Shown here: positions 1-64,000 of the stretch, piece by piece
How positions within the stretch are numbered: the first letter of the stretch is position 1
Layout: each line of letters opens with the position of its first letter
DNA from: Sinosporangium siamense
Lineage (GTDB): Bacteria; Actinomycetota; Actinomycetes; Streptosporangiales; Streptosporangiaceae
Direction: 5' to 3'
Assembly: GCF_016863435.1 (NCBI RefSeq)
Contig: NZ_BOOW01000054.1
Location: 1-64,000, forward strand
Length of the DNA stretch: 64,000 nt
Program-made: the position numbers and the translations under genes
The notes under the pieces: generated by a model
Told to the model about the DNA's origin: nothing
What the model saw: the letters and a program-made list of their open reading frames with translations, nothing else
Databases searched by the model: none

Positions 1-32
1 CCCCTGTCCTGCTGGGCAGGGGCCCGATTCCT

Positions 33-52
33 CCCCCGCCTGAAGGCGGGGG
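33..52. other. GC-rich hairpin upstream of the DUF574 gene
   Basis: Two perfect 8-base arms (CCCCCGCC at 33-40, GGCGGGGG at 45-52) flank a TGAA loop. A second, weaker hairpin (CCCCTG 1-6, CAGGGG 17-22) precedes it. It could be the terminator of a gene left of the window, the imperfect-palindrome end of an IS200/IS605-type element, or a leader structure. CCTCC at 30-34 could pair with the ribosome site GGAGG at 60-64. The left context is missing, so the role cannot be decided. Confidence 0.4.
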
Positions 53-70
53 TCTCCTCGGAGGTATCTG

Positions 71-850
71 ATGAAGGGCATCGACTCGACCGTTCCGCAC
101 TCCGCCAGGGTGTGGAACTACTGGCTGGGCGGCAAGGACAACTATCCCGTCGACCGTGAGGTCGGTGACCAGTTCGCCCAGATCTTCCCTGGCATCTTCG
201 ATCTCGCCCGCCATTCCCGCTACTTCATGCAGCGCGCCGTCCGATATCTGGTGAGCGAGGCGGGTGTCCGCCAGTTCCTCGACGTCGGCACCGGCCTGCC
301 GACCGTCGACAACACCCACGAGGTCGCCCAGCGGGCGAACCCCGAGTGCCGGATCGTCTACGTCGACAACGACCCACTGGTTCTGGCACACGCCCGCGCC
401 CTGCTCACCAGCACCGGCGAGGGCAGCACCGACTACATCGACTCCGACCTGCGCAACCCCGAACGAATCCTCGATCTCGCGGCCGCGACACTCGACCTCA
501 CCCAGCCTGTCGGACTCATCCTCATGCAGGTCATGGGGCACGTCACCGACGACGACGAGGCGCACTCGATCGTGCGCCGACTGCTGGACGGCCTGCCCCC
601 GGGCAGCTACCTCGCCTTCAACGACAGCGTCGACACCCACAAGGCCAACGCGGCGGCCACCTCGGAGAGCTACAACGAGAGCGGCGCCATCCCCTACAAA
701 CTGCGCAGCCCCGCAGTGCTCGAACAGTTCTTCGACGGCCTGGAACTGGTGAACCCCGGCGTGGTGTCGGTCAGCCATTGGCGCCCCGACACCGCCCCGG
801 TCCCCACGGATGTGTTCGCCCTGGGCGGGGTAGCGAAAAAGACGCACTAA
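71..850 (+). CDS. DUF574-family SAM-dependent methyltransferase
   Basis: The 259-residue protein matches the actinobacterial DUF574 family, Rossmann-fold proteins annotated as SAM-dependent methyltransferases. Visible hallmarks are the N-terminal ARVWNYWLGGKDNY signature (about 13-26), the glycine-rich FLDVGTGLPT motif (about 69-78) that should bind SAM, and the acidic YVDNDP strand (about 97-102) expected to contact the ribose. The family is usually about 265 residues, so this is full length. The ATG follows GGAGG at 60-64 with good spacing. Members are abundant in actinomycete genomes and their substrates are mostly unknown. No co-directional partner is visible. Confidence 0.9.
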   Translation: MKGIDSTVPHSARVWNYWLGGKDNYPVDREVGDQFAQIFPGIFDLARHSRYFMQRAVRYLVSEAGVRQFLDVGTGLPTVDNTHEVAQRANPECRIVYVDNDPLVLAHARALLTSTGEGSTDYIDSDLRNPERILDLAAATLDLTQPVGLILMQVMGHVTDDDEAHSIVRRLLDGLPPGSYLAFNDSVDTHKANAAATSESYNESGAIPYKLRSPAVLEQFFDGLELVNPGVVSVSHWRPDTAPVPTDVFALGGVAKKTH

Positions 851-1011
851 CCTGCGCTCTCAACCAAGCCAGGAGTACGGAGAAGTCCGGCTGATTGACC
901 GGCGCCCAGGTGACCAGACCTCACACATCACCGGCGCCGGTCAATGCGGCCGGGAAACGCGCGGAATCCTGTCGGCGACTCATAGGCCAGCGGCGTCCGC
1001 CCGCACTGTGG

Positions 1012-1773
1012 TCAAGGTGCCGAGGAGGCGCCGAGAGCTTCCAGCCAAGTGCGGATACGGTCGGCGTGTCCGACGAATGCGTTTCGACGGACAACACCGT
1101 GCTCGTCGATGTGCCGCGAGTCCTTAACGCCGAACCGATCGAGAAGTCCAAGCAGGATCGCGCGAGCACGGAGAAACAACTCCGGCGTCAGGCACTCCGC
1201 CGTCCGGACGTCCAATCGCACTTCACCGATGTCGTCCCCGCGCCACGTTCCCGCCGGCTGGAGGATGCCTTGAGAGTGGCTCCACAGCTCAAGCGGGACG
1301 TCGGCGGAGACGGGACGAAGATCGACGATGTCCGCCCGCACCGTCATCGTGTCCATACCGACTTCTTGAGCGCACGCCGCCGTCAGGCGAAGAAGGACGG
1401 CGGTAATCCAAGCCACGGCGCCTTCGCCGATCGCGCAGACTTGTGCACCGTCGGCAGGGCGGGAACGTTCCGATCCGACTTGGACGGCGGCGACGATGCT
1501 CCCGCCCGCACGCAACTCGACGACCACGTCTTTCGGCGGATCAGCGCTCCTCGACGTGATGGTCAGCGACTCGGGACGGCGCCGCGGCGGCTCTTCGCCG
1601 GCAAGGATCGGCGCAGGCCAACTGCCGGCCTCTCGCCGTACGCGGCGCTCGATCGTCGACGCGTGTAAGGCGTCCAAGAGGTCCTCCGCATCGCCGGGAA
1701 ACGTCGCGGCGACGACGATCCACGGCGCGGAGTCGTCCCATTGGCGGGCGGCGTCCGCAAGCGGCCCGTCCAC
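1012..1773 (-). CDS. Hypothetical protein coupled to the retro-Claisenase gene
   Basis: I do not recognise this 253-residue protein. It has no signal peptide, no obvious membrane segment and no familiar catalytic motif; it looks cytosolic with alternating strand and helix sequence. Its GTG start at 1773 lies three bases after the stop of the upstream crotonase-fold gene, so the two are almost certainly co-transcribed and translationally coupled. That suggests an accessory role in the same reaction or pathway. Opposite-strand open frames here lack ribosome sites and similarity, so the minus strand is preferred. Confidence 0.7.
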   Translation of the reverse strand: MDGPLADAARQWDDSAPWIVVAATFPGDAEDLLDALHASTIERRVRREAGSWPAPILAGEEPPRRRPESLTITSRSADPPKDVVVELRAGGSIVAAVQVGSERSRPADGAQVCAIGEGAVAWITAVLLRLTAACAQEVGMDTMTVRADIVDLRPVSADVPLELWSHSQGILQPAGTWRGDDIGEVRLDVRTAECLTPELFLRARAILLGLLDRFGVKDSRHIDEHGVVRRNAFVGHADRIRTWLEALGASSAP

Positions 1774-1776
1774 GGG

Positions 1777-2631
1777 TCAAAAGAGCTTTCGCATGTCGGA
1801 GTCGTCGATCAGTTCCGCGTTCGGAACCCTGGTTTTGCTCGCCACGTTGGCGAGCATCTGGTGGGCCATGTGGAAGCCGAAGTCTTCGGCAACGGTCTTT
1901 TTCCAATGACGGGAGAGGATGTTGTGTGCGGCCCAGCGGGTGTATCGCGGCCGTTTCATGATGAAGCGAGCGAGGTCCCACGCCCTGTCGAGGAGGTCTT
2001 CGCGTGGCAGGACGTCGTTGATGAGCCCCCATTCGAGTGCCTTATCCGCCGGAATCGATTTGGCGGTGTAGATGTGGTAGGCGGCACGCTTGGCGCCGAT
2101 GAGCGATTGGATGGCCATGCCCTGCCCGTCGCCGGGGGGTGAGCCGAGCCAGAAGTGCGGGTCCATGAAATCGGCGTCGGGTGCGGCGAGGGTGATGTCT
2201 GACATCACCGCGAACTCGGTGTGGACTCCCGGTCCGTTCACGACGGCGATTGTGGGGATGTCGATGCTGCCGGTGAAGCTCTCGATGAGTTTCCAGCCGT
2301 CGTACATGCGCTGGTAGATGTGGTCGGGGTCGAGCTCGGAGGCGGGCTTGGGGTTCATGCCCTTCGGGTTGCCCGTCATCCATCTGTCGCCCGTGCCGGT
2401 GATGATGAGGACCTGGTTCCCGGGATCGTTGCCGATCTCCTGCCACACCCGCGGCCACGCGTTGTGCGCGGCGTGCGTATGCGCATATGGGCCGTCGTCG
2501 GTGTGCAGACGCACCTCGATGATCCCGTCCTCTCGCCGCATGCGGAAGAAGTCCGCGTATCGCGCCGAGTACTCCTCCAAAGACCGAGGGGCGACGTAGC
2601 CATCCCAATGGTCGGCCGGATCGAATGCCAT
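1777..2631 (-). CDS. Crotonase-fold hydrolase resembling 6-oxocamphor hydrolase (beta-diketone retro-Claisenase)
   Basis: This 284-residue crotonase-superfamily protein resembles 6-oxocamphor hydrolase, which cleaves a C-C bond of cyclic beta-diketones, more than ordinary enoyl-CoA hydratases. The residues known to matter in that enzyme are matched: His56 in HAAHNAW, His137 in GVHTEF, His159 in DPHFW and Asp168 in PPGDGQG. The PVMSD-type stretch appears as AVMSD. I chose the ATG at 2631 because GGAGGTGG lies five bases upstream; an in-frame extension lacks a ribosome site. It is divergent from a TetR regulator and coupled to an unknown gene. A CoA-dependent hydratase role is possible but less likely given these residues. 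Confidence 0.75.
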   Translation of the reverse strand: MAFDPADHWDGYVAPRSLEEYSARYADFFRMRREDGIIEVRLHTDDGPYAHTHAAHNAWPRVWQEIGNDPGNQVLIITGTGDRWMTGNPKGMNPKPASELDPDHIYQRMYDGWKLIESFTGSIDIPTIAVVNGPGVHTEFAVMSDITLAAPDADFMDPHFWLGSPPGDGQGMAIQSLIGAKRAAYHIYTAKSIPADKALEWGLINDVLPREDLLDRAWDLARFIMKRPRYTRWAAHNILSRHWKKTVAEDFGFHMAHQMLANVASKTRVPNAELIDDSDMRKLF

Positions 2632-2709
2632 GTTCCACCTCCGTGTCGGTGCTGCCCGCACTCCGTCGAAAAGTACACCGGACAGTGTGGATTGTATAGA
2701 GCGCGTATC
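2632..2709. promoter_or_regulatory. Divergent intergenic region with probable leaderless tetR promoter
   Basis: The 78-bp space holds both promoters. TATAGA at 2695-2700 is a plausible -10 for the TetR gene and lies only nine bases before its ATG, so that transcript would be leaderless or nearly so. A short dyad (ACAC at 2675-2678 and GTGT at 2685-2688) is a weak candidate operator. No convincing -35 box was found. Confidence 0.35.
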
Positions 2710-3354
2710 ATGAGGGTCGTGCCAAGGTCGCTAGCAGAGGTTCAGACGCCGGGCCGGAAGCTGCGCTCCGAGCTCAAGCGCGGAGCGATCCTGGACGCCG
2801 CCGAGGCACTCTTCGTCGCTCAGGGATATGCGAGCACGAGCGTCGACGCGATCGCCGCCCGCGCCGGGGTCTCCAAACGCACGTTGTATGACCATTTCGG
2901 AGACAAGGCCACGATCTACGCGCGGACTGTCGAACGTCTCAGCGACACACTCCTGACCACGATCAGCGATGCGATTCGCGAGGAGATCCCACCAGGCCGC
3001 GATGTGCGGGAGGCGCTCGTCGGCTTCGCCCGCCGTGTGGTCACGGAGACGGTTCCGTCATCGGAATACGCCGTGTTTCAACGGCTGACCGCTCGGCAGG
3101 CGCAACCTCCCGCGCTGCCGAGCTCGGTGCGCAACCGGCCGGAGCGCCTGCTCGAAAAGCGGTTCGCCGAATTGACCCGTGACGGTCTGTTCCAGGCGAC
3201 GGACGCGAGCCTGGCGGTGCGCCATTTCACGGCCCTCACGATCGGCATCGCGATCGATGCGCTCGAAGACGGAGAGTTCGAGGTGGCCGGCGACGCCGGC
3301 ACCGACAAGATCATCGACGACGGAGTGGACGCATTCCTGCGAGCCTACGCTTGA
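2710..3354 (+). CDS. TetR/AcrR-family transcriptional regulator
   Basis: The 214-residue protein has a standard TetR N-terminal helix-turn-helix: ILDAAEALFVAQGYAS, then TSVDAIAARAGVSKRTLYDHFGDK, covering about residues 24-68. The rest is the helical ligand-binding half typical of AcrR-like repressors. A larger open frame extends upstream from 2221, but that part is antisense to the hydrolase gene, so the ATG at 2710 is the sensible start; a GTG nine bases later is possible. It probably represses the divergent hydrolase operon and itself in response to that pathway's substrate. Its 3' end overlaps the convergent Lrp-type gene by 10 bp. Confidence 0.88.
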   Translation: MRVVPRSLAEVQTPGRKLRSELKRGAILDAAEALFVAQGYASTSVDAIAARAGVSKRTLYDHFGDKATIYARTVERLSDTLLTTISDAIREEIPPGRDVREALVGFARRVVTETVPSSEYAVFQRLTARQAQPPALPSSVRNRPERLLEKRFAELTRDGLFQATDASLAVRHFTALTIGIAIDALEDGEFEVAGDAGTDKIIDDGVDAFLRAYA

Positions 3355-4364
3355 ACGTCGTCGTCCCGGAGCAGCGGGACAGCTCTCACCGACCGCCCCT
3401 CGGAGTCGAGGACACGACCCAGCAGCTTGACCATCGACAGCACCACCGAGCGGTCCTGGACACGCATCTCGGGCAGCGCCTGCCCCATCCGCCATTCGAG
3501 GTCGTGCACCTCGGCGATGGAACGGAGCGACGCATCGACGATGACATTGAAGGGGCCTGCGACGAATGTCGCCGCGCGCACTCCGGGCAACGAACGGATT
3601 CGTTCCTCTGCCGTGCCGAGGTCCTGCATGTCGAGTGACCCGAAGTAGACCGCGGCCACCGACCGGCCCGACAGCTGTTGTGACACGTCGCAGCGCAGCG
3701 TCACAAGCCCCGATTCGCGAAGGCGCTGCACTCTCCGGCGCACCGAGATGGGGCTCATCCCGACGTTCTGCGCCAGACGTTCGAATGACATCCGCCCGTC
3801 GGCGTGCAGTACTCGCACGAGATTCCGGTCGATCTCGTCCCAGCTGTCCAAGGGCCGCATGTCCGGACCGTGCCCGGAACTCAAGCGGAGCTTCTGCGCA
3901 CTGTTGAGGGCGCCCTCTCGCCAACGGCTCGCCTCGAGCGCGGACCGGGTCACGACATGGCTCCGTAGCCGGAGGATGCCCGGAACCCGTCCCACCACTT
4001 TCAAGAGGTAGTGCGACAACGACGGCAGGTCGGGCGCCTGTGCGATCATCACCACGTCCCGGCCACCGCTGGTGATCTTCACCGTCGCGGCCTCCACGTC
4101 GTCGGCGAGGGCTCGCGCGACGTCCGCAGAGCGCCCGGGCGAGCAGTCGACTTCGACCAGCGCGCACGCGGGTGTCATCCCACCGGACGGGTGCGCGGTC
4201 ACCCATGCCACGCCCGCGTTGTTCATCCGAGCCCACCGGCGACTGACAGTTGCGGGGTCCACGCCGAGCACATCGGCGAGTGTTCGCCAGCTCGCCCGGG
4301 GAGCGGTGCGCACGGCGTCGACGAGCGCGAGATCGACTTCGTCAAACACCACTTGGTCGGCCAC
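3345..4364 (-). CDS. Double-domain Lrp/AsnC-family regulator
   Basis: The protein carries two tandem Lrp-like units. The first has a helix-turn-helix near residues 8-50 (LALVDAVRTAPRASWRTLAD, then VDPATVSRRW); the second has another near the middle (IDRNLVRVLHADGRMSFERL, then MSPISVRRRVQRL). Each is followed by a RAM-like ligand domain. Such double-length AsnC proteins occur in actinobacteria. I chose the GTG at 4364 because GGAAGGGA precedes it; an in-frame ATG at 4409 lacks a ribosome site. It is divergent from the amidohydrolase gene and is the likely amino-acid-responsive controller of the catabolic cluster, as Lrp proteins usually act on adjacent genes. Confidence 0.85.
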   Translation of the reverse strand: MADQVVFDEVDLALVDAVRTAPRASWRTLADVLGVDPATVSRRWARMNNAGVAWVTAHPSGGMTPACALVEVDCSPGRSADVARALADDVEAATVKITSGGRDVVMIAQAPDLPSLSHYLLKVVGRVPGILRLRSHVVTRSALEASRWREGALNSAQKLRLSSGHGPDMRPLDSWDEIDRNLVRVLHADGRMSFERLAQNVGMSPISVRRRVQRLRESGLVTLRCDVSQQLSGRSVAAVYFGSLDMQDLGTAEERIRSLPGVRAATFVAGPFNVIVDASLRSIAEVHDLEWRMGQALPEMRVQDRSVVLSMVKLLGRVLDSEGRSVRAVPLLRDDDVQA

Positions 4365-4480
4365 GGTGTCCCTTCCATGCACCGGAAGGTGCTCTCGTGT
4401 TGTTTTCATGCAATCTGACGGGCTCGGGTGTCGGTCATCTTAGCTTCTCATCAGCAGCCTGTTTCCTAAGGATGGTCCCC

Positions 4481-5776
4481 GTGCTCAACCGCACCGTCGC
4501 TCCCTTCCGAATCCACAATGTCCGGCTGATCGACGGGGTGAACGATGTCCCGATCGCAGACGCCGTGGTGGACGTCGACGCGGATGGGTGGATCACCTAC
4601 GCTGGGCTCGCGGCGACGAGCCCGGCGCGGCGCGAGGGGACTACGCTCATCGACGGCGCAGGCGGCACTGTCTTGCCCGGGCTCTTCGATTGCCATACCC
4701 ATCTCGGTTTCCCTTCGGACCGGTCCTTGATCGAGGCCGCCCTGCTCATTGATCCCGTGTTGGGAACGTTCCAGAGCGCGGAGAGGCTGCGCCGTACGCT
4801 GGGGGCCGGAATCACTTCGGTACGCGATCTGGGCGGCCTTCCCTCCGGATATCGGGCCGCCGTGCAGGCGGGGCTCATCCCCGGACCACGCATCCAGACC
4901 GCGGTCGGAGTGATCAGCCACACCGGTGGTCACGCCGATGGAACGTTGCCCGGTGGACGCAGTCTGGACCTCGACTACACGCTGCTCGCGGACGATGTCA
5001 CCGGCGTCCGCGTGGCGGCTCGCCGGATGCTGCGCGCGGGCGCGGATGTGCTCAAGATCTGCACGAGCGGCGGGATCAGCAGTGCGCACGACGACCCCGA
5101 CGATGAGGGCCTCCTCGACGAGGAGATCGCCGCTGTAGTCGATGAGGGACGGCGCCATCGCGACAGGCACGTGGCCGCGCACGCGCAAGGACGCGCAGGA
5201 ATCCTCGCCGCGATCCGCGGCGGTGTGCGATCGGTCGAGCACGGCTTCGGGATCGATGACGAGGGTTGCGATCTGCTCGGCGAAGCCGGGGCGTTCCTCG
5301 TGCCCACCGTCTCCACGGCGTTCCAGCCGCTTGATTCCGCCAAGACGCCGAAGTGGCGGTATGACAAGAAGGTCCGCTGGGCGGAACGCACCAAGACGAA
5401 CATCGCCGCGGCGATCGCGCGTGGAGTGAACATCGCCGTCGGCACCGACTCGGGAATGACCCCGCACGGGGAGAACGCGACGGAGCTGTGGTGTCTGGTC
5501 GAGCTCGGGATGGGACCGATGGACGCCATCCGGGCCGCGACCTTCAACAGCGCGCGACTCCTCGGCGTCGATGATCGCCTCGGTGCCGTGCGACCCGGTT
5601 ATGCCGCCGACCTCATCGTGTGTGCGGAAGACCCGCTCAAGGACATCCGGGCGCTGTCCCGCCCGGACGGCATCACCTTCGTCGCGCAACAGGGAATCAT
5701 CCACAAGTCGACGCTTCCCTGTGATGGTGTCACCGGCGCTCTCACGTCCCCCCTCTCAGCATCGCAGCCGTCCTGA
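4481..5776 (+). CDS. Metal-dependent amidohydrolase (imidazolonepropionase/prolidase-like)
   Basis: This 431-residue amidohydrolase-superfamily enzyme shows the full metal site: HTH in FDCHTHLG, the lysine in DVLKICTSGG that is usually carboxylated, HAQG and EHGFG histidines, and the Asp of GTDSG. The closest known group is the family of metal-dependent hydrolases that cleave dipeptides with a C-terminal proline or basic residue and N-acyl amino acids. GTG at 4481 follows AAGGATGG at 4468-4475 with proper spacing; an ATG at 4472 would sit inside that site. As first gene of the cluster it could liberate an amino acid from a peptide or amide. Its last codons lie in a 37-bp direct repeat. Confidence 0.85.
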   Translation: MLNRTVAPFRIHNVRLIDGVNDVPIADAVVDVDADGWITYAGLAATSPARREGTTLIDGAGGTVLPGLFDCHTHLGFPSDRSLIEAALLIDPVLGTFQSAERLRRTLGAGITSVRDLGGLPSGYRAAVQAGLIPGPRIQTAVGVISHTGGHADGTLPGGRSLDLDYTLLADDVTGVRVAARRMLRAGADVLKICTSGGISSAHDDPDDEGLLDEEIAAVVDEGRRHRDRHVAAHAQGRAGILAAIRGGVRSVEHGFGIDDEGCDLLGEAGAFLVPTVSTAFQPLDSAKTPKWRYDKKVRWAERTKTNIAAAIARGVNIAVGTDSGMTPHGENATELWCLVELGMGPMDAIRAATFNSARLLGVDDRLGAVRPGYAADLIVCAEDPLKDIRALSRPDGITFVAQQGIIHKSTLPCDGVTGALTSPLSASQPS

Positions 5777-5787
5777 AACGCGTTACC
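5751..5787. repeat. 37-bp direct repeat, copy 1
   Basis: The first copy (begins CCCTCTCAGC, ends GAAACGCGTTACC) includes the last codons and stop of the amidohydrolase gene. The second copy at 5824-5860 matches at 35 of 37 positions by eye. The start-to-start distance is 73 bp. It looks like a small duplication of the gene end, or a pair of regulatory sites before the MFS gene. Confidence 0.85.
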
Positions 5788-5823
5788 TCCCGACGCTCAA
5801 CCAGCTCCCCGCGGCGCCCCAAT

Positions 5824-5860
5824 CCCTCTCAGCACCTCAGCCGTCCTGAAACGCGTTACC
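5824..5860. repeat. 37-bp direct repeat, copy 2
   Basis: Second copy of the repeat that begins at 5751, differing at two positions. It lies in the amidohydrolase-MFS intergenic space, 51 bp before the MFS start codon. Confidence 0.85.
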
Positions 5861-5911
5861 CGTCCCCCGCATCGACACGAGGACATCACCCCCATCAGAG
5901 AGGGGATATCC

Positions 5912-7393
5912 ATGCACGACACCAGCACCGCCGCCACCACCGATCAGGACCCCAGCACACTGCACTCTCATTGGAGTGTGCGTGTGGTCGCCTACGTCGC
6001 CATCCTCATCATGGTCAACGTCATGGTCGACACCGTCTTGGCCGCGCCGACGTTCGTCCTCCCCCACCTCGCGCGAGCATTCGACACCGACCAGTTCGCC
6101 TGGATCGGCGCAAGCGCCATGCTCTCCGGCGCCATGTGGGCGCCACTACTGGGCAAAAGCGCAGACGTCTACGGCAAACGCAGAGTGCTCGTCATCACCC
6201 TTCTCGTCGCGGGGCTCGGTGGCATCGTGTCACTCCTCGCCCCCAACCTCGCTGTCTTCGTCGTGGGACGCCTTCTCCAGGGTGCCGCCGTCGCGTCCCT
6301 GTTCCTGACGGTCGCCATCATTCGCGACATCTGCGTTCCGAAGTTCGCGCTGGCCGTCACCGGCATCGTGACCACGGGATCGGCTTTGTTCGGAATCGCC
6401 ACCCCCTTCGTTCTCGAGCCTGTGCTGGAGACCTTTGGGTGGCAGGCCGTTTTCGTGGCCTCCGCGTCGTTCGCCGCTCTCGCCGCGATTCTGGTGCGCG
6501 TCATCGTTCCCGACACGAAACGCAGAACGCCCGGCCGGGTGGACGTCCTCGGTGCCGTCGTCCTAGGCATCGGACTCGCCGGTGTTCTGGTCTATATCAG
6601 CCTCGGCCAGGTCTTCGGATGGCTGGGCGCACCCTCCCTCCTTTCGCTCGGAGTCGGTATCGCCGCCCTTCTGCTCTGGTTCCTGGTGATCAGCCGCCGG
6701 CCCGAACCCGTCATCGACATACGCGCGATCTCGCTCGTGCTCGGTCTTGGTTTCCTGATCGTGGTGATGGGGACCGGCGCCTACCAGAGCAAGCTCCAGC
6801 TGGTCGGCATGATGGTCGACGTCTCTCCGGATGAAGGCCTGGGCTATGGCCTGGCCAGCCCGCTCGCGCTCGGATTGATGTTCGGCATCCCCTCCATGGG
6901 CATCGCGCTCGGCGGGATCGGCGCCGGCTACATCGCGCAACGCGTCGGCCCGGCCTGGTGCCTCACGGCCGGCATCGTCACCGGCACGGCGGCCAGCACG
7001 CTGATGTTCTTCGGCAACGGACCCAGCACCCTCCCCGTCGCGGTGACCGCGTCGTTCCTGCTGAGCCTCACTGCCGGGAACCTCGTCACCTCCGGGTTCA
7101 ATCTCGCGTCGATCCTCGCCCCGGCGGAGCGGCAGGCGACCGTGTCGGGCATGGTCATGGTCATGATCGCCATCGGGTCTGTGACGATGAACTTCGTCGG
7201 CTCCGCGATTCTCGGTGCCACCTCGGTCGTCCGCGACGGCGAGACCGTCAACACGGCGACGGGCATCTATGCGTACATCGCCACCATCGGGGGCGTGTTC
7301 CTTCTCGCAGCGATCCCCGCGTTCTTCCTCATGCGCAAGATGCGGCGACAGGTCAGCGTCTCGACCGACACCGCCTCTTTCAGCCACATCTAA
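5912..7393 (+). CDS. MFS transporter of the 14-segment DHA2 type
   Basis: This 493-residue integral membrane protein has about 14 hydrophobic segments and the major-facilitator loop motif between segments 2 and 3 (GKSADVYGKRR, near residue 84). Length and segment number fit the DHA2 drug/metabolite:H+ antiporter branch. The ATG follows GAGAGGGG. It sits between the amidohydrolase and RidA genes in the same direction, so it probably moves a substrate or end product of the pathway across the membrane. Direction cannot be read from sequence; DHA2 relatives are mostly exporters. Confidence 0.88.
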   Translation: MHDTSTAATTDQDPSTLHSHWSVRVVAYVAILIMVNVMVDTVLAAPTFVLPHLARAFDTDQFAWIGASAMLSGAMWAPLLGKSADVYGKRRVLVITLLVAGLGGIVSLLAPNLAVFVVGRLLQGAAVASLFLTVAIIRDICVPKFALAVTGIVTTGSALFGIATPFVLEPVLETFGWQAVFVASASFAALAAILVRVIVPDTKRRTPGRVDVLGAVVLGIGLAGVLVYISLGQVFGWLGAPSLLSLGVGIAALLLWFLVISRRPEPVIDIRAISLVLGLGFLIVVMGTGAYQSKLQLVGMMVDVSPDEGLGYGLASPLALGLMFGIPSMGIALGGIGAGYIAQRVGPAWCLTAGIVTGTAASTLMFFGNGPSTLPVAVTASFLLSLTAGNLVTSGFNLASILAPAERQATVSGMVMVMIAIGSVTMNFVGSAILGATSVVRDGETVNTATGIYAYIATIGGVFLLAAIPAFFLMRKMRRQVSVSTDTASFSHI

Positions 7394-7402
7394 GGGGACA
7401 CC

Positions 7403-7783
7403 ATGACAGACCTCGCCCCAACGAGCCCCGCCCACGCACGACATCCGTACAGCCCCCTGCGAGACACGGGAACCGGGCTCGTATTCGTCTCCGGACAACT
7501 CGGGATCGCGGACGGCCGGATCGTCGACGGTGGTATCGCGGATCAGACACGCCAGGCTCTGGCGAACCTCGAAGCCAAGCTCGCCTCAGGCGGCCTCGGA
7601 CTTGCCGACATCGTCAAGATCACCGTGTACCTCGCGTCCATGAACGATCGCAACGGGATGGACCTTGTCTATCAGGAGGCCCTTCCCCACCCTCTGCCCG
7701 CGCGCACGTGCATCGCCGTCGCCGCACTCCCTTACCAGGCGCTCGTGGAACTCGATGCCATCGCCGTAAGGACCACGAATTGA
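7403..7783 (+). CDS. RidA-family enamine/imine deaminase
   Basis: The 126-residue protein is a RidA/YjgF-family member, small trimeric enzymes that hydrolyse reactive 2-aminoacrylate-type enamines released by PLP enzymes. Visible features are the FVSGQLG strand, the LGLADIVKITVYLASM segment and PARTCIAVAALP, which carries the conserved Arg that contacts the substrate carboxylate. It starts nine bases after the MFS stop with AAGGGG as ribosome site. It lies just before a PLP dehydratase that would generate such enamines. Confidence 0.9.
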   Translation: MTDLAPTSPAHARHPYSPLRDTGTGLVFVSGQLGIADGRIVDGGIADQTRQALANLEAKLASGGLGLADIVKITVYLASMNDRNGMDLVYQEALPHPLPARTCIAVAALPYQALVELDAIAVRTTN

Positions 7784-7859
7784 GCATTTCCGCCGCACGA
7801 CCAGGCGACCCGCTCGTGGCCCTCTTGCACCAAATCGCGCCTGCGGAAAACGGTGCACG

Positions 7860-8840
7860 ATGACGGCGCCTGCCTGCTGCCATATCAACGATGTGCGAGC
7901 CGCGGCGGCGACGATCGCGGATCACATCGTGCGGACGCCGTTGATCGCCGCACCGTGGTCTGGCGGCGATCTGTGGCTCAAGGCCGAGAACCTGCAACCG
8001 ATCGGGGCTTTCAAGATCCGCGGCGCGACGAACGCGATCGCACGGCTGGATCCGCGAGCACGGGCACGGGGTGTCGTGACGCATTCCAGCGGCAATCACG
8101 GGCAGGCGGTCGCGTGGGCGGCGCGGTGGCGGGGCGTGCCCGCCGTGATCGTCGTACCGGAGGGCGCGAGCGCGGTGAAGACCGCAGCGATCCGGCAGCT
8201 GGGTGCCGAGGTCGTCGTCGTGCCCGCAGAGGACCGTGCCGCCGCCGTGGACGAGTTCACGGCCCGGCGGCGGCTGACCTTCGTGCCGCCGTACGACCAT
8301 CTCGACGTGATCGCCGGGCAGGGCACTCTCGCGCTGGAAGTGCTCGACGACCTGGCTTCGATCGACACCGTTCTGGTTCCGGTCGGCGGTGGCGGTCTGA
8401 TCTCAGGGGTGGGCACCGTGATGTCGTCCTTGTCGCCGAGGACCCGCGTTGTCGGCGTCGAGTCCGAGCTCGCGGCCGACGCGCGCGATTCACTCGTGCG
8501 AGGGCGCCGGGTCTCCTGGGACCCGGCCCTGACCTCACGGACGGCGGCGGACGGGACACGTGCGACGGTGGTGGGCGAACTGACGTTCCCGATCATGAGG
8601 GCCACCGTCGCGGAGATCGTGACCGTGACCGAGGACGAGATCCTCGCCGCGGTATCGGCCCTGGCGAGACGCGCACACCTCGTCGCCGAACCCAGCGGCG
8701 CCCTCGCCGTCGCAGCGCATCTCGCCGGCCCGTCCCGCTACGGCCGCTCCGTGGCCGTCGTGTCGGGCGGCAACATCGACCCGCCCGTTCTCGCCCGGGC
8801 GCTCTGTGAATCAATGCGAAAGGACCACTCCCTCTCATGA
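7860..8840 (+). CDS. PLP-dependent serine/threonine dehydratase family enzyme
   Basis: The 326-residue protein is a fold-type II PLP enzyme of the threonine/serine dehydratase family. The PLP lysine is in GAFKIRGATN (near residue 53), SSGNHGQAVAW is the asparagine loop, and VGGGGLISG binds the phosphate. It lacks the C-terminal ACT regulatory domain of biosynthetic threonine deaminase, so it resembles catabolic or racemase-type members. Likely reaction: beta-elimination from a hydroxy-amino acid giving a 2-oxo acid and ammonia, with the adjacent RidA clearing the enamine. Its stop overlaps the next start as ATGA. Confidence 0.9.
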   Translation: MTAPACCHINDVRAAAATIADHIVRTPLIAAPWSGGDLWLKAENLQPIGAFKIRGATNAIARLDPRARARGVVTHSSGNHGQAVAWAARWRGVPAVIVVPEGASAVKTAAIRQLGAEVVVVPAEDRAAAVDEFTARRRLTFVPPYDHLDVIAGQGTLALEVLDDLASIDTVLVPVGGGGLISGVGTVMSSLSPRTRVVGVESELAADARDSLVRGRRVSWDPALTSRTAADGTRATVVGELTFPIMRATVAEIVTVTEDEILAAVSALARRAHLVAEPSGALAVAAHLAGPSRYGRSVAVVSGGNIDPPVLARALCESMRKDHSLS

Positions 8841-9370
8841 GCTACGCGGAAGCCGTCGCGGACGGCATCTGGGCGGCGAACGCCGTACGCGTCGGATACA
8901 TCCCGTCGGTCACGGTGGCGCCGGTCATCAATTCACTCGTCGCCACGGACGGCGGTGCCGACGGCGTCTCGCCCAGGGTGACGCCGCTTTCCCGCGAGGA
9001 GGAGGCGATCGGAGTGATGGGTGCCGTCGCGTTCACCGGCCGGCTCGGCGCGGTGGTGATGCAGGACAACGGTTTCGGAAACGCCCTGACGGCCCTGACC
9101 ACGTTCGCGCTGTCGTATCACCTGCCGCTGCTGATCTTCGCGAACACCCGGGGCAGCCTCGGGGAGTACAACTCCATGATCCACTCCATCAGTGGGCCGA
9201 TGCCCGGCGTGCTGCGCGCTTTCGGGTTGCCGGTCATCGAGTTGGACCGCCGCAGCAGCGCCGCGGACTGGCACGAGGCGGTGCGCGAAAGCGGCGTGCA
9301 CGCCGTCATGACCTATCGCCCCGTGGTCGTGCTCGGGTCGTTCTGGAACACCGACGGAAAGGTCGCCTGA
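8837..9370 (+). CDS. ThDP-dependent decarboxylase, alpha (Pyr-domain) subunit, ComD-like
   Basis: The 177-residue protein corresponds to the N-terminal pyrimidine-binding domain of a ThDP enzyme and resembles sulfopyruvate decarboxylase alpha (ComD). SREEEAIGVMGA carries the glutamate that activates the cofactor, and VVMQDNGFGNALTAL matches the ComD MQNSGLGN motif. The PP domain is in the next gene. The start overlaps the dehydratase stop (ATGA). The substrate is a 2-oxo acid; known relatives use sulfopyruvate or phosphonopyruvate, but the context here does not fix it. Confidence 0.85.
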   Translation: MSYAEAVADGIWAANAVRVGYIPSVTVAPVINSLVATDGGADGVSPRVTPLSREEEAIGVMGAVAFTGRLGAVVMQDNGFGNALTALTTFALSYHLPLLIFANTRGSLGEYNSMIHSISGPMPGVLRAFGLPVIELDRRSSAADWHEAVRESGVHAVMTYRPVVVLGSFWNTDGKVA

Positions 9371-9957
9371 TGAAACGGCTGGAAGCCCTCCGAGTGCTCG
9401 CCGACCTCACCTCCGGCCACCCCGTGGTCGTCACGTGCGCCGCGACGAGCCGGGAGCTCGCGGCAGTGAAAGACAGCGACAATCACCTCTATCTCCTCGA
9501 CGCGATGGGACTGGCCGGCTCGGTCGCCACCGGTCTGGCCCTCAGCGTCCCACCGAACGCGCCGAAGGTGGTCTGCATCGAGGGGGACGGGTCGCTCCTG
9601 ATGAACCCGAACGTCCTGCCCACCGGGGGCTACCTCGCCCCGCCGAATCTGCTGCTCGTCCTCTTGGACAACGGTGTGTACGGCTCCACCGGGGCACTCC
9701 CGACCTACTCGGCCCGCGTGAACCTCGCACGGCTCGCCGAGGCCGCCGCATGGATCACCCGCTCCACTGACTCGGTCGAAGGGCTGCGGGCGGCATTTGA
9801 GGAGCTATGCGGGATCGACGGCCCCGCATTCCTCTACGCACGCATCGAAGAGGGCAATGCGCACGATGTCGCGAAGCTGCTCATCGATCCCGTCACCATC
9901 ACCACCCGATTCTCGCGATGGCTGCGACAAGAGCACGCGTCAGAGGTGGGGGCGTGA
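9370..9957 (+). CDS. ThDP-dependent decarboxylase, beta (PP-domain) subunit, ComE-like
   Basis: The 195-residue protein is the diphosphate-binding half of the two-subunit ThDP decarboxylase. The ThDP motif is visible as IEGDGSLLMNPNVL (GDG to N), followed by LLDNGVYGSTG as in ComE and phosphonopyruvate decarboxylases. Its ATG overlaps the previous stop by one base (TGATG), so equal expression with the alpha subunit is likely. The predicted product is an aldehyde from a 2-oxo acid, and the next gene is an aldehyde dehydrogenase. Confidence 0.87.
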   Translation: MKRLEALRVLADLTSGHPVVVTCAATSRELAAVKDSDNHLYLLDAMGLAGSVATGLALSVPPNAPKVVCIEGDGSLLMNPNVLPTGGYLAPPNLLLVLLDNGVYGSTGALPTYSARVNLARLAEAAAWITRSTDSVEGLRAAFEELCGIDGPAFLYARIEEGNAHDVAKLLIDPVTITTRFSRWLRQEHASEVGA

Positions 9958-11333
9958 CCGCCGGCCGTGCAGGCATCGTAACCGTCGACCCGGCAACGGG
10001 CGATGACCTGGCGTTCTACCCCTACACCAGCTCGTCCACCGTCGATCGTGTCCTCGAGACCGCTCTCGATTCCAAGTGGGGCGTCTCGGACGTCGGCGAC
10101 CGTGTCGGCGCCATCGAACGCCTCGCCGACACGATCAGCGGCCGGCGCGAGACGCTCGCGGCGCTGATCACGCGCGAGATGGGCAAACCCATCGCGCAGG
10201 CGCGCGCCGAGATCGACAAGTGCGTGTCCGCATGCCGGTTCTACGCGAGGGAGCTCCCCGGAATCCTCGAACCCGAACGGCTCGACCTCGACGGGGACGT
10301 CGGCATCGTGCGCGTCGCGCCGATCGGGGTGGTGTTCGCGATTCTGCCGTGGAACTATCCATGGTGGCAGGTCATCCGGGCGATGCTTCCGGCCATCGCA
10401 GCCGGCGACACCGTGGTCCTCAAGCATGCCGAGGCCGTCACCGGCAGCGCGATGGCCATCGAGGAAGTCTTCGCCGCCGCCTTCGGACACGGAGTGCTGC
10501 AGACGGTCATCGTCGACGCGCCCACGGTCGCCGGCATCATCGACGATCCCCGTGTGGCCGCGGTCACTTTCACCGGCAGCGACCGGGTGGGGGCTCTCGT
10601 CGCTGCGCGCGCGGGAGCGGCGCTGAAGAAATGCGTCCTCGAGCTCGGCGGCTCCGACCCGTTCGTCGTCCTCGCCGATGCCGACGTTTCCGCCGCCGCC
10701 GTGGCAGCGGTGCGCTCCCGGTTCCTGAACAACGGACAGAGCTGCATCGCCGCCAAACGCCTCCTCGTGCACCGCGACGTCCGCGACGCCTTCGTCGACG
10801 CCCTCGTCCCGCACGTCCAGGAACTGCGCGTCGGCGATCCCGCGAACGACGCGACCGAGGTGGGCCCGCTTGCCCGCCTTGATCTGCGCGACACGCTCCG
10901 CTCGCAACGCGAAGCCGCCCTCGCCGAGGGCGGCCGGATACTCGCCCAAACCCAGGCGCCCGAGGACGAGAATGGAGCATGGTTCTCACCATCGATCATC
11001 GAGGTGGCGGGCGACGACTCGATTCTGCTCTCCGAGGAGACCTTCGGACCGCTCGGTGCGCTCACGACCGCCGCCACCGACGACGAGCTCGTCCGGCTCG
11101 CGAACGCGTCACGATACGGTCTGAGCAGCAGCGTCTGGAGCACAGACCTCGATCACGCCGACACCGTCAGCCGGCGCATCCGAGCCGGCGCGGTGTTCGT
11201 CAACACCATCTCCGCCACCGACCCCCGACTTCCCACCGGTGGGGTGAAAGCCAGCGGCTACGGCCGCGAACTCGGCAAGTGGGGCGTCCACGAACTGGCC
11301 AACCTGCAAGCAGTACGGATCCGCAAATCATGA
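9954..11333 (+). CDS. NAD(P)-dependent aldehyde dehydrogenase
   Basis: The 459-residue protein is an aldehyde dehydrogenase resembling succinate-semialdehyde dehydrogenases. It shows the oxyanion Asn in PWNYPWW, the general base Glu in CVLELGGSDPF and the nucleophilic Cys in NNGQSCIAAKR. The start is GTG at 9954, overlapping the decarboxylase stop as GTGA; a longer open frame upstream is antisense noise. Its position right after the ThDP decarboxylase suggests it oxidises the released aldehyde to an acid in the cytosol. Confidence 0.92.
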   Translation: MTAGRAGIVTVDPATGDDLAFYPYTSSSTVDRVLETALDSKWGVSDVGDRVGAIERLADTISGRRETLAALITREMGKPIAQARAEIDKCVSACRFYARELPGILEPERLDLDGDVGIVRVAPIGVVFAILPWNYPWWQVIRAMLPAIAAGDTVVLKHAEAVTGSAMAIEEVFAAAFGHGVLQTVIVDAPTVAGIIDDPRVAAVTFTGSDRVGALVAARAGAALKKCVLELGGSDPFVVLADADVSAAAVAAVRSRFLNNGQSCIAAKRLLVHRDVRDAFVDALVPHVQELRVGDPANDATEVGPLARLDLRDTLRSQREAALAEGGRILAQTQAPEDENGAWFSPSIIEVAGDDSILLSEETFGPLGALTTAATDDELVRLANASRYGLSSSVWSTDLDHADTVSRRIRAGAVFVNTISATDPRLPTGGVKASGYGRELGKWGVHELANLQAVRIRKS

Positions 11334-12544
11334 ACGACATCCCCTCCTTCGCGCGTCCCGCGGCACGCCTCGCCGGCATCACTCCGTCCACGATCCGCGT
11401 CGTCTTCGACCGGGCCGCCGAGCTCGAAGCGGACGGGATCGAGGTATTGCATCTCGAGATCGGCCGCCCCGACTTCGACACCCCAACCCTGGTGAAGGAG
11501 GCCGCGACGGCGTCTCTCGCCGCCGGACGCGTGCACTATGGACCCAACGCCGGCACCCCGCAGCTGCGCACCGCGATCGCGCGGACTCTCGCCGCCGCGT
11601 CCGGACCGGTCTACGATCCGGACGGAGAGGTGATCGTCACCATCGGCGCCAGCGAAGCCGTCTTCCTCGCGATCATGGCGTTCTGCGGTCCGGGCGACGA
11701 GGTGCTCATCCCCGTGCCCGCGTGGCCGGCATATGAAGCGTGCGTCCGGCTCGCCGGCGCCACACCCGTCTTCCTCCCGCTCGATCCCGCACAGGGCTAT
11801 TCTCTCGACCCGGAAGCCGTGCGAGCACGTCTCACCCCGCGCACGCGCATGCTCGTCGTGTGCACTCCCCACAATCCCACCGGCGCCGTCGTCGACGCGG
11901 GACGTCTTCGCGCCCTCGCCGACGTGCTCCGCCACACCGGCGTGCTTGTCCTCTCCGACGAGATCTACAGCGAGCTGGTCTACGACGGCACCAGGCACGT
12001 GCCGGTCGCCACCGTCGCCGACCTGCACATGCGCACGCTCACTGTCGGAGGGTTCGCAAAGGCATACGCGATGGACGGCTGGCGGCTCGGCTGGCTCGCC
12101 GCCCCCCGTGAGCTCGCCACGCCGGCCCTGCGCATCCGGCAGTTCACCACGGCGTGTCCGCCCACATTCACGCAGGACGCCGCCGTCTCCGCTCTCCGCG
12201 ACACCGCGCAGGAACGGGCACAAATGCGCGACGCCTTCGCCGAGCGCCGCCGCGCCGCACTCGACCTGCTGAACGGGTGCACCGGCCTGCACATCGGAAA
12301 CCCCGCGGGGGCCTTCTACCTTTACCTCACTTATCCGCCGCACCTCGGGCCCGGCGACCGGTTCGCACGCGAGCTTCTCGAAGAGGATCACGTCGCCGTC
12401 GTTCCAGGTGCGGCGTTCGACCCCACAGGTGCCGGCGCTCACTCGCTGCGAGTGTCATATGCCCGCTCGGTGGACGACATCCGCGAAGGTGTCTCACGGA
12501 TCCTGCGACGTATCGACCGGTTGTCGGACGGCGGCCGCCGATGA
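11330..12544 (+). CDS. Class I/II PLP aminotransferase
   Basis: The 404-residue protein is an aspartate-aminotransferase-type enzyme. Motifs in order: YGPNAGTPQLRTAI, CTPHNPTGAVV (substrate-pocket Asn), SDEIYSELVY (PLP-ring Asp and Tyr) and GGFAKAYAMDGWRLGW with the Schiff-base lysine; the usual SK is AK here. A distal Arg in HSLRVSYA should bind the substrate carboxylate. The start overlaps the aldehyde dehydrogenase stop (ATGA). It likely makes the 2-oxo acid that the ThDP enzyme decarboxylates. Confidence 0.9.
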   Translation: MNDIPSFARPAARLAGITPSTIRVVFDRAAELEADGIEVLHLEIGRPDFDTPTLVKEAATASLAAGRVHYGPNAGTPQLRTAIARTLAAASGPVYDPDGEVIVTIGASEAVFLAIMAFCGPGDEVLIPVPAWPAYEACVRLAGATPVFLPLDPAQGYSLDPEAVRARLTPRTRMLVVCTPHNPTGAVVDAGRLRALADVLRHTGVLVLSDEIYSELVYDGTRHVPVATVADLHMRTLTVGGFAKAYAMDGWRLGWLAAPRELATPALRIRQFTTACPPTFTQDAAVSALRDTAQERAQMRDAFAERRRAALDLLNGCTGLHIGNPAGAFYLYLTYPPHLGPGDRFARELLEEDHVAVVPGAAFDPTGAGAHSLRVSYARSVDDIREGVSRILRRIDRLSDGGRR

Positions 12545-13554
12545 AGCACGCTGCAGTTACGCCGGTGAATGTCGTACTCTCCGGGTTAGGGCGTGTCGGC
12601 CGCGCGTTCGTCGAACACATCCACAGCCACGGCGACGACCTCGCGCGGGAATACGGCGTTCACGTCCGGGTGAAGACCGTGCGAGCCGGCACCGAGCAGT
12701 GTCTCCTGGACGGTGATGGGCCGGTTCCGCCGCGATCGGATTGGCGGCCCCTCACGCCGCTTCGCTCCGCGCTCAACGGGGCAGAGGCGGACATTTTCGT
12801 CCAAGCGATCCCCTCGACTCCCGCCCTGCGAGAATTCGCCGCCGAGGAAGCGCTCACCGCTCTGCGAAACGGCGTCCACGTCGTCACCGCGACGAAGAGC
12901 CATCTCCTCACGCACTGGTCGCGACTCGGCCAGGCCGCGGCCGAGAGCGGAACAAGGATCCGGATCTCAGGGGCGACAGGGGCCGCCCTTCCCGCCGGCG
13001 ACCTCGCGCGTTCGGCGATGCGAGGGCTCGGTTGCAACGGCATCCGCGCCTGCCCGAACGGGACGGCCACCTTCGTGCTCGACCGCCTCGCCGCCGGCGA
13101 TTCCATCGACGACGCCGTCCGCGAGGCGCAGCGCCGGGGCATCGCCGAAGCCGATCCGTCGGCGGACCTCTCCGGCGCCGACTCCGCGACCAAGCTCAAA
13201 CTCATGGCCGCGCTCCTGTGGGCGTGGAACCCCGAGTGCGTCCGCGTCGAGAGCGACGAGATCGACGCCGGCACGAGCGAAAGGGCGGTCGCGGTGGCGG
13301 CCCGCGGCGGACGACTGCGCGCCGTGGCGCAAGCCCACCTCGCCGCGCCGCACCTCGTGCGCGTCGTCCTCGAGGAGACGGCGCCCGGCGACCCGCTCTA
13401 CGCATTGGCCGGCCCGGAGAAGGCCGTCACATTTCAATCCCCCGACGGTGGAGACGTCACCGTCAGCGGCGGCCGATCGCACCCGCTCGGAGCCGCGCTC
13501 TCGTTGGTAAGAGACATCATCGACATCGCATCACCACATCGAGGCTTCCGATAA
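12541..13554 (+). CDS. Homoserine-dehydrogenase-like oxidoreductase without ACT domain
   Basis: The 337-residue protein has an N-terminal Rossmann motif (LSGLGRVGRAF) and the homoserine dehydrogenase catalytic domain: TATKSHLL, GATGAALPAGD, NGTATFVLDRL, AEADPSADLSGADSATKLKL. It lacks the C-terminal ACT domain of threonine-regulated biosynthetic enzymes, and its place at the end of a catabolic operon suggests it oxidises homoserine or a related hydroxy amino acid. The start overlaps the aminotransferase stop (ATGA). Substrate identity is inference. Confidence 0.85.
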   Translation: MKHAAVTPVNVVLSGLGRVGRAFVEHIHSHGDDLAREYGVHVRVKTVRAGTEQCLLDGDGPVPPRSDWRPLTPLRSALNGAEADIFVQAIPSTPALREFAAEEALTALRNGVHVVTATKSHLLTHWSRLGQAAAESGTRIRISGATGAALPAGDLARSAMRGLGCNGIRACPNGTATFVLDRLAAGDSIDDAVREAQRRGIAEADPSADLSGADSATKLKLMAALLWAWNPECVRVESDEIDAGTSERAVAVAARGGRLRAVAQAHLAAPHLVRVVLEETAPGDPLYALAGPEKAVTFQSPDGGDVTVSGGRSHPLGAALSLVRDIIDIASPHRGFR

Positions 13555-13652
13555 TCACGAGTGGTCTCGAACACTGTCGTCATCGGCAAACTCCGGTCTC
13601 GGTTTGGTCCCGGCTCGTCATAGCCAACGGTTCCGGGTAACGACGCGCATGG

Positions 13653-13668
13653 GTACGGCGAAGCCAGC
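13653..13668 (+). repeat. Dispersed 16-mer GTACGGCGAAGCC[AG]GC, copy 1
   Basis: The motif GTACGGCGAAGCCAGC lies about 100 bp after the stop of the homoserine-dehydrogenase-like gene. Identical or one-mismatch copies are at 20015-20030 and 25028-25043, all in spaces downstream of genes. Confidence 0.7.
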
Positions 13669-14063
13669 ATTCCAGGCCGTGGGGTGCGAGCCGGGCTTCA
13701 GCGATTTCACAAGTCATACAGCGCCGTGATCTGAGAGGTGATCGAGGGGCCGACCGGGACGACCACCACAAGTGCGGGGTTGCCGTGCTCCCCGTCGGCG
13801 TTGCCGAAAGCCCTGACGAGGAAGCACGCGACAGCGGTCATCCCCCCACCGGGCCCGGCGCGGCGCGTCTTTCGACCTGCGCGTGCCGTCGGCGCGGGTC
13901 CGCAGGCAGGGGCGCCGGCGCCAAGAACGGGGTCACACTTTTCCCTTCACATTCTTTGAGTATTTGTGCGGGATTCCCTCAGACATACACCGGTCCAAAT
14001 ACGCCACCGAATCTTCGGGCGACCCGGCATCGGAACGGAACCCAGCTCCCTGCCCCCTATCAA

Positions 14064-14096
14064 GGGAAAACTCTCTGGCCCGGCCGGGAAAACTCT
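14064..14096 (+). promoter_or_regulatory. Pair of GGGAAAACTCT direct repeats
   Basis: GGGAAAACTCT occurs at 14064-14074 and again at 14086-14096, exactly 22 bp (two helical turns) apart, 67 bp before the TTG start of the secreted peptidase gene. The spacing is typical of sites for a dimeric regulator bound on one DNA face. The protein that would bind is unknown. Confidence 0.45.
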
Positions 14097-14162
14097 GATA
14101 CAGACTTAATAGGAAGTCGCTTTATATGGCCGCCGGATCCCCTGACCGTCAAGGAGTTTTAC

Positions 14163-15692
14163 TTGCGTAGAGGAGTTCGTTTTCTCGCCGTTTTAACTAC
14201 CGCAATCGTCTCACTCGCTCCCCTGCCCCCGGCTCAAGCCGTATCTGCGGACCCGCCTCGGCCGGCACCCATTCAGTGGGCACCTTGCACCGAGCAGCCC
14301 GAGGTCGAGTGCGGGAAGATCACGGTGCCGATCGACTGGAGCGAGCCGGAGGAGAGCGGCACCGTCGAGATCGCCGTCGCCAGGCGCAAGGCCACCGATC
14401 CGGCCGCACGGATCGGCTCCCTCGTGCTTCACCCCGGCGGCCCCGGCGGGTCGGGCGTCGGCATGGTCTTCGACAGCTCGTTGTACGCCAGTCCTGAGCT
14501 CGCCCGGCGTTTCGACCTCGTCGGTTTCGACGCGCGCGGCGGCGGGCGGAGCCATCCGATCATCTGCTCGAACGACGCGCTCGCCGGCCGCCCCGGTGAG
14601 CTGATTCAAAGCCAGGCGGAGTTCGACGCCTTGGTCGCCTACAACGCGAGGTTGCGCGCGGACTGCCGTGTTCACACGGGACCGTTGTTCGACCACGTCG
14701 ACATGCTCAGCGTCGTCCGCGATCTGGACCTGCTGCGGGCCGCCCTCGGCGATGAGCAACTCACCTTCTACGGGATGTCGTACGGCTCGCTGCTCGGCCA
14801 GCTCTACGCCGAGACCTTCCCCCACCGTGTGCGAGCGCTCGCCCTGGACGGCGTTTACGACCACAGTCTCGGCACCCGGGCCATGTTCGACAGCCAGGCG
14901 CGGGCCGCGGAGGACGGCTTCAACGAGTTCGCGGACTGGTGTGAGCGTGAGACCGCCTGTGTGCTGCACGGCCGGGACATCCGGCAGTTCTGGGCGAACC
15001 TCAAAGTGCGCGCCGATCGCGGCGAGCTTAACCTTCCGGGTTATCCCTTGATCAAGCTCACGAGGTGGCACCTGATCTCCTCCACCCTCGGCAGTCTCCA
15101 TATACCCGTCTGGCGTTTCCTCGCCCGCATGCTCAAGGCCATAGACGAGGGAGTCATGACGTCAGCCGCTCAGGCGCAGCTGCCGGTGCAGACCTGGCCC
15201 CAGCCCGTTCAGGCGTTCTGCCAGGATTATTACCTCCCCGTTCGCGACTACCGCGAGTATGCCCGCCACCTGCGGCGTGCCGCCAGGATCGCGCCCAACA
15301 TGGAGTTCAGCGCGTACACGCTCTATGCGATCGCGACGTGCCTCGGCCACCCGGACTCCATTCCGAACCCCCAGCGCCGGCTGCGCGTCAGGGGAAGCGC
15401 TCCGCTCCTGCTGGTCAACGCCAGGCACGATGTGGAGACCGGCACGGAGTGGCCGGCCAACGTCGCCGCCCAACTGGGGCGCCAGGGGGTGCTGCTCACC
15501 TATGACGGCTGGGGCTACCAGTCCTACCGCAAGAGTCCGTGTGTCGCGGAGGCCGTCGACCGTTACCTCGTCTCGCTGACCCTTCCGGCACGCGGCACCC
15601 ACTGCCCCGCCGTACCGGTCCCCACGGCGGCGGGCGAGAGCGGGCCGCCGGCATCGGTGCCTCTGCCAGGTCCGCCCGGCTGGGGGTTCTGA
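14163..15692 (+). CDS. Secreted tripeptidyl aminopeptidase-like alpha/beta hydrolase with altered catalytic His
   Basis: This 509-residue protein resembles Streptomyces tripeptidyl aminopeptidases (SlpD/SlpE/Tap), exported serine peptidases that remove N-terminal tripeptides. The TTG at 14163 follows AAGGAG by six bases and gives a signal peptide (RRG start, hydrophobic core, AQA cleavage near residue 27). The oxyanion HPGGPGGSG motif, nucleophile Ser206 in GMSYGS and an Asp423 candidate are present. The C-terminal TAP-like domain normally has GxGH; here it is GWGY, Tyr452. The His is therefore apparently missing and activity is doubtful. A strong terminator follows. Confidence 0.85.
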   Translation: MRRGVRFLAVLTTAIVSLAPLPPAQAVSADPPRPAPIQWAPCTEQPEVECGKITVPIDWSEPEESGTVEIAVARRKATDPAARIGSLVLHPGGPGGSGVGMVFDSSLYASPELARRFDLVGFDARGGGRSHPIICSNDALAGRPGELIQSQAEFDALVAYNARLRADCRVHTGPLFDHVDMLSVVRDLDLLRAALGDEQLTFYGMSYGSLLGQLYAETFPHRVRALALDGVYDHSLGTRAMFDSQARAAEDGFNEFADWCERETACVLHGRDIRQFWANLKVRADRGELNLPGYPLIKLTRWHLISSTLGSLHIPVWRFLARMLKAIDEGVMTSAAQAQLPVQTWPQPVQAFCQDYYLPVRDYREYARHLRRAARIAPNMEFSAYTLYAIATCLGHPDSIPNPQRRLRVRGSAPLLLVNARHDVETGTEWPANVAAQLGRQGVLLTYDGWGYQSYRKSPCVAEAVDRYLVSLTLPARGTHCPAVPVPTAAGESGPPASVPLPGPPGWGF

Positions 15693-15699
15693 TCCACTG

Positions 15700-15727
15700 G
15701 AGCCGGGCGGTCCCCACCGCCCGGCTC
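15700..15727. terminator. Terminator hairpin after the peptidase gene
   Basis: Perfect 12-bp stem (GAGCCGGGCGGT at 15700-15711, ACCGCCCGGCTC at 15716-15727) with a CCCC loop, directly after the peptidase stop. No long T tract follows, as is common in actinomycetes. Confidence 0.85.
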
Positions 15728-15744
15728 TTGGTCAAAGAAGACCT

Positions 15745-15758
15745 ACCAACTGGTTGGT
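15745..15758. promoter_or_regulatory. TetR-type operator ACCAAC-TG-GTTGGT
   Basis: Inverted repeat of six-base arms (ACCAAC and GTTGGT) around TG, 107 bp before the acyl-CoA synthetase start. Palindromes of the ACCAACnnGTTGGT type are bound by TetR-family repressors of acyl-CoA metabolism genes in actinobacteria (established for the family; the specific protein here is unknown). Confidence 0.6.
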
Positions 15759-15865
15759 CGTAAAGCTAGGCTGGAGCCGTGCCGCGACGGGACCGGCGAG
15801 AGTGACGGCCCGGCATCGGGGCACCGTACGGGCAATGCACTTCGCTCTAGCGCTGAGGTTCCAAC

Positions 15866-17565
15866 GTGACTGCACTCGACGCCTCCCCCGGCGGTTTCCG
15901 CGCCGCCCGCGACCTTCTGCTTCGATTTTCAGGTGACCGTGACGAGGCCGTGGCGCGTTTTCGCTGGCCGGATGTCGGGGTGACATACAACTGGGCCACC
16001 GACTGGTTCGACATGATCGCCCGCGGCAACTCCGCCACCGCGCTGTGGATCTTGGAGGAGGACGGGCGCGAGACAAAGGTGAGCTTTGACGAGATGGCAC
16101 GGCGCTCCGACCAGGTGGCGACCTGGCTGGAGGACGCGGGGGTCGGCGTCGGCGACCGGGTGCTGGTCATGTTGGGCAATCAGGTCGAGTTGTGGGAGAC
16201 GATGCTGGCCGTGATGAAGGCCGGGGCGGTGATCATGCCTACCACGACCGCTCTCGGCCCGGCCGAGCTCGCCGACCGGGTGGCGCGCGGCGGCGCCCGC
16301 TTCGTCATCGCCAATGCGGCTGACACGGGCAAGTTCGACCAGGTTCCGGGAGATTACACGCGGGTGCTGGTCGGTGAGGAACGACGGCCTGGGTGGTTGT
16401 CCTATCGCGAGGCATATTCCGGGGCTCCGCGCACTTTCTCCGCTCGCACGGCGCCCGGCGACCCCTTGCTCTATTACTTCACCTCGGGCACGACGTCACG
16501 CCCGAAACTGGCGGTGCACACACAGGTCTCCTATCCCGTCGGGCACCTGTCGACGATGTACCTCCTCGGTGTCCGCCCCGGGGACGTCCATCTCAACATC
16601 AGTTCGCCCGGGTGGGCCAAGCACGCCTGGAGTTGCTTCTTCGGCGCGTGGAACGCCGAGGCGACGGTGTTCGTCCACAACTATTCGCGGTTCGACGCGG
16701 GGGCGCTGCTCACGCAGATCCGCCGGGCCGGGGTGACGACGTTCTGCGCGCCGCCCACGGTGTGGCGCATGCTGATCCAGGCCGACCTGTCCGGTGGTCC
16801 CGGGGCTCTGCGGGAGGGGATCAGCGCGGGTGAGCCGCTCAACGCGGAGGTCATCTCGCAGGTCGAGCAGGCGTGGGGCATCACCGTACGCGACGGGTTC
16901 GGGCAGACCGAGACGACGGCGCTGATCGGCAACACGCCCGGCTCCCCGGCAAGCCCGGGTCGATGGGCCGGCCTCTACCCGGGGTGGACGTCGTCCTGCT
17001 CGATCCTGTCACCGGGCGGGCCGCGGGCGAGGGTGAGATCTGCCTTGATCTCTCCTCCGCGCCGCTCAATCTGATGACCGGCTACGTCGGCGACGACGAG
17101 CAGGCCGCGCACGCCGTGGCCGGCGGCTTTTACCACACGGGCGACGTGGCGAGCCGCGACGCCGACGGCTACATCACCTTCATCGGGCGTACGGACGACG
17201 TGTTCAAGGCCTCCGACTACAAGATCAGCCCGTTTGAGCTGGAGAGCGTGCTCATCGAGCACCCCGCGGTGTCGGAGGCCGCCGTGGTGCCCGCGCCCGA
17301 TCCGGTGCGGCTGGCCGTGCCCAAGGCTTATGTCACCTTGGCGGCGGGGTGGAGTCCCGGCCGTGAGACCGCGCTCGCCATTCTCAGGTATGCCCGGGAG
17401 AACCTCGCGCCCTATCAGCGGGTCCGCCGGCTTGAATTCGGCGAGCTGCCCAAGACGACCTCGGGGAAGATCCGCCGCGTCGAACTGCGGGCCAGGGAGG
17501 CGGCCTCCGCGGAGCCTCACGCCGGGGAGTGGCGGGACGATCAGTTTCCTGAGCTGAGGTCCTGA
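15866..17565 (+). pseudogene. Frameshifted acyl-CoA synthetase (AMP-forming)
   Basis: Two overlapping frames together encode a full ANL-superfamily acyl-CoA synthetase of about 566 residues, similar to medium-chain ligases. The first frame (GTG at 15866, GAGG ribosome site) carries the AMP motif YYFTSGTTSRPK and GFGQTETTALIG; the second carries FYHTGDVASRDADGY, FKASDYKISPFE and the lysine motif LPKTTSGKIRR. The switch is near 16950, where adding one base would restore SPAKPGSMGRPLPG. It is either a young frameshift or a sequencing error; both halves are otherwise well conserved. A TetR-type operator lies upstream. Confidence 0.85.
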
Positions 17566-18058
17566 GCAGCTCCCTTTGCCTTGCTCTGACCGGGCGATAA
17601 CCTTTTTTGGCGCCCGAGGGGTAGACAATTGATGAGTGGGGGCGTCCGGGACTCTCCATACCAGCCCCGGGCCCCCACCTGGCACGGCAGAGCCGGGAAC
17701 TCCTGGGCCGCCCCCGCCGCCCGCGCCCGCCCTCCACGCGCTTTATCCGCTTTTATGCGTTCATTGGGCGCCATAACTTCGCATTTCGGGCAGCCTGTCT
17801 GCCGCTTAAGCACGCCCCCATTTGCGCCACATCCACTATGGCAGGAATCAAAAACGAACCTCGATATCATGGTGGATACGGCGTCGCATCATCCGCTCAT
17901 TAGCACCCCCACCAGGTGCTCTTCCCCCGCCGGCCGTGCATGCCCCGCTATCGCGGTTGACCGGGCAGGTCCGCCTCCTCAGGCTCGGGCCGATCATGGA
18001 CTGATGCCGCCTTGCCGTACTCCCCTTTTGCCGTGCCGATTAACCAGAGAGGTGGCCG
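17566..18058. other. 493-bp intergenic region upstream of htpG
   Basis: No gene found. A hairpin with arms CGGGCG (17591-17596) and CGCCCG (17611-17616) around a T-rich loop could end the acyl-CoA synthetase transcript. I looked for CIRCE or HAIR heat-shock operators before htpG and saw none. TTGACC near 17957 is a possible -35 box. The ribosome site AGAGGTGG precedes htpG. Confidence 0.5.
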
Positions 18059-19936
18059 ATGACCCTAGAGGCGACCGAAGAGACATTCAGCTTCCAGACC
18101 GAAGTGGCCCAGCTCCTCCACTTGATGGCCCACTCGCTCTACAGCAACAAGGAAATCTTTCTCCGCGAGCTGATCTCGAACGCCTCCGACGCGATCGACC
18201 GGCTCCGCTTCGAGCGTTTCTCCCGCCCCGAGCTGGCCGACGACGAGCCGCTGCGCATCCACGTCGCCTTCGACCCGGAGGCTCGCACGATCACCATCTC
18301 CGACAACGGCATCGGGATGAGCCGGCAGGAGGTGATCGCCAACATCGGCACCATCGCCAAGTCCGGCACGACCGAGTTCCTCAAGTCGCTCAGCGGTGAC
18401 CAGCGCAAGGACGCGGCGCTCATCGGCCAGTTCGGCGTGGGCTTCTACTCCGCGTTCGTCGTCGCCGACAAGGTGGTCCTCACCACCCGCCGGGCGGGCG
18501 CCGCCGCGGGCGACGCGGTGCGCTGGTCCTCCGAGGGCAAGGGCGAATACACCCTGGAAGCCGTGGAGCTGGAGCAGCGGGGCACCTCGATCGTGCTGCA
18601 TCTGCGCGAGGGCGAGGAGGAGCTGCTCAACTCCTACCGCCTGCGGTCGATCATCCAGCGCTACTCCGACCACATCAGCCTGCCGATCGTGATGGCGCCG
18701 GAGGAGGAGGGCGGCGAGGAGACCACCGTCAACCGGGCGTCGGCGCTGTGGACCCGCTCCAAGAGCGAGCTGACCGAGCAGGACTACCACGACTACTACC
18801 GGCACATCGGCCACGATTTCACCGATCCGCTGGCCTATTTGCACGCCAAGGTGGAGGGCCGCTATGAATACACGCTGCTGCTCTTCATCCCGTCCCGTGC
18901 CCCCTACGACCTCTGGGCGCAGCAGTCGCGCCACGGCGTCAAGCTGCACGTGCAGCGGGTGTTCATCCTTGAGGACACCGGACAGCTGCTCCCGGCATAT
19001 CTGAGATTCGTGCGCGGGGTCATCGACTCCAGTGACCTGCCGCTGAACGTCTCCCGGGAGATCCTGCAGAGCAGCCGCGCCGTCGACCACATCCGGTCGA
19101 GTGCGGTCAAGAAGGTGCTGAAGCTTCTCCGCGACATGGCCGACAACGAGCCGGAGAAATACGCGACGTTCTGGAAGCAGTTCGGCGCGGTGCTCAAGGA
19201 GGGCGTCGCCGACGACTATTCCAACCGCGAGGAGATCGCCGAACTCCTGCGTTTCTCCTCCACCCACTCGGCGACGCAGGAGCCGGACGTCTCGCTCAAC
19301 GCCTATGTCGAGCGGATGAAGGAGGGCCAGGAGAAGATCTACTACCTGCTCGCCCCGACGTTGTCCGCCGCCTCCAGCAGCCCCCACCTGGAGGCATTCC
19401 GGAAAAAGGGCATCGAGGTGCTGCTTCTGGGCGAGGCCGTGGACAACTGGGTGGTGACCGGCCTGCTGCAGGAGTTCAAGGGCAAGGCGCTGCAGTCGGT
19501 CGCCCAGGGAGTGCCGGACTTCGGCGACCTGGAGGACGAGGCCGAGAAGCAGGAGACAGAAAAGGCCGCCGCCGACCTCGCCCCGCTGCTCACCCGGCTC
19601 AAGGAGAGCCTGGACGGCAAGGCCTACGACGTGCGCGTGACCAACCGGCTCACCACATCACCGGCCTGCATCGTGGCCAACGAGGCCGACACCGACCTCA
19701 ACCTGGCGCAGCGGCTCCGCGGCTCGGGCCTGCCCAACCAGCCGGTGCTGGAAATAAACCCACGCCACCCGCTGGTGGAACGCCTCAAGGAGGAACAGGA
19801 CGACACCCGGCTCGCCGACTGGGCCAACGTGCTGTTCCACCAGGCCGTGCTCACCCTGGGGGCACGGATCGACGACCCGACGGCCTTCGTCGACCGGCTC
19901 AACGGCCTCCTGGTGACCCTCACCGACGAGTCCTGA
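18059..19936 (+). CDS. htpG: Hsp90-family molecular chaperone HtpG
   Basis: The 625-residue protein is bacterial Hsp90. The N-terminal GHKL ATPase is clear: YSNKEIFLRELISNASDA, DNGIGM, IGQFGVGFYSAF and the Thr of the ATP lid region. The middle domain has DLPLNVSREILQ, and a dimerisation domain runs to the C-terminus. Length matches HtpG. It folds and remodels client proteins in the cytosol, usually under stress. The ATG is preceded by AGAGGTGG. The gene is monocistronic, ending in a strong hairpin shared with the convergent YbaB-like gene. Confidence 0.97.
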   Translation: MTLEATEETFSFQTEVAQLLHLMAHSLYSNKEIFLRELISNASDAIDRLRFERFSRPELADDEPLRIHVAFDPEARTITISDNGIGMSRQEVIANIGTIAKSGTTEFLKSLSGDQRKDAALIGQFGVGFYSAFVVADKVVLTTRRAGAAAGDAVRWSSEGKGEYTLEAVELEQRGTSIVLHLREGEEELLNSYRLRSIIQRYSDHISLPIVMAPEEEGGEETTVNRASALWTRSKSELTEQDYHDYYRHIGHDFTDPLAYLHAKVEGRYEYTLLLFIPSRAPYDLWAQQSRHGVKLHVQRVFILEDTGQLLPAYLRFVRGVIDSSDLPLNVSREILQSSRAVDHIRSSAVKKVLKLLRDMADNEPEKYATFWKQFGAVLKEGVADDYSNREEIAELLRFSSTHSATQEPDVSLNAYVERMKEGQEKIYYLLAPTLSAASSSPHLEAFRKKGIEVLLLGEAVDNWVVTGLLQEFKGKALQSVAQGVPDFGDLEDEAEKQETEKAAADLAPLLTRLKESLDGKAYDVRVTNRLTTSPACIVANEADTDLNLAQRLRGSGLPNQPVLEINPRHPLVERLKEEQDDTRLADWANVLFHQAVLTLGARIDDPTAFVDRLNGLLVTLTDES

Positions 19937-19951
19937 GCCCACGGATGCGAC

Positions 19952-19979
19952 GGCGGCCGGTGACTTTTCCCCGGCCGCC
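19952..19979. terminator. Terminator hairpin between htpG and the ybaB-like gene
   Basis: Perfect 9-bp stem (GGCGGCCGG 19952-19960, CCGGCCGCC 19971-19979) with a ten-base loop containing TTTT. It lies between convergent genes and can work in both directions. Confidence 0.8.
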
Positions 19980-20014
19980 ACGCCTCTTCTCTTTCCGATG
20001 AGCAGGGTGGTCCC

Positions 20015-20030
20015 GTACGGCGAAGCCGGC
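20015..20030 (+). repeat. Dispersed 16-mer, copy 2
   Basis: GTACGGCGAAGCCGGC, one mismatch to the copies at 13653 and 25028. It sits just after the htpG terminator, five bases from the end of the convergent YbaB-like gene. Confidence 0.7.
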
Positions 20031-20034
20031 CCGG

Positions 20035-20460
20035 CTAGCGGTCGCGGCCGAGACGGTCCAGGTTGTCGCTGTGTCCGGCAAGGGCGCGGCTGAAGGCGTC
20101 CTCCGCGGCCTGGAATTGAGCCTGCATCGTGCTCAAATCAAGTGGATTGCCGATGTCGTCGCCCAGTGTCGACGTAAGCAACGCCTGCACCTGCTGAGCG
20201 GCATCGTCCTGAGCCACCTGCACAGCCGCGGTGACCAATTCCCCAAGTGTCTGGCTGTCGTTCCGCATCGCCCGCGGGTCGAGCGTGATCTCGCGCAGCC
20301 GGCCCCCTTGGTCGACACTCGCCCTGATCGTGCCGTCGGCCGCCTGCCCTTCGCCGACTACCGACTCAAGCTCCGCGGTGGCCTCGTTGAGGCGGCGGAG
20401 CGCCTGCTCGCTCTCGCTGAGCATGCGGTCGAGGTCGAAGGGGGTCTCGAAGGTCGCCAT
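20035..20460 (-). CDS. YbaB/EbfC-like nucleoid-associated protein
   Basis: The 141-residue protein has the YbaB/EbfC pattern: an N-terminal coiled-coil helix (LDRMLSESEQALRRLNEATA), a beta core with DGTIRASVDQGGRLREITLDPRAM, and a C-terminal helix. Longer actinobacterial versions like this often occur near ESX/WXG100-type genes. The usual role is DNA binding by a small dimer, but function is untested in this subgroup. I chose the ATG at 20460 (MATFETPFD); TAGACAT just upstream resembles a leaderless -10. A start at 20493 is also open. It is divergent from a proline-rich membrane protein gene. Confidence 0.75.
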   Translation of the reverse strand: MATFETPFDLDRMLSESEQALRRLNEATAELESVVGEGQAADGTIRASVDQGGRLREITLDPRAMRNDSQTLGELVTAAVQVAQDDAAQQVQALLTSTLGDDIGNPLDLSTMQAQFQAAEDAFSRALAGHSDNLDRLGRDR

Positions 20461-20574
20461 GGATCTATGTCTAGCAAGCGGCAACCCCCGCATTCATGAT
20501 TCTTTACCCCATAACCTTCTGCCTACAGGGCGGAATTTCGGGAGGATCCGCCGTTCTCATACGGGGAGGTACGC

Positions 20575-21186
20575 ATGGCAGCCTCCACGGAACCCCCACG
20601 CCCGCCCTACCCACCGAAACCCGCATTTCCACCACGCCCGACCAATCCCCCGGCCGTGGGGAGGCCCGTGCCACCCCCGCCCACCTACGCCCCCACCGTG
20701 CCGCCGCCGCCGTCGTCCGCCCCCAAAGTGCCCTCCGCGGCGACACGCACCTGGAAACTGGTGTCGGGCGTGAGCATCTCGGCGATCGGCATCTACCTCT
20801 TGGTCGAGGGCGCACAGGGCAACGAGGAGGCGATGCGCCGGGCGAAGACCAGTTGGTCCAACGCCCTGGCCGGCACCCTGGGCGTCGAATTCACCAGCAG
20901 CGCCGCCACAGCAGTGGCCAAACTCAACTCCACCATGCTGAAAATCGAACACGCCCTGCCCTCCGGCGGCGGCGCCATCAACTTCGAAGCCGCCAAGGTC
21001 AACACCAAAGACCTCGCCTCCTTCCACGAACCCCCCAAACGCGAACCCGGCCAGCCCCCCAAACTCCCCCCGGCGGCACGGAGTTCGACTGGACCACCCG
21101 CAATCCCGACAGATAAACACCCGAGGCGGCGGCGCGCTCGCGCTCGAAATCAGCGCAGAATGCGCCGCCCCGCCGAAGCGATGTGA
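20575..21186 (+). CDS. Proline-rich single-pass membrane protein, possible C-terminal frameshift
   Basis: The protein starts at an ATG after GGAGGT. Residues 1-55 are extremely proline-rich (PPYPPKP, PPPPTYAP), then comes a hydrophobic segment near 63-80 (LVSGVSISAIGIYLLVEG) and a mixed helical part. No family was recognised. The present frame ends in an Arg-rich tail to 21186. Adding one C to the C6 run near 21065-21070 would instead give an ending GTEFDWTTRNPDR with a stop at 21116, which looks much more like a natural C-terminus. The true protein may be about 180 residues. Confidence 0.65.
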   Translation: MAASTEPPRPPYPPKPAFPPRPTNPPAVGRPVPPPPTYAPTVPPPPSSAPKVPSAATRTWKLVSGVSISAIGIYLLVEGAQGNEEAMRRAKTSWSNALAGTLGVEFTSSAATAVAKLNSTMLKIEHALPSGGGAINFEAAKVNTKDLASFHEPPKREPGQPPKLPPAARSSTGPPAIPTDKHPRRRRARARNQRRMRRPAEAM

Positions 21187-21460
21187 AGTTCGTCCGGCCC
21201 GTCGAGAAGGCGGGCCGGACGGGCAGTGGGGTGTCTGGGCCGAACCCGGCGGCGCCGTGAACCTGGATGGCGGCATCGACGACCTGTTCCAGCGTGCGGG
21301 TGACGGCTACCTTGGCCAGGGCGGTTTCCAGGCGGGCGTCGTCGCCGGAGGCGTGCAGGGTAACAGCCTCGTGGACCAGAGGCCGGGCGGTGCGGACGGC
21401 CAGGAGAGCCTCGAAAGCCAAACGCTGGACGAGTCGAAGGTCGGCGAGGTGCCCGGTCGG
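21150..21460 (-). pseudogene. Acyl-CoA dehydrogenase C-terminal relic
   Basis: The minus strand encodes the C-terminal helical domain of an acyl-CoA dehydrogenase: LRLVQRLAFEALLAVRTARP, then ALAKVAVTRTLEQVVDAAIQ, VHGAAGFGPDTPLP, and in the next frame DGPDELHIASAGRRIL. The frame breaks once near 21215 (one base lost in a GCC run). The N-terminal and FAD-binding parts, over 250 residues, are absent upstream. So this is a truncated gene whatever the reason for the frameshift. Confidence 0.75.
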
Positions 21461-21669
21461 AGGTGGGGCGGGGGCCGGGCTCGGTCGCGGAGGCGGGTGA
21501 AAGCGCGCTGGGCTGGGGCTTTGCCATACGGAATCGGGGTGGCATTCCGGGGGTTGTGAACCTTGGAGGGGCGCGGGCCCGAGGGCCTGCGCCGAACTCC
21601 GGCGGGGTCCCGGGCGACTGTCTGACGAAGAGGCGACGTGTGCGGGCCGACCGGGACGAGGAGACGACG

Positions 21670-22929
21670 ATGCGGCGGGAACGGCGGACGGGGTCCGCGA
21701 GCGGGCTCGGCCGGGAGCGGTGGATCACCGTGCTGCTCACCGCCACCATGGGCGTTTCGATGCTTCAGCTGTTCCTCGTCGGTGCGCTGGGGCCGCGGCT
21801 GGTGGAGGACGCGGGCATCCCCGTGGGCGCGATCGGGTTGACGTCGACCGCCGGGTTCGGCGTGGCGGCGCTGCTGTCGCTCACGGCCGGGCACTGGGTG
21901 GACCGGCTGGGGGCGCGGCGCAGCCTGATCGTGCTGCTCGTGCTGGCCTCGGCGGCGCTCGCGCTGATCGGCGCGGCCTCGGGGGTGTGGACGCTGGTCG
22001 CGGCGCTGGCTCTCGGCGGGTTGCCGCAGGCGCTGGCCAACCCCGCCACGAACAAGATCATTCTGTCGGAGGTCGAGCCGGACGGGCGGGGGCCTGTGAC
22101 CGGGTGGAAACAGTCTGGGGTGCAGTTCGGCGCCTTCGCCGCGGGCCTTCCGCTCGCCGCGCTCGCCGCGTGGACGGGGTGGCGGGGCGCCGTGTGGACG
22201 GCTGCGGGTGTGGCGCTCCTCGTCGCGTATGCGGCACTGCGCACACTGCCGGCCGACTCCGCCGCGCCCGGGGCCCGGCCCGGTTCCGCACCGGCCCCAT
22301 CCGGTGCGGGTGCTCAACCGGGCTCCGCACCGCACGCGCCCGAGGCGACGGCTCAGCCCAGCCCGGCCGGGCTTCCCCTCGCGCGGCTCGCCGCCTTCTC
22401 CTTCCTGCTCGGCAGCGGACTGGCCGCCGTCAACACCTATCTCGCGCTGTTCGGCGCCCAGCGGCTCTCACTCGGCCCCGTCGTGGCCGCGTGGCTCGTC
22501 GCCGCGCTGGGGATCGCGGGTGTCGCCGGGCGGGTCGGCTGGGCACGCCTGGCCGGCCGGCTCGCGCGGGCCGAGGTGCTCCTCGCCCCGCTGACCGCGG
22601 GCGCGTCCGCCGCGGCGCTGCTGTTCGCCGCCGCGACCCAGGCCCCCTTCCTGGTGTGGCTCGGCGCGGCTGCCGTGGGCGCCTTCGCCGTCGCGGCCAA
22701 CGCCGTCTCGATGGTCGTGGTCATCAAACGTGTCGGCCCCGCCCGCGCCGGCCGCGCCTCGGGCCTGGTGTCGGCGGGCTTCTTCGCCGGCTTCGCCGCC
22801 GGCCCCCCGCTGTTCGGCCTCCTAACCGACATATGGGGGTACGGCGCAGCCTGGCTGGCGGTCGCCGCCACCTTCGCCCTCTCCTCCGCGACCGCGGCGC
22901 CCTTCCTCCGCCGCCACTGGACCGGGTGA
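21670..22929 (+). CDS. MFS transporter (12-segment)
   Basis: The 419-residue membrane protein has about 12 hydrophobic segments with a long Pro/Ala linker near the middle (GSAPAPSGAGAQPGSAP, about 200-216) between the six-segment halves. The loop 2-3 motif appears as GHWVDRLGARRS. ATG at 21670 follows GACGAGGAG; upstream sequence in the same frame belongs to the antisense acyl-CoA dehydrogenase relic. It resembles CynX/NimT-like and drug-efflux MFS proteins. Substrate unknown. A type II thioesterase relic directly downstream raises the possibility that it once exported a peptide natural product. Confidence 0.85.
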   Translation: MRRERRTGSASGLGRERWITVLLTATMGVSMLQLFLVGALGPRLVEDAGIPVGAIGLTSTAGFGVAALLSLTAGHWVDRLGARRSLIVLLVLASAALALIGAASGVWTLVAALALGGLPQALANPATNKIILSEVEPDGRGPVTGWKQSGVQFGAFAAGLPLAALAAWTGWRGAVWTAAGVALLVAYAALRTLPADSAAPGARPGSAPAPSGAGAQPGSAPHAPEATAQPSPAGLPLARLAAFSFLLGSGLAAVNTYLALFGAQRLSLGPVVAAWLVAALGIAGVAGRVGWARLAGRLARAEVLLAPLTAGASAAALLFAAATQAPFLVWLGAAAVGAFAVAANAVSMVVVIKRVGPARAGRASGLVSAGFFAGFAAGPPLFGLLTDIWGYGAAWLAVAATFALSSATAAPFLRRHWTG

Positions 22930-22957
22930 GTTGAGGGCTGGGTGACCACCACGACGC

Positions 22958-23220
22958 TCACCGGCAGCCGGGCTCCGCGCGGACTACAAGGCGGCCGAGA
23001 CCTACGTTTGCGCGCCGGGGCCGCCGGTGGATGTGCCGCTCGGCGCGATGTTCGGCGACCACTACCCCAAGGTGCCGCTCGGCTACGCGTCCGCCTGGCG
23101 GAGATATTCCGGCGCCAGGTTCGCTCTGCGGGCCTTCCCGGGGGGCACTTCTACCTTGGTTCCTGGCCTCGTGACGTCGTCGGCGCCATCGTCGACGCCT
23201 GCGGGATCGGCCTGCGTGAA
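22958..23220 (+). pseudogene. Type II thioesterase C-terminal relic
   Basis: The plus strand encodes the last third of a type II thioesterase, the proofreading hydrolase of NRPS/PKS systems: LRADYKAAETY, APGPPVDVPLGAMFGD, FALRAFPGG, then in the next frame GGHFYLGSWP with the catalytic His. The frame breaks at a G6 run near 23140, again consistent with one missing base. The N-terminal half with the active-site Ser is not upstream, where the MFS gene ends. It is a fragment. Confidence 0.7.
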
Positions 23221-23426
23221 CCCGTCCGCTGGGACCGCGGCGCCCGTGCCCCTCGCCCCCCGAGGCCGGGCGGCGCGGGCACCGCCCCCCGGCGCGGACA
23301 GCGCGCCGGCGATTGCCGGAGAAGAGCCGGATGTACACCTTGCGGGCACCGTACGGCGGATGCCATGCTGTCCAGCATGATGATCATTGACCTGATCGTT
23401 GAAAGGGGCGGCAGCGCCCCCGCTCA

Positions 23427-24515
23427 GTGAGCGCCCGCTGGCGGCTTGAAGCCGCCGACATCCGTGACGAATGGCTGGGACACGCGCTTTCGACGCTCCC
23501 CGCCGACAGACCGGCCGCCGAAGCGGCCATCTCCTCGCTCTACGAACTGGCCCGGCATCCCGCACCCCGTTTCACCTGGGTCGCCTCACCCCGGGCGGCC
23601 ATGGATCTCGTGCCGCCAAGTGCCGGCGAGACCGCGGCGTTCGCCGGGATGAACACCCTGGCCGACCTCCCGCTGGTGCAGCGTCTCGCCGCGCTCACCT
23701 TCAACCTGCGCAGAGCCCTCGACCGCCGGGTGGGCCACGAGTGGGACACCCCGGGCTGGAGAACGGACCTCAGGCAGCTCGACGCCATGGTGTCCCGGCC
23801 GCTGCAGGACGCCGTGCACCGGATCCGCTCGGCGATGCGGTCGGCGCTCGACATGCGGCAGCGGCTCACGTGGTATGGCCAGCACGACGTGTCGTGGATC
23901 GCGCACTACGACGCCTGGAGGCGGGTCGGCCGCCGCGTCTACCTTCCCCCGGAGGAGCGGCAGCTCACCCTCTGGGCGGCGGTGGCCCGCTCCTGCGGGT
24001 GGTGGTGGGCCGGGGAGGAGGTCTGCGTGATCTCCGAGCGGCCGGCGGTCCAGCGGATCGAGGACCTCAGGCCGCACAACGCCGGCGGACCGGCCGTCGG
24101 CTTCTCCGACGGCTTCGCCGTACACGCCTGGCACGGCACGCTCGTGCCGGAATGGGTGATCACCGATCCCACCCCCGAGCGGATCGCCGCCGAGCCCAAC
24201 GTCGAGGTGCGGCGGTGCGCGATCGAAAACCTTGGCTGGGAACGCTATATCGAGCTGGCCGAGCTGCGGATGGTCGCGGCGGCGGCCGACCCTGGCAATC
24301 CCGGCTTCGACCTGCTGTTATACGACCTGCCGGAGCAGACGTGGGGCGGCATGGCGCGTGTGCTGCTGGCCGTCAACGGCTCGGCCGAACGCGACGGCAG
24401 CCGCAGGCGCTACGGCCTCGGCGTGCCGGTCTTCCTGGACGACCCCGTCGCGGCGGCCGCGTGGACCTACGGTCTGTCCGCCGCGGACTACTCGACCCTC
24501 GCTCGACGCACCTGA
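23427..24515 (+). CDS. DUF6745-type hypothetical protein
   Basis: The 362-residue protein belongs to a conserved actinomycete group of unknown function (DUF6745-like), recognisable from GPAVGFSDGFAVHAWHGTLVPEWV in its C-terminal half (about 228-251) and the Trp-rich SCGWWWAGEEVCVIS stretch. No signal peptide or membrane segment. GTG at 23427 is the only reasonable start but lacks a clear ribosome site; a hairpin (GGGGCG 23405-23410, CGCCCC 23415-23420) lies just before it. It is followed after 10 bp by a second small gene with which it forms a pair. Confidence 0.75.
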   Translation: MSARWRLEAADIRDEWLGHALSTLPADRPAAEAAISSLYELARHPAPRFTWVASPRAAMDLVPPSAGETAAFAGMNTLADLPLVQRLAALTFNLRRALDRRVGHEWDTPGWRTDLRQLDAMVSRPLQDAVHRIRSAMRSALDMRQRLTWYGQHDVSWIAHYDAWRRVGRRVYLPPEERQLTLWAAVARSCGWWWAGEEVCVISERPAVQRIEDLRPHNAGGPAVGFSDGFAVHAWHGTLVPEWVITDPTPERIAAEPNVEVRRCAIENLGWERYIELAELRMVAAAADPGNPGFDLLLYDLPEQTWGGMARVLLAVNGSAERDGSRRRYGLGVPVFLDDPVAAAAWTYGLSAADYSTLARRT

Positions 24516-24525
24516 GAGGAGCCAC

Positions 24526-24969
24526 ATGACCGTCAACCTCGCCATCCTGTCCCAGCGCACCGGCCTCGCCGTACTGGACCATCTCGAAAAGCAGGTCGCC
24601 ATCCCCGTCATCGACGGACTCCAAGCCCAGGGCGATCTCCTCATCGTCCCACTGCGCATGATCGCCACAGCGGTCAGCATCGACAACTGGGCGACCTGGC
24701 GCGAGGTGCCCGCCGACGGGTTCGAAGTGCTGCGCGGCGCCGCGGGCGGCAACCCGCACACACTGGTCGCCGACGCGTCAACCTGCCATTGGACGACGCA
24801 GGCCCGCGACACCTTCGAACTCGCCATCGGCATCTTCCGCAACACCAAACCGGCCTACATGCTGCATCCCGAACACGGAGCGACCGGCTTCTCCCCCGGT
24901 GTCTACGTGGTGCGCCGCCAGCGCGAACTCGGCCACAGCCGCGGCGGCCGCCGCCTCGTCGCCGACTGA
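24526..24969 (+). CDS. Conserved hypothetical protein paired with the DUF6745-type gene
   Basis: The 147-residue protein has no recognised domain or catalytic motif. It starts at an ATG ten bases after the upstream gene, with GAGAGGAG as ribosome site, so the two are one transcription unit. Sequence is mixed alpha/beta and soluble, ending in GHSRGGRRLVAD. Partners of this kind are seen beside DUF6745-type genes in actinomycetes, but no function is known to me. A strong terminator follows. Confidence 0.7.
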   Translation: MTVNLAILSQRTGLAVLDHLEKQVAIPVIDGLQAQGDLLIVPLRMIATAVSIDNWATWREVPADGFEVLRGAAGGNPHTLVADASTCHWTTQARDTFELAIGIFRNTKPAYMLHPEHGATGFSPGVYVVRRQRELGHSRGGRRLVAD

Positions 24970-24976
24970 CCCTTGT

Positions 24977-25010
24977 GCCACGCTCCGGCACTCCGGCACC
25001 GGAGCGTGGC
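24977..25010. terminator. Bidirectional terminator hairpin
   Basis: Perfect 12-bp stem (GCCACGCTCCGG 24977-24988, CCGGAGCGTGGC 24999-25010), ten-base loop, between convergent genes. Confidence 0.85.
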
Positions 25011-25027
25011 CCGGCACTCCACATGAG

Positions 25028-25043
25028 GTACGGCGAAGCCAGC
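25028..25043 (+). repeat. Dispersed 16-mer, copy 3
   Basis: GTACGGCGAAGCCAGC, identical to the copy at 13653. It lies between the terminator and the end of the convergent epimerase gene. Confidence 0.7.
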
Positions 25044-25056
25044 CGGTAAGCCGCCG

Positions 25057-26055
25057 TCAAGGACGGCCGTTCGAGAGGGCGAGCAGCGCCGACTCCTGCG
25101 CGGGGTCAAGGCCCGCCTTCCGGTTCGCCACCGCCTCCGGCGCGCCGCCGCACCAGGCCCACGTGTCGGCGACCGTCTCCTCAAGCGGGCGCAGCCGCAG
25201 CCCCGCCGCGACGGCCTTGCCGACGTCCCCGCGGTGCAGGCCGCCGTGCCCGGGGCCGGGCGGCATCCAGATCGGCAGGGCCGTCCACGGCTCCACTCCC
25301 GCCGCCAGCACCGCCTCCGGCTCGACCCACCGCAACTCCGCGTCCGACCGCACCACCCGCAGGCATGTCTCCAGCAGCTCCCCCATCGTGGTCGAACCGG
25401 GCGGGCCGACGCCGTTGAACGCCCCGCCGAGCCCGGCGCCGAGCGCATCGAGGGTCCATGCGGCGAGGTCGCGGGCGTCGATGTGCTGGAGGTCGAGGTC
25501 GTGCGGCCCCGGCGCGGGCACGGCGCCGCCGCGCGACAACCGCCACAACCACCAGGGCAGCCGCCCGGTGTTCTCGTGCGGCCCGACGAGGAGACCGGCC
25601 CGCACCAGCAGCGCCCGGTCGCCGAAGACCGCCTGGGCCGCCAGCTCCCCACCCCGCTTGGCCTCGGCGTAGCCGACCTCGCCGCCGTCCTCTCCCGCGC
25701 CGGGGGAACTCTCGACGACCGGTGCGTCCTCGGCCGCGTAGGCGGGGGCCGGGAAGGTGTAGACCGACCGGCTGGAGATGTAGGCATATCCCTCGGCCCG
25801 GCCCGCCAGCAGCCGGGTCGCGTCGCGCACCGGGACCGGCCGGCCCGACCACGTGTCCACCACGTGGTCCCACTCGCCCTCCGCCAGGGCGGCGAGACCG
25901 CCCGGGGCGGTGCGGTCCCCGCGCAGCGCGACCACACCCGGCGGGGGTTCGTGCCGTCCCCGGTTGAACACCGTCACGTGCGCGCCGCGCGCCAGCGCCT
26001 CGCTCACGACGGCCCGCCCGAGGAACTCGGTGCCGCCCAGCACCAGCAACCTCAT
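25057..26055 (-). CDS. NAD(P)-dependent epimerase/dehydratase-like SDR
   Basis: The 332-residue protein is an extended/atypical SDR. It begins with the dinucleotide motif VLGGTEFLGRAV and has FNRGRH after the second strand, which suggests NADPH preference, and ISSRSVY in place of the usual catalytic Ser region. YAEAKRGGE carries the YxxxK pair. It resembles actinobacterial NAD-dependent epimerases acting on nucleotide sugars or reducing small carbonyls. The ATG at 26055 follows a purine-rich stretch. It is divergent from an NRPS thioesterase relic; the two need not be related. Confidence 0.85.
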   Translation of the reverse strand: MRLLVLGGTEFLGRAVVSEALARGAHVTVFNRGRHEPPPGVVALRGDRTAPGGLAALAEGEWDHVVDTWSGRPVPVRDATRLLAGRAEGYAYISSRSVYTFPAPAYAAEDAPVVESSPGAGEDGGEVGYAEAKRGGELAAQAVFGDRALLVRAGLLVGPHENTGRLPWWLWRLSRGGAVPAPGPHDLDLQHIDARDLAAWTLDALGAGLGGAFNGVGPPGSTTMGELLETCLRVVRSDAELRWVEPEAVLAAGVEPWTALPIWMPPGPGHGGLHRGDVGKAVAAGLRLRPLEETVADTWAWCGGAPEAVANRKAGLDPAQESALLALSNGRP

Positions 26056-26086
26056 GCCCGTCCGCCCTTCCCTCTTCTCTGTATGA

Positions 26087-26404
26087 CGCTCGGCCGATTA
26101 TCTTCCGGCCGGCGCCGGATACGAGCAGATCAGTGGTGTTCTCGACCTGTGGGTGGCGAATCTCCGGCCTTTCTGGGACTACCGGGCCGCCCCGCAGGCG
26201 GGCAGGATAACCCTGCTTCGCGCGAGCGAGGAGTACGACCCGTCGGGGCCGTGGCGCGATCTGGCACTCGGCGAGCTGGAGGTGCGCGGCGTCGGCGGCA
26301 ACCACTACACGATGATGCGCCCGTTCCAGGTCGGCGAGGTGGCCGCGGTCCTCGGCGAGGTGTTCGGACAAGACGCCGAAGACGACGAGGACCCGCATGC
26401 TTGA
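26087..26404 (+). pseudogene. NRPS/PKS thioesterase-domain C-terminal relic
   Basis: An open frame without ATG encodes the last ~105 residues of a type I thioesterase domain as found at the end of NRPS modules: LWVANLRPFWDYRAAPQAG, RITLLRASEEY, WRDLALGELEV and GNHYTMMRPFQVGEVAAVL, which contains the catalytic His. The Ser-containing part and all upstream modules are missing, since the divergent epimerase begins 30 bp away. A GTG at 26153 could still express an 83-residue peptide. The frame overlaps the MFS start by 8 bp, the arrangement expected for an NRPS followed by its exporter. Confidence 0.7.
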
Positions 26405-27623
26405 ACTGCTGAAGGACGGAACCTACATCCGCTATTGGCTGGCCGTCGTCGCCTCCTTCCTGGGCGACGCGACCGCGCGCATCACTCTCATCTACGTCGC
26501 GGCCACGCTGACCGACGCGCCGGTGCTCGTCATCGCGCTCGTCGTTGTCGCGCAGCTGCTGCCGGTGGGGATGCTCAGCGCGTTCGTGGGGCCGCTGGCC
26601 GACCGAGTCTCGCCGCGGGTGCTGCTGATAGGTTCCGACCTGGGCAGAGCGCTGATCGTGCTGGCGATGATCCCGGCGCTCGACACACTCTGGCTGCTCA
26701 TCGTGTTGATCTTCCTGGAGGGCGTCGGCAAGGCGTTCTTCGAGACCGCCCGGATCAGCGCCATCCCCAAGATCGTCGGCTCGCACAGCCTCCCGGCCGC
26801 CGTGGCGCTGTTCCAGAGCACCAACCACACCCTCAACCTGGTCGGACCGGCACTCGGCGGGCTGCTGATAGCGCTCGGCAGCGTGCCGGTCGTGCTCGGC
26901 CTCAACGCGGCCACGTTCCTGGCCTCCGCCGTACTCCTCGGCAGCATGGGCGTGCTGCGCGAGGTGCCGAAGGGGCGCGGCAGGGAGCCCTACTGGCAGG
27001 CCATGCGGGCCGGGATGCAGGGGCTGCTGCGGGTGCCGTCGCTGCGGTTCCTCGCGGCGTTCCTCGTGCCGGTCATGCTGGTGCTCGGCCTGTTCACCAC
27101 CAACCTCAACGCACAGCTCCTGACCGCCTTCCACCTGCCGCCCTTCGAGTTCGGCCTCGCCCAGGCGATGTTCGGCGGCGGGTCGGTGCTCGGCGCCCTC
27201 ATCGGGCCGATGCTGGTACGGCGCAGCCACTCGTCCAGCGGGCTGCTGATCGGCGCGGTGGCGCTGTTCGGGGTGTCGCTCATCGCGCTCGCCCCCACCG
27301 GCTGGCTGCGGGAACTCCTCGGCTTCGGGGTGATCGGGCTCTGGTGTGTGCTGAGCGGTGTCGGCTCCGGGCTCTTCCAGGTGCCGTTTGCCAACATCAT
27401 GCTGCGCGATCTGCCCGAGGATGTGCGCGGCCGGGGTGTCGGGCTGATGAACGCCCTGATAATGAACGTCACCGTCGTCGGCGTCGTCCTCGGCGGCATC
27501 ACCGCCGAGCTGGCCGGCGTCGCCACCTCGATCATCGCCTCGGGCCTGCTGCTTCTCCTCGTCACCGCCGCCTTCGGCCTCTTCGCGCTGCGCCCCGCGG
27601 ACCCGGAGGTCAGTCAACCGTAA
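26397..27623 (+). CDS. MFS exporter (EntS/MefA-like)
   Basis: The 408-residue protein has about 12 membrane segments and resembles the EntS/MefA branch of MFS exporters, which includes siderophore and macrolide efflux proteins. FVGPLADRVSPRVLL is the loop 2-3 motif and GVGKAFFETARISAIPKIV the segment 4-5 signature of this group. The start codon overlaps the end of the NRPS thioesterase relic, so it probably exported the product of a lost peptide synthetase. It may still be a functional efflux pump. Confidence 0.88.
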   Translation: MLELLKDGTYIRYWLAVVASFLGDATARITLIYVAATLTDAPVLVIALVVVAQLLPVGMLSAFVGPLADRVSPRVLLIGSDLGRALIVLAMIPALDTLWLLIVLIFLEGVGKAFFETARISAIPKIVGSHSLPAAVALFQSTNHTLNLVGPALGGLLIALGSVPVVLGLNAATFLASAVLLGSMGVLREVPKGRGREPYWQAMRAGMQGLLRVPSLRFLAAFLVPVMLVLGLFTTNLNAQLLTAFHLPPFEFGLAQAMFGGGSVLGALIGPMLVRRSHSSSGLLIGAVALFGVSLIALAPTGWLRELLGFGVIGLWCVLSGVGSGLFQVPFANIMLRDLPEDVRGRGVGLMNALIMNVTVVGVVLGGITAELAGVATSIIASGLLLLLVTAAFGLFALRPADPEVSQP

Positions 27624-27684
27624 ACCTCGACACAACTGGGGTTGATCCATGAGTGACAGACCGGCTGGGCGCTGTTCTGGACGG

Positions 27685-27724
27685 GGAGCCTAAAGGCCGG
27701 AAGGTCAGCGGCCTGCGAGGCTCC
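27685..27724. terminator. Candidate terminator between convergent MFS and kinase genes
   Basis: Nested dyad: GGAGCC (27685-27690) with GGCTCC (27719-27724), inside it GGCCG with CGGCC. It overlaps the last codons of the kinase gene. Weak evidence. Confidence 0.35.
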
Positions 27725-29891
27725 AGACTCGGAGTGTTCCCCTCCAGTGCGCGACGGCGACCGGCACGCCGTCCAGGGTGCCCGCCGCCACGGCGGTCTC
27801 CGCGATGCCGGCGAACGGCTCGCCGATCCGTTTGCCCGACTTCAGATCCCAGGCGCGGATACGTTTGTCCCACAGGTGGACCGTGACCAGGATGACGTCC
27901 GCGCCGACCGTGGTGACCGCCATGGAGGCCACGCCCCGGTCGTCCGGGCTGTAGTCGGAGAAGGGCCACTTCTTGAGGCGTTTGCCGGTGGCGGGGTTCC
28001 AGATGCGCAGGGTCGCGTCGAGGTGGGCGCTGACGAGTACGGCGTCGCCGTCGAGGACGGCCGAGACGAGCTTGTCGATGCCGCCGATCCGGCCGGTGTC
28101 GAAGCTGCCGCGCATCTTCCCGTCCGCCGGATCCCATCGCCGCACCGTCTCGCCCCCGTCGCCGGTCACGATGAGACCGCCGGCCGAGGTGAGGGCGTCG
28201 ACGCCCTGCCAGTGGCTTCTGCTGTCGGTGGGGCCGATCTGCCGGCCCGTGCGCATGTCCCAGAAGCGCACGGTGCCGCGCAGGTCGCGCATTGGGTCGT
28301 ACTTCTGGGAGACGGCGACGGGGCGCTCGCCGGGGAAGACCCCGATGATCGGGTCGCGGACGTCGTGCTCGGCGAGGGACTCCCCGGTGCGCAGGTCCCA
28401 TAGGCGAATGGCTCCGGAGGCGTTGCCGTACGCGAGCACCGGGCGGCCGTCGAGGCCGCCGACGGCGGTCACTCCCCCGGCGCGGCTCTCGGTGTGCTTG
28501 GCGACGAGAGCGCCGGTGCGGAGGTCCCAGACGCCGACACGGCCGTTGTCGTGTGCGGTGACGGCGACCGTCGTGGCGTCGAGGGAGGTGACGGCGAGGC
28601 CGGTGAGCTTGCCGCCGAGTTCGGCGAGGTCGATTCTCTGGCGCATGTAGCGGCCGAAGGGGGGTGGGGTGACGGCGGACGCCACAGGTGAGGGGGCCTG
28701 GGCCGGGGTCGCCGGGGTCACGCGGGTGTGAGCTTCGGGGTCGGGTGAGGCGTCGTCGGGGCGGGCGAACAGGTAGACGAAGGGCAGGCAGGCGGCCAGC
28801 GCTCCGCCGGCCAGCAGGGCGGCGCGGCGGGGGATGCGGCGCGGGGATGGGGGTCTCGTGGGCTCCGCCGTACTCTCCGGGTTCGGCGGGGGGAGGGTGT
28901 GCTGCCGGTCGTCGAGGGGGCGGTAGGCGACGGGAGGCGGGAGGGGGTGCGGCGGGGAGACCGGGGTCGGCATGGTGCTTGGGAGCTCGTGTCCTTTTAC
29001 GGGCTCGTGCTTTGCAGGCTCGTGTTTTGTGGGCTCCGAAGGCTGTTGTGGAGCCGGTAGGCGATTCCCGCTGAGGGTTTCGCGGATGTCGGAAACGGAC
29101 GGGCGGGCCGCGGGGTCTTTGGCGAGGCAGGCGCGGAGAAGTGCGGCGGTCGGCTCCGGCACCCCCGACAGGTCCGGCTCCCCGTTCAGCACCGCGTTGA
29201 GTACGGCGGGCATCGCGTCGCCGGGGAACGCCGGGTGGCCGGTCGCGGCGAACACCATGGTGGCGGCCCAGCTGAACACGTCGGAGGCGGGGCCGATGGG
29301 GCCGCCCCCGACCTGTTCGGGCGACATGTAGCGCGGGGTGCCGATGATGCCGACCGTCTGAGTGGTACGGTCCACGTCTCTGGCGACGCCGAAGTCGATC
29401 ACCACCGGTCCCTCCGCGCCCATCAGCACGTTGGCCGGTTTGAAGTCCCGGTGCACGACGCCCGCGCGGTGGATCGCCTCCAGTGCGCTCACCGTCGACA
29501 CCGCCAGCCGCGCCAGGCCGCTGCCCGTGCGGGGGCCCTGGGTGCGCACCAGCTCCAGCAGGGTGACCCCGACCACGAACTCGCTGACGATGTAAGGCCT
29601 GCCGTCTTCGGCGATGCCCGCCGCGAGCACACCAGCCGTGCAGAACGGCGCGACCTTCCTGGCCGCCTCCGCCTCGCGCAGGAATCGCCGGTGCGCGTCC
29701 GCGTCGCCCGCGAGCCGTGCGTGCAGGAGTTTGACGACCACCTGCTGCCCGCCCTCGCCCTCGGCGCGGTAGACGGTGCCCTGTCCCCCCTCCCCCAGCA
29801 GGCCCAGCAGGCGGTAACCGCCTATGGAAGCGGGATCTCCTTGGCGAAGTGGCTGTAAAGCGGACGTCGTCACGCGATCGAGAGTAGCCAT
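27705..29891 (-). CDS. Membrane Ser/Thr protein kinase with WD40-like extracellular propeller
   Basis: The 728-residue protein begins with a Hanks-type kinase: P-loop GEGGQG (33-38), Lys54 in VVVKLL, HRDFKPAN (147-154), DFG (166-168) and TPRYMSPEQ. A Pro-rich linker (about 280-350) leads to one transmembrane segment (about 355-376), then a Pro/Thr spacer and a C-terminal propeller with repeated WDLRTG, WDMRTG, WDPADG, WNPATG and WDLKSG units typical of WD40 repeats. The kinase would be cytosolic and the propeller outside the membrane, acting as sensor or protein-binding scaffold. The target is unknown. It is divergent from the CoA-transferase operon. Confidence 0.93.
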   Translation of the reverse strand: MATLDRVTTSALQPLRQGDPASIGGYRLLGLLGEGGQGTVYRAEGEGGQQVVVKLLHARLAGDADAHRRFLREAEAARKVAPFCTAGVLAAGIAEDGRPYIVSEFVVGVTLLELVRTQGPRTGSGLARLAVSTVSALEAIHRAGVVHRDFKPANVLMGAEGPVVIDFGVARDVDRTTQTVGIIGTPRYMSPEQVGGGPIGPASDVFSWAATMVFAATGHPAFPGDAMPAVLNAVLNGEPDLSGVPEPTAALLRACLAKDPAARPSVSDIRETLSGNRLPAPQQPSEPTKHEPAKHEPVKGHELPSTMPTPVSPPHPLPPPVAYRPLDDRQHTLPPPNPESTAEPTRPPSPRRIPRRAALLAGGALAACLPFVYLFARPDDASPDPEAHTRVTPATPAQAPSPVASAVTPPPFGRYMRQRIDLAELGGKLTGLAVTSLDATTVAVTAHDNGRVGVWDLRTGALVAKHTESRAGGVTAVGGLDGRPVLAYGNASGAIRLWDLRTGESLAEHDVRDPIIGVFPGERPVAVSQKYDPMRDLRGTVRFWDMRTGRQIGPTDSRSHWQGVDALTSAGGLIVTGDGGETVRRWDPADGKMRGSFDTGRIGGIDKLVSAVLDGDAVLVSAHLDATLRIWNPATGKRLKKWPFSDYSPDDRGVASMAVTTVGADVILVTVHLWDKRIRAWDLKSGKRIGEPFAGIAETAVAAGTLDGVPVAVAHWRGTLRVWSLAGR

Positions 29892-29957
29892 CGAAGCCGA
29901 TCAACAGCCACATCGCCTCTGGACGACCCTGCGGGATGGATGTAACCTCGACGCAAA

Positions 29958-29983
29958 GCGCACGTAACGAGCGCATTGCGCAC
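29958..29983 (+). promoter_or_regulatory. Putative IclR operator, site A (CoA-transferase operon)
   Basis: GCGCAC at 29958, seven bases, then GCGCATTGCGCAC at 29971-29983. The same GCGCAC-N7-GCGCAWTRCGCAC arrangement is found at 41864-41889 and 44944-44969. It ends 11 bp before the ATG of the CoA transferase, where binding would block transcription. The iclR gene of the same locus carries one copy, which points to its product as the binder. Confidence 0.65.
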
Positions 29984-29994
29984 AAGAGGTGTAG

Positions 29995-32112
29995 ATGGAA
30001 ACAGCGACTTCCACCGGGTTGCTGGCGGGATGTCTCGTCGTCGAGGTGGGCGAACGGATCGCGGTCGCCGCATGTGGCGGCCTGCTGGCGCAACTCGGCG
30101 CCGACGTCGTCCTCGTCGAGCCGGCGCGGCAGAGGGCGGACCACAAGTGGAGCGACCGGGCCGTGACCGCCGCCGGCAAACGCAGCATCGTGGTCGATCG
30201 AGCCTCGGCCGACGACAGGAAACTGGTTGAGGACCTGGTCAGCGCGGCGGACGTCGTTCTCCTGTCCTCGGATCTGTCGGACGAGGACCGCGCGCTGTGG
30301 GGATCGGCCCGGCCCGGCCGCCAGATTCTCTGTGACATCACGGCGTTCGGCCATGAAGGACCCCTCGCCGGAGTGCCCGGATCGGAGGCATTCGTCGAGG
30401 CTGTCTCGGCCGTTGCCGACACGACGGGACGGCGCGACGCGCTTCCGGTCGTGCTTGGCGCGCCGCTGCTGGAGATGGAGTCCGCGGTGTACGCCGCATC
30501 GGCGGTCGTCGCCGCGCTCCGTGTCCGGCGCCGGCACGGGTTCGGCCAGCGCGTCGACGTCTCCCTCTATGACGTGGCGGTGAACGCCCTGGCCACGTTT
30601 CTCCCGCTGACGTTCATCGGCCGGGTCCCGACCCGCAACGGCAACCGCCATCCGACGCTGTCGCCGTGGAACTCCTATCGGGCCCTCGACGGGTGGGTGC
30701 TGATCTGCGCGCCGACCGACGAGCAGTGGGTGCGGCTGTGTGAGGCCATGGATCGCCCCGAACTGGTGGACGACCTGCGGTTCGCGACGACGAGCGGCCG
30801 GATGGACCACACCGACGAGATCGATGCCGTCGTCGGGGCCTGGACGGCACAGAGATCCGTGGCGGAATGCGTCGGCCTGCTCAGCCGCCATGTGATCCCC
30901 AGCGGTCCCGTGACACCTGTCGGCGGCCTGGCCGGCGAACCGAACCTGCGGCATCGGGGGATGGTGCGTTCCGCGGTCGACTCGGAAACCGGAGAGGCGG
31001 TGCTGCTCCCGGGCTGCCCGGTCCGGTGGCGCGGCACAGAGCCGGTCCCGCAGATTCCGGCCCGTGACGCGGATCGGACCGAGATCGGCGCCCTCATCCC
31101 CAGCCGACCGACAGCCGGCGAGGTCAGCGGCGATCCCGTGTCCGAGGTGCGGCCGCTTGAGGGCATCCGGGTGGTGGAGATCGGCATGAACACCGTCGGC
31201 CCCCTGGCCGGTCGGCAACTCGGCGCGCTCGGTGCCGACGTCATCAAGATCGAGCCGCCGAGAGGAGACGCGAACCGGCACAACGCCCCACTGCGCTCCG
31301 ACGGGCAGTCATACATCTTCGCTCTGCTCAACACCGACAAACGAGGGCTCGTACTCGATCTGCGCCAGGAAACGGACCGGCAGGTGCTCTGGGATGTGCT
31401 CGCCTCCGCCGACGTGCTCATCGAGAATCTCAAGCCGGGTTCGCTGCATCGCCTGGGGTTCGGCCCCGAGCAGGTTCAGGCGGCCCTGCCACATCTCGTC
31501 TACTGCTCGATCAACGGATTCGGCCACGACACCGTATATCCCGGGCGACCGGCTCTGGACACGGTCGTGCAGGCGATGTCCGGAGTGATGAGCGCGACGA
31601 CGGTCGACGGCGTCCCCACGAAGGCGGGCATCTCCGTTTCGGATCAGCTCGGCGGGCTGTTCGGCCTGCTGGGGGTTCTGGCCGCCGTCGAACATCGGGA
31701 GACGCATGGTGGCCCCGCACCTGCCCTCGACCTCGCGATGCAGGACGGATCCGCGTGGGCGACCCATCGGCTGTGGAACGTCAGCCCGGCGGATGCTCGC
31801 ATCGTCGCCGCCGAGGACGGCCTGTGGCTGGACGAGGACGGCACGCGCACGCCGGTGTCGACGGTGAACGACGTCCTCGCACACCCCCAGACCACGGCCC
31901 GGGGGCTCGTGCTCGACCGGCCTGCCGCCGACGGCGGCTCCTGGACCGTTCTCGGCTCACCGATGCGCCTGCTGTCCACTCCTGCCGTGGTCTCCACCGC
32001 CATGCCCCGGCTCGGGGTGCTGGACCCCGCCCTCGCCGCCGAGTTCGGGCTGGTGGCGGCGGAGGACGGCAGGACACTCCGGGCCGCTTCCCTGTCCGGA
32101 AAGGAATCGTGA
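29995..32112 (+). CDS. Tandem-domain CaiB/BaiF family CoA transferase
   Basis: The 705-residue protein consists of two class III CoA-transferase units in tandem (about 1-365 and 375-690), whereas most family members are single units of about 400 residues that pair up as interlocked dimers. The second unit keeps the catalytic Asp in RPALDTVVQAMSG; the first has Glu at the matching place in PGSEAFVEAVSA. It probably activates a carboxylic acid as its CoA thioester using another acyl-CoA as donor. The ATG follows AGAGGTG. It is the first gene of a plus-strand operon and has an IclR-type operator just upstream. Confidence 0.85.
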   Translation: METATSTGLLAGCLVVEVGERIAVAACGGLLAQLGADVVLVEPARQRADHKWSDRAVTAAGKRSIVVDRASADDRKLVEDLVSAADVVLLSSDLSDEDRALWGSARPGRQILCDITAFGHEGPLAGVPGSEAFVEAVSAVADTTGRRDALPVVLGAPLLEMESAVYAASAVVAALRVRRRHGFGQRVDVSLYDVAVNALATFLPLTFIGRVPTRNGNRHPTLSPWNSYRALDGWVLICAPTDEQWVRLCEAMDRPELVDDLRFATTSGRMDHTDEIDAVVGAWTAQRSVAECVGLLSRHVIPSGPVTPVGGLAGEPNLRHRGMVRSAVDSETGEAVLLPGCPVRWRGTEPVPQIPARDADRTEIGALIPSRPTAGEVSGDPVSEVRPLEGIRVVEIGMNTVGPLAGRQLGALGADVIKIEPPRGDANRHNAPLRSDGQSYIFALLNTDKRGLVLDLRQETDRQVLWDVLASADVLIENLKPGSLHRLGFGPEQVQAALPHLVYCSINGFGHDTVYPGRPALDTVVQAMSGVMSATTVDGVPTKAGISVSDQLGGLFGLLGVLAAVEHRETHGGPAPALDLAMQDGSAWATHRLWNVSPADARIVAAEDGLWLDEDGTRTPVSTVNDVLAHPQTTARGLVLDRPAADGGSWTVLGSPMRLLSTPAVVSTAMPRLGVLDPALAAEFGLVAAEDGRTLRAASLSGKES

Positions 32113-32114
32113 TC

Positions 32115-33299
32115 ATGGTTGACCTCGCGCGCCTGTCCGCGTTGCGGGACACCGTCGCAATCGTGGGTGTCGGCGAGACCGACTACCCGGAGGACTACGG
32201 CCGCGCCCGCCGGGGCGAGCGATATCAAGACGCCTACGGCTATGCCGCGACCGCCTTCCGGCGTGCCCTCACGGATTCCGGCCTCGAACGCCGCGACATC
32301 GACGGGCTGGTCGCCGGCCCGGCCCTCGCCGGTGAGCGGCTCGGTGAGGTGCTCGGCATGGACGTGCGGTGGGCGGACCAGGCCGACGCGGTCCAGGCGG
32401 TGGTGAAGGCCGCGCTGGCGGTCCACGCCGGTGTCGCCGAATGCGTCGCCCTGGTTTACGGCAACGACCAGCGCACCGGAGGCACCGCGTACGGCGGGCC
32501 GGGCGCGATGGGCGGTGAACGCCACCTCGCCTACACCTACTACGCCCCATGGGGCCTCACCTCGCAGGGGGCGCTGTACGCGCTCCTCGCCAACCGCTAC
32601 ATGGAGGTCACCGGGCTGACCGAACGCGAACTCGGCGGGGTCGCCGTCGCGCAACGAGCCTTCGCGCGGCTGAACCCCAACGCCGTCATGCGGAAACCGC
32701 TCGACGTCGAGGACTACCTCGCCGGCCGCTACATCTGCGAGCCGCTGCGGTTGTTCGACTACTGCCTGGTCAACGACGGAGGTGTCGCGCTGATCGTCAC
32801 GACCGCCGAACGCGCCCGGCGCTTGCGCCGGCCCGCGGTGCTGCTGAGCGGGATCGGGCGCAGCGACCACAACCGCGAGGCGACGAGCCTGCGTCCGCGC
32901 CTTATGGACTTCTACCGCCCGGCCCAGCGGAACGCGGCCGAGCAGGTCTACGCGATGGCCGGTATGGGGCCGTCCGAGGTGGACGTGTTGCAGGTCTACG
33001 ACAGCTTCAGCATCCACGTCCCCCTCGCGTTGGAAGGGTTCGGCTTCTGCGCGGAGGGATCGGCGGGCAAGTTGTTGTCCTCCGGCGACCTCGGCCCGGG
33101 TGGGCGGCTGCCGGTGAACACCTCCGGCGGTCACCTCTCAGGCAGCTATATGCAGGGCTGGGGGCACCTGGCCGAGTGTGTGCGCCAGCTCCGCGGCGAG
33201 GCCGGCGAGCGCCAGGTTCCCGGTGCCAGGACCACGCAATATATCTCCGACGTCGCCGGCAAGGTCACCTCACTGATCTACCGGAGGGCGCGCGCATGA
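32115..33299 (+). CDS. Thiolase-like (SCP-x/lipid-transfer type) acyltransferase
   Basis: The 394-residue protein belongs to the thiolase-like SCP-x group that works with DUF35 partners, for example in sterol and aromatic side-chain degradation, where members act as thiolases or retro-aldolases. Visible are VAIVGVGETDYPE at the start, DVLQVYDSFSIH and PVNTSGGHLSGSYMQGWGHLAE near the end; the usual C-terminal GHP-type His is in GGHLSG. The expected N-terminal nucleophilic Cys is not evident, which favours an aldolase-type or non-classical reaction. ATG at 32115 follows AAGGA; a GTG at 32109 is possible. The DUF35 gene overlaps its end. Confidence 0.82.
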   Translation: MVDLARLSALRDTVAIVGVGETDYPEDYGRARRGERYQDAYGYAATAFRRALTDSGLERRDIDGLVAGPALAGERLGEVLGMDVRWADQADAVQAVVKAALAVHAGVAECVALVYGNDQRTGGTAYGGPGAMGGERHLAYTYYAPWGLTSQGALYALLANRYMEVTGLTERELGGVAVAQRAFARLNPNAVMRKPLDVEDYLAGRYICEPLRLFDYCLVNDGGVALIVTTAERARRLRRPAVLLSGIGRSDHNREATSLRPRLMDFYRPAQRNAAEQVYAMAGMGPSEVDVLQVYDSFSIHVPLALEGFGFCAEGSAGKLLSSGDLGPGGRLPVNTSGGHLSGSYMQGWGHLAECVRQLRGEAGERQVPGARTTQYISDVAGKVTSLIYRRARA

Positions 33300-33736
33300 C
33301 CACCACGCCTCGTCCCGCGCCGCAGCGCGGGATCTTCGACGAACCCTATTGGCGATATGCCGCCGCGGGCGAGCTGCGCCTGCAGCGGTGCTCGGCGTGC
33401 GGGAGCTTCCGTTACCCGCCCGGACCGGCCTGCCCGGATTGCCTCGCGGAGGAGCACGAATGGACGGCGCTGTCCGGACGGGGATCGCTCCTCGCCTGGA
33501 CCGTGTTCCACCGCCAGTACTTCCCCGGCATTCCGGTGCCCTACGCCGTCGCCGCGGTGCGCACGGCAGAGGGACCGATCCTGATCGGGAACATCGCCGG
33601 AACTGCGGTTGGCGACCTCATCCATGGCATGCCGCTAACCGCCGTCTTCGAGGACGTCACCACCACCGATGGTCCACTGCGCATCTGCCAATGGACCCGC
33701 CTCGGCCCTTCATCAACCCTTGAGGAGCAGGAATGA
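33296..33736 (+). CDS. DUF35 OB-fold protein with rubredoxin-like zinc ribbon
   Basis: The 146-residue protein has the DUF35 architecture: an N-terminal zinc ribbon with two Cys pairs (CSACGSFRYPPGPACPDC) followed by an OB fold (SLLAWTVFHRQYFPGIPVPY, then AEGPILIGNIAG). Such proteins bind acyl-CoA and form complexes with SCP-x-type thiolases or MaoC hydratases. The start overlaps the thiolase-like stop (ATGA), which supports a physical partnership. Confidence 0.9.
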   Translation: MTTTPRPAPQRGIFDEPYWRYAAAGELRLQRCSACGSFRYPPGPACPDCLAEEHEWTALSGRGSLLAWTVFHRQYFPGIPVPYAVAAVRTAEGPILIGNIAGTAVGDLIHGMPLTAVFEDVTTTDGPLRICQWTRLGPSSTLEEQE

Positions 33737-34539
33737 CCCAGACAGATATCGTGCGGGCCGCCGATGTGCCGCGTGGGCGTGACTTCGCCGTCCGCGACCG
33801 CGTTGTCGTCATCACGGGCGGCGGCCAGGGAATCGGCCGCGAATACGCGCGCCAGTTCGCCGCGGCGGGTGCGCTGCCGGTGATCGCCGAGATCAACGAG
33901 GATTCGGCCCGCAACGTGGTCAAGGAAATCGAGGAGGCCGGCGGCAAGGCTCTCGCCGTACGCACCGACGTCGCCGATCCGGCGTCCGTCGACGCGCTTG
34001 TCGGCGCCGTGCTGAACGAATTCGGCCGGGTGGACGCGCTCATCAACAATGCGGCGATCTTCTCCAGCCTGGCCATGCGGCCGTTCGAGCAGATCCCGCT
34101 CGACGAGTGGGACGCGGTGCTGCGGGTCAACGTCACCGGTTCGTTCCTGTGCGCCAGGGCGGTGGCCCCGCACATGCGCGCAGCCGGCTGGGGGCGCATC
34201 GTCAACATCATGTCGGGTGCGGTGCCCCTCGGCGTGCGGAACTACCTGCACTACGTGACGTCCAAAGCCGCGATGGTCGGCATGGCGAACTCGCTGGCCA
34301 GGGAACTCGGCGCGGACGGCATCACGGTCAACGCCGTGCAGCCGGGCGGAACCTTCACCGAGGTGCCGCGCCAGACGGTGACCGCGGAGGGCAAGGCCAA
34401 GCTCATCGGCAACCAGTGCATTCCCCGGGAAGAGGTGCCGATGGACCTCGTCGGCCTCGCCCTGTTCCTTTGCACCCCGGCAGCCGGGTTCATCACCGGT
34501 CAGACCATCGCCTGCGACGGCGGCCTCACCCACACCTGA
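33733..34539 (+). CDS. Short-chain dehydrogenase/reductase
   Basis: The 268-residue classical SDR has the cofactor motif TGGGQGIG (about 29-36), NNAAIF, the catalytic Ser in IMSGAV and the YVTSK pair (Tyr and Lys), with PGGTFTEVP after strand 6. It would oxidise or reduce a hydroxy/keto group of a pathway intermediate, plausibly a 3-hydroxyacyl-CoA or ring alcohol. The start overlaps the DUF35 stop (ATGA), so it belongs to the same coupled operon. Confidence 0.92.
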   Translation: MTQTDIVRAADVPRGRDFAVRDRVVVITGGGQGIGREYARQFAAAGALPVIAEINEDSARNVVKEIEEAGGKALAVRTDVADPASVDALVGAVLNEFGRVDALINNAAIFSSLAMRPFEQIPLDEWDAVLRVNVTGSFLCARAVAPHMRAAGWGRIVNIMSGAVPLGVRNYLHYVTSKAAMVGMANSLARELGADGITVNAVQPGGTFTEVPRQTVTAEGKAKLIGNQCIPREEVPMDLVGLALFLCTPAAGFITGQTIACDGGLTHT

Positions 34540-34563
34540 TCCACCCCCCGCAAGGAGAATCCA

Positions 34564-36039
34564 GTGAAGCCATCAAACGGATCACCTCAGTTCGACCTAT
34601 GGCTGGACGGCTCGGCCCGCCCCGCCGCCTCAGGCGCGAGCTTCGCGCGGCACAGCCCGTTCGACGGCGCTCCGGCCGGGGTCTTCGCGGACGGCGGCGA
34701 GCAGGACGCCGAGCGAGCCGTCGACATCGCGCGCCGTGAGTTCGACACCGGAACCTGGCCGACCAGTCCGGCGCGCCGGCGCTACGAGGTCCTCACCGAG
34801 ACGGCCAGGCTGCTGACGGTCAATGCCGACGCGCTCGCCGAGCGCATGGTGCTGGAGTCGGGCAAGCCGGTCACACTCGCCCTGGGCGAGGTGGCGGCCT
34901 CCGTTCGCTGCCTGCAGTACTACGCCGGACTCGCCCTGTCCGCGGAGGGATCGGCCGTCAGCGAGCGGAACCCGAGCGCACTCGGCCTCATCCTGCGGGA
35001 GCCGGTCGGGGTCGCCGCGCTCATCACCGCGTGGAACTTCCCGCTGCTCGGTGTGGTGTGCAAGCTCGCGCCCGCCCTCGCCGCGGGCTGCACCGTCGTC
35101 GCCAAGCCCTCCCATCTCTGCCCGGGACCGACGGTGCTGCTGGCCCGATATCTCAGTGAGGCCGGGCTGCCCGGCGGCGTCTTCAACGTGGTCACCTCCG
35201 AGTTGGAGCAGGGCGCGGTGGTGGGCCAGCACTTCGCCTCCTCGCCGAAGGTCGACAAGGTCGCCTTCACCGGGTCCACCGCCAGCGGCCAGGCCGTGAT
35301 GCGGGCCGCGGCGGCGAACACCAAGCGGGTGGCGCTCGAACTCGGCGGGAAGTCGGCCAACATCGTGTTCCCCGACGCGCCGCTTGAGGACGCCGCGCGC
35401 ACCGCGATCGGCGCCTTCACCTTCAACAGCGGCCAGCAGTGCTCGGCGGGCAGCAGGCTGCTTGTGCACTGCGACGTCCACGACGAATTCACAGCGATGC
35501 TGAAGGAATACGCGGCCGCGCAAGTGCTGGGCGATCCCCGTGAGACGACGACCACGATGGGCCCGCTCATCAGCAGCCGGCAGTACGAGCGGGTGCTCGG
35601 CTACATCGATCTCGGACGTGCCGAGGCGAAGCTGCTCACGGGTGGCGGCAGGCCGGCCGACCCGGCGCTGGAGCGCGGCTACTTCGTCGAGCCGACCGTT
35701 TTCGACGAGGTGAGCAACTCCTCCAGGCTGGCGCAGGAAGAGATCTTCGGTCCGGTGCTCTCGGTGATCTCGTTCGGGACCGAGGAGGAGGCCGTCGCGT
35801 TGGCGAACGACAGCGCCTACGGCCTGGCGGGCGGCGTGTGGACCGGATCGATGGACACCGCTTTGCGGGTGGTCAAGGGCGTGCGGACCGGCAAGATGTT
35901 CGTCAACTGCTACAACACCGCAGGCATCGACGACATGCCGCACGGCGGCTACAAGAACAGCGGCACCGGCCGCGAGTTCGGCGAAGTCGGTCTCGAAGAG
36001 TTCCAGGAACTCAAGACCGTGCAGATCCTGCTGCGGTAA
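34564..36039 (+). CDS. Aldehyde dehydrogenase
   Basis: The 491-residue protein is a full-length ALDH. The oxyanion Asn is in TAWNFPLLG, the Glu in ALELGGKSANIVF and the nucleophilic Cys in NSGQQCSAGSRLLV; FGEVGLEEFQELKTVQ is the usual C-terminal dimer arm. GTG at 34564 follows AAGGAG. It is in the CoA-transferase operon and likely oxidises an aldehyde precursor to the acid that is then CoA-activated. The specific aldehyde cannot be read from sequence. Confidence 0.92.
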   Translation: MKPSNGSPQFDLWLDGSARPAASGASFARHSPFDGAPAGVFADGGEQDAERAVDIARREFDTGTWPTSPARRRYEVLTETARLLTVNADALAERMVLESGKPVTLALGEVAASVRCLQYYAGLALSAEGSAVSERNPSALGLILREPVGVAALITAWNFPLLGVVCKLAPALAAGCTVVAKPSHLCPGPTVLLARYLSEAGLPGGVFNVVTSELEQGAVVGQHFASSPKVDKVAFTGSTASGQAVMRAAAANTKRVALELGGKSANIVFPDAPLEDAARTAIGAFTFNSGQQCSAGSRLLVHCDVHDEFTAMLKEYAAAQVLGDPRETTTTMGPLISSRQYERVLGYIDLGRAEAKLLTGGGRPADPALERGYFVEPTVFDEVSNSSRLAQEEIFGPVLSVISFGTEEEAVALANDSAYGLAGGVWTGSMDTALRVVKGVRTGKMFVNCYNTAGIDDMPHGGYKNSGTGREFGEVGLEEFQELKTVQILLR

Positions 36040-36053
36040 GGGCGGTAGCACGC

Positions 36054-37568
36054 ATGAACATCGCAGAGTGGCTCGCCGCGACCGCGCGCCGGCAGCCGCA
36101 CGCGCCGGCCCTGCTCACCGGCGACCGGACGGTTTCCGACTATGCCGGTTTCGCAGCCTCCGCGGCGTCGATCGCCGGTCACCTCGCTGAGCGGCACGGC
36201 GTCAGGCCGGGCGATCGAGTGGCAATCCACCTCGTCAACAGCGCCCGTTACCTTGAGTGTCTTTTCGGCATCTGGTGGTGCGGCGCGATCGCCGTGCCCG
36301 TCAACCGGAAGCTCGCTCCCGGGGAGGTCGTCACGATCGTCACGGACGCCGGGGCATCGGTCGTGTTCACCGACGACGACTCTCCTCCCGACGTTCCGGG
36401 CGTGGCGTTCCTGCCCGTCGCGGGTGACCGGCCTGGGCACTCCGGGCCGGGCCCGGCGGCGCCGGTCGAGCGGGAACCAGGCGATGTGGCCTGGCTGTTC
36501 TACACCTCGGGCACCACGGGGCGCCCCAAGGGCGTCATGCTCACCCACGCCAACCTGATCGCGATGTCGCTGTGTCATCTCGCCGACGTCGATGCCGTCG
36601 GACCGGACGAGGCGGTGCTCTATGCGGCCCCGATCTCACACGGCGCCGGTCTGTACGGCCTCGCCCACGTGCGCGCGGGTTCCCGGCACGTGTTTCCGGA
36701 GAGCGGCCGGTTCGATCCGGGCGAGGTGCTTGTCCTCGCCCGCACGGTGGGGCGGGTATCCATGTTCGCCGCCCCCACCATGGTCCGCCGTCTCGTATCC
36801 GCCGCCCGATCGAAGGGCGAGGACGGGGCGGGGCTGAAGACCGTGATCTACGGCGGCGGCCCGATGTACCTCGCCGACATCCAGGAAGCGATCTCGGTTC
36901 TCGGGCAGCGTTTCGTGCAGATCTACGGTCAGGGCGAGTCGCCCATGACCATCACCTCGTTGTCCCGGCAGGACCACGCCGACACCGGGCTTCCGCAGTA
37001 CGAGCACCGGCTGGCCGGTGTCGGCACCGCTCAGAGCGTGGTGCAAGTGCGGGTGTGCGCCCCGGGCGGCAGCCCGCTCCCGCCGGGACAGACCGGGGAG
37101 ATCGAGGTCAAGGGCTTGACGGTCATGGCGGGGTATTGGCGTAACCCGGAAGCGACGGCGGACGCCCTGCGTGACGGCTGGCTGCGCACCGGGGACCTCG
37201 GGCATCTGGACGAGGACGGTTATCTCACGCTGGCCGGCCGGTCCAAAGAAGTGATCATTTCCGGCGGCTCCAACATCTATCCGCGCGAGGTCGAGGACGT
37301 CCTCATCGCGCACCCCGCCGTCGCGGAGGCCGCGGTGATCGGAGTGCCGGACCGCGAATGGGGGGAACTGGTCGTCGCGTTCGTCGTTCCCGCGGAGGGC
37401 ACCGGCCTCGACCAGGTGGCCGTGGACCGGCACTGCCGCGAGCTGATCGCCCGGTTCAAGCGCCCCCGCCGCTACCACGTCGTATCCGAACTGCCGAAGA
37501 ACGCCTACGGCAAGGTCCTCAAGACCGAGCTGCGCGCGGCGACCACCGAGCCCCTGGAGGGGATATGA
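36054..37568 (+). CDS. Acyl-CoA synthetase (AMP-forming, ANL superfamily)
   Basis: The 504-residue protein has the ANL motifs in order: YTSGTTGRPKGVMLTH (AMP-binding P-loop), YGQGESPMT, GYWRNPEATADAL, LRTGDLGHLDEDGYL (Asp that binds ribose), and the C-terminal catalytic Lys in PKNAYGKVLK. It makes an acyl-CoA from a carboxylic acid, ATP and CoA. The neighbouring BadI-like hydrolase suggests a cyclic or aromatic carboxylate, though fatty acids are also possible. It lies 14 bp after the aldehyde dehydrogenase gene and overlaps the next start (ATGA). Confidence 0.9.
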   Translation: MNIAEWLAATARRQPHAPALLTGDRTVSDYAGFAASAASIAGHLAERHGVRPGDRVAIHLVNSARYLECLFGIWWCGAIAVPVNRKLAPGEVVTIVTDAGASVVFTDDDSPPDVPGVAFLPVAGDRPGHSGPGPAAPVEREPGDVAWLFYTSGTTGRPKGVMLTHANLIAMSLCHLADVDAVGPDEAVLYAAPISHGAGLYGLAHVRAGSRHVFPESGRFDPGEVLVLARTVGRVSMFAAPTMVRRLVSAARSKGEDGAGLKTVIYGGGPMYLADIQEAISVLGQRFVQIYGQGESPMTITSLSRQDHADTGLPQYEHRLAGVGTAQSVVQVRVCAPGGSPLPPGQTGEIEVKGLTVMAGYWRNPEATADALRDGWLRTGDLGHLDEDGYLTLAGRSKEVIISGGSNIYPREVEDVLIAHPAVAEAAVIGVPDREWGELVVAFVVPAEGTGLDQVAVDRHCRELIARFKRPRRYHVVSELPKNAYGKVLKTELRAATTEPLEGI

Positions 37569-38362
37569 CCGAGCACAGCTATCAGGACATCACCTACGAG
37601 GAGAAAGACCACGTCGCGACGATCACGTTCAATCGTCCGGACAGGCTCAACGCCTTCCGCGGACGCACCTACGCGGAGGTCGCCGATGCGGTGCTCCGCG
37701 CCGGGTGGAACCGGGACATCGGTGCCATCGTGCTCACCGGGGCCGGTGGCCGGGCGTTCGCGGTGGGCGGTGACTCGTCGGAGAAGAAGTCCGATCGGGT
37801 GGGCGACGGCCGCGGGATGCTGGGCATCCCCGTGGAGGAGATGCAGACCGCCATCCGCGACGTGCCCAAGCCGGTGATCGCGAAGGTGCGCGGTTATGCG
37901 ATCGGCAGCGGCAACGTCATCGTGACCCTGTGCGACCTGGCGATCGCGAGCGAGAACGCGGTGTTCGGGCAGGCCGGTCCCAAGGTGGGCTCGGTCGATC
38001 CCGGCTTCGGCACCGCGTTGCTCGCCAGGGTCGTCGGGGAGAAGAAGGCGCGTGAGTTCTGGTTCCTGTGCCGGAAATATCCGGCACAGGAGGCGCTGGC
38101 GATGGGCCTGATCAATCAGGTGGTCCCGGACGACCAACTGGACGAGGAGGTCGACCGGTGGTGCCGGGAGATCAACGACCTCAGTCCCACCGCCCTCGCG
38201 ATCGCCAAGCGGTCGTTCAACGCCGACAGCGAGAGCATCCGGGGCTCCGGGCTGCTCGCCTTCCAGGCGCTCGCCCTGTATTTCGGCACCGCGGAGTCCA
38301 AGGAAGGCGGCGACGCGTGGCGTGCCAAGCGTAAACCGGACTTCCGCGGGGTCATGCCGTGA
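37565..38362 (+). CDS. BadI-like 2-ketocyclohexanecarboxyl-CoA hydrolase (MenB/crotonase family)
   Basis: The 265-residue crotonase-fold protein is closest, by my reading, to BadI of Rhodopseudomonas, which opens the ring of 2-ketocyclohexanecarboxyl-CoA to pimelyl-CoA. Matching stretches include RPDRLNAFRG, MQTAIRDVPKPVIAKVRGYA, GPKVGSVDPGFGTALLARVV, VGEKKAREFWFLC and SPTALAIAKRSFN. MenB (dihydroxynaphthoyl-CoA synthase) is a close relative, but there are no menaquinone genes here. In the operon it could carry out hydrolytic ring cleavage of a cyclic beta-keto acyl-CoA. The start overlaps the ligase stop. Confidence 0.82.
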   Translation: MTEHSYQDITYEEKDHVATITFNRPDRLNAFRGRTYAEVADAVLRAGWNRDIGAIVLTGAGGRAFAVGGDSSEKKSDRVGDGRGMLGIPVEEMQTAIRDVPKPVIAKVRGYAIGSGNVIVTLCDLAIASENAVFGQAGPKVGSVDPGFGTALLARVVGEKKAREFWFLCRKYPAQEALAMGLINQVVPDDQLDEEVDRWCREINDLSPTALAIAKRSFNADSESIRGSGLLAFQALALYFGTAESKEGGDAWRAKRKPDFRGVMP

Positions 38363-39459
38363 TCGAGGTCTCGCTGTCCCGCCCCCCTGCCTCGCGGGCG
38401 ACGGCGGGCGTCGCGTTCCTCGACGACGATCACGTCCTGCGCGTCGTCCGGCTGTTGCTCACCGCGCGCACGGACGCCGACTGGGCGGATGTGACCGAGT
38501 TCTTCGCGCCGGACAGGGTGGATCCGGCGGCACTGCGAGGCATGCGCACCGGCCTGGAATCCGCCGACGGCGTAGCGGCGGTGCGCTCCCCGGCCCAGGC
38601 GACGGTGCTCGTGCTGCGCCGCGGCGAGGTGACCCGCCACCTGATCGAGTCGAGTCCGCGGCTGCGGCTCGTGCAGCGGCTCGGGCGGCGCCGCGACGGG
38701 ATCGATCTCGCCGCCGCGCGCGAACACGGCGTCGAGGTGTCCTGCCTTGCCCGGCCGAGTCTGGTGTGTACGGCGGAGCACGCGATTCTGCTGATGCTCG
38801 CCCTGGTCAAGCGCCTCCCGGTGGCCGACCGAGCGGTCCGCGCCGGTGTGGCCCGTCCGGGAACGCCGGGCGGAGTCGCCTTCAACTGGGCCGGCCTCAC
38901 CGGACTCGGCCGTCTCGCCGGACGGACGCTGGGCATCGTCGGACTGGGTGAAGTGGGCGGCCTCGTCGCCGAGCGGGCGCGGGCCTTCGGCATGCGGGTG
39001 CTCTATTCCAACCCCGTCCGTCTGCCGCCGAGCCGCGAGGCCGAGGCGGGCGTCGAGTATCGCGGGCTTGCCGGGCTGCTCGCCGAAGCGGACGTGGTGA
39101 GCCTGCACGCCCCGGGCACGACCGCCAGGCAACCGGTCCTCGGCCGGGCGGAGATCGCCGTGATGCGGCCGGGCGCACTGCTCGTCAACACCAGCCGCGG
39201 CCGGCTGATCGATGAGGACGCCCTCTACGAGGCCCTGGTGGAGGGACGGCTCGGCGGAGCGGGACTCGACGTGCACCACGTGGAACCGCGTCCCGCCCGG
39301 GACAGGTTCTGCGCCCTCGACAACGTCGTGCTGACCCCGCACATCGCCGGAGGTTCCCGGCTTGACGTGCTCGAAGAGGCCGCCCTGATGTTCGACAACA
39401 TCCGGCACGCCCTCGCCGGGGAGGCTCCGCCGTACGGACGCGTGGTGGGTGCGGGATGA
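38359..39459 (+). CDS. D-isomer-specific 2-hydroxyacid dehydrogenase family protein
   Basis: The 366-residue protein has the NAD-binding motif GIVGLGEVGGLVAERA and the catalytic set: Arg in NTSRGRLIDEDAL, Glu in HHVEPRPA and His in TPHIAGGS. The substrate-binding N-terminal half is unusually Arg/Ala-rich and diverges from phosphoglycerate dehydrogenases. GTG at 38359 overlaps the BadI-like stop (GTGA). It could interconvert a 2-hydroxy and a 2-keto acid arising downstream of ring cleavage; this is inference. Confidence 0.85.
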   Translation: MIEVSLSRPPASRATAGVAFLDDDHVLRVVRLLLTARTDADWADVTEFFAPDRVDPAALRGMRTGLESADGVAAVRSPAQATVLVLRRGEVTRHLIESSPRLRLVQRLGRRRDGIDLAAAREHGVEVSCLARPSLVCTAEHAILLMLALVKRLPVADRAVRAGVARPGTPGGVAFNWAGLTGLGRLAGRTLGIVGLGEVGGLVAERARAFGMRVLYSNPVRLPPSREAEAGVEYRGLAGLLAEADVVSLHAPGTTARQPVLGRAEIAVMRPGALLVNTSRGRLIDEDALYEALVEGRLGGAGLDVHHVEPRPARDRFCALDNVVLTPHIAGGSRLDVLEEAALMFDNIRHALAGEAPPYGRVVGAG

Positions 39460-40751
39460 CGACCCACCGGACCGCGCCGCGTGCCGTCGCGCTCGCGGAC
39501 CTCGACTTCACGCGGATCGTCCGGCCGGGCGACACCGTACTGTGGACCCAGGGGGTGGGCGAGCCGCTGCCCCTCATGGAACGGCTGCTCGCACAGCGGC
39601 ATGATATCGGCCGGTTCTCGGTCCTGTACGGCGGTGCGGGCTTCGCCGAGGTCGTGCGCCCTGAGCACGCCGATGTGATCTCCTTCCAGACACTCGGCGC
39701 GGTCGGCTCGAACCGGGCTCTCACCGCGGCAGGCGTCGCCGACATCCTGCCCTGCCATCTCTCCGACCTGCCACGGCTGATCGCCGGCGGAGTGCTCCGG
39801 GTCGACGTGGTGATCGCGCAGCTCAGCGAGAACGATCGGGGGGAGCTCAGCTACGGACCGGCGGGCGGCTATGTCGCCACCACGATCCCCACCGCGCGGA
39901 CGGTGGTCGCCGAGATCAACGACCAGGCGCCGTGGACTCACTCCCGCCACCCCGTGGACGCCCGCCGGATCGACATCGCCGTCCGTACGTCGCGCCCCCT
40001 GGTCGAGGTGAAGTCACGGCCTGCGTCGGCGATCGACGAGGCCATCGCCGCCAACGTTGTGGACCTGGTCCCGGACGGGGCGACCGTACAGCTCGGAATC
40101 GGCTCGGTGCCGAACGCGGTCACCGGTCTGCTCACGGGCAGGCGTGATCTCGGCCTGCACAGCGGCGTGATCGGGGACGCCGTGGTCGACCTCATCCGCT
40201 CCGGCGCGGTCACCAACGCCGCCAAGCCCGTGGACAGGGGTGTGAGCGTGACCGGTGGGCTGATAGGCACCGGCCGGCTGTTCGACTTCGCACACGGTAA
40301 CGACCAGGTGCGGGTGGAACCGGTCACCTACACTCACGACCTGGACATTCTCCGCAGGCTGCCTCGCTTGACCGCGATCAACTCGGCCTTGGAGGTGGAC
40401 CTGACCGGGCAGGTGGCCGCGGAGGTGGCGGGCTCCGCCTACGTAGGCACGATCGGCGGGCAGGTGGACTTCGCCCGGGGCGCATTCGCCTCGGCGGGCG
40501 GCAGGTCGATCATCGCCTTGCCGTCGCGCACCGCGTCGTCCGGCCGGCCGCGGATCGTGCCGCGCATCGCCTCCGGCGTGGTCACCACGGCACGTGCCGA
40601 CGCGGACGTGATCATCACTGAATACGGCAAGGCCGAGCTACGCGGCCGGCCGATCGCGGAGCGGGTGCGCCGCATGATCGCGATCGCGCACCCGGAGGAT
40701 CGGGAGTCCCTGGACCGGCAGGCACGTGATCACGTCGCCGGATATCGATAG
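39456..40751 (+). CDS. Acetyl-CoA hydrolase/4-hydroxybutyrate CoA-transferase family protein
   Basis: The 431-residue protein belongs to the class I CoA-transferase family that includes acetyl-CoA hydrolase, succinyl-CoA:acetate and 4-hydroxybutyrate CoA-transferases. Typical stretches are VQLGIGSVPNAV, LGLHSGVIGDAVVDL, GTIGGQVDFARGA and IITEYGKAELRGRPIAERV. A catalytic Glu is expected near SALEVDLTGQV. It would move CoA between acids of the pathway and complements the class III transferase at the head of the operon. The start overlaps the dehydrogenase stop (ATGA). Confidence 0.88.
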   Translation: MTTHRTAPRAVALADLDFTRIVRPGDTVLWTQGVGEPLPLMERLLAQRHDIGRFSVLYGGAGFAEVVRPEHADVISFQTLGAVGSNRALTAAGVADILPCHLSDLPRLIAGGVLRVDVVIAQLSENDRGELSYGPAGGYVATTIPTARTVVAEINDQAPWTHSRHPVDARRIDIAVRTSRPLVEVKSRPASAIDEAIAANVVDLVPDGATVQLGIGSVPNAVTGLLTGRRDLGLHSGVIGDAVVDLIRSGAVTNAAKPVDRGVSVTGGLIGTGRLFDFAHGNDQVRVEPVTYTHDLDILRRLPRLTAINSALEVDLTGQVAAEVAGSAYVGTIGGQVDFARGAFASAGGRSIIALPSRTASSGRPRIVPRIASGVVTTARADADVIITEYGKAELRGRPIAERVRRMIAIAHPEDRESLDRQARDHVAGYR

Positions 40752-40761
40752 GAGAGTTTTC

Positions 40762-41862
40762 ATGAGTAAACACGCACTGGGTGTCGCAGTGGTCGGCGCC
40801 GGCGCCGACCACTGGAGCGGCACCGCGCACATTCCCGCCATCGCGGCCTCAGCCGACCTGCGGCTGTGCCGCCTGGTGACCTCGAATCCGGATTCGGCTG
40901 CCGCCGCCGCGCAGCGATGGGGGATAGACGCCACGCACGAGCTGAACGCGGTCCTGGACGACGACACTGTGGACATCGTGTCCGTGACGGTCCGTGTGCC
41001 TCGGCACGCGGCGATCGTCGAGGCGGCGATCGCCGCGGGCAAACACGTCTACTGCGAATGGCCACTGGCCCGTGACGTGGCGGAGGCCAAGAGGCTCGCC
41101 GCGCTGTCGGAGGGCAGGCCCGACCGGGTTCATCTGACCGGCTTGCAGGGACGCTTCTCGCCGCAGGTGCGCACGGCGGCGGAACTGCTGGCGGCCGGCC
41201 GCATCGGCAGGCCGCTGACGGCCAACCTGCGGTTGTTCCTGCCCCACGGGCTGATGGCGCGGCCGGCGCATCGCGCGCATCTTCGCCACAGCGACGTCGC
41301 CGCGAACGTACTGAGCATCCAGGGAGGCCACACCCTCGACATGCTGGGCGTGATCCTGGGCCCGGCCCGGGTGGGTGCCGCCCGCCTGTGGGCCGCCGTG
41401 CCGGAGTTCCTGACGGACACAGGAGAGCGGCTGCCACGAGACGCGCCGGACAATCTTGTGGTCCTGCTCGACTACGACGGGGTCGTCGCCGTCACCCAGT
41501 TCTCCCAGACCGGCCCCAGCGAGTCGTTCGAACTGGAGATCCTCGGCACCGAGGGCCTGCTGCGCCTGGCGGGAAGCTGCCAGCCCCAGCTCGGCGGGCT
41601 GACGCTCAGCGTGACCCCGCCCGGGTCTGGCACGGCCGAGACGGTGGAGCCGCGTCCGGGGCTGCCCTACGCATCGCCGCTGCCCGCGGAGCATCCAGGA
41701 CACAACGTGGCCTCGGCTTATGCCGCGCTGGCCGCAGCCGTCCGCAAGGAGCGCGCAGACGTTGCCCTGCCGGATTTTCGGGCCGCTGTGAACCTCCACG
41801 AATTCCTGGCCGATATCAGCACACAGGCCGTTGACAGCGTTGTAAGCCCGTACTCATACTAG
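40762..41862 (+). CDS. Gfo/Idh/MocA-family oxidoreductase
   Basis: The 366-residue protein has an N-terminal Rossmann motif (VAVVGAGADHWSGTAH) and the family lysine region GKHVYCEWPLARDVAEA; here CEWP replaces the usual CEKP, so the conserved catalytic Lys is Trp. GGHTLDMLG supplies the His/Asp pair. The altered residue may indicate a different chemistry or redox-inactive role. ATG at 40762 follows AGGAGAG, ten bases after the CoA transferase. It is the last gene of the operon before an IclR-type operator and the ABC importer. Confidence 0.82.
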   Translation: MSKHALGVAVVGAGADHWSGTAHIPAIAASADLRLCRLVTSNPDSAAAAAQRWGIDATHELNAVLDDDTVDIVSVTVRVPRHAAIVEAAIAAGKHVYCEWPLARDVAEAKRLAALSEGRPDRVHLTGLQGRFSPQVRTAAELLAAGRIGRPLTANLRLFLPHGLMARPAHRAHLRHSDVAANVLSIQGGHTLDMLGVILGPARVGAARLWAAVPEFLTDTGERLPRDAPDNLVVLLDYDGVVAVTQFSQTGPSESFELEILGTEGLLRLAGSCQPQLGGLTLSVTPPGSGTAETVEPRPGLPYASPLPAEHPGHNVASAYAALAAAVRKERADVALPDFRAAVNLHEFLADISTQAVDSVVSPYSY

Positions 41863-41863
41863 A

Positions 41864-41889
41864 GCGCACACGTTACGCGCAATGCGCAC
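41864..41889 (+). promoter_or_regulatory. Putative IclR operator, site B (ABC importer)
   Basis: GCGCAC at 41864, seven bases, GCGCAATGCGCAC at 41877-41889, in the 80-bp space before the ABC ATPase gene. The spacing is identical to sites A and C; the inner core is the reverse complement form (AAT instead of ATT). Confidence 0.65.
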
Positions 41890-41942
41890 AGCGTGGGATA
41901 GAAACTCCCCTAGCGTGCCGAACATAGACGCAGGTGGTACGT

Positions 41943-42734
41943 ATGACCCCGATCCTGGAATTTCGGGACCTGTCCAAGGTTTTTTTCAAAGGCGAGCAGC
42001 GGGTTCATGCCCTGGCTCACGTTACGGCCGAGGTGGAGGAAGGTGAGCTGCTCGCGATCGTCGGTCCGAGCGGTTGCGGTAAGTCGACGCTGCTCAACCT
42101 CAGTGCCGGGCTCATGGAACCCGGCACCGGGGAGGTGCTCTACCGGGGTCAGCCACTCACCCGCGTCAACACGCAGGTCAGCTATGTCACACAGAAGGAC
42201 AACCTCCTGCCGTGGCGGATTGTCGAGGACAACGTCGCGCTTCCGCTGGAACTCGGCGCACACGCGAAGTTGTCGAAGGACGACCGTCGCGAGCGCATCG
42301 CCCGCTACATCGAACTGGTCGGGCTGACCGGATTCGAAAAGCACTACCCGAGCGAGCTGTCCGGCGGCATGCGCAAGCGGGCGCAACTCGCCCGGTCGCT
42401 CGTCTACGAACCTGACGTCCTGCTGATGGACGAACCGTTCGGCGCGCTCGACGCCCAGCTCAAGCTCGTCCTCCAGGCGGAGCTGCTGCGGATGTGGGAG
42501 GGAACCGGCAAGACGCTCGTGTTCGTCACCCACGATCTCGCCGAGGCCATCACGATCGCCGACCGCGTGATCGTGATGTCGTCCCGGCCGGGCCGCATCC
42601 GGGCCATCGAGCACATCGACCTTCCCCGGCCACGCGATGTCTTCGGCATCCGCTTCGTCCCCGGCTTCGGGGACTACTTCGAGCGACTGTGGTCCGCACT
42701 CAGGGAGGACATCCATCAGGGACAGGAGGTTTGA
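41943..42734 (+). CDS. ABC transporter ATPase, TauB/SsuB type
   Basis: The 263-residue ATPase has Walker A GPSGCGKST, Q-loop VTQKDNLLPW, signature LSGGMRKR and Walker B LLMDEPFGALD followed by THD (switch His). It falls in the nitrate/sulfonate/taurine family, whose members also import aromatic acids and thiamine precursors. ATG at 41943 is preceded by AGGTGG; an upstream GTG overlaps that site. It energises the permease encoded three bases downstream. Confidence 0.93.
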   Translation: MTPILEFRDLSKVFFKGEQRVHALAHVTAEVEEGELLAIVGPSGCGKSTLLNLSAGLMEPGTGEVLYRGQPLTRVNTQVSYVTQKDNLLPWRIVEDNVALPLELGAHAKLSKDDRRERIARYIELVGLTGFEKHYPSELSGGMRKRAQLARSLVYEPDVLLMDEPFGALDAQLKLVLQAELLRMWEGTGKTLVFVTHDLAEAITIADRVIVMSSRPGRIRAIEHIDLPRPRDVFGIRFVPGFGDYFERLWSALREDIHQGQEV

Positions 42735-42737
42735 GCG

Positions 42738-43589
42738 ATGGCCGAAACAGTAGCAAGTCAGGCAGGCGTCGAGTCGCGACCGCCGATCGACGAGGTCTTC
42801 CTCGTCGATCCCAGCGTCAGGGCCCGGCGCCGGCAGACGGTCATCGTGGCCGTCGCCCGCATCGCCCTGGCCGTTGCGGGCCTGCTGGCCTGGGAGCTGG
42901 CCAGCGACCGGTTGATCTCCAGCTTCTGGATCAGCAGCCCGAGTGCGATCTGGTCGGCGCTGCTGCGCTTCACCGCCGACGGCCAGCTGGTGCCCGCGGT
43001 GTGGGTGACACTGCTGGAGACGGCGGCCGGTTTCGCCGCCGGAGGCGCCGCGGGCATCCTCGTCGGCCTGGCCTTCGGGATCAGCCCGATCATCGCCCGC
43101 ATCCTCGACCCCTACCTCGTCGCTCTGAACTCCATCCCCCGGGTCGCCCTGATCCCGCTGTTCATCCTGTGGTTCGGCATCGGGTTCGAAACGAAGGTGC
43201 TCTTCGCGGCGACCCTGGTCTTCTTCCCGGTCTTCTTGAACACCTTCGCCGGTGCTCGCGACGTCGACCGCGACCTGATCGACGTGATCAGGGTGATGGG
43301 CGCCTCGCGGCTCGACGTGATCCGGCGGGTGTTCGTTCCCTCCGCGCTGGTGTGGGTGTTCGCCGGCCTTCGAATGTCCATTCCGTTCGCACTCATCGGT
43401 GCGGTGATCGCCGAGATGTTCACCTCCAACGAGGGCCTCGGCTATCTGATCGCGGTCACCGCCAACCAATACGACACCGCCGGATCCTTCGCCAGCCTGC
43501 TGGTCACGACCGTGCTCGGGCTTGTCCTCACCTGGGGCGTGAGCCAGGCGGAGCGGCGAACTCTCCGGTGGCGCTCGAACAACGCTTGA
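42738..43589 (+). CDS. ABC transporter permease, TauC/SsuC type
   Basis: The 283-residue protein has about six membrane segments and the binding-protein-dependent permease EAA-like loop: VIRVMGASRLDVIRRVFVPSAL. The N-terminal 35 residues are cytosolic. It starts four bases after the ATPase gene ends. It forms the inner-membrane channel with that ATPase and the lipoprotein encoded next. Confidence 0.93.
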   Translation: MAETVASQAGVESRPPIDEVFLVDPSVRARRRQTVIVAVARIALAVAGLLAWELASDRLISSFWISSPSAIWSALLRFTADGQLVPAVWVTLLETAAGFAAGGAAGILVGLAFGISPIIARILDPYLVALNSIPRVALIPLFILWFGIGFETKVLFAATLVFFPVFLNTFAGARDVDRDLIDVIRVMGASRLDVIRRVFVPSALVWVFAGLRMSIPFALIGAVIAEMFTSNEGLGYLIAVTANQYDTAGSFASLLVTTVLGLVLTWGVSQAERRTLRWRSNNA

Positions 43590-43660
43590 TCAAAAACCGG
43601 TTGGCCATCAGGGGGCGGTCACCCGAAATTCTTCATCGCCAGAGTAAGGAACGGTCCACA

Positions 43661-44779
43661 ATGACGTCCCCCCTCACGAACTCTTCCGCCACCCAGCTGT
43701 CCCGTCGCCGGCTGCTCCGCTGGGCTGCGGCAGCGGCCACCGTACCGGTGTTGTCCGCATGCGGCGCGCCGGCTCCCGGCGCGGCCGGAAAGAAGTCCGG
43801 CACAGTCAAGCTGATCCACGCGTCCAAGGACCCGCTCGTCCTGTGGTCGGTGACCTACCTGGCCGAGGACAAGGGCTTCTACAAGGAGGAGGGCCTCACC
43901 GTTGAGCGGATCCTCCTCGGCGGAGGGCCGGCGGCGCTTACCGGCCTGCTGTCCGGAGCGGGCCACGCCAACCTGTCCGCTCCCGGAGAACTGCTGGCCG
44001 CCGTGGGCAAAGGGCAGCGGCTCAAGACGCTGCTCGCGCACACCAACAGCATGCCGTCCATGCTCGTCGTCAGTAAGAAATTCGCCGATCGGGCCGGGGT
44101 CACCGCGGAAAGCTCCCTCGAAGAACGCAGAACGGCCATCGGCAAGGTCAAAGGGGGCCGGTTCGGCATCACCGCCCCGGGCAGCCTGACCGACGGCTTC
44201 ACCCGGCTCGCCGCGAAGCAGGCGGGTCTTGATCCGGCGAAGGACGCGAAGATCGTGCCGTTGCAGACCGCAGGCAACTCGCTGGCGGCACTGGCCAACG
44301 ACCAGATCGACGGCTTCGTCGGAGTGCCTCCTGTGGCGGAGAAGGCGGTGCTTGAGCTCGGCGCCGTCCCCCTTCTCATCAACCAGGAAGGTGAGATCAG
44401 CGGGGGCGACCGCATGCAGGGCATGTCCTTGCAGGCCCGCACTCAGGACGTGGACGCGAACCCGGACCTTTACCAGGCCATAATGCGGGCCGAGATCCGG
44501 GGGATGCGCGCACTCGTCGAGGATCCCGCGGGCGCCGGCGCTCTGCTTCGTAAAACGAGGTTCAGCCAGCTCGAAGAGCCGATCTGGAACTACGCGTGGA
44601 AGCTGATCCAGAGCTCCTGGGGCTCTCCGCACGTCACACGCGACTCACTCACCGCGTGGTTCGACAACGGCCTCGTGGCGGACACGAACGCCACGGGATT
44701 CCCGTTCGACGAGGTGGTCGACATGCGATTCGCCGACGCCGCGCTGAGTGCGATCGGCTGGAAGCCCGCCAAGAGGTGA
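43661..44779 (+). CDS. NMT1/TauA-like substrate-binding lipoprotein
   Basis: The 372-residue protein has a twin-arginine-like signal (LSRRRLLRWAAAAATVPVLSAC) with a lipobox LSAC, so it is probably exported folded and lipid-anchored at the Cys near residue 34. The mature part resembles NMT1/THI5-like and TauA/SsuA binding proteins (YLAEDKGFYKEEGL, GSLTDGFTRLAAKQAG). ATG at 43661 follows AAGGA. With the two preceding genes it forms an importer, likely for an organic acid that the IclR-linked operon degrades. Confidence 0.9.
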   Translation: MTSPLTNSSATQLSRRRLLRWAAAAATVPVLSACGAPAPGAAGKKSGTVKLIHASKDPLVLWSVTYLAEDKGFYKEEGLTVERILLGGGPAALTGLLSGAGHANLSAPGELLAAVGKGQRLKTLLAHTNSMPSMLVVSKKFADRAGVTAESSLEERRTAIGKVKGGRFGITAPGSLTDGFTRLAAKQAGLDPAKDAKIVPLQTAGNSLAALANDQIDGFVGVPPVAEKAVLELGAVPLLINQEGEISGGDRMQGMSLQARTQDVDANPDLYQAIMRAEIRGMRALVEDPAGAGALLRKTRFSQLEEPIWNYAWKLIQSSWGSPHVTRDSLTAWFDNGLVADTNATGFPFDEVVDMRFADAALSAIGWKPAKR

Positions 44780-44940
44780 GCCGCGCAGACCTTCCGGGAC
44801 GCCGTACGGCATAAGCCGGGCGAGAGCGTCGGCCTGGTCGGCGAGTCGGGCTCGGGCAAGAGCACGCCGGCCCGCTGCCTGCTCGGCTTGATGGCCGCGC
44901 CGGGCGTCTCGGCCGGTGACGTCGGGCTCCCGCGCGACAA
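44780..44940 (+). pseudogene. Relic of an oligopeptide-type ABC ATPase
   Basis: Directly after the binding-protein stop, and in the same phase, the sequence reads FRDAVRHKPGESVGLVGESG, then SGKSTPARCLLGL and APGVSAGDV. This is the N-terminal Walker A region of a DppD/OppD-type ATPase. There is no start codon, and similarity stops after about 50 residues where the iclR promoter begins. It marks an old rearrangement junction. Confidence 0.6.
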
Positions 44941-44943
44941 TTG

Positions 44944-44969
44944 GCGCACAAAAGTTGCGCATTACGCAC
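44944..44969 (+). promoter_or_regulatory. Putative IclR operator, site C (iclR promoter)
   Basis: GCGCAC at 44944, seven bases, GCGCATTACGCAC at 44957-44969. A good -10 box, TATTCT, follows at 44981-44986, so the site covers the -35 region of iclR, as expected for autorepression. Confidence 0.65.
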
Positions 44970-45016
44970 GCAAAATGCACTATTCTGGACTGGGTGCGCT
45001 AACTTGAGGAGGGGTA

Positions 45017-45796
45017 GTGGCGGCAGCGGGCAGGACCGAGGGCAGTGCCGAAGAGCAGGTGTCCCGGCGGTCGGTGGTGCAATCTGTGACCCGCGCCTTC
45101 GACGTGCTTCACCTGCTGCGTGACACCAGTTCGCCCCTGTCCGTGCAAGAGATCGCCCGCGGCACCGGCCTGGACCGCACGGTGGTCCACCGGCTCCTGC
45201 GTTCGCTGCTCCAGGCGGACATGGTGATGGAGGAACGCGGCCTGTTCCGGGTCGGGCCGGCCTCTGTCCTGCTGGCGAACCGCTACCACGACGATCTGCT
45301 GGTGCGGCGTCTGGCCTTGCCGTACATGGTGGAGTTGCAGGCCGGGGAGATCGCCGACAAACCGTGGACGGCGACCCTGTCCATCGCGGTCGGCAATGTC
45401 TCCGCGGTCATCGAGCGAATCTGGACCCCTCACACGCCGCTAGACCTCGTGCTCGCCGTGGGCGACACGTTCCCGATTCACAGCACCGCGAGTGGGCGGA
45501 GCATGTTGGCGTACTACGAGCCGGAGAAACTCGTGGACGTCGTCGGCCCTGAGCTGAGCAGTGAATTGGCTCCGATATTGGAGAGCGCGCGAGCCTCCGG
45601 CGGCATCGGCCTGTCGAGAGGCGAAGCGGTGCCTGGAGTGGAGGCGATCTCCGCCGTCATCCTGTCCCGACGGCAGGCCCCGGTCGCGTCCATCAGTGTC
45701 TCCGGGGTCGACCTTGGAGATCAGATGGACCAGGCTTCCCCGCTGGCTTCAACACTGCGTCGTGCGGCGGGTGCCATCGGGCAGATGATTCCCTGA
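45017..45796 (+). CDS. IclR-family transcriptional regulator
   Basis: The 259-residue protein has the IclR layout: an N-terminal winged helix (VQSVTRAFDVLHLLRDT, SVQEIARGTGLDRTVVHRLLRSL, about 24-75) and a C-terminal effector domain with FPIHSTASGRSMLAY and the AISAVILS strand. GTG at 45017 is preceded by GAGGAGGGG. It closes the catabolic/import locus. Three copies of one motif, including one in its own promoter, are its likely targets. IclR proteins usually respond to a pathway substrate or intermediate. Confidence 0.92.
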   Translation: MAAAGRTEGSAEEQVSRRSVVQSVTRAFDVLHLLRDTSSPLSVQEIARGTGLDRTVVHRLLRSLLQADMVMEERGLFRVGPASVLLANRYHDDLLVRRLALPYMVELQAGEIADKPWTATLSIAVGNVSAVIERIWTPHTPLDLVLAVGDTFPIHSTASGRSMLAYYEPEKLVDVVGPELSSELAPILESARASGGIGLSRGEAVPGVEAISAVILSRRQAPVASISVSGVDLGDQMDQASPLASTLRRAAGAIGQMIP

Positions 45797-46151
45797 CCGG
45801 AGGCGGCTGATCGTCGCTTGAGATGCATGGGAACGCCCGGCCGCACTGGCCGGGCGTAATGCTTAGAACGAGATCTGCATGAGAGAGAGTGATCAGCAAG
45901 ACCCAGCGCTTCCACCCCATCCGTCTAACCCGAAAATCGCACGGATCGGGGAAATCAACAGTGATGCCGACCAGACCCGTGCTGGAGGACGACCGTGGCC
46001 GCCCGTTCACCCCTCCGACCGGCGAGGAGGACCCGCGCCTGCATCTGGCCGTCCATCGCCTAAGGCCGGGCGGCCTGACGTGGCGACGCCTGTTCCCGTG
46101 CCGGCCCAACCGGGCGCGGGCGGCACGAACAGGTAAGATCATTTGCTTGGA
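45797..46151. other. 355-bp intergenic region between iclR and lacI
   Basis: Apart from the iclR terminator hairpin at 45833-45857, I see nothing that supports a gene. Open frames on both strands have no ribosome site or recognisable similarity. The lacI promoter must lie near the right end. Confidence 0.5.
45833..45857. terminator. Terminator hairpin after iclR
   Basis: Perfect 10-bp stem (ACGCCCGGCC 45833-45842, GGCCGGGCGT 45848-45857) with a five-base loop, 36 bp after the iclR stop. Confidence 0.85.
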
Positions 46152-46169
46152 GATGCTATCGTTTGCATC
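46152..46169. promoter_or_regulatory. Putative LacI operator L1 (lacI start)
   Basis: The dyad GATGC at 46152-46156 and GCATC at 46165-46169 is centred on CG, as in LacI-family operators; its core TGCTATCGTTTGCA matches sites L2-L4. It ends right before the lacI ATG, so the regulator probably represses itself. Confidence 0.6.
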
Positions 46170-47210
46170 ATGGCTGGGGCGAAGTTGGTGGACGTGGCGC
46201 GGGAAGCCGGCGTGCACGTCGGGACTGTGTCGCGGGCGCTCAATCCCGCCACCCGGTCGCGCGTCAACGCGGAGACGGCCGCGCGCATCATCGAGGTGGC
46301 ACGGCGGCTCGGCTACGAGGTGAACATCGCCGGTCGCGCGCTCCGCACTCAGCGCACCCAGACCATTGGCGCGCTGATCCCCGACCTCGCCAACCCCCTG
46401 TTCCCGCGCATCGTCCGGGGCGTCGAGGACAGCCTGGAGAAGGCCGGATACACCGCGCTGATCACCAGCACGGACAACAACGCGCAGCGCGAGCGCAGGA
46501 TGATCGCGGCGCTGCTCAGCAGGCAGGTCGACGGCTTCCTGATCGCGAGCGCCCGCCTGGAGGACCAGGCGCTGGAGGAGCTCCTCCAGAACGGCGTCCC
46601 CGTGGTGGTGCTCAACCGGACGAGCGCCAACGCCCGGACCTCGGCGGTGATCGCCGACGACCCGCAGGGGATCGCCGACGCGATGGCCCACCTGGTGGCT
46701 CTGGGGCACGAGCGCATCGCGCACGTGGCGGGCCCCGGTGACACCAGCACCGGACAGGTGCGCCTGCAGGCGTTCGAAGCGGCGCTGGACCGATACGGCC
46801 TGCAGCGGCGCTCCGAGCTCGTCGTGTGCGCGGAGGCCTACACCATCGCGGCCGGCACCCGGTGCACGCGGGACCTGTTCAATCGCGGCAAGCCGTTCAC
46901 GGCCGTGGTGGCAGGGAACGACCTGCTCGCACTGGGGGTGATCGACGCGCTGAAGGAGAACCGGATCCCTTGTCCCGAACGGGTCTCCGTGGTCGGCTTC
47001 AACGACATCGACTTCGCCGAGCGGATGTCTCCGGCCCTCACCACGGTCCGCGTGCCGACATATGAGCTGGGGGCTCGGGGGGCCGATCTGCTCCTCGACA
47101 TGATCTATCGCGAGCGGGAGATCTCGACGGTGACCCTGCCCGTCACCCTGATGATCCGCGAGTCCACGGCTCCCCCGCCGCTCCCCGGCACCGGCCTGTT
47201 CGGCCTCTGA
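46170..47210 (+). CDS. LacI-family transcriptional regulator
   Basis: The 346-residue protein has the LacI helix-turn-helix KLVDVAREAGVHVGTVSRAL with its hinge helix (GRALRTQRT region) and a periplasmic-binding-protein-like effector domain: IGALIPDLANPLFPRIV, SRQVDGFLIASAR, AVVAGNDLLALGVIDAL and VVGFNDIDFAE. I chose ATG at 46170 (MAGAKLVDVA), since upstream in-frame sequence has no ribosome site. It is convergent with the dehydrogenase operon; four matching operators suggest it controls the whole minus-strand locus up to 62.5 kb. Confidence 0.92.
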   Translation: MAGAKLVDVAREAGVHVGTVSRALNPATRSRVNAETAARIIEVARRLGYEVNIAGRALRTQRTQTIGALIPDLANPLFPRIVRGVEDSLEKAGYTALITSTDNNAQRERRMIAALLSRQVDGFLIASARLEDQALEELLQNGVPVVVLNRTSANARTSAVIADDPQGIADAMAHLVALGHERIAHVAGPGDTSTGQVRLQAFEAALDRYGLQRRSELVVCAEAYTIAAGTRCTRDLFNRGKPFTAVVAGNDLLALGVIDALKENRIPCPERVSVVGFNDIDFAERMSPALTTVRVPTYELGARGADLLLDMIYREREISTVTLPVTLMIRESTAPPPLPGTGLFGL

Positions 47211-47224
47211 CCACCGGTCATCCG

Positions 47225-47262
47225 CCGGGAGCCCGGCGACCCGCGTGACACCGGGCTCCCGG
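47225..47262. terminator. Terminator hairpin after lacI
   Basis: Perfect 12-bp stem (CCGGGAGCCCGG 47225-47236, CCGGGCTCCCGG 47251-47262), 14-base loop, between lacI and the convergent E2 gene. Confidence 0.85.
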
Positions 47263-47381
47263 AGCTCCCCGACAGGACGGTGAGCACCGTGGCCGCTCAC
47301 CACCCCGTTCCCGCCCAGGGTCTCCGCCGACGGCAATGCCGGATCAACGAACGGGACGGCGAACACCACTACCCCCCTTCG

Positions 47382-48695
47382 TCAGGCCAGGATGCGGAGT
47401 GGGTTCTCGATGAGCGTGAGAAACTCCCTCATCCACTCGGCGGCGACCGCTCCGTCGACGGGCCGGTGATCGACCGACAGCGTCACCCTCATCACCGTCC
47501 CCGCCTCGATCGTGTCCTTCCCCACCACCGGCTCCCTGCGTGCGGCGCCGACCGCGAGGATGGCCGACTGCGGCGGGTTGATGATCGCCGCGAACTCCTC
47601 CGTCCCGTACATCCCGAGGTTGGAGACCGTGATCGTGCCGCCCTCCAGCTCGGCCTGCCCGAGCCTGCCGTTCTTCGCCCGCTCCACGAAGTCCCGCACC
47701 GTCGAGGCGATGGAGGAGACGCTCACCTGCTCGGCCGACCTCACCACGGGTGTGGCGAGCCCTCGTTCGGTGGCGACCGCGACCGCGACGTCCACGGAGG
47801 AGAACGAGCGCACCGCGTCCTCGGTCCAGATCACGTTCATCGCCGGAACCAGCGTGTGGGCACGGGCCACGGCCTTCACGACCAGGTCGTTGACCGAAAC
47901 GCGGACCTGGGCGCCGTCGTTGAGCTGGCGGCGCACCTCCAGCAGGCCGTCCACTCTGGCCGTCCCGCGCAGGTAGAAGTGCGGGACGGAGCGTTTGCTC
48001 TCCGCCGTGCGCGTGGCGATGGCCCGGCGCATGCGCGTGTGCGGGAGGTCACTGTACGGCAATGCCGGAGCGGGAGCCTGCGGCGCGCCCGCGGCGGGCC
48101 GTTCCGGCACGCCGTGGGAGTGGGGGCGCGTGTCGCGGGCGGCGACGGCGGCCTCCACGTCCCTTCTGACGATGCGGCCGTGCGGGCCGGTGCCGGTGAT
48201 CTCCTCGACGGGGATCCCGGCCTCCGCGGCCATCCGGCGCGCCAGCGGGCTGGTGAAGATCCGAGGGCCGGATCCGTCCGGGCCGGCGTCGGCCGGTGGC
48301 CGGGAGCCGGCCGCGGCGCCGGGAAGGACCTCCACCGGGGGCTGGGGGACCGGGGGCCGGGAGACAGGAGCGGCGCCAGGGCCGGCGGTGTCCCGTGGCC
48401 GGGGAGCCGTCACGCCGAGCCGGGCCAGCAGAGCGTCGAGGTCCGCCACCCGCTCGCCCGGCTCACCGATGAGCGCGATGGGCGCGCCCACCTCGACGCG
48501 GGCGCCTTCGGGCACCAGCGCCTTGAGGATGACCCCGTCGCTCTCGGCCTCCACGTCCACCACGGCCTTCTCGGTCTCGATGGTGACGATCACGTCCTGG
48601 GCGGCGTAGGAGGTGTTCTCCGCGACGGGCCAGCTCTGGAGAACGGCCTCGGCCGCGCTCGCGGCGACCTCCGGCATGTGCAGCAGCCTCGCCAT
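47382..48695 (-). CDS. 2-Oxoacid dehydrogenase complex E2 (dihydrolipoyl acyltransferase)
   Basis: The 437-residue protein has one lipoyl domain (lipoyl Lys in ETEKAVVDVEAE, near residue 43), a Pro/Ala linker, the peripheral-subunit binding domain (TSPLARRMAAEAGIPVEEIT, GTGPHGRIVRRDV) and the catalytic acyltransferase domain ending in SVDHRPVDGAVAAEW with the active-site His and Asp. It transfers the acyl group made by E1 to CoA. It starts one base after the E1 stop. No E3 gene is nearby, so E3 must come from elsewhere. Confidence 0.93.
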   Translation of the reverse strand: MARLLHMPEVAASAAEAVLQSWPVAENTSYAAQDVIVTIETEKAVVDVEAESDGVILKALVPEGARVEVGAPIALIGEPGERVADLDALLARLGVTAPRPRDTAGPGAAPVSRPPVPQPPVEVLPGAAAGSRPPADAGPDGSGPRIFTSPLARRMAAEAGIPVEEITGTGPHGRIVRRDVEAAVAARDTRPHSHGVPERPAAGAPQAPAPALPYSDLPHTRMRRAIATRTAESKRSVPHFYLRGTARVDGLLEVRRQLNDGAQVRVSVNDLVVKAVARAHTLVPAMNVIWTEDAVRSFSSVDVAVAVATERGLATPVVRSAEQVSVSSIASTVRDFVERAKNGRLGQAELEGGTITVSNLGMYGTEEFAAIINPPQSAILAVGAARREPVVGKDTIEAGTVMRVTLSVDHRPVDGAVAAEWMREFLTLIENPLRILA

Positions 48696-48696
48696 G

Positions 48697-50877
48697 TCAG
48701 TACCCCGCCATCTCGGTTAGTTTGACGGCCACTTCCTCGCTTCTGGCGATGGCCGCGCGCTCCAGCACCTTGGAGATGCTCGGGGACGCCTCACCGCCGG
48801 TCACCCGCTCCACCGGGTGGTCCAGCCAGTCGAAGAAACGGCGGTTGATCTCGTCGGCCAGCCAGCCCCCGTAGGAGGTGCCGGCGGGCCCCTGTTCGGC
48901 GATGAGCGCCATGTTCGTCTTCTTGATGCTCGCGCCGATGGTGTCCCAGTCGATGCTCGCCCGGTCGAGCCAGCGCAGGTCGATGACCTCGGCGTCGACG
49001 TCGCCCAGGGAGTCGATCGCCTCAAGGACGTGGTTGGCCATGGCCAGGTAGGAGATCACGGTGAGCTTCGATCCGCTGCGCCGTACCGCGGCCTTGCCGA
49101 CCGGGAGACAGTAGTCCAGGTCTCCGACCGGCCCCTGCCCGACCGAGGTGTACAGGTCCACGTGTTCGAGCACGACCACGGGGTCCTTGCAGCGCAGGGC
49201 GCTGTTCATCAGGCCGACGTAGTCGAACGGCGTGGACGGCGCGACGATCCGCCAGCCGGGGGCGGTCGCGAAGATGCCCGCGGGGTCCATGGAGTGCTGT
49301 GAGCCATAGCCGGTGCCCATCGCGACCTTGCTGCGCAGCACGAACGGCACCTCGCCGTCGCCGCCGAACATGTGCCTCGCCTTGCCGATCTGATTGAAGA
49401 GCTGGTCGGCGGCGACCCACATGAAGTCGGCGTACATGAACTCGACCACGGGCAGGAAGCGGCCGTCGAGCGCGATGCCGCCGCCGAGCCCGGTGAAGGC
49501 GTTCTCGCTGATCGGGGTCGCGAGGATCCGGCCGGGGAACCTCTCGGGGAGTCCCCGGGTGGCGCCGTTGGTGCCACCGTTGAGACGGTGCACGTCCTCC
49601 CCCATCACGACGATGGTGTCGTCGGACTCCATCCGGCGGGTCATCACCGCGGCGACCGCTTCGATGAACTTCTGCTCGGCCAGCGTGCCGGAGAAGGTCT
49701 CGAGGTCCTCGAACCGGGCGCCGGCGAACTCGCTGAGGTCGCCGCGCACCCCGACGTCGGCGAAGGCCGGGTCGGGCCATTCCTGCGGCCTGATCCGCCG
49801 TTGTCCCGGCTTGCCGCCGGGCAACGGTTCGAGAAGCTCCTCACCCAGGCCCGCCATGAGCTTCGCGGTGCGGCCGATCGCCGCCTCGATCTGGTCCTCG
49901 GTGAGGATGCCCCGGCGGGTGAGGTGGGCCGAGACCCTTCTGATCGGGTCCCGGTCGCGCCAGGCCTTCTCCTCCTCCTTGGTGCGGTAGCCGAAGGCGC
50001 TGCCGGGGAAGGGACCGTTCTGGTGGAAGTAGCGGTAGACGTCGGCCTCGATCAGCGCGGGCCCTCCGCCTGAGCGCATGTGGGCGAGGGCCTGCCGCAT
50101 CGTGAGGTGGACGGCCAGCGGGTCCATGCCGTCGACCTTCCAGCTCGGGATCCCGAAGCCCGGTCCTCTGGCGGACAGCCGGGGCTCACCGGTCACCTCC
50201 GCCACGTGCGTCGAGACCGCATACAGGTTGTTCTCCACGAAGAAGCACAGCGGCAGGCGCCAGGCAGCCGCCAGGTTGAAGGTCTCAAGCGTGGAGCCGA
50301 TGTTGATCGCGCCGTCGCCGAAGTACGTCACGGCCACCGCGTCGGTTCCGGCCTGCCGGTGCGCCCACGCGGATCCCGCGGCGAGCGGGACGCCACCGCC
50401 GACGATGGCGTTCGTGCCGATGGCTCCGGCCTCCTTCCACTGCAGGTGCATGGAGCCGCCCCGGCCGTGGCTGAAGCCCCGGTCGAGGCCGCATATCTCG
50501 GCCAGGCCGCGGAGCAGTACGGCACGAGCCTCGTCGGGCAGGTCCAGGGTGGGGTCGATCCCCCCGGGGGCGACGTGCGCGAGCACCTTGGCCAGGAACT
50601 GGTGGTGTCCCCGGTGTGAGCCGTTGACGGTGTCGGCCGAGGTGAGGGCGAGGACCGAGCCGACGGCGCCGCCCTCCTGCCCGATGCTGGAGTGCGCCGG
50701 GCCGTGGATCAGCCCGTCGCGCGCGAGCTCCAGGACATATTCCTCGAAGGCCCGGATGAGGACGAGGTGGCTGAGCATGTTCGTCAGCAGCGCCGGATCT
50801 GCGGCGTCCCAGTCGGCGTCGGTGGCCACTACCTCCACCCACGGAGCCGCAGGTTCGAGCCGGTTCTCCTGGGTCAT
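48697..50877 (-). CDS. Fused alpha-beta E1 of a 2-oxoacid dehydrogenase
   Basis: The 726-residue protein joins the alpha and beta E1 chains. The alpha half has HSSIGQEGGAVG, GFSHGRGGSMHL and the ThDP motif YFGDGAINIGSTLET; the beta half has FIEAVAAVMTRRM, MGEDVHRLNGG and HVDLYTSVG. Acetoin, pyruvate and branched-chain E1 enzymes share this pattern. It decarboxylates a 2-oxo acid and passes the acyl group to E2. The ATG overlaps the VOC stop (ATGA), and a LacI-type operator lies 11 bp upstream within the VOC coding end. Confidence 0.92.
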   Translation of the reverse strand: MTQENRLEPAAPWVEVVATDADWDAADPALLTNMLSHLVLIRAFEEYVLELARDGLIHGPAHSSIGQEGGAVGSVLALTSADTVNGSHRGHHQFLAKVLAHVAPGGIDPTLDLPDEARAVLLRGLAEICGLDRGFSHGRGGSMHLQWKEAGAIGTNAIVGGGVPLAAGSAWAHRQAGTDAVAVTYFGDGAINIGSTLETFNLAAAWRLPLCFFVENNLYAVSTHVAEVTGEPRLSARGPGFGIPSWKVDGMDPLAVHLTMRQALAHMRSGGGPALIEADVYRYFHQNGPFPGSAFGYRTKEEEKAWRDRDPIRRVSAHLTRRGILTEDQIEAAIGRTAKLMAGLGEELLEPLPGGKPGQRRIRPQEWPDPAFADVGVRGDLSEFAGARFEDLETFSGTLAEQKFIEAVAAVMTRRMESDDTIVVMGEDVHRLNGGTNGATRGLPERFPGRILATPISENAFTGLGGGIALDGRFLPVVEFMYADFMWVAADQLFNQIGKARHMFGGDGEVPFVLRSKVAMGTGYGSQHSMDPAGIFATAPGWRIVAPSTPFDYVGLMNSALRCKDPVVVLEHVDLYTSVGQGPVGDLDYCLPVGKAAVRRSGSKLTVISYLAMANHVLEAIDSLGDVDAEVIDLRWLDRASIDWDTIGASIKKTNMALIAEQGPAGTSYGGWLADEINRRFFDWLDHPVERVTGGEASPSISKVLERAAIARSEEVAVKLTEMAGY

Positions 50878-51410
50878 GTCATCTCCATACAATCGTTTGC
50901 CGAACTGCGGTGCCGCGTCTCGCGGTCGAAGGCCTTGCCCCCGGGATAGGACACGAGCTCGAAGTGCATGCCCCAGGGGGCGAGGAAGTAGATCCAGCGC
51001 TGTCCCTCGCTGGGCCCTGCACTGGTGGTCGGGCCGCTCAGGACCGCGACCCCCCGCTCGCGCAGGTAGGTGATCGCGGCGTCCAGGTCCTCGACGTACA
51101 GGGCGACGTGGTGGCCGCCGACGTCGCTGTTCCTCGGCGCGGCACGCTCCTGGCCGGGGGCGGTGTACTGAAAGACCTCGAAGATGGCCTGGTCGCCGCA
51201 GCGGAAGAAGTGCAGCCGCTCCATGACGGCGCGCGGGTGGACGTTGAGGTGCTCGGACATCCAGTCGCCGCCGTCGTCGCGGAACGGGCCCAGCGAGTAC
51301 ATGTACTCGCAGCCGAGCACCTCGACGAGGAAGTGACGGGCCTGTTCGAGATCGGGGACCGTGAAGCCGATGTGGTCCACGCGGGTCAGCCCGGGGAGCC
51401 CTGCCTTCAT
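50874..51410 (-). CDS. VOC-superfamily (glyoxalase/dioxygenase-fold) protein
   Basis: The 178-residue protein has two VOC beta-alpha-beta-beta-beta units: VDHIGFTVPDLEQARHFL first, then HHVALYVEDLDAAITYLRER. The metal ligands appear to be the His of DHIGF, the His of HHVAL and Glu in MHFELVSYPGG. Such enzymes are glyoxalases, epimerases or extradiol-type dioxygenases. ATG at 51410 follows GAGGAGAA. Its last codons overlap both a LacI-type operator and the E1 start. The reaction in this pathway is unknown; isomerisation of a 2-oxo intermediate is one option. Confidence 0.85.
   Translation of the reverse strand: MKAGLPGLTRVDHIGFTVPDLEQARHFLVEVLGCEYMYSLGPFRDDGGDWMSEHLNVHPRAVMERLHFFRCGDQAIFEVFQYTAPGQERAAPRNSDVGGHHVALYVEDLDAAITYLRERGVAVLSGPTTSAGPSEGQRWIYFLAPWGMHFELVSYPGGKAFDRETRHRSSANDCMEMT
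50888..50901. promoter_or_regulatory. Putative LacI operator L2 (before E1)
   Basis: TACAATCGTTTGCC, differing at one position from L3 and at three from L1. It lies inside the 3' end of the VOC gene and 11 bp before the E1 start, so it may act as an internal operator for the dehydrogenase genes. Confidence 0.55.
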
Positions 51411-51540
51411 CCTTGTTCTCCTCTGTCCTGGATGGATCCACCGGCTGCCGGGTCGAGTGGCTCTCCACGAGGTGTTCGGCCCTTTGCCGGCCCGCCCGCC
51501 TGAGGACGGGCAGGCCGGGGTCACGACGCCGGGCGGTGGG

Positions 51541-53004
51541 TCACCACTGGACCGCGACGTACTGTTCCTCCATGTAGTCGAGCAGCCCCTCGTGGCCGCC
51601 CTCGCGGCCGAGGCCGCTCTGCTTCACCCCTCCGAACGGCGCCGCCGGATCGCTGACCAGGCCCCGGTTGAGCGCGACCATGCCCGACTCGATCTGCTCG
51701 CTCACACGCAGCCCCCGAGCCAGGTCGCCGGTGTAGACGTAGGCGGCGAGCCCGTACTCGGTGGCGTTGGCGAGCCGGATCGCCTCGGCCTCGTCGTCGA
51801 ACGCGACGATGGGGGCCACCGGGCCGAAGATCTCCTCGTTCAGGATGGCCGCGCCCGGATGGACGTCCGCCAGCACGGTCGGGGTGTAGTAGAAGCCCGC
51901 CCGGTCCGGCCTGCCACCCCCGGTGAGCACGGTCGCGCCCTCGGCGACGGCGCCGCGCACCAGTTCGTCGACCTTGTCGGCCGCCTCCCGGTTGACCAGC
52001 GGCCCGACCTCGGTGTCCTCGGCCTCGGGGGGACCGACCACCAGCGCCGCCATCCGCTCCGCCAGCCGCCTGCCGAACTCGGCGGCGACCGGCGACTCGA
52101 CGTAGAACCGGTTGGCGGCGGTGCACGCCTCCCCCGCGTTGCGCATCTTCGCCACCATAGCGCCGTCGACCGCCGCGTCGAGGTCGGCGTCGGCGAACAC
52201 GATGAACGGCGCGTTCCCGCCGAGCTCCATCGAGGTGTTGATCACCTGGTCCGCGGCCTCGCGCAGCAGCGCGCGGCCGACCTCGGTCGATCCGGTGAAC
52301 GACAGCTTGCGCACCCGGGGATCGTGCAGCATCGCCGAGACCACCGCGCCGGAGCGGCGGCTGGGCAGGACGCTTACCACCCCGTCGGGCACGCCCGCGG
52401 CCTCAAGGATCTGTGCGATGGCCAGCGCGGTGAGCGGCGTGTCGCTGGCCGGCTTGAGGATCACGGTGCAGCCCGCCGCGAGCGCCGGGCCGATCTTCCT
52501 GGTGGCCATCGCGGCGGGGAAGTTCCACGGGGTGACCAGCACGCAGATGCCGACCGGCTTGCGCTGCACCAGGATCCGGTTCGTGCCTCCGGGGGCCGTG
52601 GTCACGGTGCCGGCCCCTCGTACGGCCTCCTCGGAGTACCAGCGGAAGAACTCCGCGGCGTAGGCCACCTCGCCCAGCGCGTCCGCCCGGGACTTGCCGT
52701 TCTCCAGCGAGATCAGCCAGGCGAGGTCGGCCGCGCGCTCGACCATCAGCTCGAACGCCGTGCGCAGGATCTCCGCCCGCTGCCGGGGTGGCGTCGCCGC
52801 CCACGAGGCCGCCGCGCGTTCCGCCGCGTCGACGGCGGCGATCGCATCTTCTACGCCGCCGTCCGCCACCGAGGCGATCACCTCGCCGGTCGAGGGGTCC
52901 ACCACGGGGAAGCGGGCGCCGCCTGCGGCCGGGACCGCCTTGCCGCCGAGGTAGAGGTCGGTGAGCAGGTCGCGGCCGGCTGTCAGGGTGTTGTTGTCCG
53001 CCAT
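51541..53004 (-). CDS. Succinate-semialdehyde-type aldehyde dehydrogenase
   Basis: The 487-residue protein resembles GabD-type dehydrogenases. It shows PWNFPAAMATRKIGPALAAG (oxyanion Asn), SMELGGNAPFIVF (Glu), and the Cys in NAGEACTAANRFYV; FGGVKQSGLGREGG is the typical end signature. ATG at 53004 follows AAAGGAGG. It could oxidise a semialdehyde formed by the nearby 3-hydroxyacid dehydrogenase. The VOC gene begins 130 bp downstream in the same direction. Confidence 0.93.
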   Translation of the reverse strand: MADNNTLTAGRDLLTDLYLGGKAVPAAGGARFPVVDPSTGEVIASVADGGVEDAIAAVDAAERAAASWAATPPRQRAEILRTAFELMVERAADLAWLISLENGKSRADALGEVAYAAEFFRWYSEEAVRGAGTVTTAPGGTNRILVQRKPVGICVLVTPWNFPAAMATRKIGPALAAGCTVILKPASDTPLTALAIAQILEAAGVPDGVVSVLPSRRSGAVVSAMLHDPRVRKLSFTGSTEVGRALLREAADQVINTSMELGGNAPFIVFADADLDAAVDGAMVAKMRNAGEACTAANRFYVESPVAAEFGRRLAERMAALVVGPPEAEDTEVGPLVNREAADKVDELVRGAVAEGATVLTGGGRPDRAGFYYTPTVLADVHPGAAILNEEIFGPVAPIVAFDDEAEAIRLANATEYGLAAYVYTGDLARGLRVSEQIESGMVALNRGLVSDPAAPFGGVKQSGLGREGGHEGLLDYMEEQYVAVQW

Positions 53005-53038
53005 GGCTTCCTCCTTTCTTTCACGGTGCGGAGCGGGC

Positions 53039-54280
53039 TCAGTAGGGATTGGCGACGACGAGGTCACGGGCGGGGAAAAGGGTGAGCACGCGAGGGCCGT
53101 CCTCGGTGACGACGACCTCCTCCTCGATCCGGGCGGCGGAGAAGCCGTCGGAGGCGGGGCAGTAGGTCTCCAGCGCGAACACCATGCCGGCCTGCAGCTC
53201 GACCGGTTCCCGCATGCTGTTGAGCCGCGAGATGATCGGCCGTTCGTGCAGGCCGAGCCCGAGGCCGTGGCCGAACTGGAGGCCGAAGGCGGCCAGCTCG
53301 TTCTCGAAGCCGAACTCGGTGGCCGCCGGCCACACGGCGGCCACGTCGGCGGTGCTCGCGCCCACCTTGACGGCGTCGATCGAGGCGTCCATCCACTCCC
53401 GGGCCCGGGTGTAGGCGTCGCGCTGGGACGGCGTCGCGCTGCCCACGCCGAACGTCCGGTAGTAGCAGGTCCTGTAGCCGTTGAAGGAGTGAATGATGTC
53501 GAAGAACGCCTGGTCGCCCGGCCTGATCAACCGGTCGGAGAAGTTGTGCGGGTGCGGGTTGCACCGCTCGCCGCTGACGGCGTTGATCGCCTCGACCTGG
53601 TCGGAGCCCATCTCGTACAGGCGTTTGCTCGCGAGCGCGACGATCTCGTTCTCCCTGATCCCCGGCTTGAGCGCCTCCAGGATGTCCTGGTAGACGCCGT
53701 CGACCATCGCCGCCGCCTGGGTGAGCAGCATGATCTCGTCGTTCGACTTGATCTGCCTGGCGTCGAGCATGGCCTGCTGGGCGTCCACCACCGTCAGCCC
53801 CTGGCGCTGCATCTCGAAGAGGAACGGCGGTTCGACGACGTCCACGCCCACGGGGGCGTCCGCGACCCCCGTGTCCTCAAGCAGGCCCTTGATCTGGCGT
53901 ACGGCGTCCCGCATGAGGCCGGCGGTGGGGGCGATGGCGCCCCTCAGGCCGAGCATTCCGGCGTGGCAGTTGTCCGGGTCGAGCCATGGGCTGTACAGCC
54001 TGTGGTGGCGGGCCGCGGACCCGAAGTCCCACAGCATCGGCTCGCCGCCCCTGGTGAGCAGGGCGTACCTGGTCATCTTGTCGCCGAGTGCGCCGCCGAT
54101 CCAGGTCTGGGTGGTGTAGCGGATGTTGTAGAAGTCGAACAGCAGGAAGGCCCCGCACTCGCTCGCCTCAAGCGAGGCTTGCGCCCGCTCCAGCCGGTAG
54201 CTCCGCAGCCGGTCGAAGTCGACGCGCTGCTCGTAGTCGACCCCCATGTGCCCCGGCGCGGGCAGCGGTGCCCCGCTCAT
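53039..54280 (-). CDS. M24-family (creatinase/Xaa-Pro peptidase-like) enzyme with altered metal site
   Basis: The 413-residue protein has the creatinase N-terminal domain and a pita-bread M24 domain. The first metal Asp is Asp261 (FFDIIHSF), but the second, normally in SDITRT, is Cys272 in TCYYRT. The His (FGHGLGLGLHE), Glu371 (FALETY) and Glu386 (RIEEE) are kept. Loss of one ligand suggests a mono- or non-metal mechanism, as in creatinase or the DMSP-lyase branch, rather than a normal dipeptidase. Its start overlaps the upstream dehydrogenase stop (ATGA). Confidence 0.85.
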   Translation of the reverse strand: MSGAPLPAPGHMGVDYEQRVDFDRLRSYRLERAQASLEASECGAFLLFDFYNIRYTTQTWIGGALGDKMTRYALLTRGGEPMLWDFGSAARHHRLYSPWLDPDNCHAGMLGLRGAIAPTAGLMRDAVRQIKGLLEDTGVADAPVGVDVVEPPFLFEMQRQGLTVVDAQQAMLDARQIKSNDEIMLLTQAAAMVDGVYQDILEALKPGIRENEIVALASKRLYEMGSDQVEAINAVSGERCNPHPHNFSDRLIRPGDQAFFDIIHSFNGYRTCYYRTFGVGSATPSQRDAYTRAREWMDASIDAVKVGASTADVAAVWPAATEFGFENELAAFGLQFGHGLGLGLHERPIISRLNSMREPVELQAGMVFALETYCPASDGFSAARIEEEVVVTEDGPRVLTLFPARDLVVANPY

Positions 54281-55239
54281 GACCGCGCCGCCTCGTCGGC
54301 GGCTCCGAGGCCGTCGTCCACGGACACGTCCTCCGGCTTGAGGGTGATCCCGGAGGCGGCGGCCTGCAGGTCGAGCAGGATCGCGAAGTCCTCCTCCACC
54401 CGGCCGCTGCCGACACTGGCCTGGACGAGCTGCGCGGTGGCCGCGGTGACCGGCATGGGCACGTCGAGCTTGCGGGCCGCGGCGAGCCCGAGGTCGAAGT
54501 CCTTGCGGAGCAGGATCGGGGTGAAGGTCGGCGTGTAGTCGAGGTTGACGAACGCGGGCGACTTGTAGCGGGTGAAGACCGAGCCCATGACGCTGTCGTT
54601 CAGGAAGGACAGGAAGGCGTTGCGGGAGACCCCGCCCTTCTCGGCCAGCACGGTGATCTCGGCCATCGTCTGGGTAACGACGCCGAGCATCAGGTTGTGC
54701 GCGATCTTCACCAGCCGCGCGATGTCGCCCTCGCCGACGTAGGTGACCGACGCGCCGATGTGCCCGAGCAGGTGCGCGACCTTGGCATATGTCTCCTCCG
54801 GGCCTGAGACCACGATGCTGAGCGCACCGGCCCGGACGACCTTGCCGTTGCCGCTGACGGGCGCGGCGAGGAAGTCGACGCCGCGTTCCGCGCACTGCCG
54901 CCGCAGCGCCTCGGAGGCGTCGGTGGAGACCGTCGAGCAGTCGACGACGACGGCGGGGCACCGCTCGCCGGCGAGCAGGCCGCCCTCGCCCAGGAGCACG
55001 CGCTCCAGGTCCTCGGAGGTGGAAACCATCGTGAACACCACGTCCCGGTCGCGCAGACCGGCGATGGTCTCGCTCACGGTGGCGCCGAACTTCTTGAGCG
55101 GCGCGGCCTTGGCGGCCGTGCGGTTCCACACGGCCAGGTCCACCCCCGCCTTCGCCAGGCGCTCGGCCATCGCTGCGCCCATGCGGCCGGCGCCGATCCA
55201 GCCGACTCTGGGAGCTGCTCCGGTAGTCGTCTCGGTCAT
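54277..55239 (-). CDS. 3-Hydroxyisobutyrate-dehydrogenase-like beta-hydroxyacid dehydrogenase
   Basis: The 320-residue protein has the N-terminal Rossmann motif WIGAGRMGAAMAERL, VWNRTAAK, DCSTVSTDAS, APVSGNGKVVRAG and the catalytic Lys in KIAHNLMLG. These define the beta-hydroxyacid dehydrogenase family, which oxidises 3-hydroxy acids to semialdehydes or reduces tartronate semialdehyde. It is the first gene of the stretch from 55.2 to 47.4 kb and has a LacI-type operator 16 bp upstream. The aldehyde dehydrogenase two genes on could take its product. Confidence 0.9.
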   Translation of the reverse strand: MTETTTGAAPRVGWIGAGRMGAAMAERLAKAGVDLAVWNRTAAKAAPLKKFGATVSETIAGLRDRDVVFTMVSTSEDLERVLLGEGGLLAGERCPAVVVDCSTVSTDASEALRRQCAERGVDFLAAPVSGNGKVVRAGALSIVVSGPEETYAKVAHLLGHIGASVTYVGEGDIARLVKIAHNLMLGVVTQTMAEITVLAEKGGVSRNAFLSFLNDSVMGSVFTRYKSPAFVNLDYTPTFTPILLRKDFDLGLAAARKLDVPMPVTAATAQLVQASVGSGRVEEDFAILLDLQAAASGITLKPEDVSVDDGLGAADEAARS

Positions 55240-55254
55240 CGTCGTTCCATTCTA

Positions 55255-55268
55255 TGCAATCGTTTGCC
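55255..55268. promoter_or_regulatory. Putative LacI operator L3 (before the hydroxyacid dehydrogenase)
   Basis: TGCAATCGTTTGCC between the amidohydrolase end and the dehydrogenase start, best match to the four-site consensus. Confidence 0.6.
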
Positions 55269-55306
55269 AACTAATACGTGAAAAGAATGCTGTTCTTCGC
55301 CGGTGG

Positions 55307-57100
55307 TCACCCGGCGAGCGGGACCCACTCCCGGATGCCGCCGCGCGCGACCCTGACCAGCCCGTATTCGGTCATCTTGAGCCCGGGGATGCTCGCCGCC
55401 AGGCAGGCGAACCCGGCGCTCGGCACCAGGCCGGGCAGCGGCGAGCCGAGCTCGTCCCTGATGGCCTCCGCGACGCTCCGGGAGCTCGCGAGCGTCTGGG
55501 CAAGGGGCGCGTGCGAGACGATGCCGAAGGTCGGCAACGCCACCTCGGCCCGGACCTCGCCGTCACGGACCACCACGATCCCGCCCTTCAGCTCGGCGCA
55601 GCGGTTGGCCGCGAGCGCCATGTCCTCGTCGTCCACCCCCACCACCATGAGGTTCATGACCCCGGCGTTGATCGTCGCCGCGACCGCGCCTCGCCGTACG
55701 CCCAGCCCGCCGATCAGCGCCGTCGCGAGACGGCCCGACGCCTCGTGCCGGTCCACGACGGCGATCTTGGCGATGTCCCGGTCCTCGTCCGCCACCGGCC
55801 CGCCGTCGCGGACCGGCAGGTCGAGCAACTGCTCCGCCGTACGGAGCGACCCGGGGGTTATCCCGATCACCCTGAGGGCCTGAGTTCCGTCCGCCACCGG
55901 CAGCCGGAAGTCGTCCCCTGTGAGGGTGCGGCCCACCCGCACCATGTCGTTCCACTCGGCCGGATAGTCCTCAACCCTGCTGGGCAGCAGGTACCTGCCG
56001 TTCTCCGCGCACAGCCGGCCACGGCTGAGCGTGCGCACGACCCGGAAAGAGGCCAGGTCCTCGACCAGCGCGAGCGAGGCCAGACGGCCGGGCAGCACCG
56101 CGCCGTAGTCCCGCTCCAGGCCCATGGACCGGGCCGCGTTCAGCGTCACCATGCGGACGGCGTCCACCGGCGCGACCCCGTTGCGGACCAGCATGCGCAG
56201 CTTGTGGTCCTGGTGCCCGAGCTCGGCGAGGCTGTGCAGCTCCTGCTCGTCACTGCACGCGCTGAACATCGAGGGGTCGGCGCCGAACTCGGTGATGGCG
56301 GGCAGGACGTTGAGCAGGTCCTGGGTCGAGGAGCCCTCACGCAGCTGGACGACCACGCCGAGCCGTACACGCTCAAGTGCCTCTTCAACCGTGGTGACCT
56401 CGTGGTCGGAGGCCACGCCCTGCGCCACCGCGGCCTGTACGGCAGGACCGGACAGCCCCTCCATGTGCCCGCCGATCACCCGGCCGCGCTGGATCGCCTC
56501 GGCCCACACCCCGGCCAGCCCGGGGACAGGCAACCGGCTCGCGTCGTCGTTCCACTCACGCAGCTCGACGCACTGCTCGTGCTCGACCAGCGCCCGCAGG
56601 TCCTCGATCGAGAACCGGTTCAGGCAGCCGAACTCGCCGAACCCGAGCGCGCCGGCGAAGAAGGGCGAGAGCAGGGCGTCCAGGCCCGTGCCAGCTCCCC
56701 TTTCCAGCTGCGCCTCCACCGCGCGGTGGCCCGCGATGTAGGCGGACTCAGAGAAGCAGCTGCTCAGCGCGACCGTTCCCATGGGCACGAGCAGCTCGGC
56801 CAGCCGCTCGACGGTCACCTGCGAGAAGCCCACGTGGAAGTGCGGGTCGATGAACCCCGGCAGCACGAACACGCCCGTGGCGTCGATGCGCTCCGTGCCG
56901 TCGCCGACGCAGTGCCCGACGTCGCCGACCGCCGCGATCCTGGCTCCGGCGACCGCCACGTCGCCCCGGTAGATGCACCCGGTCAGGACGTCGACGACGC
57001 GGCCGCCGGTGATGACGAGATCGGCGGGCTCGCGGCCCGCGGCCACGTCGGCGGCGTGCCGCCGCCCGGCGGGCGAGCTCTCCGTTGCAGAGGAATCCAT
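55307..57100 (-). CDS. Adenine-deaminase-family amidohydrolase
   Basis: The 597-residue protein has the AdeC layout: a small beta domain (DLVITGGRVVDVLTG), HxH in FIDPHFHVGF, GGHMEGLSG, SDHEVTTVEEAL, CSDEQEL, and the long C-terminal domain (VGVDDEDMALAANRCAELKGG, GGIVVVRDG). Adenine deaminase makes hypoxanthine and ammonia, but this member sits in a catabolic locus with no purine genes and could act on another cyclic amine or amide. ATG at 57100 follows AGGTG. An in-frame ATG at 57166 overlapping the ABC stop is an alternative start. Confidence 0.82.
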   Translation of the reverse strand: MDSSATESSPAGRRHAADVAAGREPADLVITGGRVVDVLTGCIYRGDVAVAGARIAAVGDVGHCVGDGTERIDATGVFVLPGFIDPHFHVGFSQVTVERLAELLVPMGTVALSSCFSESAYIAGHRAVEAQLERGAGTGLDALLSPFFAGALGFGEFGCLNRFSIEDLRALVEHEQCVELREWNDDASRLPVPGLAGVWAEAIQRGRVIGGHMEGLSGPAVQAAVAQGVASDHEVTTVEEALERVRLGVVVQLREGSSTQDLLNVLPAITEFGADPSMFSACSDEQELHSLAELGHQDHKLRMLVRNGVAPVDAVRMVTLNAARSMGLERDYGAVLPGRLASLALVEDLASFRVVRTLSRGRLCAENGRYLLPSRVEDYPAEWNDMVRVGRTLTGDDFRLPVADGTQALRVIGITPGSLRTAEQLLDLPVRDGGPVADEDRDIAKIAVVDRHEASGRLATALIGGLGVRRGAVAATINAGVMNLMVVGVDDEDMALAANRCAELKGGIVVVRDGEVRAEVALPTFGIVSHAPLAQTLASSRSVAEAIRDELGSPLPGLVPSAGFACLAASIPGLKMTEYGLVRVARGGIREWVPLAG

Positions 57101-57162
57101 CGTGTTCACCTGCTTCTCGTTACGCGGTCGTCTGTCGCGGATGCCGGCGGCTTCGCTCACAC

Positions 57163-59739
57163 TCATGCGCTCGCGGCCCTCCTGAACAGGCGCCCGCCCC
57201 TGAAGCCGCAGAACAGCGCCGCGGCGACCAGCGTCAGGATGCCGAGCAGCCAGTGCCGCCAGGCCTCGTTCAGGTCCAGGAACGCGCTCACGTTGATCGT
57301 CACCTCGATCAGCACCGCGCCCAGGGCCGCGCTGAGGAAGGAGCCCCGGCCGCCGTAGATGCTGGCTCCGGCCAGGATGACCGCGGTGATGCTGCTGAAG
57401 GTGTACGTCAGCCCAGCGGTCGCGTCGCCGATGCCGTTCTGGCCCATCAGCACGATCGCGCCGAGGGCGGCGAACACCGAGCAGGCGCCATACCCGAGGA
57501 TGTGCGTCAGCGTGACCTTCGCGGCCAGCCGGTGCGCCGCGGGCTCGTCGGAGCCCACCGCGCGCAACTGCAACCCCCAGCGTGTGCGGCGCAGCACCCA
57601 TTCGGCGGCCACCGCGACGACGACCGCGGCGACGAACACCCACGGCACGAACCCGATCGTGGCGTGCAGCCCGGTGATGACGCTGTCGTGGATGAAGCCA
57701 CCGGGAAGGGGACGGAGCAGCAGCGACACGCCCTGCAGCACGATGAAGGCGACCAGCGTGGCGACCACCGGCGACATCCCGGCCAGCCGGATCATCGACC
57801 CGTTGAGCACGCCCACGAGCGCGGCGAGCACGACCATGGCGGCGATCGCGGTGACCGTGCCGGCGACGCTGCCCGAGGTGGCCAGGAACGACGCGACGAC
57901 GACCAGGAAGCCCGTCAACGGTCCGATCGACAGGTCGATCCCGCCCAGGACGACGGCGATCATCTGCCCCAGGGAGACGAAGATGAGCGCGCTCATCGTG
58001 TAGAGCAGGCCTTCGAAGTTCTGCGGGGTCAGCAACTGGTCGTTCCCCGCCGCGCCGAAGGCGACGAGCAGCAGGGCCGCGACCGCGAGCACGATGCCCG
58101 GGGCGTGGTCACCGCTCATCAGCCTCTTCGCCCACGGCACGGACGGCGACCGCCGCGAGGCGGGCGGGCCGGTCTCCGGCTCCGCCGCGGCGCCGACCGG
58201 CTTGCCGTACGGCGTCGCGGCGGCGCTGGACGGCGAGCCTTTCAGGATCGCCCCGGTGATCGCCTCCTCCGTCACCTCGGAGCCCTCCAGCTCGGCGCAC
58301 ACCCGCCCCCTCGAGAAGATCACCACCCGGTCGCAGAGGCCCTGCAGCTCGTGGGTGTCGGAGGAGACGACGAGCACGGCGTTGCCTTCGTCCGCCAGCC
58401 CGCGCAGGATCCGGTAGATCTCCAGGCGCGTCCCGACGTCCACGCCCTGGGTCGGCTCCTCCGCGATGAGCAGCCGCGGCCGGGCGAGCAGCGAGCGGGC
58501 CAGGACGACCTTCTGCTGGTTGCCGCCGGAGAGCGTGCCCGCGGGGGTCTCCAGCGACGGGGTCTTCACCGCGAGCGCGCCGACCTGCGCCGCCGTCACC
58601 GACCGCTCTTGGCTCCGCCGTACGAAACCTGCCTTCGCCCGGTCGGCGAGCGTGAGCACGGCGGCGTTCTCCCGCACCGACAGGGACTTGAAGAGCCCTT
58701 CGCGCGGCCGGTCGCCGGGAACATACACGATTCCGGCGTCGAGGGCGCGCCGGGGCGTGGCAGGCCGGACGGGCGCCCCCTGGATCCGGACCTCGCCGTC
58801 GAGGCGCTGCAACCCCGCGACGGCGCGGGCGAGGTCGTGGTGCCCGTTGCCCGGCATGCCGGCGAGACCGACCACCTCTCCCGGACGGATGCGCAGGTCG
58901 ATGTCGTGGAACCGGGGCCCGGAGACCGCGCGCAGGTCAAGGACCGGCGCCGCGCCTGGATCCGCACCGTCGCCGGTCGCCTTGCCGGGAAAGGTGGAGT
59001 CGATGGGACGGCCCACGATGAGGCGCAGCACGTCCTCCTCGGTCACGTCGGCCATGTTGAAGGTTCCGCGCGTCTCCCCGTCGCGGAGCACGGTGATCCG
59101 GTCGGCGATGCGCCGCACCTCGGGGAGGCGGTGTGAGATGTAGACGACGGCGGTGCCGGTGGCGGCGAAGCGGCGCACCTGCTCGAACAGCCGCTCCACG
59201 TCCTCGGCGACGAGGGCCTCGGTCGGCTCGTCGAGGATGAGCACGCGCGGCTCCATGGCCAGCGCCTTGGCGATCTCGACGAGCTGGCGGTCGGCGACCG
59301 AGAGGCCGGAGATCCGTTCGTGCAGGCCCACGTCCGCGCCGACGAGGTCCAGCCGCTCCCGCGCCCACGTCGCCGCCCGGCTCATCGGCGGCCGCCAGGC
59401 GGGCAGCATCGCGAACACCAGGTTCTCCATCACCGTCAGGTCGGGCAGCAGGGCGGGCTGCTGGTAGACGACGGCCAGGCCGAGTTCCTGCGCGGCCGAC
59501 GGCGACGGATGCCGCATGACCTGGTGACAGATCTCCACGGTGCCGGTGTCGGCGAGCAGCGACCCCGCGGCGATGGCCATCAGCGTCGACTTGCCCGCGC
59601 CGTTCTCCCCGACGATCGCGTGCACCTCGCCGGGGAGGACCTCGAGCTCGGCGGAGCGCAGGGCCACGACCCCGGGGTAGCGTTTCGTCACTCCGGTCAG
59701 GCGCAGTACGGGGCCGTTCACGGGACCGTCGCTTGTCAT
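57163..59739 (-). CDS. Fused sugar-type ABC ATPase (two nucleotide domains) and permease
   Basis: The 858-residue protein joins RbsA-like and RbsC-like parts that are normally separate. The first ATPase unit has Walker A GENGAGKST, LSVADRQLVEIAKAL and LILDEPTEAL; the second has a degenerate Walker A (GMPGNGHHDL) as usual in this family, plus LSGGNQQKVVLARSL and LIAEEPTQGVDVG. From about residue 550 a permease of eight to ten segments follows, with GGIDLSIGPLTGF. It would energise and partly form the importer fed by the binding protein encoded one base upstream. Confidence 0.92.
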   Translation of the reverse strand: MTSDGPVNGPVLRLTGVTKRYPGVVALRSAELEVLPGEVHAIVGENGAGKSTLMAIAAGSLLADTGTVEICHQVMRHPSPSAAQELGLAVVYQQPALLPDLTVMENLVFAMLPAWRPPMSRAATWARERLDLVGADVGLHERISGLSVADRQLVEIAKALAMEPRVLILDEPTEALVAEDVERLFEQVRRFAATGTAVVYISHRLPEVRRIADRITVLRDGETRGTFNMADVTEEDVLRLIVGRPIDSTFPGKATGDGADPGAAPVLDLRAVSGPRFHDIDLRIRPGEVVGLAGMPGNGHHDLARAVAGLQRLDGEVRIQGAPVRPATPRRALDAGIVYVPGDRPREGLFKSLSVRENAAVLTLADRAKAGFVRRSQERSVTAAQVGALAVKTPSLETPAGTLSGGNQQKVVLARSLLARPRLLIAEEPTQGVDVGTRLEIYRILRGLADEGNAVLVVSSDTHELQGLCDRVVIFSRGRVCAELEGSEVTEEAITGAILKGSPSSAAATPYGKPVGAAAEPETGPPASRRSPSVPWAKRLMSGDHAPGIVLAVAALLLVAFGAAGNDQLLTPQNFEGLLYTMSALIFVSLGQMIAVVLGGIDLSIGPLTGFLVVVASFLATSGSVAGTVTAIAAMVVLAALVGVLNGSMIRLAGMSPVVATLVAFIVLQGVSLLLRPLPGGFIHDSVITGLHATIGFVPWVFVAAVVVAVAAEWVLRRTRWGLQLRAVGSDEPAAHRLAAKVTLTHILGYGACSVFAALGAIVLMGQNGIGDATAGLTYTFSSITAVILAGASIYGGRGSFLSAALGAVLIEVTINVSAFLDLNEAWRHWLLGILTLVAAALFCGFRGGRLFRRAASA

Positions 59740-59740
59740 G

Positions 59741-60913
59741 TCATCCTCCGCTGGTGAACAACTGGGCGAGCTTGTCCGCGGGGAGTTGCGCGGACAGCGT
59801 GGCGTCCGGGGGCAGGCTCGGCTCGCACTTCGGCGCCAGATCGCTGCCCGCCGTCGAATCCTCCGTGAACGGGACCTCGATGACGGACGGCTCGTCGTTC
59901 GGCTTGCCGTTGGCCGCGGCCACGCCCTTGCGCAACGCGAGCCGGATGATCCACGTGTAGGAGGAGATCGTGCTCAGCTCGAAGTTCTCGTTCTTCGGCT
60001 TGTGCTCCTTGTACAGGCAGGCCAGCTCGTTGATGTCGCCCGCGCTCCACGGCACGAGCGGACGGCCGGCGTTCACGAACGCCCGGATCGCTCCCGCGGA
60101 GACCAGGCCCGAGTCGGCGATGACGCCGTCGATCTTCGCGTGCTTCGACAGCAGACCGGACATCACCTTCTGCGCCTGGGCCTGGTCCCAGTTCGTGTCG
60201 GTGGGACCGTCGCCGAGCAGCCTCATCCCCGGATGCCGGGCCAGCACCTGCTTGATGCCCTCGGCCTCACTCAGGCTCGCCGGGTTGCCCGGCGTGCCGC
60301 CGAGGAAGACGATGTCGCCTTTCCCGTCGAGCCGCTTGACCATCCATTCGGCCCACGCCCGGCCCATCGCCACGCCGTCGAAGGTCGGCGCGTCCACGTA
60401 GTCCACGCCGGGCGTGCCGCCCATGGTCCCCACGGCCCACGGCACGACCGCCACTCCGCGCTGCATGGCCCGGCGAAGGGTCGGCAGCAGCGCGTCGCCC
60501 GCGTCCGGCAGGGTGACGATCACATCGACGCCCTTGGCCACGGCCGCGTTGATCTCCGAGATCATCTTGGAGGGGTCGCCCTGCGCGTTGTGGTAGGTGA
60601 CCTTGGTGATGTTGGGACACTTGGCTGCCTCGTCCAGCAGCTCGGCGTGGGCGACCTTGCGCCAGGAGTTCTGCGCGCCGTCGATGTGCGCCACGGTGAT
60701 GGGCTTGTCGCCGCACACCTCCGCCATGGTCTTCAGCTCGGCCACGGTGCCGCGCTCGCCTGCCCTGACCTTGCCGACAGTGCCTGAGCCGCCGCCGTTC
60801 GTGCCGCCGGAGCCGTTCGTGCCGCAGGCGCTCAGCGTGAGCACCATGGCGGCCGCCGCGCATCCCAGCGCCCTGGTCTTTAAGGGGACGCGCCGTGTGG
60901 AAGTTCCGTTCAT
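59741..60913 (-). CDS. Sugar/nucleoside-type ABC substrate-binding lipoprotein
   Basis: The 390-residue protein has a lipoprotein signal with lipobox LSAC (Cys30), a Gly/Ser-rich spacer, and a periplasmic-binding fold of the RbsB/LsrB type (VDVIVTLPDAGDALLPTLRRA, NPASLSEAEGIKQVL, DGVIADSGLVSAGAIRAFV). ATG at 60913 immediately follows the permease frame's TAG stop, with AGGAGGG upstream. The unusually long C-terminal tail departs from classical sugar binders, and the ligand is unknown. Confidence 0.9.
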   Translation of the reverse strand: MNGTSTRRVPLKTRALGCAAAAMVLTLSACGTNGSGGTNGGGSGTVGKVRAGERGTVAELKTMAEVCGDKPITVAHIDGAQNSWRKVAHAELLDEAAKCPNITKVTYHNAQGDPSKMISEINAAVAKGVDVIVTLPDAGDALLPTLRRAMQRGVAVVPWAVGTMGGTPGVDYVDAPTFDGVAMGRAWAEWMVKRLDGKGDIVFLGGTPGNPASLSEAEGIKQVLARHPGMRLLGDGPTDTNWDQAQAQKVMSGLLSKHAKIDGVIADSGLVSAGAIRAFVNAGRPLVPWSAGDINELACLYKEHKPKNENFELSTISSYTWIIRLALRKGVAAANGKPNDEPSVIEVPFTEDSTAGSDLAPKCEPSLPPDATLSAQLPADKLAQLFTSGG

Positions 60914-61987
60914 CTATCTGCCCTCCTGGGAGTCGTTGGGCCCCTGGACGGCCTTCTCACGTCGCCGGGCGCCCCGTCTCGCCGGGGCCGAGCGCCGGCG
61001 GACTCGGTAGAGGATCACGCCGAGCGCGATGATCAGGCCCTGGATCAGGTACTGCACCGCCGTCCCGGCTCCCAGGGACAGGACAATCTGGTTGAGCTAG
61101 GTAAGGAAGAGCGCTCCCAACACAGTGCCGAGGACCGTTCCACGGCCTCCGGCGAGCGCGGTGCCGCCCACCACCACGGCGGCGATACCGGCGAGCAGGT
61201 AGCTGTCTCCGATGTTCAAAGCCGGTGTACGGATGAATCCGGCCAGAAGGACGCCCGCCGCGGCGTGGCAGAGCGCGGCGCAGACATAGGTGCCCGTGCC
61301 GTACCGGATGAGCGAGATGGCAGCCGCCCGCGCCGCGGCCGGATTGGCACCCACCGCCTGGAACCGCCTGCCTAGCACGGTCCGGTGGACGACAAGCGCC
61401 ACGATCACCGCGACCGACACCGCGATGAGCACGGTGTTGGGCACCCCGAGCGTCTTGGCCAGCGCGAACCTCTGCAGACCGGCGGGCACCGCGCCGGGCG
61501 AGCCGTTGGTGAAGTGCTGGACTCCGCCGAGGAGCAGCGCGTTGCCGCCCAGCGTCGCCACCAGCGGCGTCACCCCGACCACGGTGACCAGGTAGCCGTG
61601 CGCGAGGCCTACGGCGAGGGCGAGCAGGACGACCAGCAGGAGCGCGGGCACCAGCCCGGAGTCGGCTCCGCCGGGATATTTGGTCACGATCACCGCGGAC
61701 ATCGAGATGACGCCGGCGACCGAGAGGTCCAGCCCTCCCTGCTGGATCACGAGCATCTGGCCGATGGCCGTGACGGCCAGCAGCGCCGCGAAGGGCGCCA
61801 TCGACAGGAGCGAGTCCGTCGCCAGTGTCCCGGGGACGAATAACGCGCTACCGGCGAAGAGTAACGCGGTCATCACCAGGGCCGACGGGACCGTGACGCG
61901 CGCCGGCCTGACCGGGGTCCGGCCGGCGGCGCCGGTCCCGCCGGCGACCGGCCCGGCAGTGCTCTCGGAGGTCTGGGATGCGTTCAT
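60914..61987 (-). pseudogene. ABC permease (RbsC-like) interrupted by an in-frame amber codon
   Basis: From ATG at 61987 (ribosome site GAGAGGTGG) the frame encodes an RbsC-type permease: QMLVIQQGGLDLSVAG, GVTPLVATLGG, GGRGTVLGTVLGALFLT. Codon 297 (61097-61099 on this strand) is TAG, after which the same frame continues for 60 codons with LNQIVLSLGAG, a last membrane helix (LIQGLIIALGVILY) and a basic tail, ending at TAG 60914 right against the next ATG. The conserved remainder implies a recent point mutation, typically CAG or CTG to TAG, a sequencing error, or readthrough. If real, the truncated protein loses its last segment. Confidence 0.85.
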
Positions 61988-62037
61988 GTCCACCTCTCGA
62001 TGCACACACGGTCGCAGTACGAAACGTGAAGGGCGGA

Positions 62038-62502
62038 TCAGGCCGGCGGCGCGGCGGCGACAACGTGGATCTCCAGCCGCAGCCGGGGATCGGTCGCCAG
62101 CCGCGTCACCTCCACGGTGGTGCTGGTGGGAATGTGACCGCCGAACCACTCCGCCTGGATCCGGTTCACCGCGTCCTGGTCCTCGGCGACGTTGGTGAAG
62201 AACCGGATCAGGTTCACCACGTCACGGCGCTCGGCCCCCGCGGCGCGCAGGGCCTGGTCCAGGTGTTCAAAGGCGGTGCGAGCCTGTGCGGCGCCGTCTG
62301 CGGGGATCGCGTCGAAGACCTCGGGCCGGTGCGGGTGGTCGTGGTAGACCGGTGCCCCGGTCACCCCGGAGATGAAGACCAGGCGCGCCGACGACACGAC
62401 GCGGATGGCCGGGACGAAGGGGCTGACGATGTCCGGGTCATAGCCCTCGTGGTGAATGATCTCCGACTGACCGACGGTAACGATCTCGGGAATGTCGCTC
62501 AC
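62038..62502 (-). CDS. RidA-family protein
   Basis: The 154-residue protein is a RidA/YjgF relative (VFISGVTGAPVYH, AFEHLDQALRAAGAERRDVVNLIRFF, PTSTTVEVTRLA). The usual substrate-binding Arg of P-A-R-T is not evident: the segment reads PTSTTVEV, so it may belong to a non-deaminase subgroup. GTG at 62502 follows TAGGAGAA. It is the first gene of the LacI-linked import locus, with operator L4 51 bp upstream. Confidence 0.85.
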   Translation of the reverse strand: MSDIPEIVTVGQSEIIHHEGYDPDIVSPFVPAIRVVSSARLVFISGVTGAPVYHDHPHRPEVFDAIPADGAAQARTAFEHLDQALRAAGAERRDVVNLIRFFTNVAEDQDAVNRIQAEWFGGHIPTSTTVEVTRLATDPRLRLEIHVVAAAPPA

Positions 62503-62552
62503 GGCTTCTCCTAGGCATCGTGCTGCGTTTCAGAGTGTGACGCTATTCCTGA

Positions 62553-62568
62553 TGGCAATCGATTGTCA
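62553..62568. promoter_or_regulatory. Putative LacI operator L4 (before ridA and the ABC genes)
   Basis: TGGCAATCGATTGTCA is an almost perfect palindrome around CG; only one base pair is mismatched. It is the most symmetrical of the four sites and precedes the first gene of the minus-strand import/catabolic locus. Confidence 0.62.
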
Positions 62569-62896
62569 ACGAGTGACCTGCACCTTTACTAAAAGTCACC
62601 GCTGGAGCGACAAACCTCTGCACTGACGGCTGACCAGGCCTTTCGACGGATGCCACCTCCTCCGCCGCAGCCTCGCCGCGCCCACTTCCACGGCCGATCA
62701 ACCGGCACGGCCCGCCGGGAGCGCTCCGCCACCGCCCTGCTCACGCACCGACGACACTGCGGCCGGGAGCACGGCATCGGTCCGGCCGACGAGCCCACGA
62801 CTCCCGCCTGATCCCCGCAAGGCCGATCCGCTCATCGCTGCCGGCCTGGCAGCACTTCCCGATCGTGGGCCGCACGTCACATCAGGAGACGACGGT
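62569..62896. other. 328-bp region without recognisable gene
   Basis: Lies between operator L4 and the truncated sigma factor gene. Short open frames on both strands have no ribosome sites or recognisable similarity. It may hold decayed sequence from the missing end of the sigma factor gene. Confidence 0.5.
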
Positions 62897-63097
62897 TCAC
62901 CGTCGCGGCGTGCGGCCGCCGGAGTGGAGGAAGTCTCGCGGCGGTCCTTCGACCGGCCACCTGCCCAGCGCCAGTGTGCAGGCCTCCTGCAGCGCGTCCT
63001 CGGCCACGTCGATGTCGCCGAGCAGGCTGATCAGGGCGGCCAGCGACCGGCCGTACTCCTCGCGGAAGATCCGGCCGATCGCTTCCTTGTCGATCAT
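62897..63097 (-). pseudogene. Truncated ECF sigma factor (N-terminal part only)
   Basis: The 66-residue frame starts like an ECF sigma factor of the YCII-associated group: IGRIFREEYGRSLAALISLL, GDIDVAEDALQEACTLALGRW. It covers the start of region 2 and then leaves the family pattern at GPPRDFLHSG and stops; region 4 is missing. Just upstream on the same strand, IEVRPFAATSE ends with a TAA overlapping the ATG region (TAATG), which looks like the tail of a YCII protein, the usual neighbour of such sigma factors. The locus is decayed. Confidence 0.6.
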
Positions 63098-63201
63098 TAT
63101 TCGGACGTGGCGGCGAACGGGCGCACCTCGATCGGCGTGTTGATGGCCGCGGTGACCTGAACGATCAAGTCAGGCGGCCCGCAACGAGCCCGCGACCTGC
63201 T

Positions 63202-63891
63202 CTAGCAGGCTGAAATGGGCTCGGTCGTGACCGATTCACCGCCGGGATATGTGAAGGACGACCGAGGCGAGTAGAAGCCCCAGGTGATCTCCAATGGGTC
63301 GGCCGGGCGGAGGGCGTAGACAGGGTGTGAGGGGTCCAGGAACTCCAGCGAAACAACCTCGAACGGATCGACCGGCTCGGCGACGAACGGGTAAACGCCG
63401 CTGAGCTTTTGCCCGTCGACCTCGGTGATATAGCGCAACTGCCCCCGGTTGACCGCCGCACCGGTTTTGCCGACCCTGGCCGTTGTACGGATCACCGGCA
63501 CGCCGTCGATCTCGGTCGTGGCCACGAGCTTCTTGCCCTTGACCTCGATGGTGGTGCGGCCCTCGGTGGCGGGCACGCCCCGGGCGGCGGCGTAGTCGCG
63601 CACGACCGGGCTGGAGTTGAAGTAGTGCGTCCACCAGCGGCCGTTGGTCTCGCCGTCGGGAGCATAGGCGTCGGCCAGGTCGGGGCCGATGTAGGTCAGG
63701 GAGTAGGCACCGAAACCCGAGGTCTGCTCGGGGCGGTCGACCACGTACTGGTTCATGAACACCTGCCGGTTGGCGGCCGGCTTCAGGTCGGCGGGCACCA
63801 GGCCCTCGACGGCTTCCGGGTCGGCCGGTATCCAGCCGAAGTAGATCATCCGACTGTTGACGACGAGCTGGGGGGCCACCAGTTCGGGCAC
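63202..63891 (-). CDS. Acetoacetate-decarboxylase-like protein
   Basis: The 229-residue protein resembles acetoacetate decarboxylase family members: FGWIPADPEAVEGLVPADLKP near the start, FMNQYVVDRPE, GFGAYSLTYIG, and a large beta-barrel core. The catalytic Lys of true acetoacetate decarboxylase is not certain here; EVKGKKLVATTE has candidates. GTG at 63891 follows CAGGGAGAA; an upstream ATG at 63957 in the same frame has no ribosome site. TTGACA (63931-63936 on this strand) may be part of its promoter. It probably acts on a small beta-keto acid, or is a non-enzymatic relative. Confidence 0.75.
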   Translation of the reverse strand: MPELVAPQLVVNSRMIYFGWIPADPEAVEGLVPADLKPAANRQVFMNQYVVDRPEQTSGFGAYSLTYIGPDLADAYAPDGETNGRWWTHYFNSSPVVRDYAAARGVPATEGRTTIEVKGKKLVATTEIDGVPVIRTTARVGKTGAAVNRGQLRYITEVDGQKLSGVYPFVAEPVDPFEVVSLEFLDPSHPVYALRPADPLEITWGFYSPRSSFTYPGGESVTTEPISAC

Positions 63892-64000
63892 ACGTTCTCC
63901 CTGCTTATAACGACTTACAGCCGGAACATATGTCAAGTCGCCCCAAAAAACAATCATGACAGAAAACTTCACATTCGCCCACAGAGTGCGCTATATGGCG

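Follow-up and report, generated by a model that had tools for sequence, protein, structure and literature searches.

Conserved palindromic sites as probable operators of an IclR-family regulator at a catabolic-import locus of Sinosporangium siamense

Which protein acts on three similar DNA sites spread along a catabolic-import locus, and does it switch the genes on or off? The question is raised by a 64,000-nucleotide stretch of the Sinosporangium siamense genome (the window), in which the 26-mer GCGCAC-N7-GCGCAWTRCGCAC occurs exactly at 29958-29983, 41864-41889 and 44944-44969, always on the + strand and always where the original prediction had placed it. Each site precedes a unit, again as predicted: ten closely packed genes, three ABC importer genes, and iclR. 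Operon 1 (29995-41862, + strand; Pfam and NCBIfam assignments) encodes, in order, a fused double type III CoA-transferase, a thiolase-like protein, a DUF35/OB-fold protein, an SDR, an ALDH, an acyl-CoA ligase, a BadI/MenB-like crotonase, a 2-hydroxyacid dehydrogenase, an acetyl-CoA hydrolase/transferase and a Gfo/Idh protein. Gene spacing suggests a single transcript, and the gene order is unchanged in all five relatives. The NitT/TauT-type ABC importer (41943-44779, + strand; Pfam, NCBIfam) comprises an ATPase (41943-42734), a permease (42738-43589) and an NMT1-like binding protein whose gene ends at 44779. The crotonase scores 393.2 bits against the NCBIfam model of BadI (2-ketocyclohexanecarboxyl-CoA hydrolase), below the cut-off of 467.6, and can be called BadI-like only, BadI being the nearest named family. 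Together with the SCP2-thiolase/DUF35 pair and the TauT-like importer, it suggests that a ring or branched acid is degraded as a CoA thioester. In a literature search with most subscription journals outside its coverage, no title was recognised as this locus.

The predicted binder is the 259-aa product of iclR (45017-45796, + strand), which belongs to the IclR family by its HTH_IclR (PF09339, 50.1 bits, cut-off 22) and IclR_C (PF01614, 50.4 bits, cut-off 24) domains. Its best NCBIfam match, the PcaR/PcaU/PobR model TIGR02431, reaches 64.2 bits, below the cut-off of 284.75. Orthologues in five relatives are 74-86% identical, and the recognition helix DRTVVHRLLRSLL, assigned by homology, is the same in all six genomes. 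A plasmid home for the regulator was rejected, since nothing in the plasmid collection matches it at E up to 1e-40. The 3.0 kb surrounding a distant homologue (36%, G037) contain no site at up to five mismatches.

Across the whole genome (8,855,038 bases) all three exact copies of the 26-bp motif lie in this locus, and there is none with one or two mismatches; three-mismatch copies number 20, against 16 at up to three mismatches for a backwards-read control. The genome scan proposed as a check thus finds nothing better than three mismatches outside the locus. The 13-base core GCGCAWTRCGCAC has four genomic copies (control, two): the three locus sites and one inside a + strand 604-aa reading frame (L081), presumably resembling methylmalonyl-CoA mutase. 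Further regulon members in the genome were accordingly rejected.

The 14-gene locus was found in six genomes, that of the window included, which are not independent samples. The site is present in all 18 of their promoters (9 with no mismatch, 3 with one, 4 with two, 2 with three), so that the conservation in orthologous promoters asked of the original prediction holds for iclR and both adjacent units in every genome. Operator 1 has 0-1 mismatch and operator 2 has 0-2 in six of six genomes; operator 3 has 0-2 in four. In the remaining two, both of the Streptomyces clade, the iclR promoter is rearranged and the best match has three. Mean pairwise column identity (five genomes, four for iclR) is 0.91-0.95 at the fixed positions but falls to 0.29-0.44 for flanking sequence and 0.34-0.57 for the N7 spacer. 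Typically, an IclR protein controls the gene that encodes it together with one or two neighbouring operons. In a family scan (338 genomes, at most one mismatch), 11 genomes have any match, and three matches each occur only in the three with the IclR orthologue. With a limit of E up to 1e-60, 3 of 341 family genomes have that orthologue, and the CoA-transferase orthologue, searched for at E up to 1e-120, is present in these same three (3/338). As a point against IclR as the binder, the other eight genomes have one site each, more than the two matches of the backwards control, and the site in G222 is exact. A check of these for reading frames close by and for relatedness to the locus gave no homologue of it at E below 1e-15 except one 28% LacI match; all eight sites overlap at least one reading frame of at least 120 aa on some strand, which means little in GC-rich DNA.

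Each operator consists of a box 1, GCGCAC, followed on the + strand by a 15-bp IclR-type palindrome: box 1 at 29958-29963 and palindrome at 29969-29983 (centre 29976) in operator 1, 41864-41869 and 41875-41889 (centre 41882) in operator 2, and 44944-44949 and 44955-44969 (centre 44962) in operator 3. The palindromes have the form GTGCGCAWTGCGCAC, with the odd length, RYW3RY centre and G(T)...AC ends of IclR group 1, whose consensus is GKTYCRYW3-4RYGRAMC (PMC8222616). The right half is strong, and the outer bases of the left half vary; G/C stands next to T/A where the consensus has Y/R, and two operon 1 sites have C in place of the central W. The core matches the published motifs of TphR (TGCGCATAGCGCA), CatR (GTACGCAGAGCGTAC) and Corynebacterium glutamicum PcaR (GTTCGC-N3-GCGAAC; PMC8222616 Table 1). 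TphR of Comamonas sp. E6, a regulator linked with terephthalate, has the full motif TTTTTGCGCATAGCGCAAAAA (PMC8222616 Table 1); its core is nearly identical, a likeness of motif only, but its flanks are A-tracts where C/G is found here. One Pseudonocardia thermophila site reads GCGCATAGCGCAC, which is TphR-like. No ring-hydroxylating terephthalate genes are among the families found in the locus by Pfam. CatR of Rhodococcus erythropolis and PcaR have motifs of the same 6-3-6 geometry, assigned to group 1 by Suvorova and Gelfand, but these regulators serve catechol and protocatechuate pathways, and a third box is not given for them in Table 1 of PMC8222616.

The three-half-site arrangement had been called unusual for IclR proteins. 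However, the same arrangement is published for PcaU, PobR and HmgR, and three-box operators are predicted in 32 of 181 IclR orthologous groups (PMC8222616); the layout was already known, and this locus adds another case. As in those systems, an odd palindrome is joined by an external box repeating one half in the same orientation, a box that PcaU needs for binding (PMC8222616). Unlike them, the locus serves another pathway, its operators lie at apparently repressor positions and its regulator scores below the subfamily cut-off; the half-site is GTTCGA in PcaU and GTGCGC here. In 18 of 18 promoters the like-oriented right half follows box 1 at a distance of 20 bp, and the box itself has 0-1 mismatch; the two Streptomyces-clade iclR sites are taken here in their best-matching register.

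This 20-bp step between like-oriented boxes, GCGCAC and RCGCAC, was absent from the original prediction, as was a fourth box, ACGCA, at operator 1 (29951-29955), whose CGCA is kept in all six genomes. The fourth box and box 1 make up a degenerate upstream palindrome (CGACGCAAAGCGCAC; 29949-29963, centre 29956, + strand) that scores 11-12 of 15 at offset -20 in six of six genomes, six of these points coming from box 1 itself. Two palindromes about two turns apart are seen in every genome at operon 1, where the upstream copy is degenerate, and in the Streptomyces clade at two iclR promoters, where three palindromes follow in exact 20-bp steps. The other four iclR promoters and five of the six importer promoters carry a half site in place of the second palindrome. 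Box number thus varies, with four at the catabolic operon and three at the majority of importer promoters and of iclR promoters. These patterns fit operators that combine a 15-bp palindrome with at least half of another, 20 bp further upstream; centres in IclR tandem sites lie 18-22 nt apart. The "third box" may then be the remaining half of a further palindrome at a distance of exactly two turns, and not an alternative partner of the middle box, a reading put forward tentatively.

For three-box IclR operators, Suvorova and Gelfand propose alternative dimer arrangements (PMC8222616). Applied here, the three boxes would offer one dimer two choices, a group-1 palindrome from boxes 2-3 or a group-2 palindrome from boxes 1-2, and no tandem palindromes would be involved. 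Box direction does alternate, operon 1 has the inverted repeat GCGCAC-N5-GTGCGY in four genomes and scores 9-11 of 15 at offset -9, near the value at -20, and at the importer offset -9 outranks -20 on average. However, the inner spacer measures 5 bp, whereas the group-2 consensus, as interpreted here, has 3-4 bp, the fourth box is kept at operon 1 throughout, and the 20-bp series of three palindromes at two iclR promoters is what tandem sites predict. This alternative appears unlikely for the locus.

The promoter of the CoA-transferase operon (29920-29948, + strand), assigned by eye, comprises TGGACG (29920-29925), 17 bp and TAACCT (29943-29948); both hexamers have equivalents at 17-18 bp spacing in six of six genomes, and a consensus promoter scan of 29700-45100 did not return it. 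The sole sigma-70-like match in that scan, where shuffling expects 0.8, is the importer promoter TTGACA-N18-CATACT (41831-41860, + strand), inside the end of the Gfo/Idh gene; by eye, TTGACA-N17/18-(C/G)ATACT recurs in all six genomes. For iclR, the operator had been said to cover the -35 region ahead of the -10 hexamer TATTCT (44981-44986, + strand): the place itself, 44958-44963 at a 17-bp spacer, does fall inside operator 3, but it holds no consensus -35 by eye. Operators 1 and 2 start 3-12 bp after the conserved -10 boxes and so cover the likely start point, whereas operator 3 lies just upstream of the iclR -10; the distance to the -10 varies among genomes, from 3 to 12 bp for the importer and from 5 to 12 bp for iclR.

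The regulator is most likely a ligand-relieved repressor, to judge from these positions. The genes under its control would be iclR itself, the three of the ABC importer and the ten of the CoA-thioester catabolic operon. Two dimers, as one tetramer, may bind the same face of the DNA, a layout suited by 20 bp, or two helical turns. At operons 1 and 2, bound IclR most likely keeps transcription from starting, and at operator 3 it would limit its own expression, until released by a pathway substrate or a CoA-thioester intermediate. A comparable case is PheR of Sphingobium sp. SHPJ-2, an IclR repressor of uptake and catabolism whose 44-bp footprint (-21 to +23) spans the start point, much as the sites at operons 1 and 2 would (PMC13273656). 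Here, too, uptake and catabolism are predicted to fall under one IclR, but PheR recognises the core element GCAACG and its substrate is phenanthrene (PMC13273656).

The same protein could instead resemble PcaU and PobR in acting chiefly by effector-dependent activation, but this seems rather improbable. The family includes activators and dual regulators (PMC8222616), so that repression is no more than likely here. The iclR promoter also has no good -35, which speaks for activation. Against activation, the operators of operons 1 and 2 lie downstream of the -10 over the likely start point in six of six genomes, all of which also have TTGACA in the importer promoter.

The sites are very probably bound by the locus's own IclR, encoded at 45017-45796, because they are conserved in the relatives found with the locus; the core of the original prediction, an IclR regulon of this locus, is supported by genome-scan specificity and orthologous-promoter conservation. 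Motif scans by themselves cannot name the binding protein, and in the window iclR is followed closely by a lacI gene (46143-47210). Its product, or an unlinked regulator, is nevertheless a very improbable binder: the motif is of odd length, as in IclR group 1, triple sites in the family sample occur only alongside this IclR, and relatives keep the sites without lacI beside iclR. The stretches searched downstream of iclR span 10, 10, 10 and 6 kb in L028-L031 and about 1 kb in L077; within them, the sole lacI match at E below 1e-15 was 29% identical and about 6 kb away in L029. The LacI neighbour was rejected as unlikely on this ground. Chance repetition in a window of about 69% G+C, where GCGC words are frequent, is scarcely conceivable: shuffles average 0.32 matches at up to three mismatches and 0 of 100 reach three, the genome lacks one- or two-mismatch copies, and preservation across genera with diverged flanks refutes it.

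The analysis yields what appears from sequence to be a confident regulon, operator and likely control mode for a rare syntenic 14-gene catabolic-import locus, and the regulator's inducer could be used to find the substrate of the locus. The variation in box number inside one regulon offers a clean test between one dimer binding in two ways and two dimers side by side. If the tandem-remnant reading is true, it would unify the published "three-box" and "tandem" IclR classes as successive stages of loss from one tetramer-binding layout.

The 26-base motif (box 1, GCGCAC, followed by N7 and a 13-base core) occurs in the window in three exact copies, as originally noted: operator 1 (29958-29983) precedes operon 1, a ten-gene run from a fused CoA-transferase, operator 2 (41864-41889) the ABC importer genes, and operator 3 (44944-44969) iclR itself (45017-45796). 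These are also the only exact matches in the entire 8.86-Mb genome, and a genome scan for copies outside the locus, proposed as a check, returned none at one or two mismatches. At three mismatches there are 20 genome matches (control total at up to three mismatches, 16). The 13-base core by itself occurs four times versus two for the control, the fourth copy falling within a long reading frame.

The locus is present in six genomes: that of the window, Sphaerimonospora mesophila, Acrocarpospora corrugata, Streptomyces albipurpureus, Pseudonocardia thermophila, and G461, a genome of the Streptomyces set. A genome-contig search, which detects close relatives only, found the four loci of the named relatives. 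IclR orthologues (E up to 1e-60) were found in 3/341 family genomes (S. mesophila, A. corrugata and the window's own), 2/392 genomes sampled from the genus of S. albipurpureus, that species counted, 1/62 of the genus of P. thermophila (P. thermophila itself), and 1/394 in an even class-wide sample (the own genome). The fused CoA-transferase (E up to 1e-120) occurs in 3/338 family genomes, the same three as the regulator; its match in A. corrugata (L057, G365:C109:25443-27554) is reported with one internal TGA. The order of thirteen enzyme and transport genes plus iclR is unchanged in all five relatives. The predicted products of operon 1 are a fused type III CoA-transferase, an SCP2-thiolase-like protein, a DUF35 protein, an SDR, an aldehyde dehydrogenase, an acyl-CoA ligase, a crotonase (nearest BadI and MenB, but scoring under the cut-off of either), a 2-hydroxyacid dehydrogenase, an acetyl-CoA hydrolase/transferase and a Gfo/Idh oxidoreductase; the importer belongs to the NitT/TauT type. 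These predicted gene families suggest that a ring or branched carboxylic acid is taken up and then broken down in a CoA-dependent way. All five relatives carry ~0.8 kb extra between the acetyl-CoA transferase and Gfo/Idh genes, which in the fetched stretch L028 (4999-5760) encodes a 253-aa metallo-beta-lactamase-fold protein, lactonase-like below cut-off; the window lacks this gene and has just 10 bp at that spot (40751-40762).

Conservation in orthologous promoters, another check proposed, was found at all 18 promoters (three in each of six genomes), with no mismatch in nine, one in three, two in four and three in two, the two weakest sites being those before iclR in the two Streptomyces-clade genomes. 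Mean pairwise column identity is 0.91-0.95 at fixed motif positions, 0.34-0.57 in the spacer and 0.29-0.44 in 60-base flanks, comparing five genomes (one Streptomyces-clade genome omitted) or, for iclR, four (both omitted). When the complete genomes of the four named relatives were scanned, all eight matches with at most one mismatch (3, 3, 1 and 1) lie within the locus; five matches with two mismatches lie outside it. At most one mismatch is found in 11 of 338 family genomes (control, two matches): three locus-bearing genomes have three matches each and eight others one each. An exact match in G222, a family genome without the locus (L064, about 1501-1526), overlaps reading frames of 232-337 aa and is probably due to chance. 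In 3.0 kb fetched from G037, which has a distant (36%) IclR homologue, no match was found at up to five mismatches. A possible auxiliary operator in P. thermophila is an additional palindrome, GTGCGCATTGCGCAC (G367:C26:410443-410468; L059, about 1444-1469), which follows an MFS transporter gene and precedes the operon 1 palindrome by ~117 bp.

Both domains of the IclR family are present in the regulator, whose recognition helix (identified by homology) does not vary among the six genomes. In form, the palindrome GTGCGCAWTGCGCAC follows the group-1 IclR operators already published, and it very closely resembles the motifs of TphR, CatR and C. glutamicum PcaR (PMC8222616, Table 1). A lacI gene lies downstream of iclR in the window but does not adjoin iclR in the relatives. 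The best reading of these sequence features is therefore that the IclR of the locus binds the sites. The predicted IclR regulon is well supported at the sequence level, by a motif that in the window's own genome is confined to the locus at zero to two mismatches and that is kept at all 18 promoters of the six genomes. Between the binding-protein gene and operator 3, the window carries what remains of a peptide-type (DppD-like) ABC ATPase gene, 53 codons that include a Walker A motif (44783-44941); at this place Acrocarpospora and Pseudonocardia show next to no gap. The operator is intact despite this fragment in its upstream flank. A divergent serine/threonine kinase gene with WD40-like repeats (27705-29891) begins at a distance of 67 bp from operator 1. 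The relatives show no homologue of this kinase at E below 1e-15 in the 1-5 kb of sequence retrieved ahead of their operon 1, and the gene therefore probably lies outside the regulon.

Conserved promoter hexamers were chosen by eye from aligned promoters. In all six genomes, operon 1 has T(G/A)GA(C/A)(G/T), 17-18 bp, and TAAYCT or TATCGT, with the 26-mer beginning 9 bp beyond the putative -10 hexamer, and the importer has TTGACA, 17-18 bp, and CATACT or GATACT, with the 26-mer beginning 3-12 bp beyond it. The window's importer promoter is the sole sigma-70-like match in 15.4 kb, with 0.8 expected from shuffling. At both promoters the operator would cover the predicted start point, a placement that suits a repressor; the footprint of PheR, an IclR repressor known from the literature, runs from -21 to +23 (PMC13273656). 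At iclR, a TATTCT-like -10 follows the operator at a distance of 5-12 bp in the four genomes where this is readable, an arrangement fitting autorepression, by which IclR would repress its own gene.

The three-half-site layout was initially considered unusual for IclR proteins, but in the work of Suvorova and Gelfand 32 of 181 groups show three-box sites, which these authors account for by alternative dimers, and 94 groups show tandem sites spaced 18-22 nt from centre to centre (PMC8222616). Here, box 1 points the same way as the right half of the main 15-bp palindrome, 20 bp away from it. At operon 1, a further box, with CGCA kept in all six genomes, supplies the left half of a second, weaker palindrome, whose centre is exactly 20 bp upstream of that of the main one (offset -20). 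It scores 11-12 of 15, as do 0.02-0.1% of background positions, 6 points coming from box 1 itself; taken alone, its left half reaches 5-6 of 9 (background, at least 6 at 2.3% and at least 5 at 9.7% of positions). The two Streptomyces-clade iclR promoters have three palindromes in 20-bp steps (scores 12, 11, 12 and 12, 13, 10). Counting against a tandem reading, the upstream palindrome has no left half at the remaining four iclR promoters (scores of 2-3 of 9) or at five of the six importer promoters (2-4 of 9). Palindromes at offset -9 score 9-11 at operon 1 and, on average, above those at -20 at the importer, and one at +11 scores 12 in the window's iclR promoter. With moderate confidence, the variation of the boxes favours half-lost tandem sites over alternative dimers. 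Half-lost tandem sites would be the one testable structural idea to come from an otherwise known operator layout.
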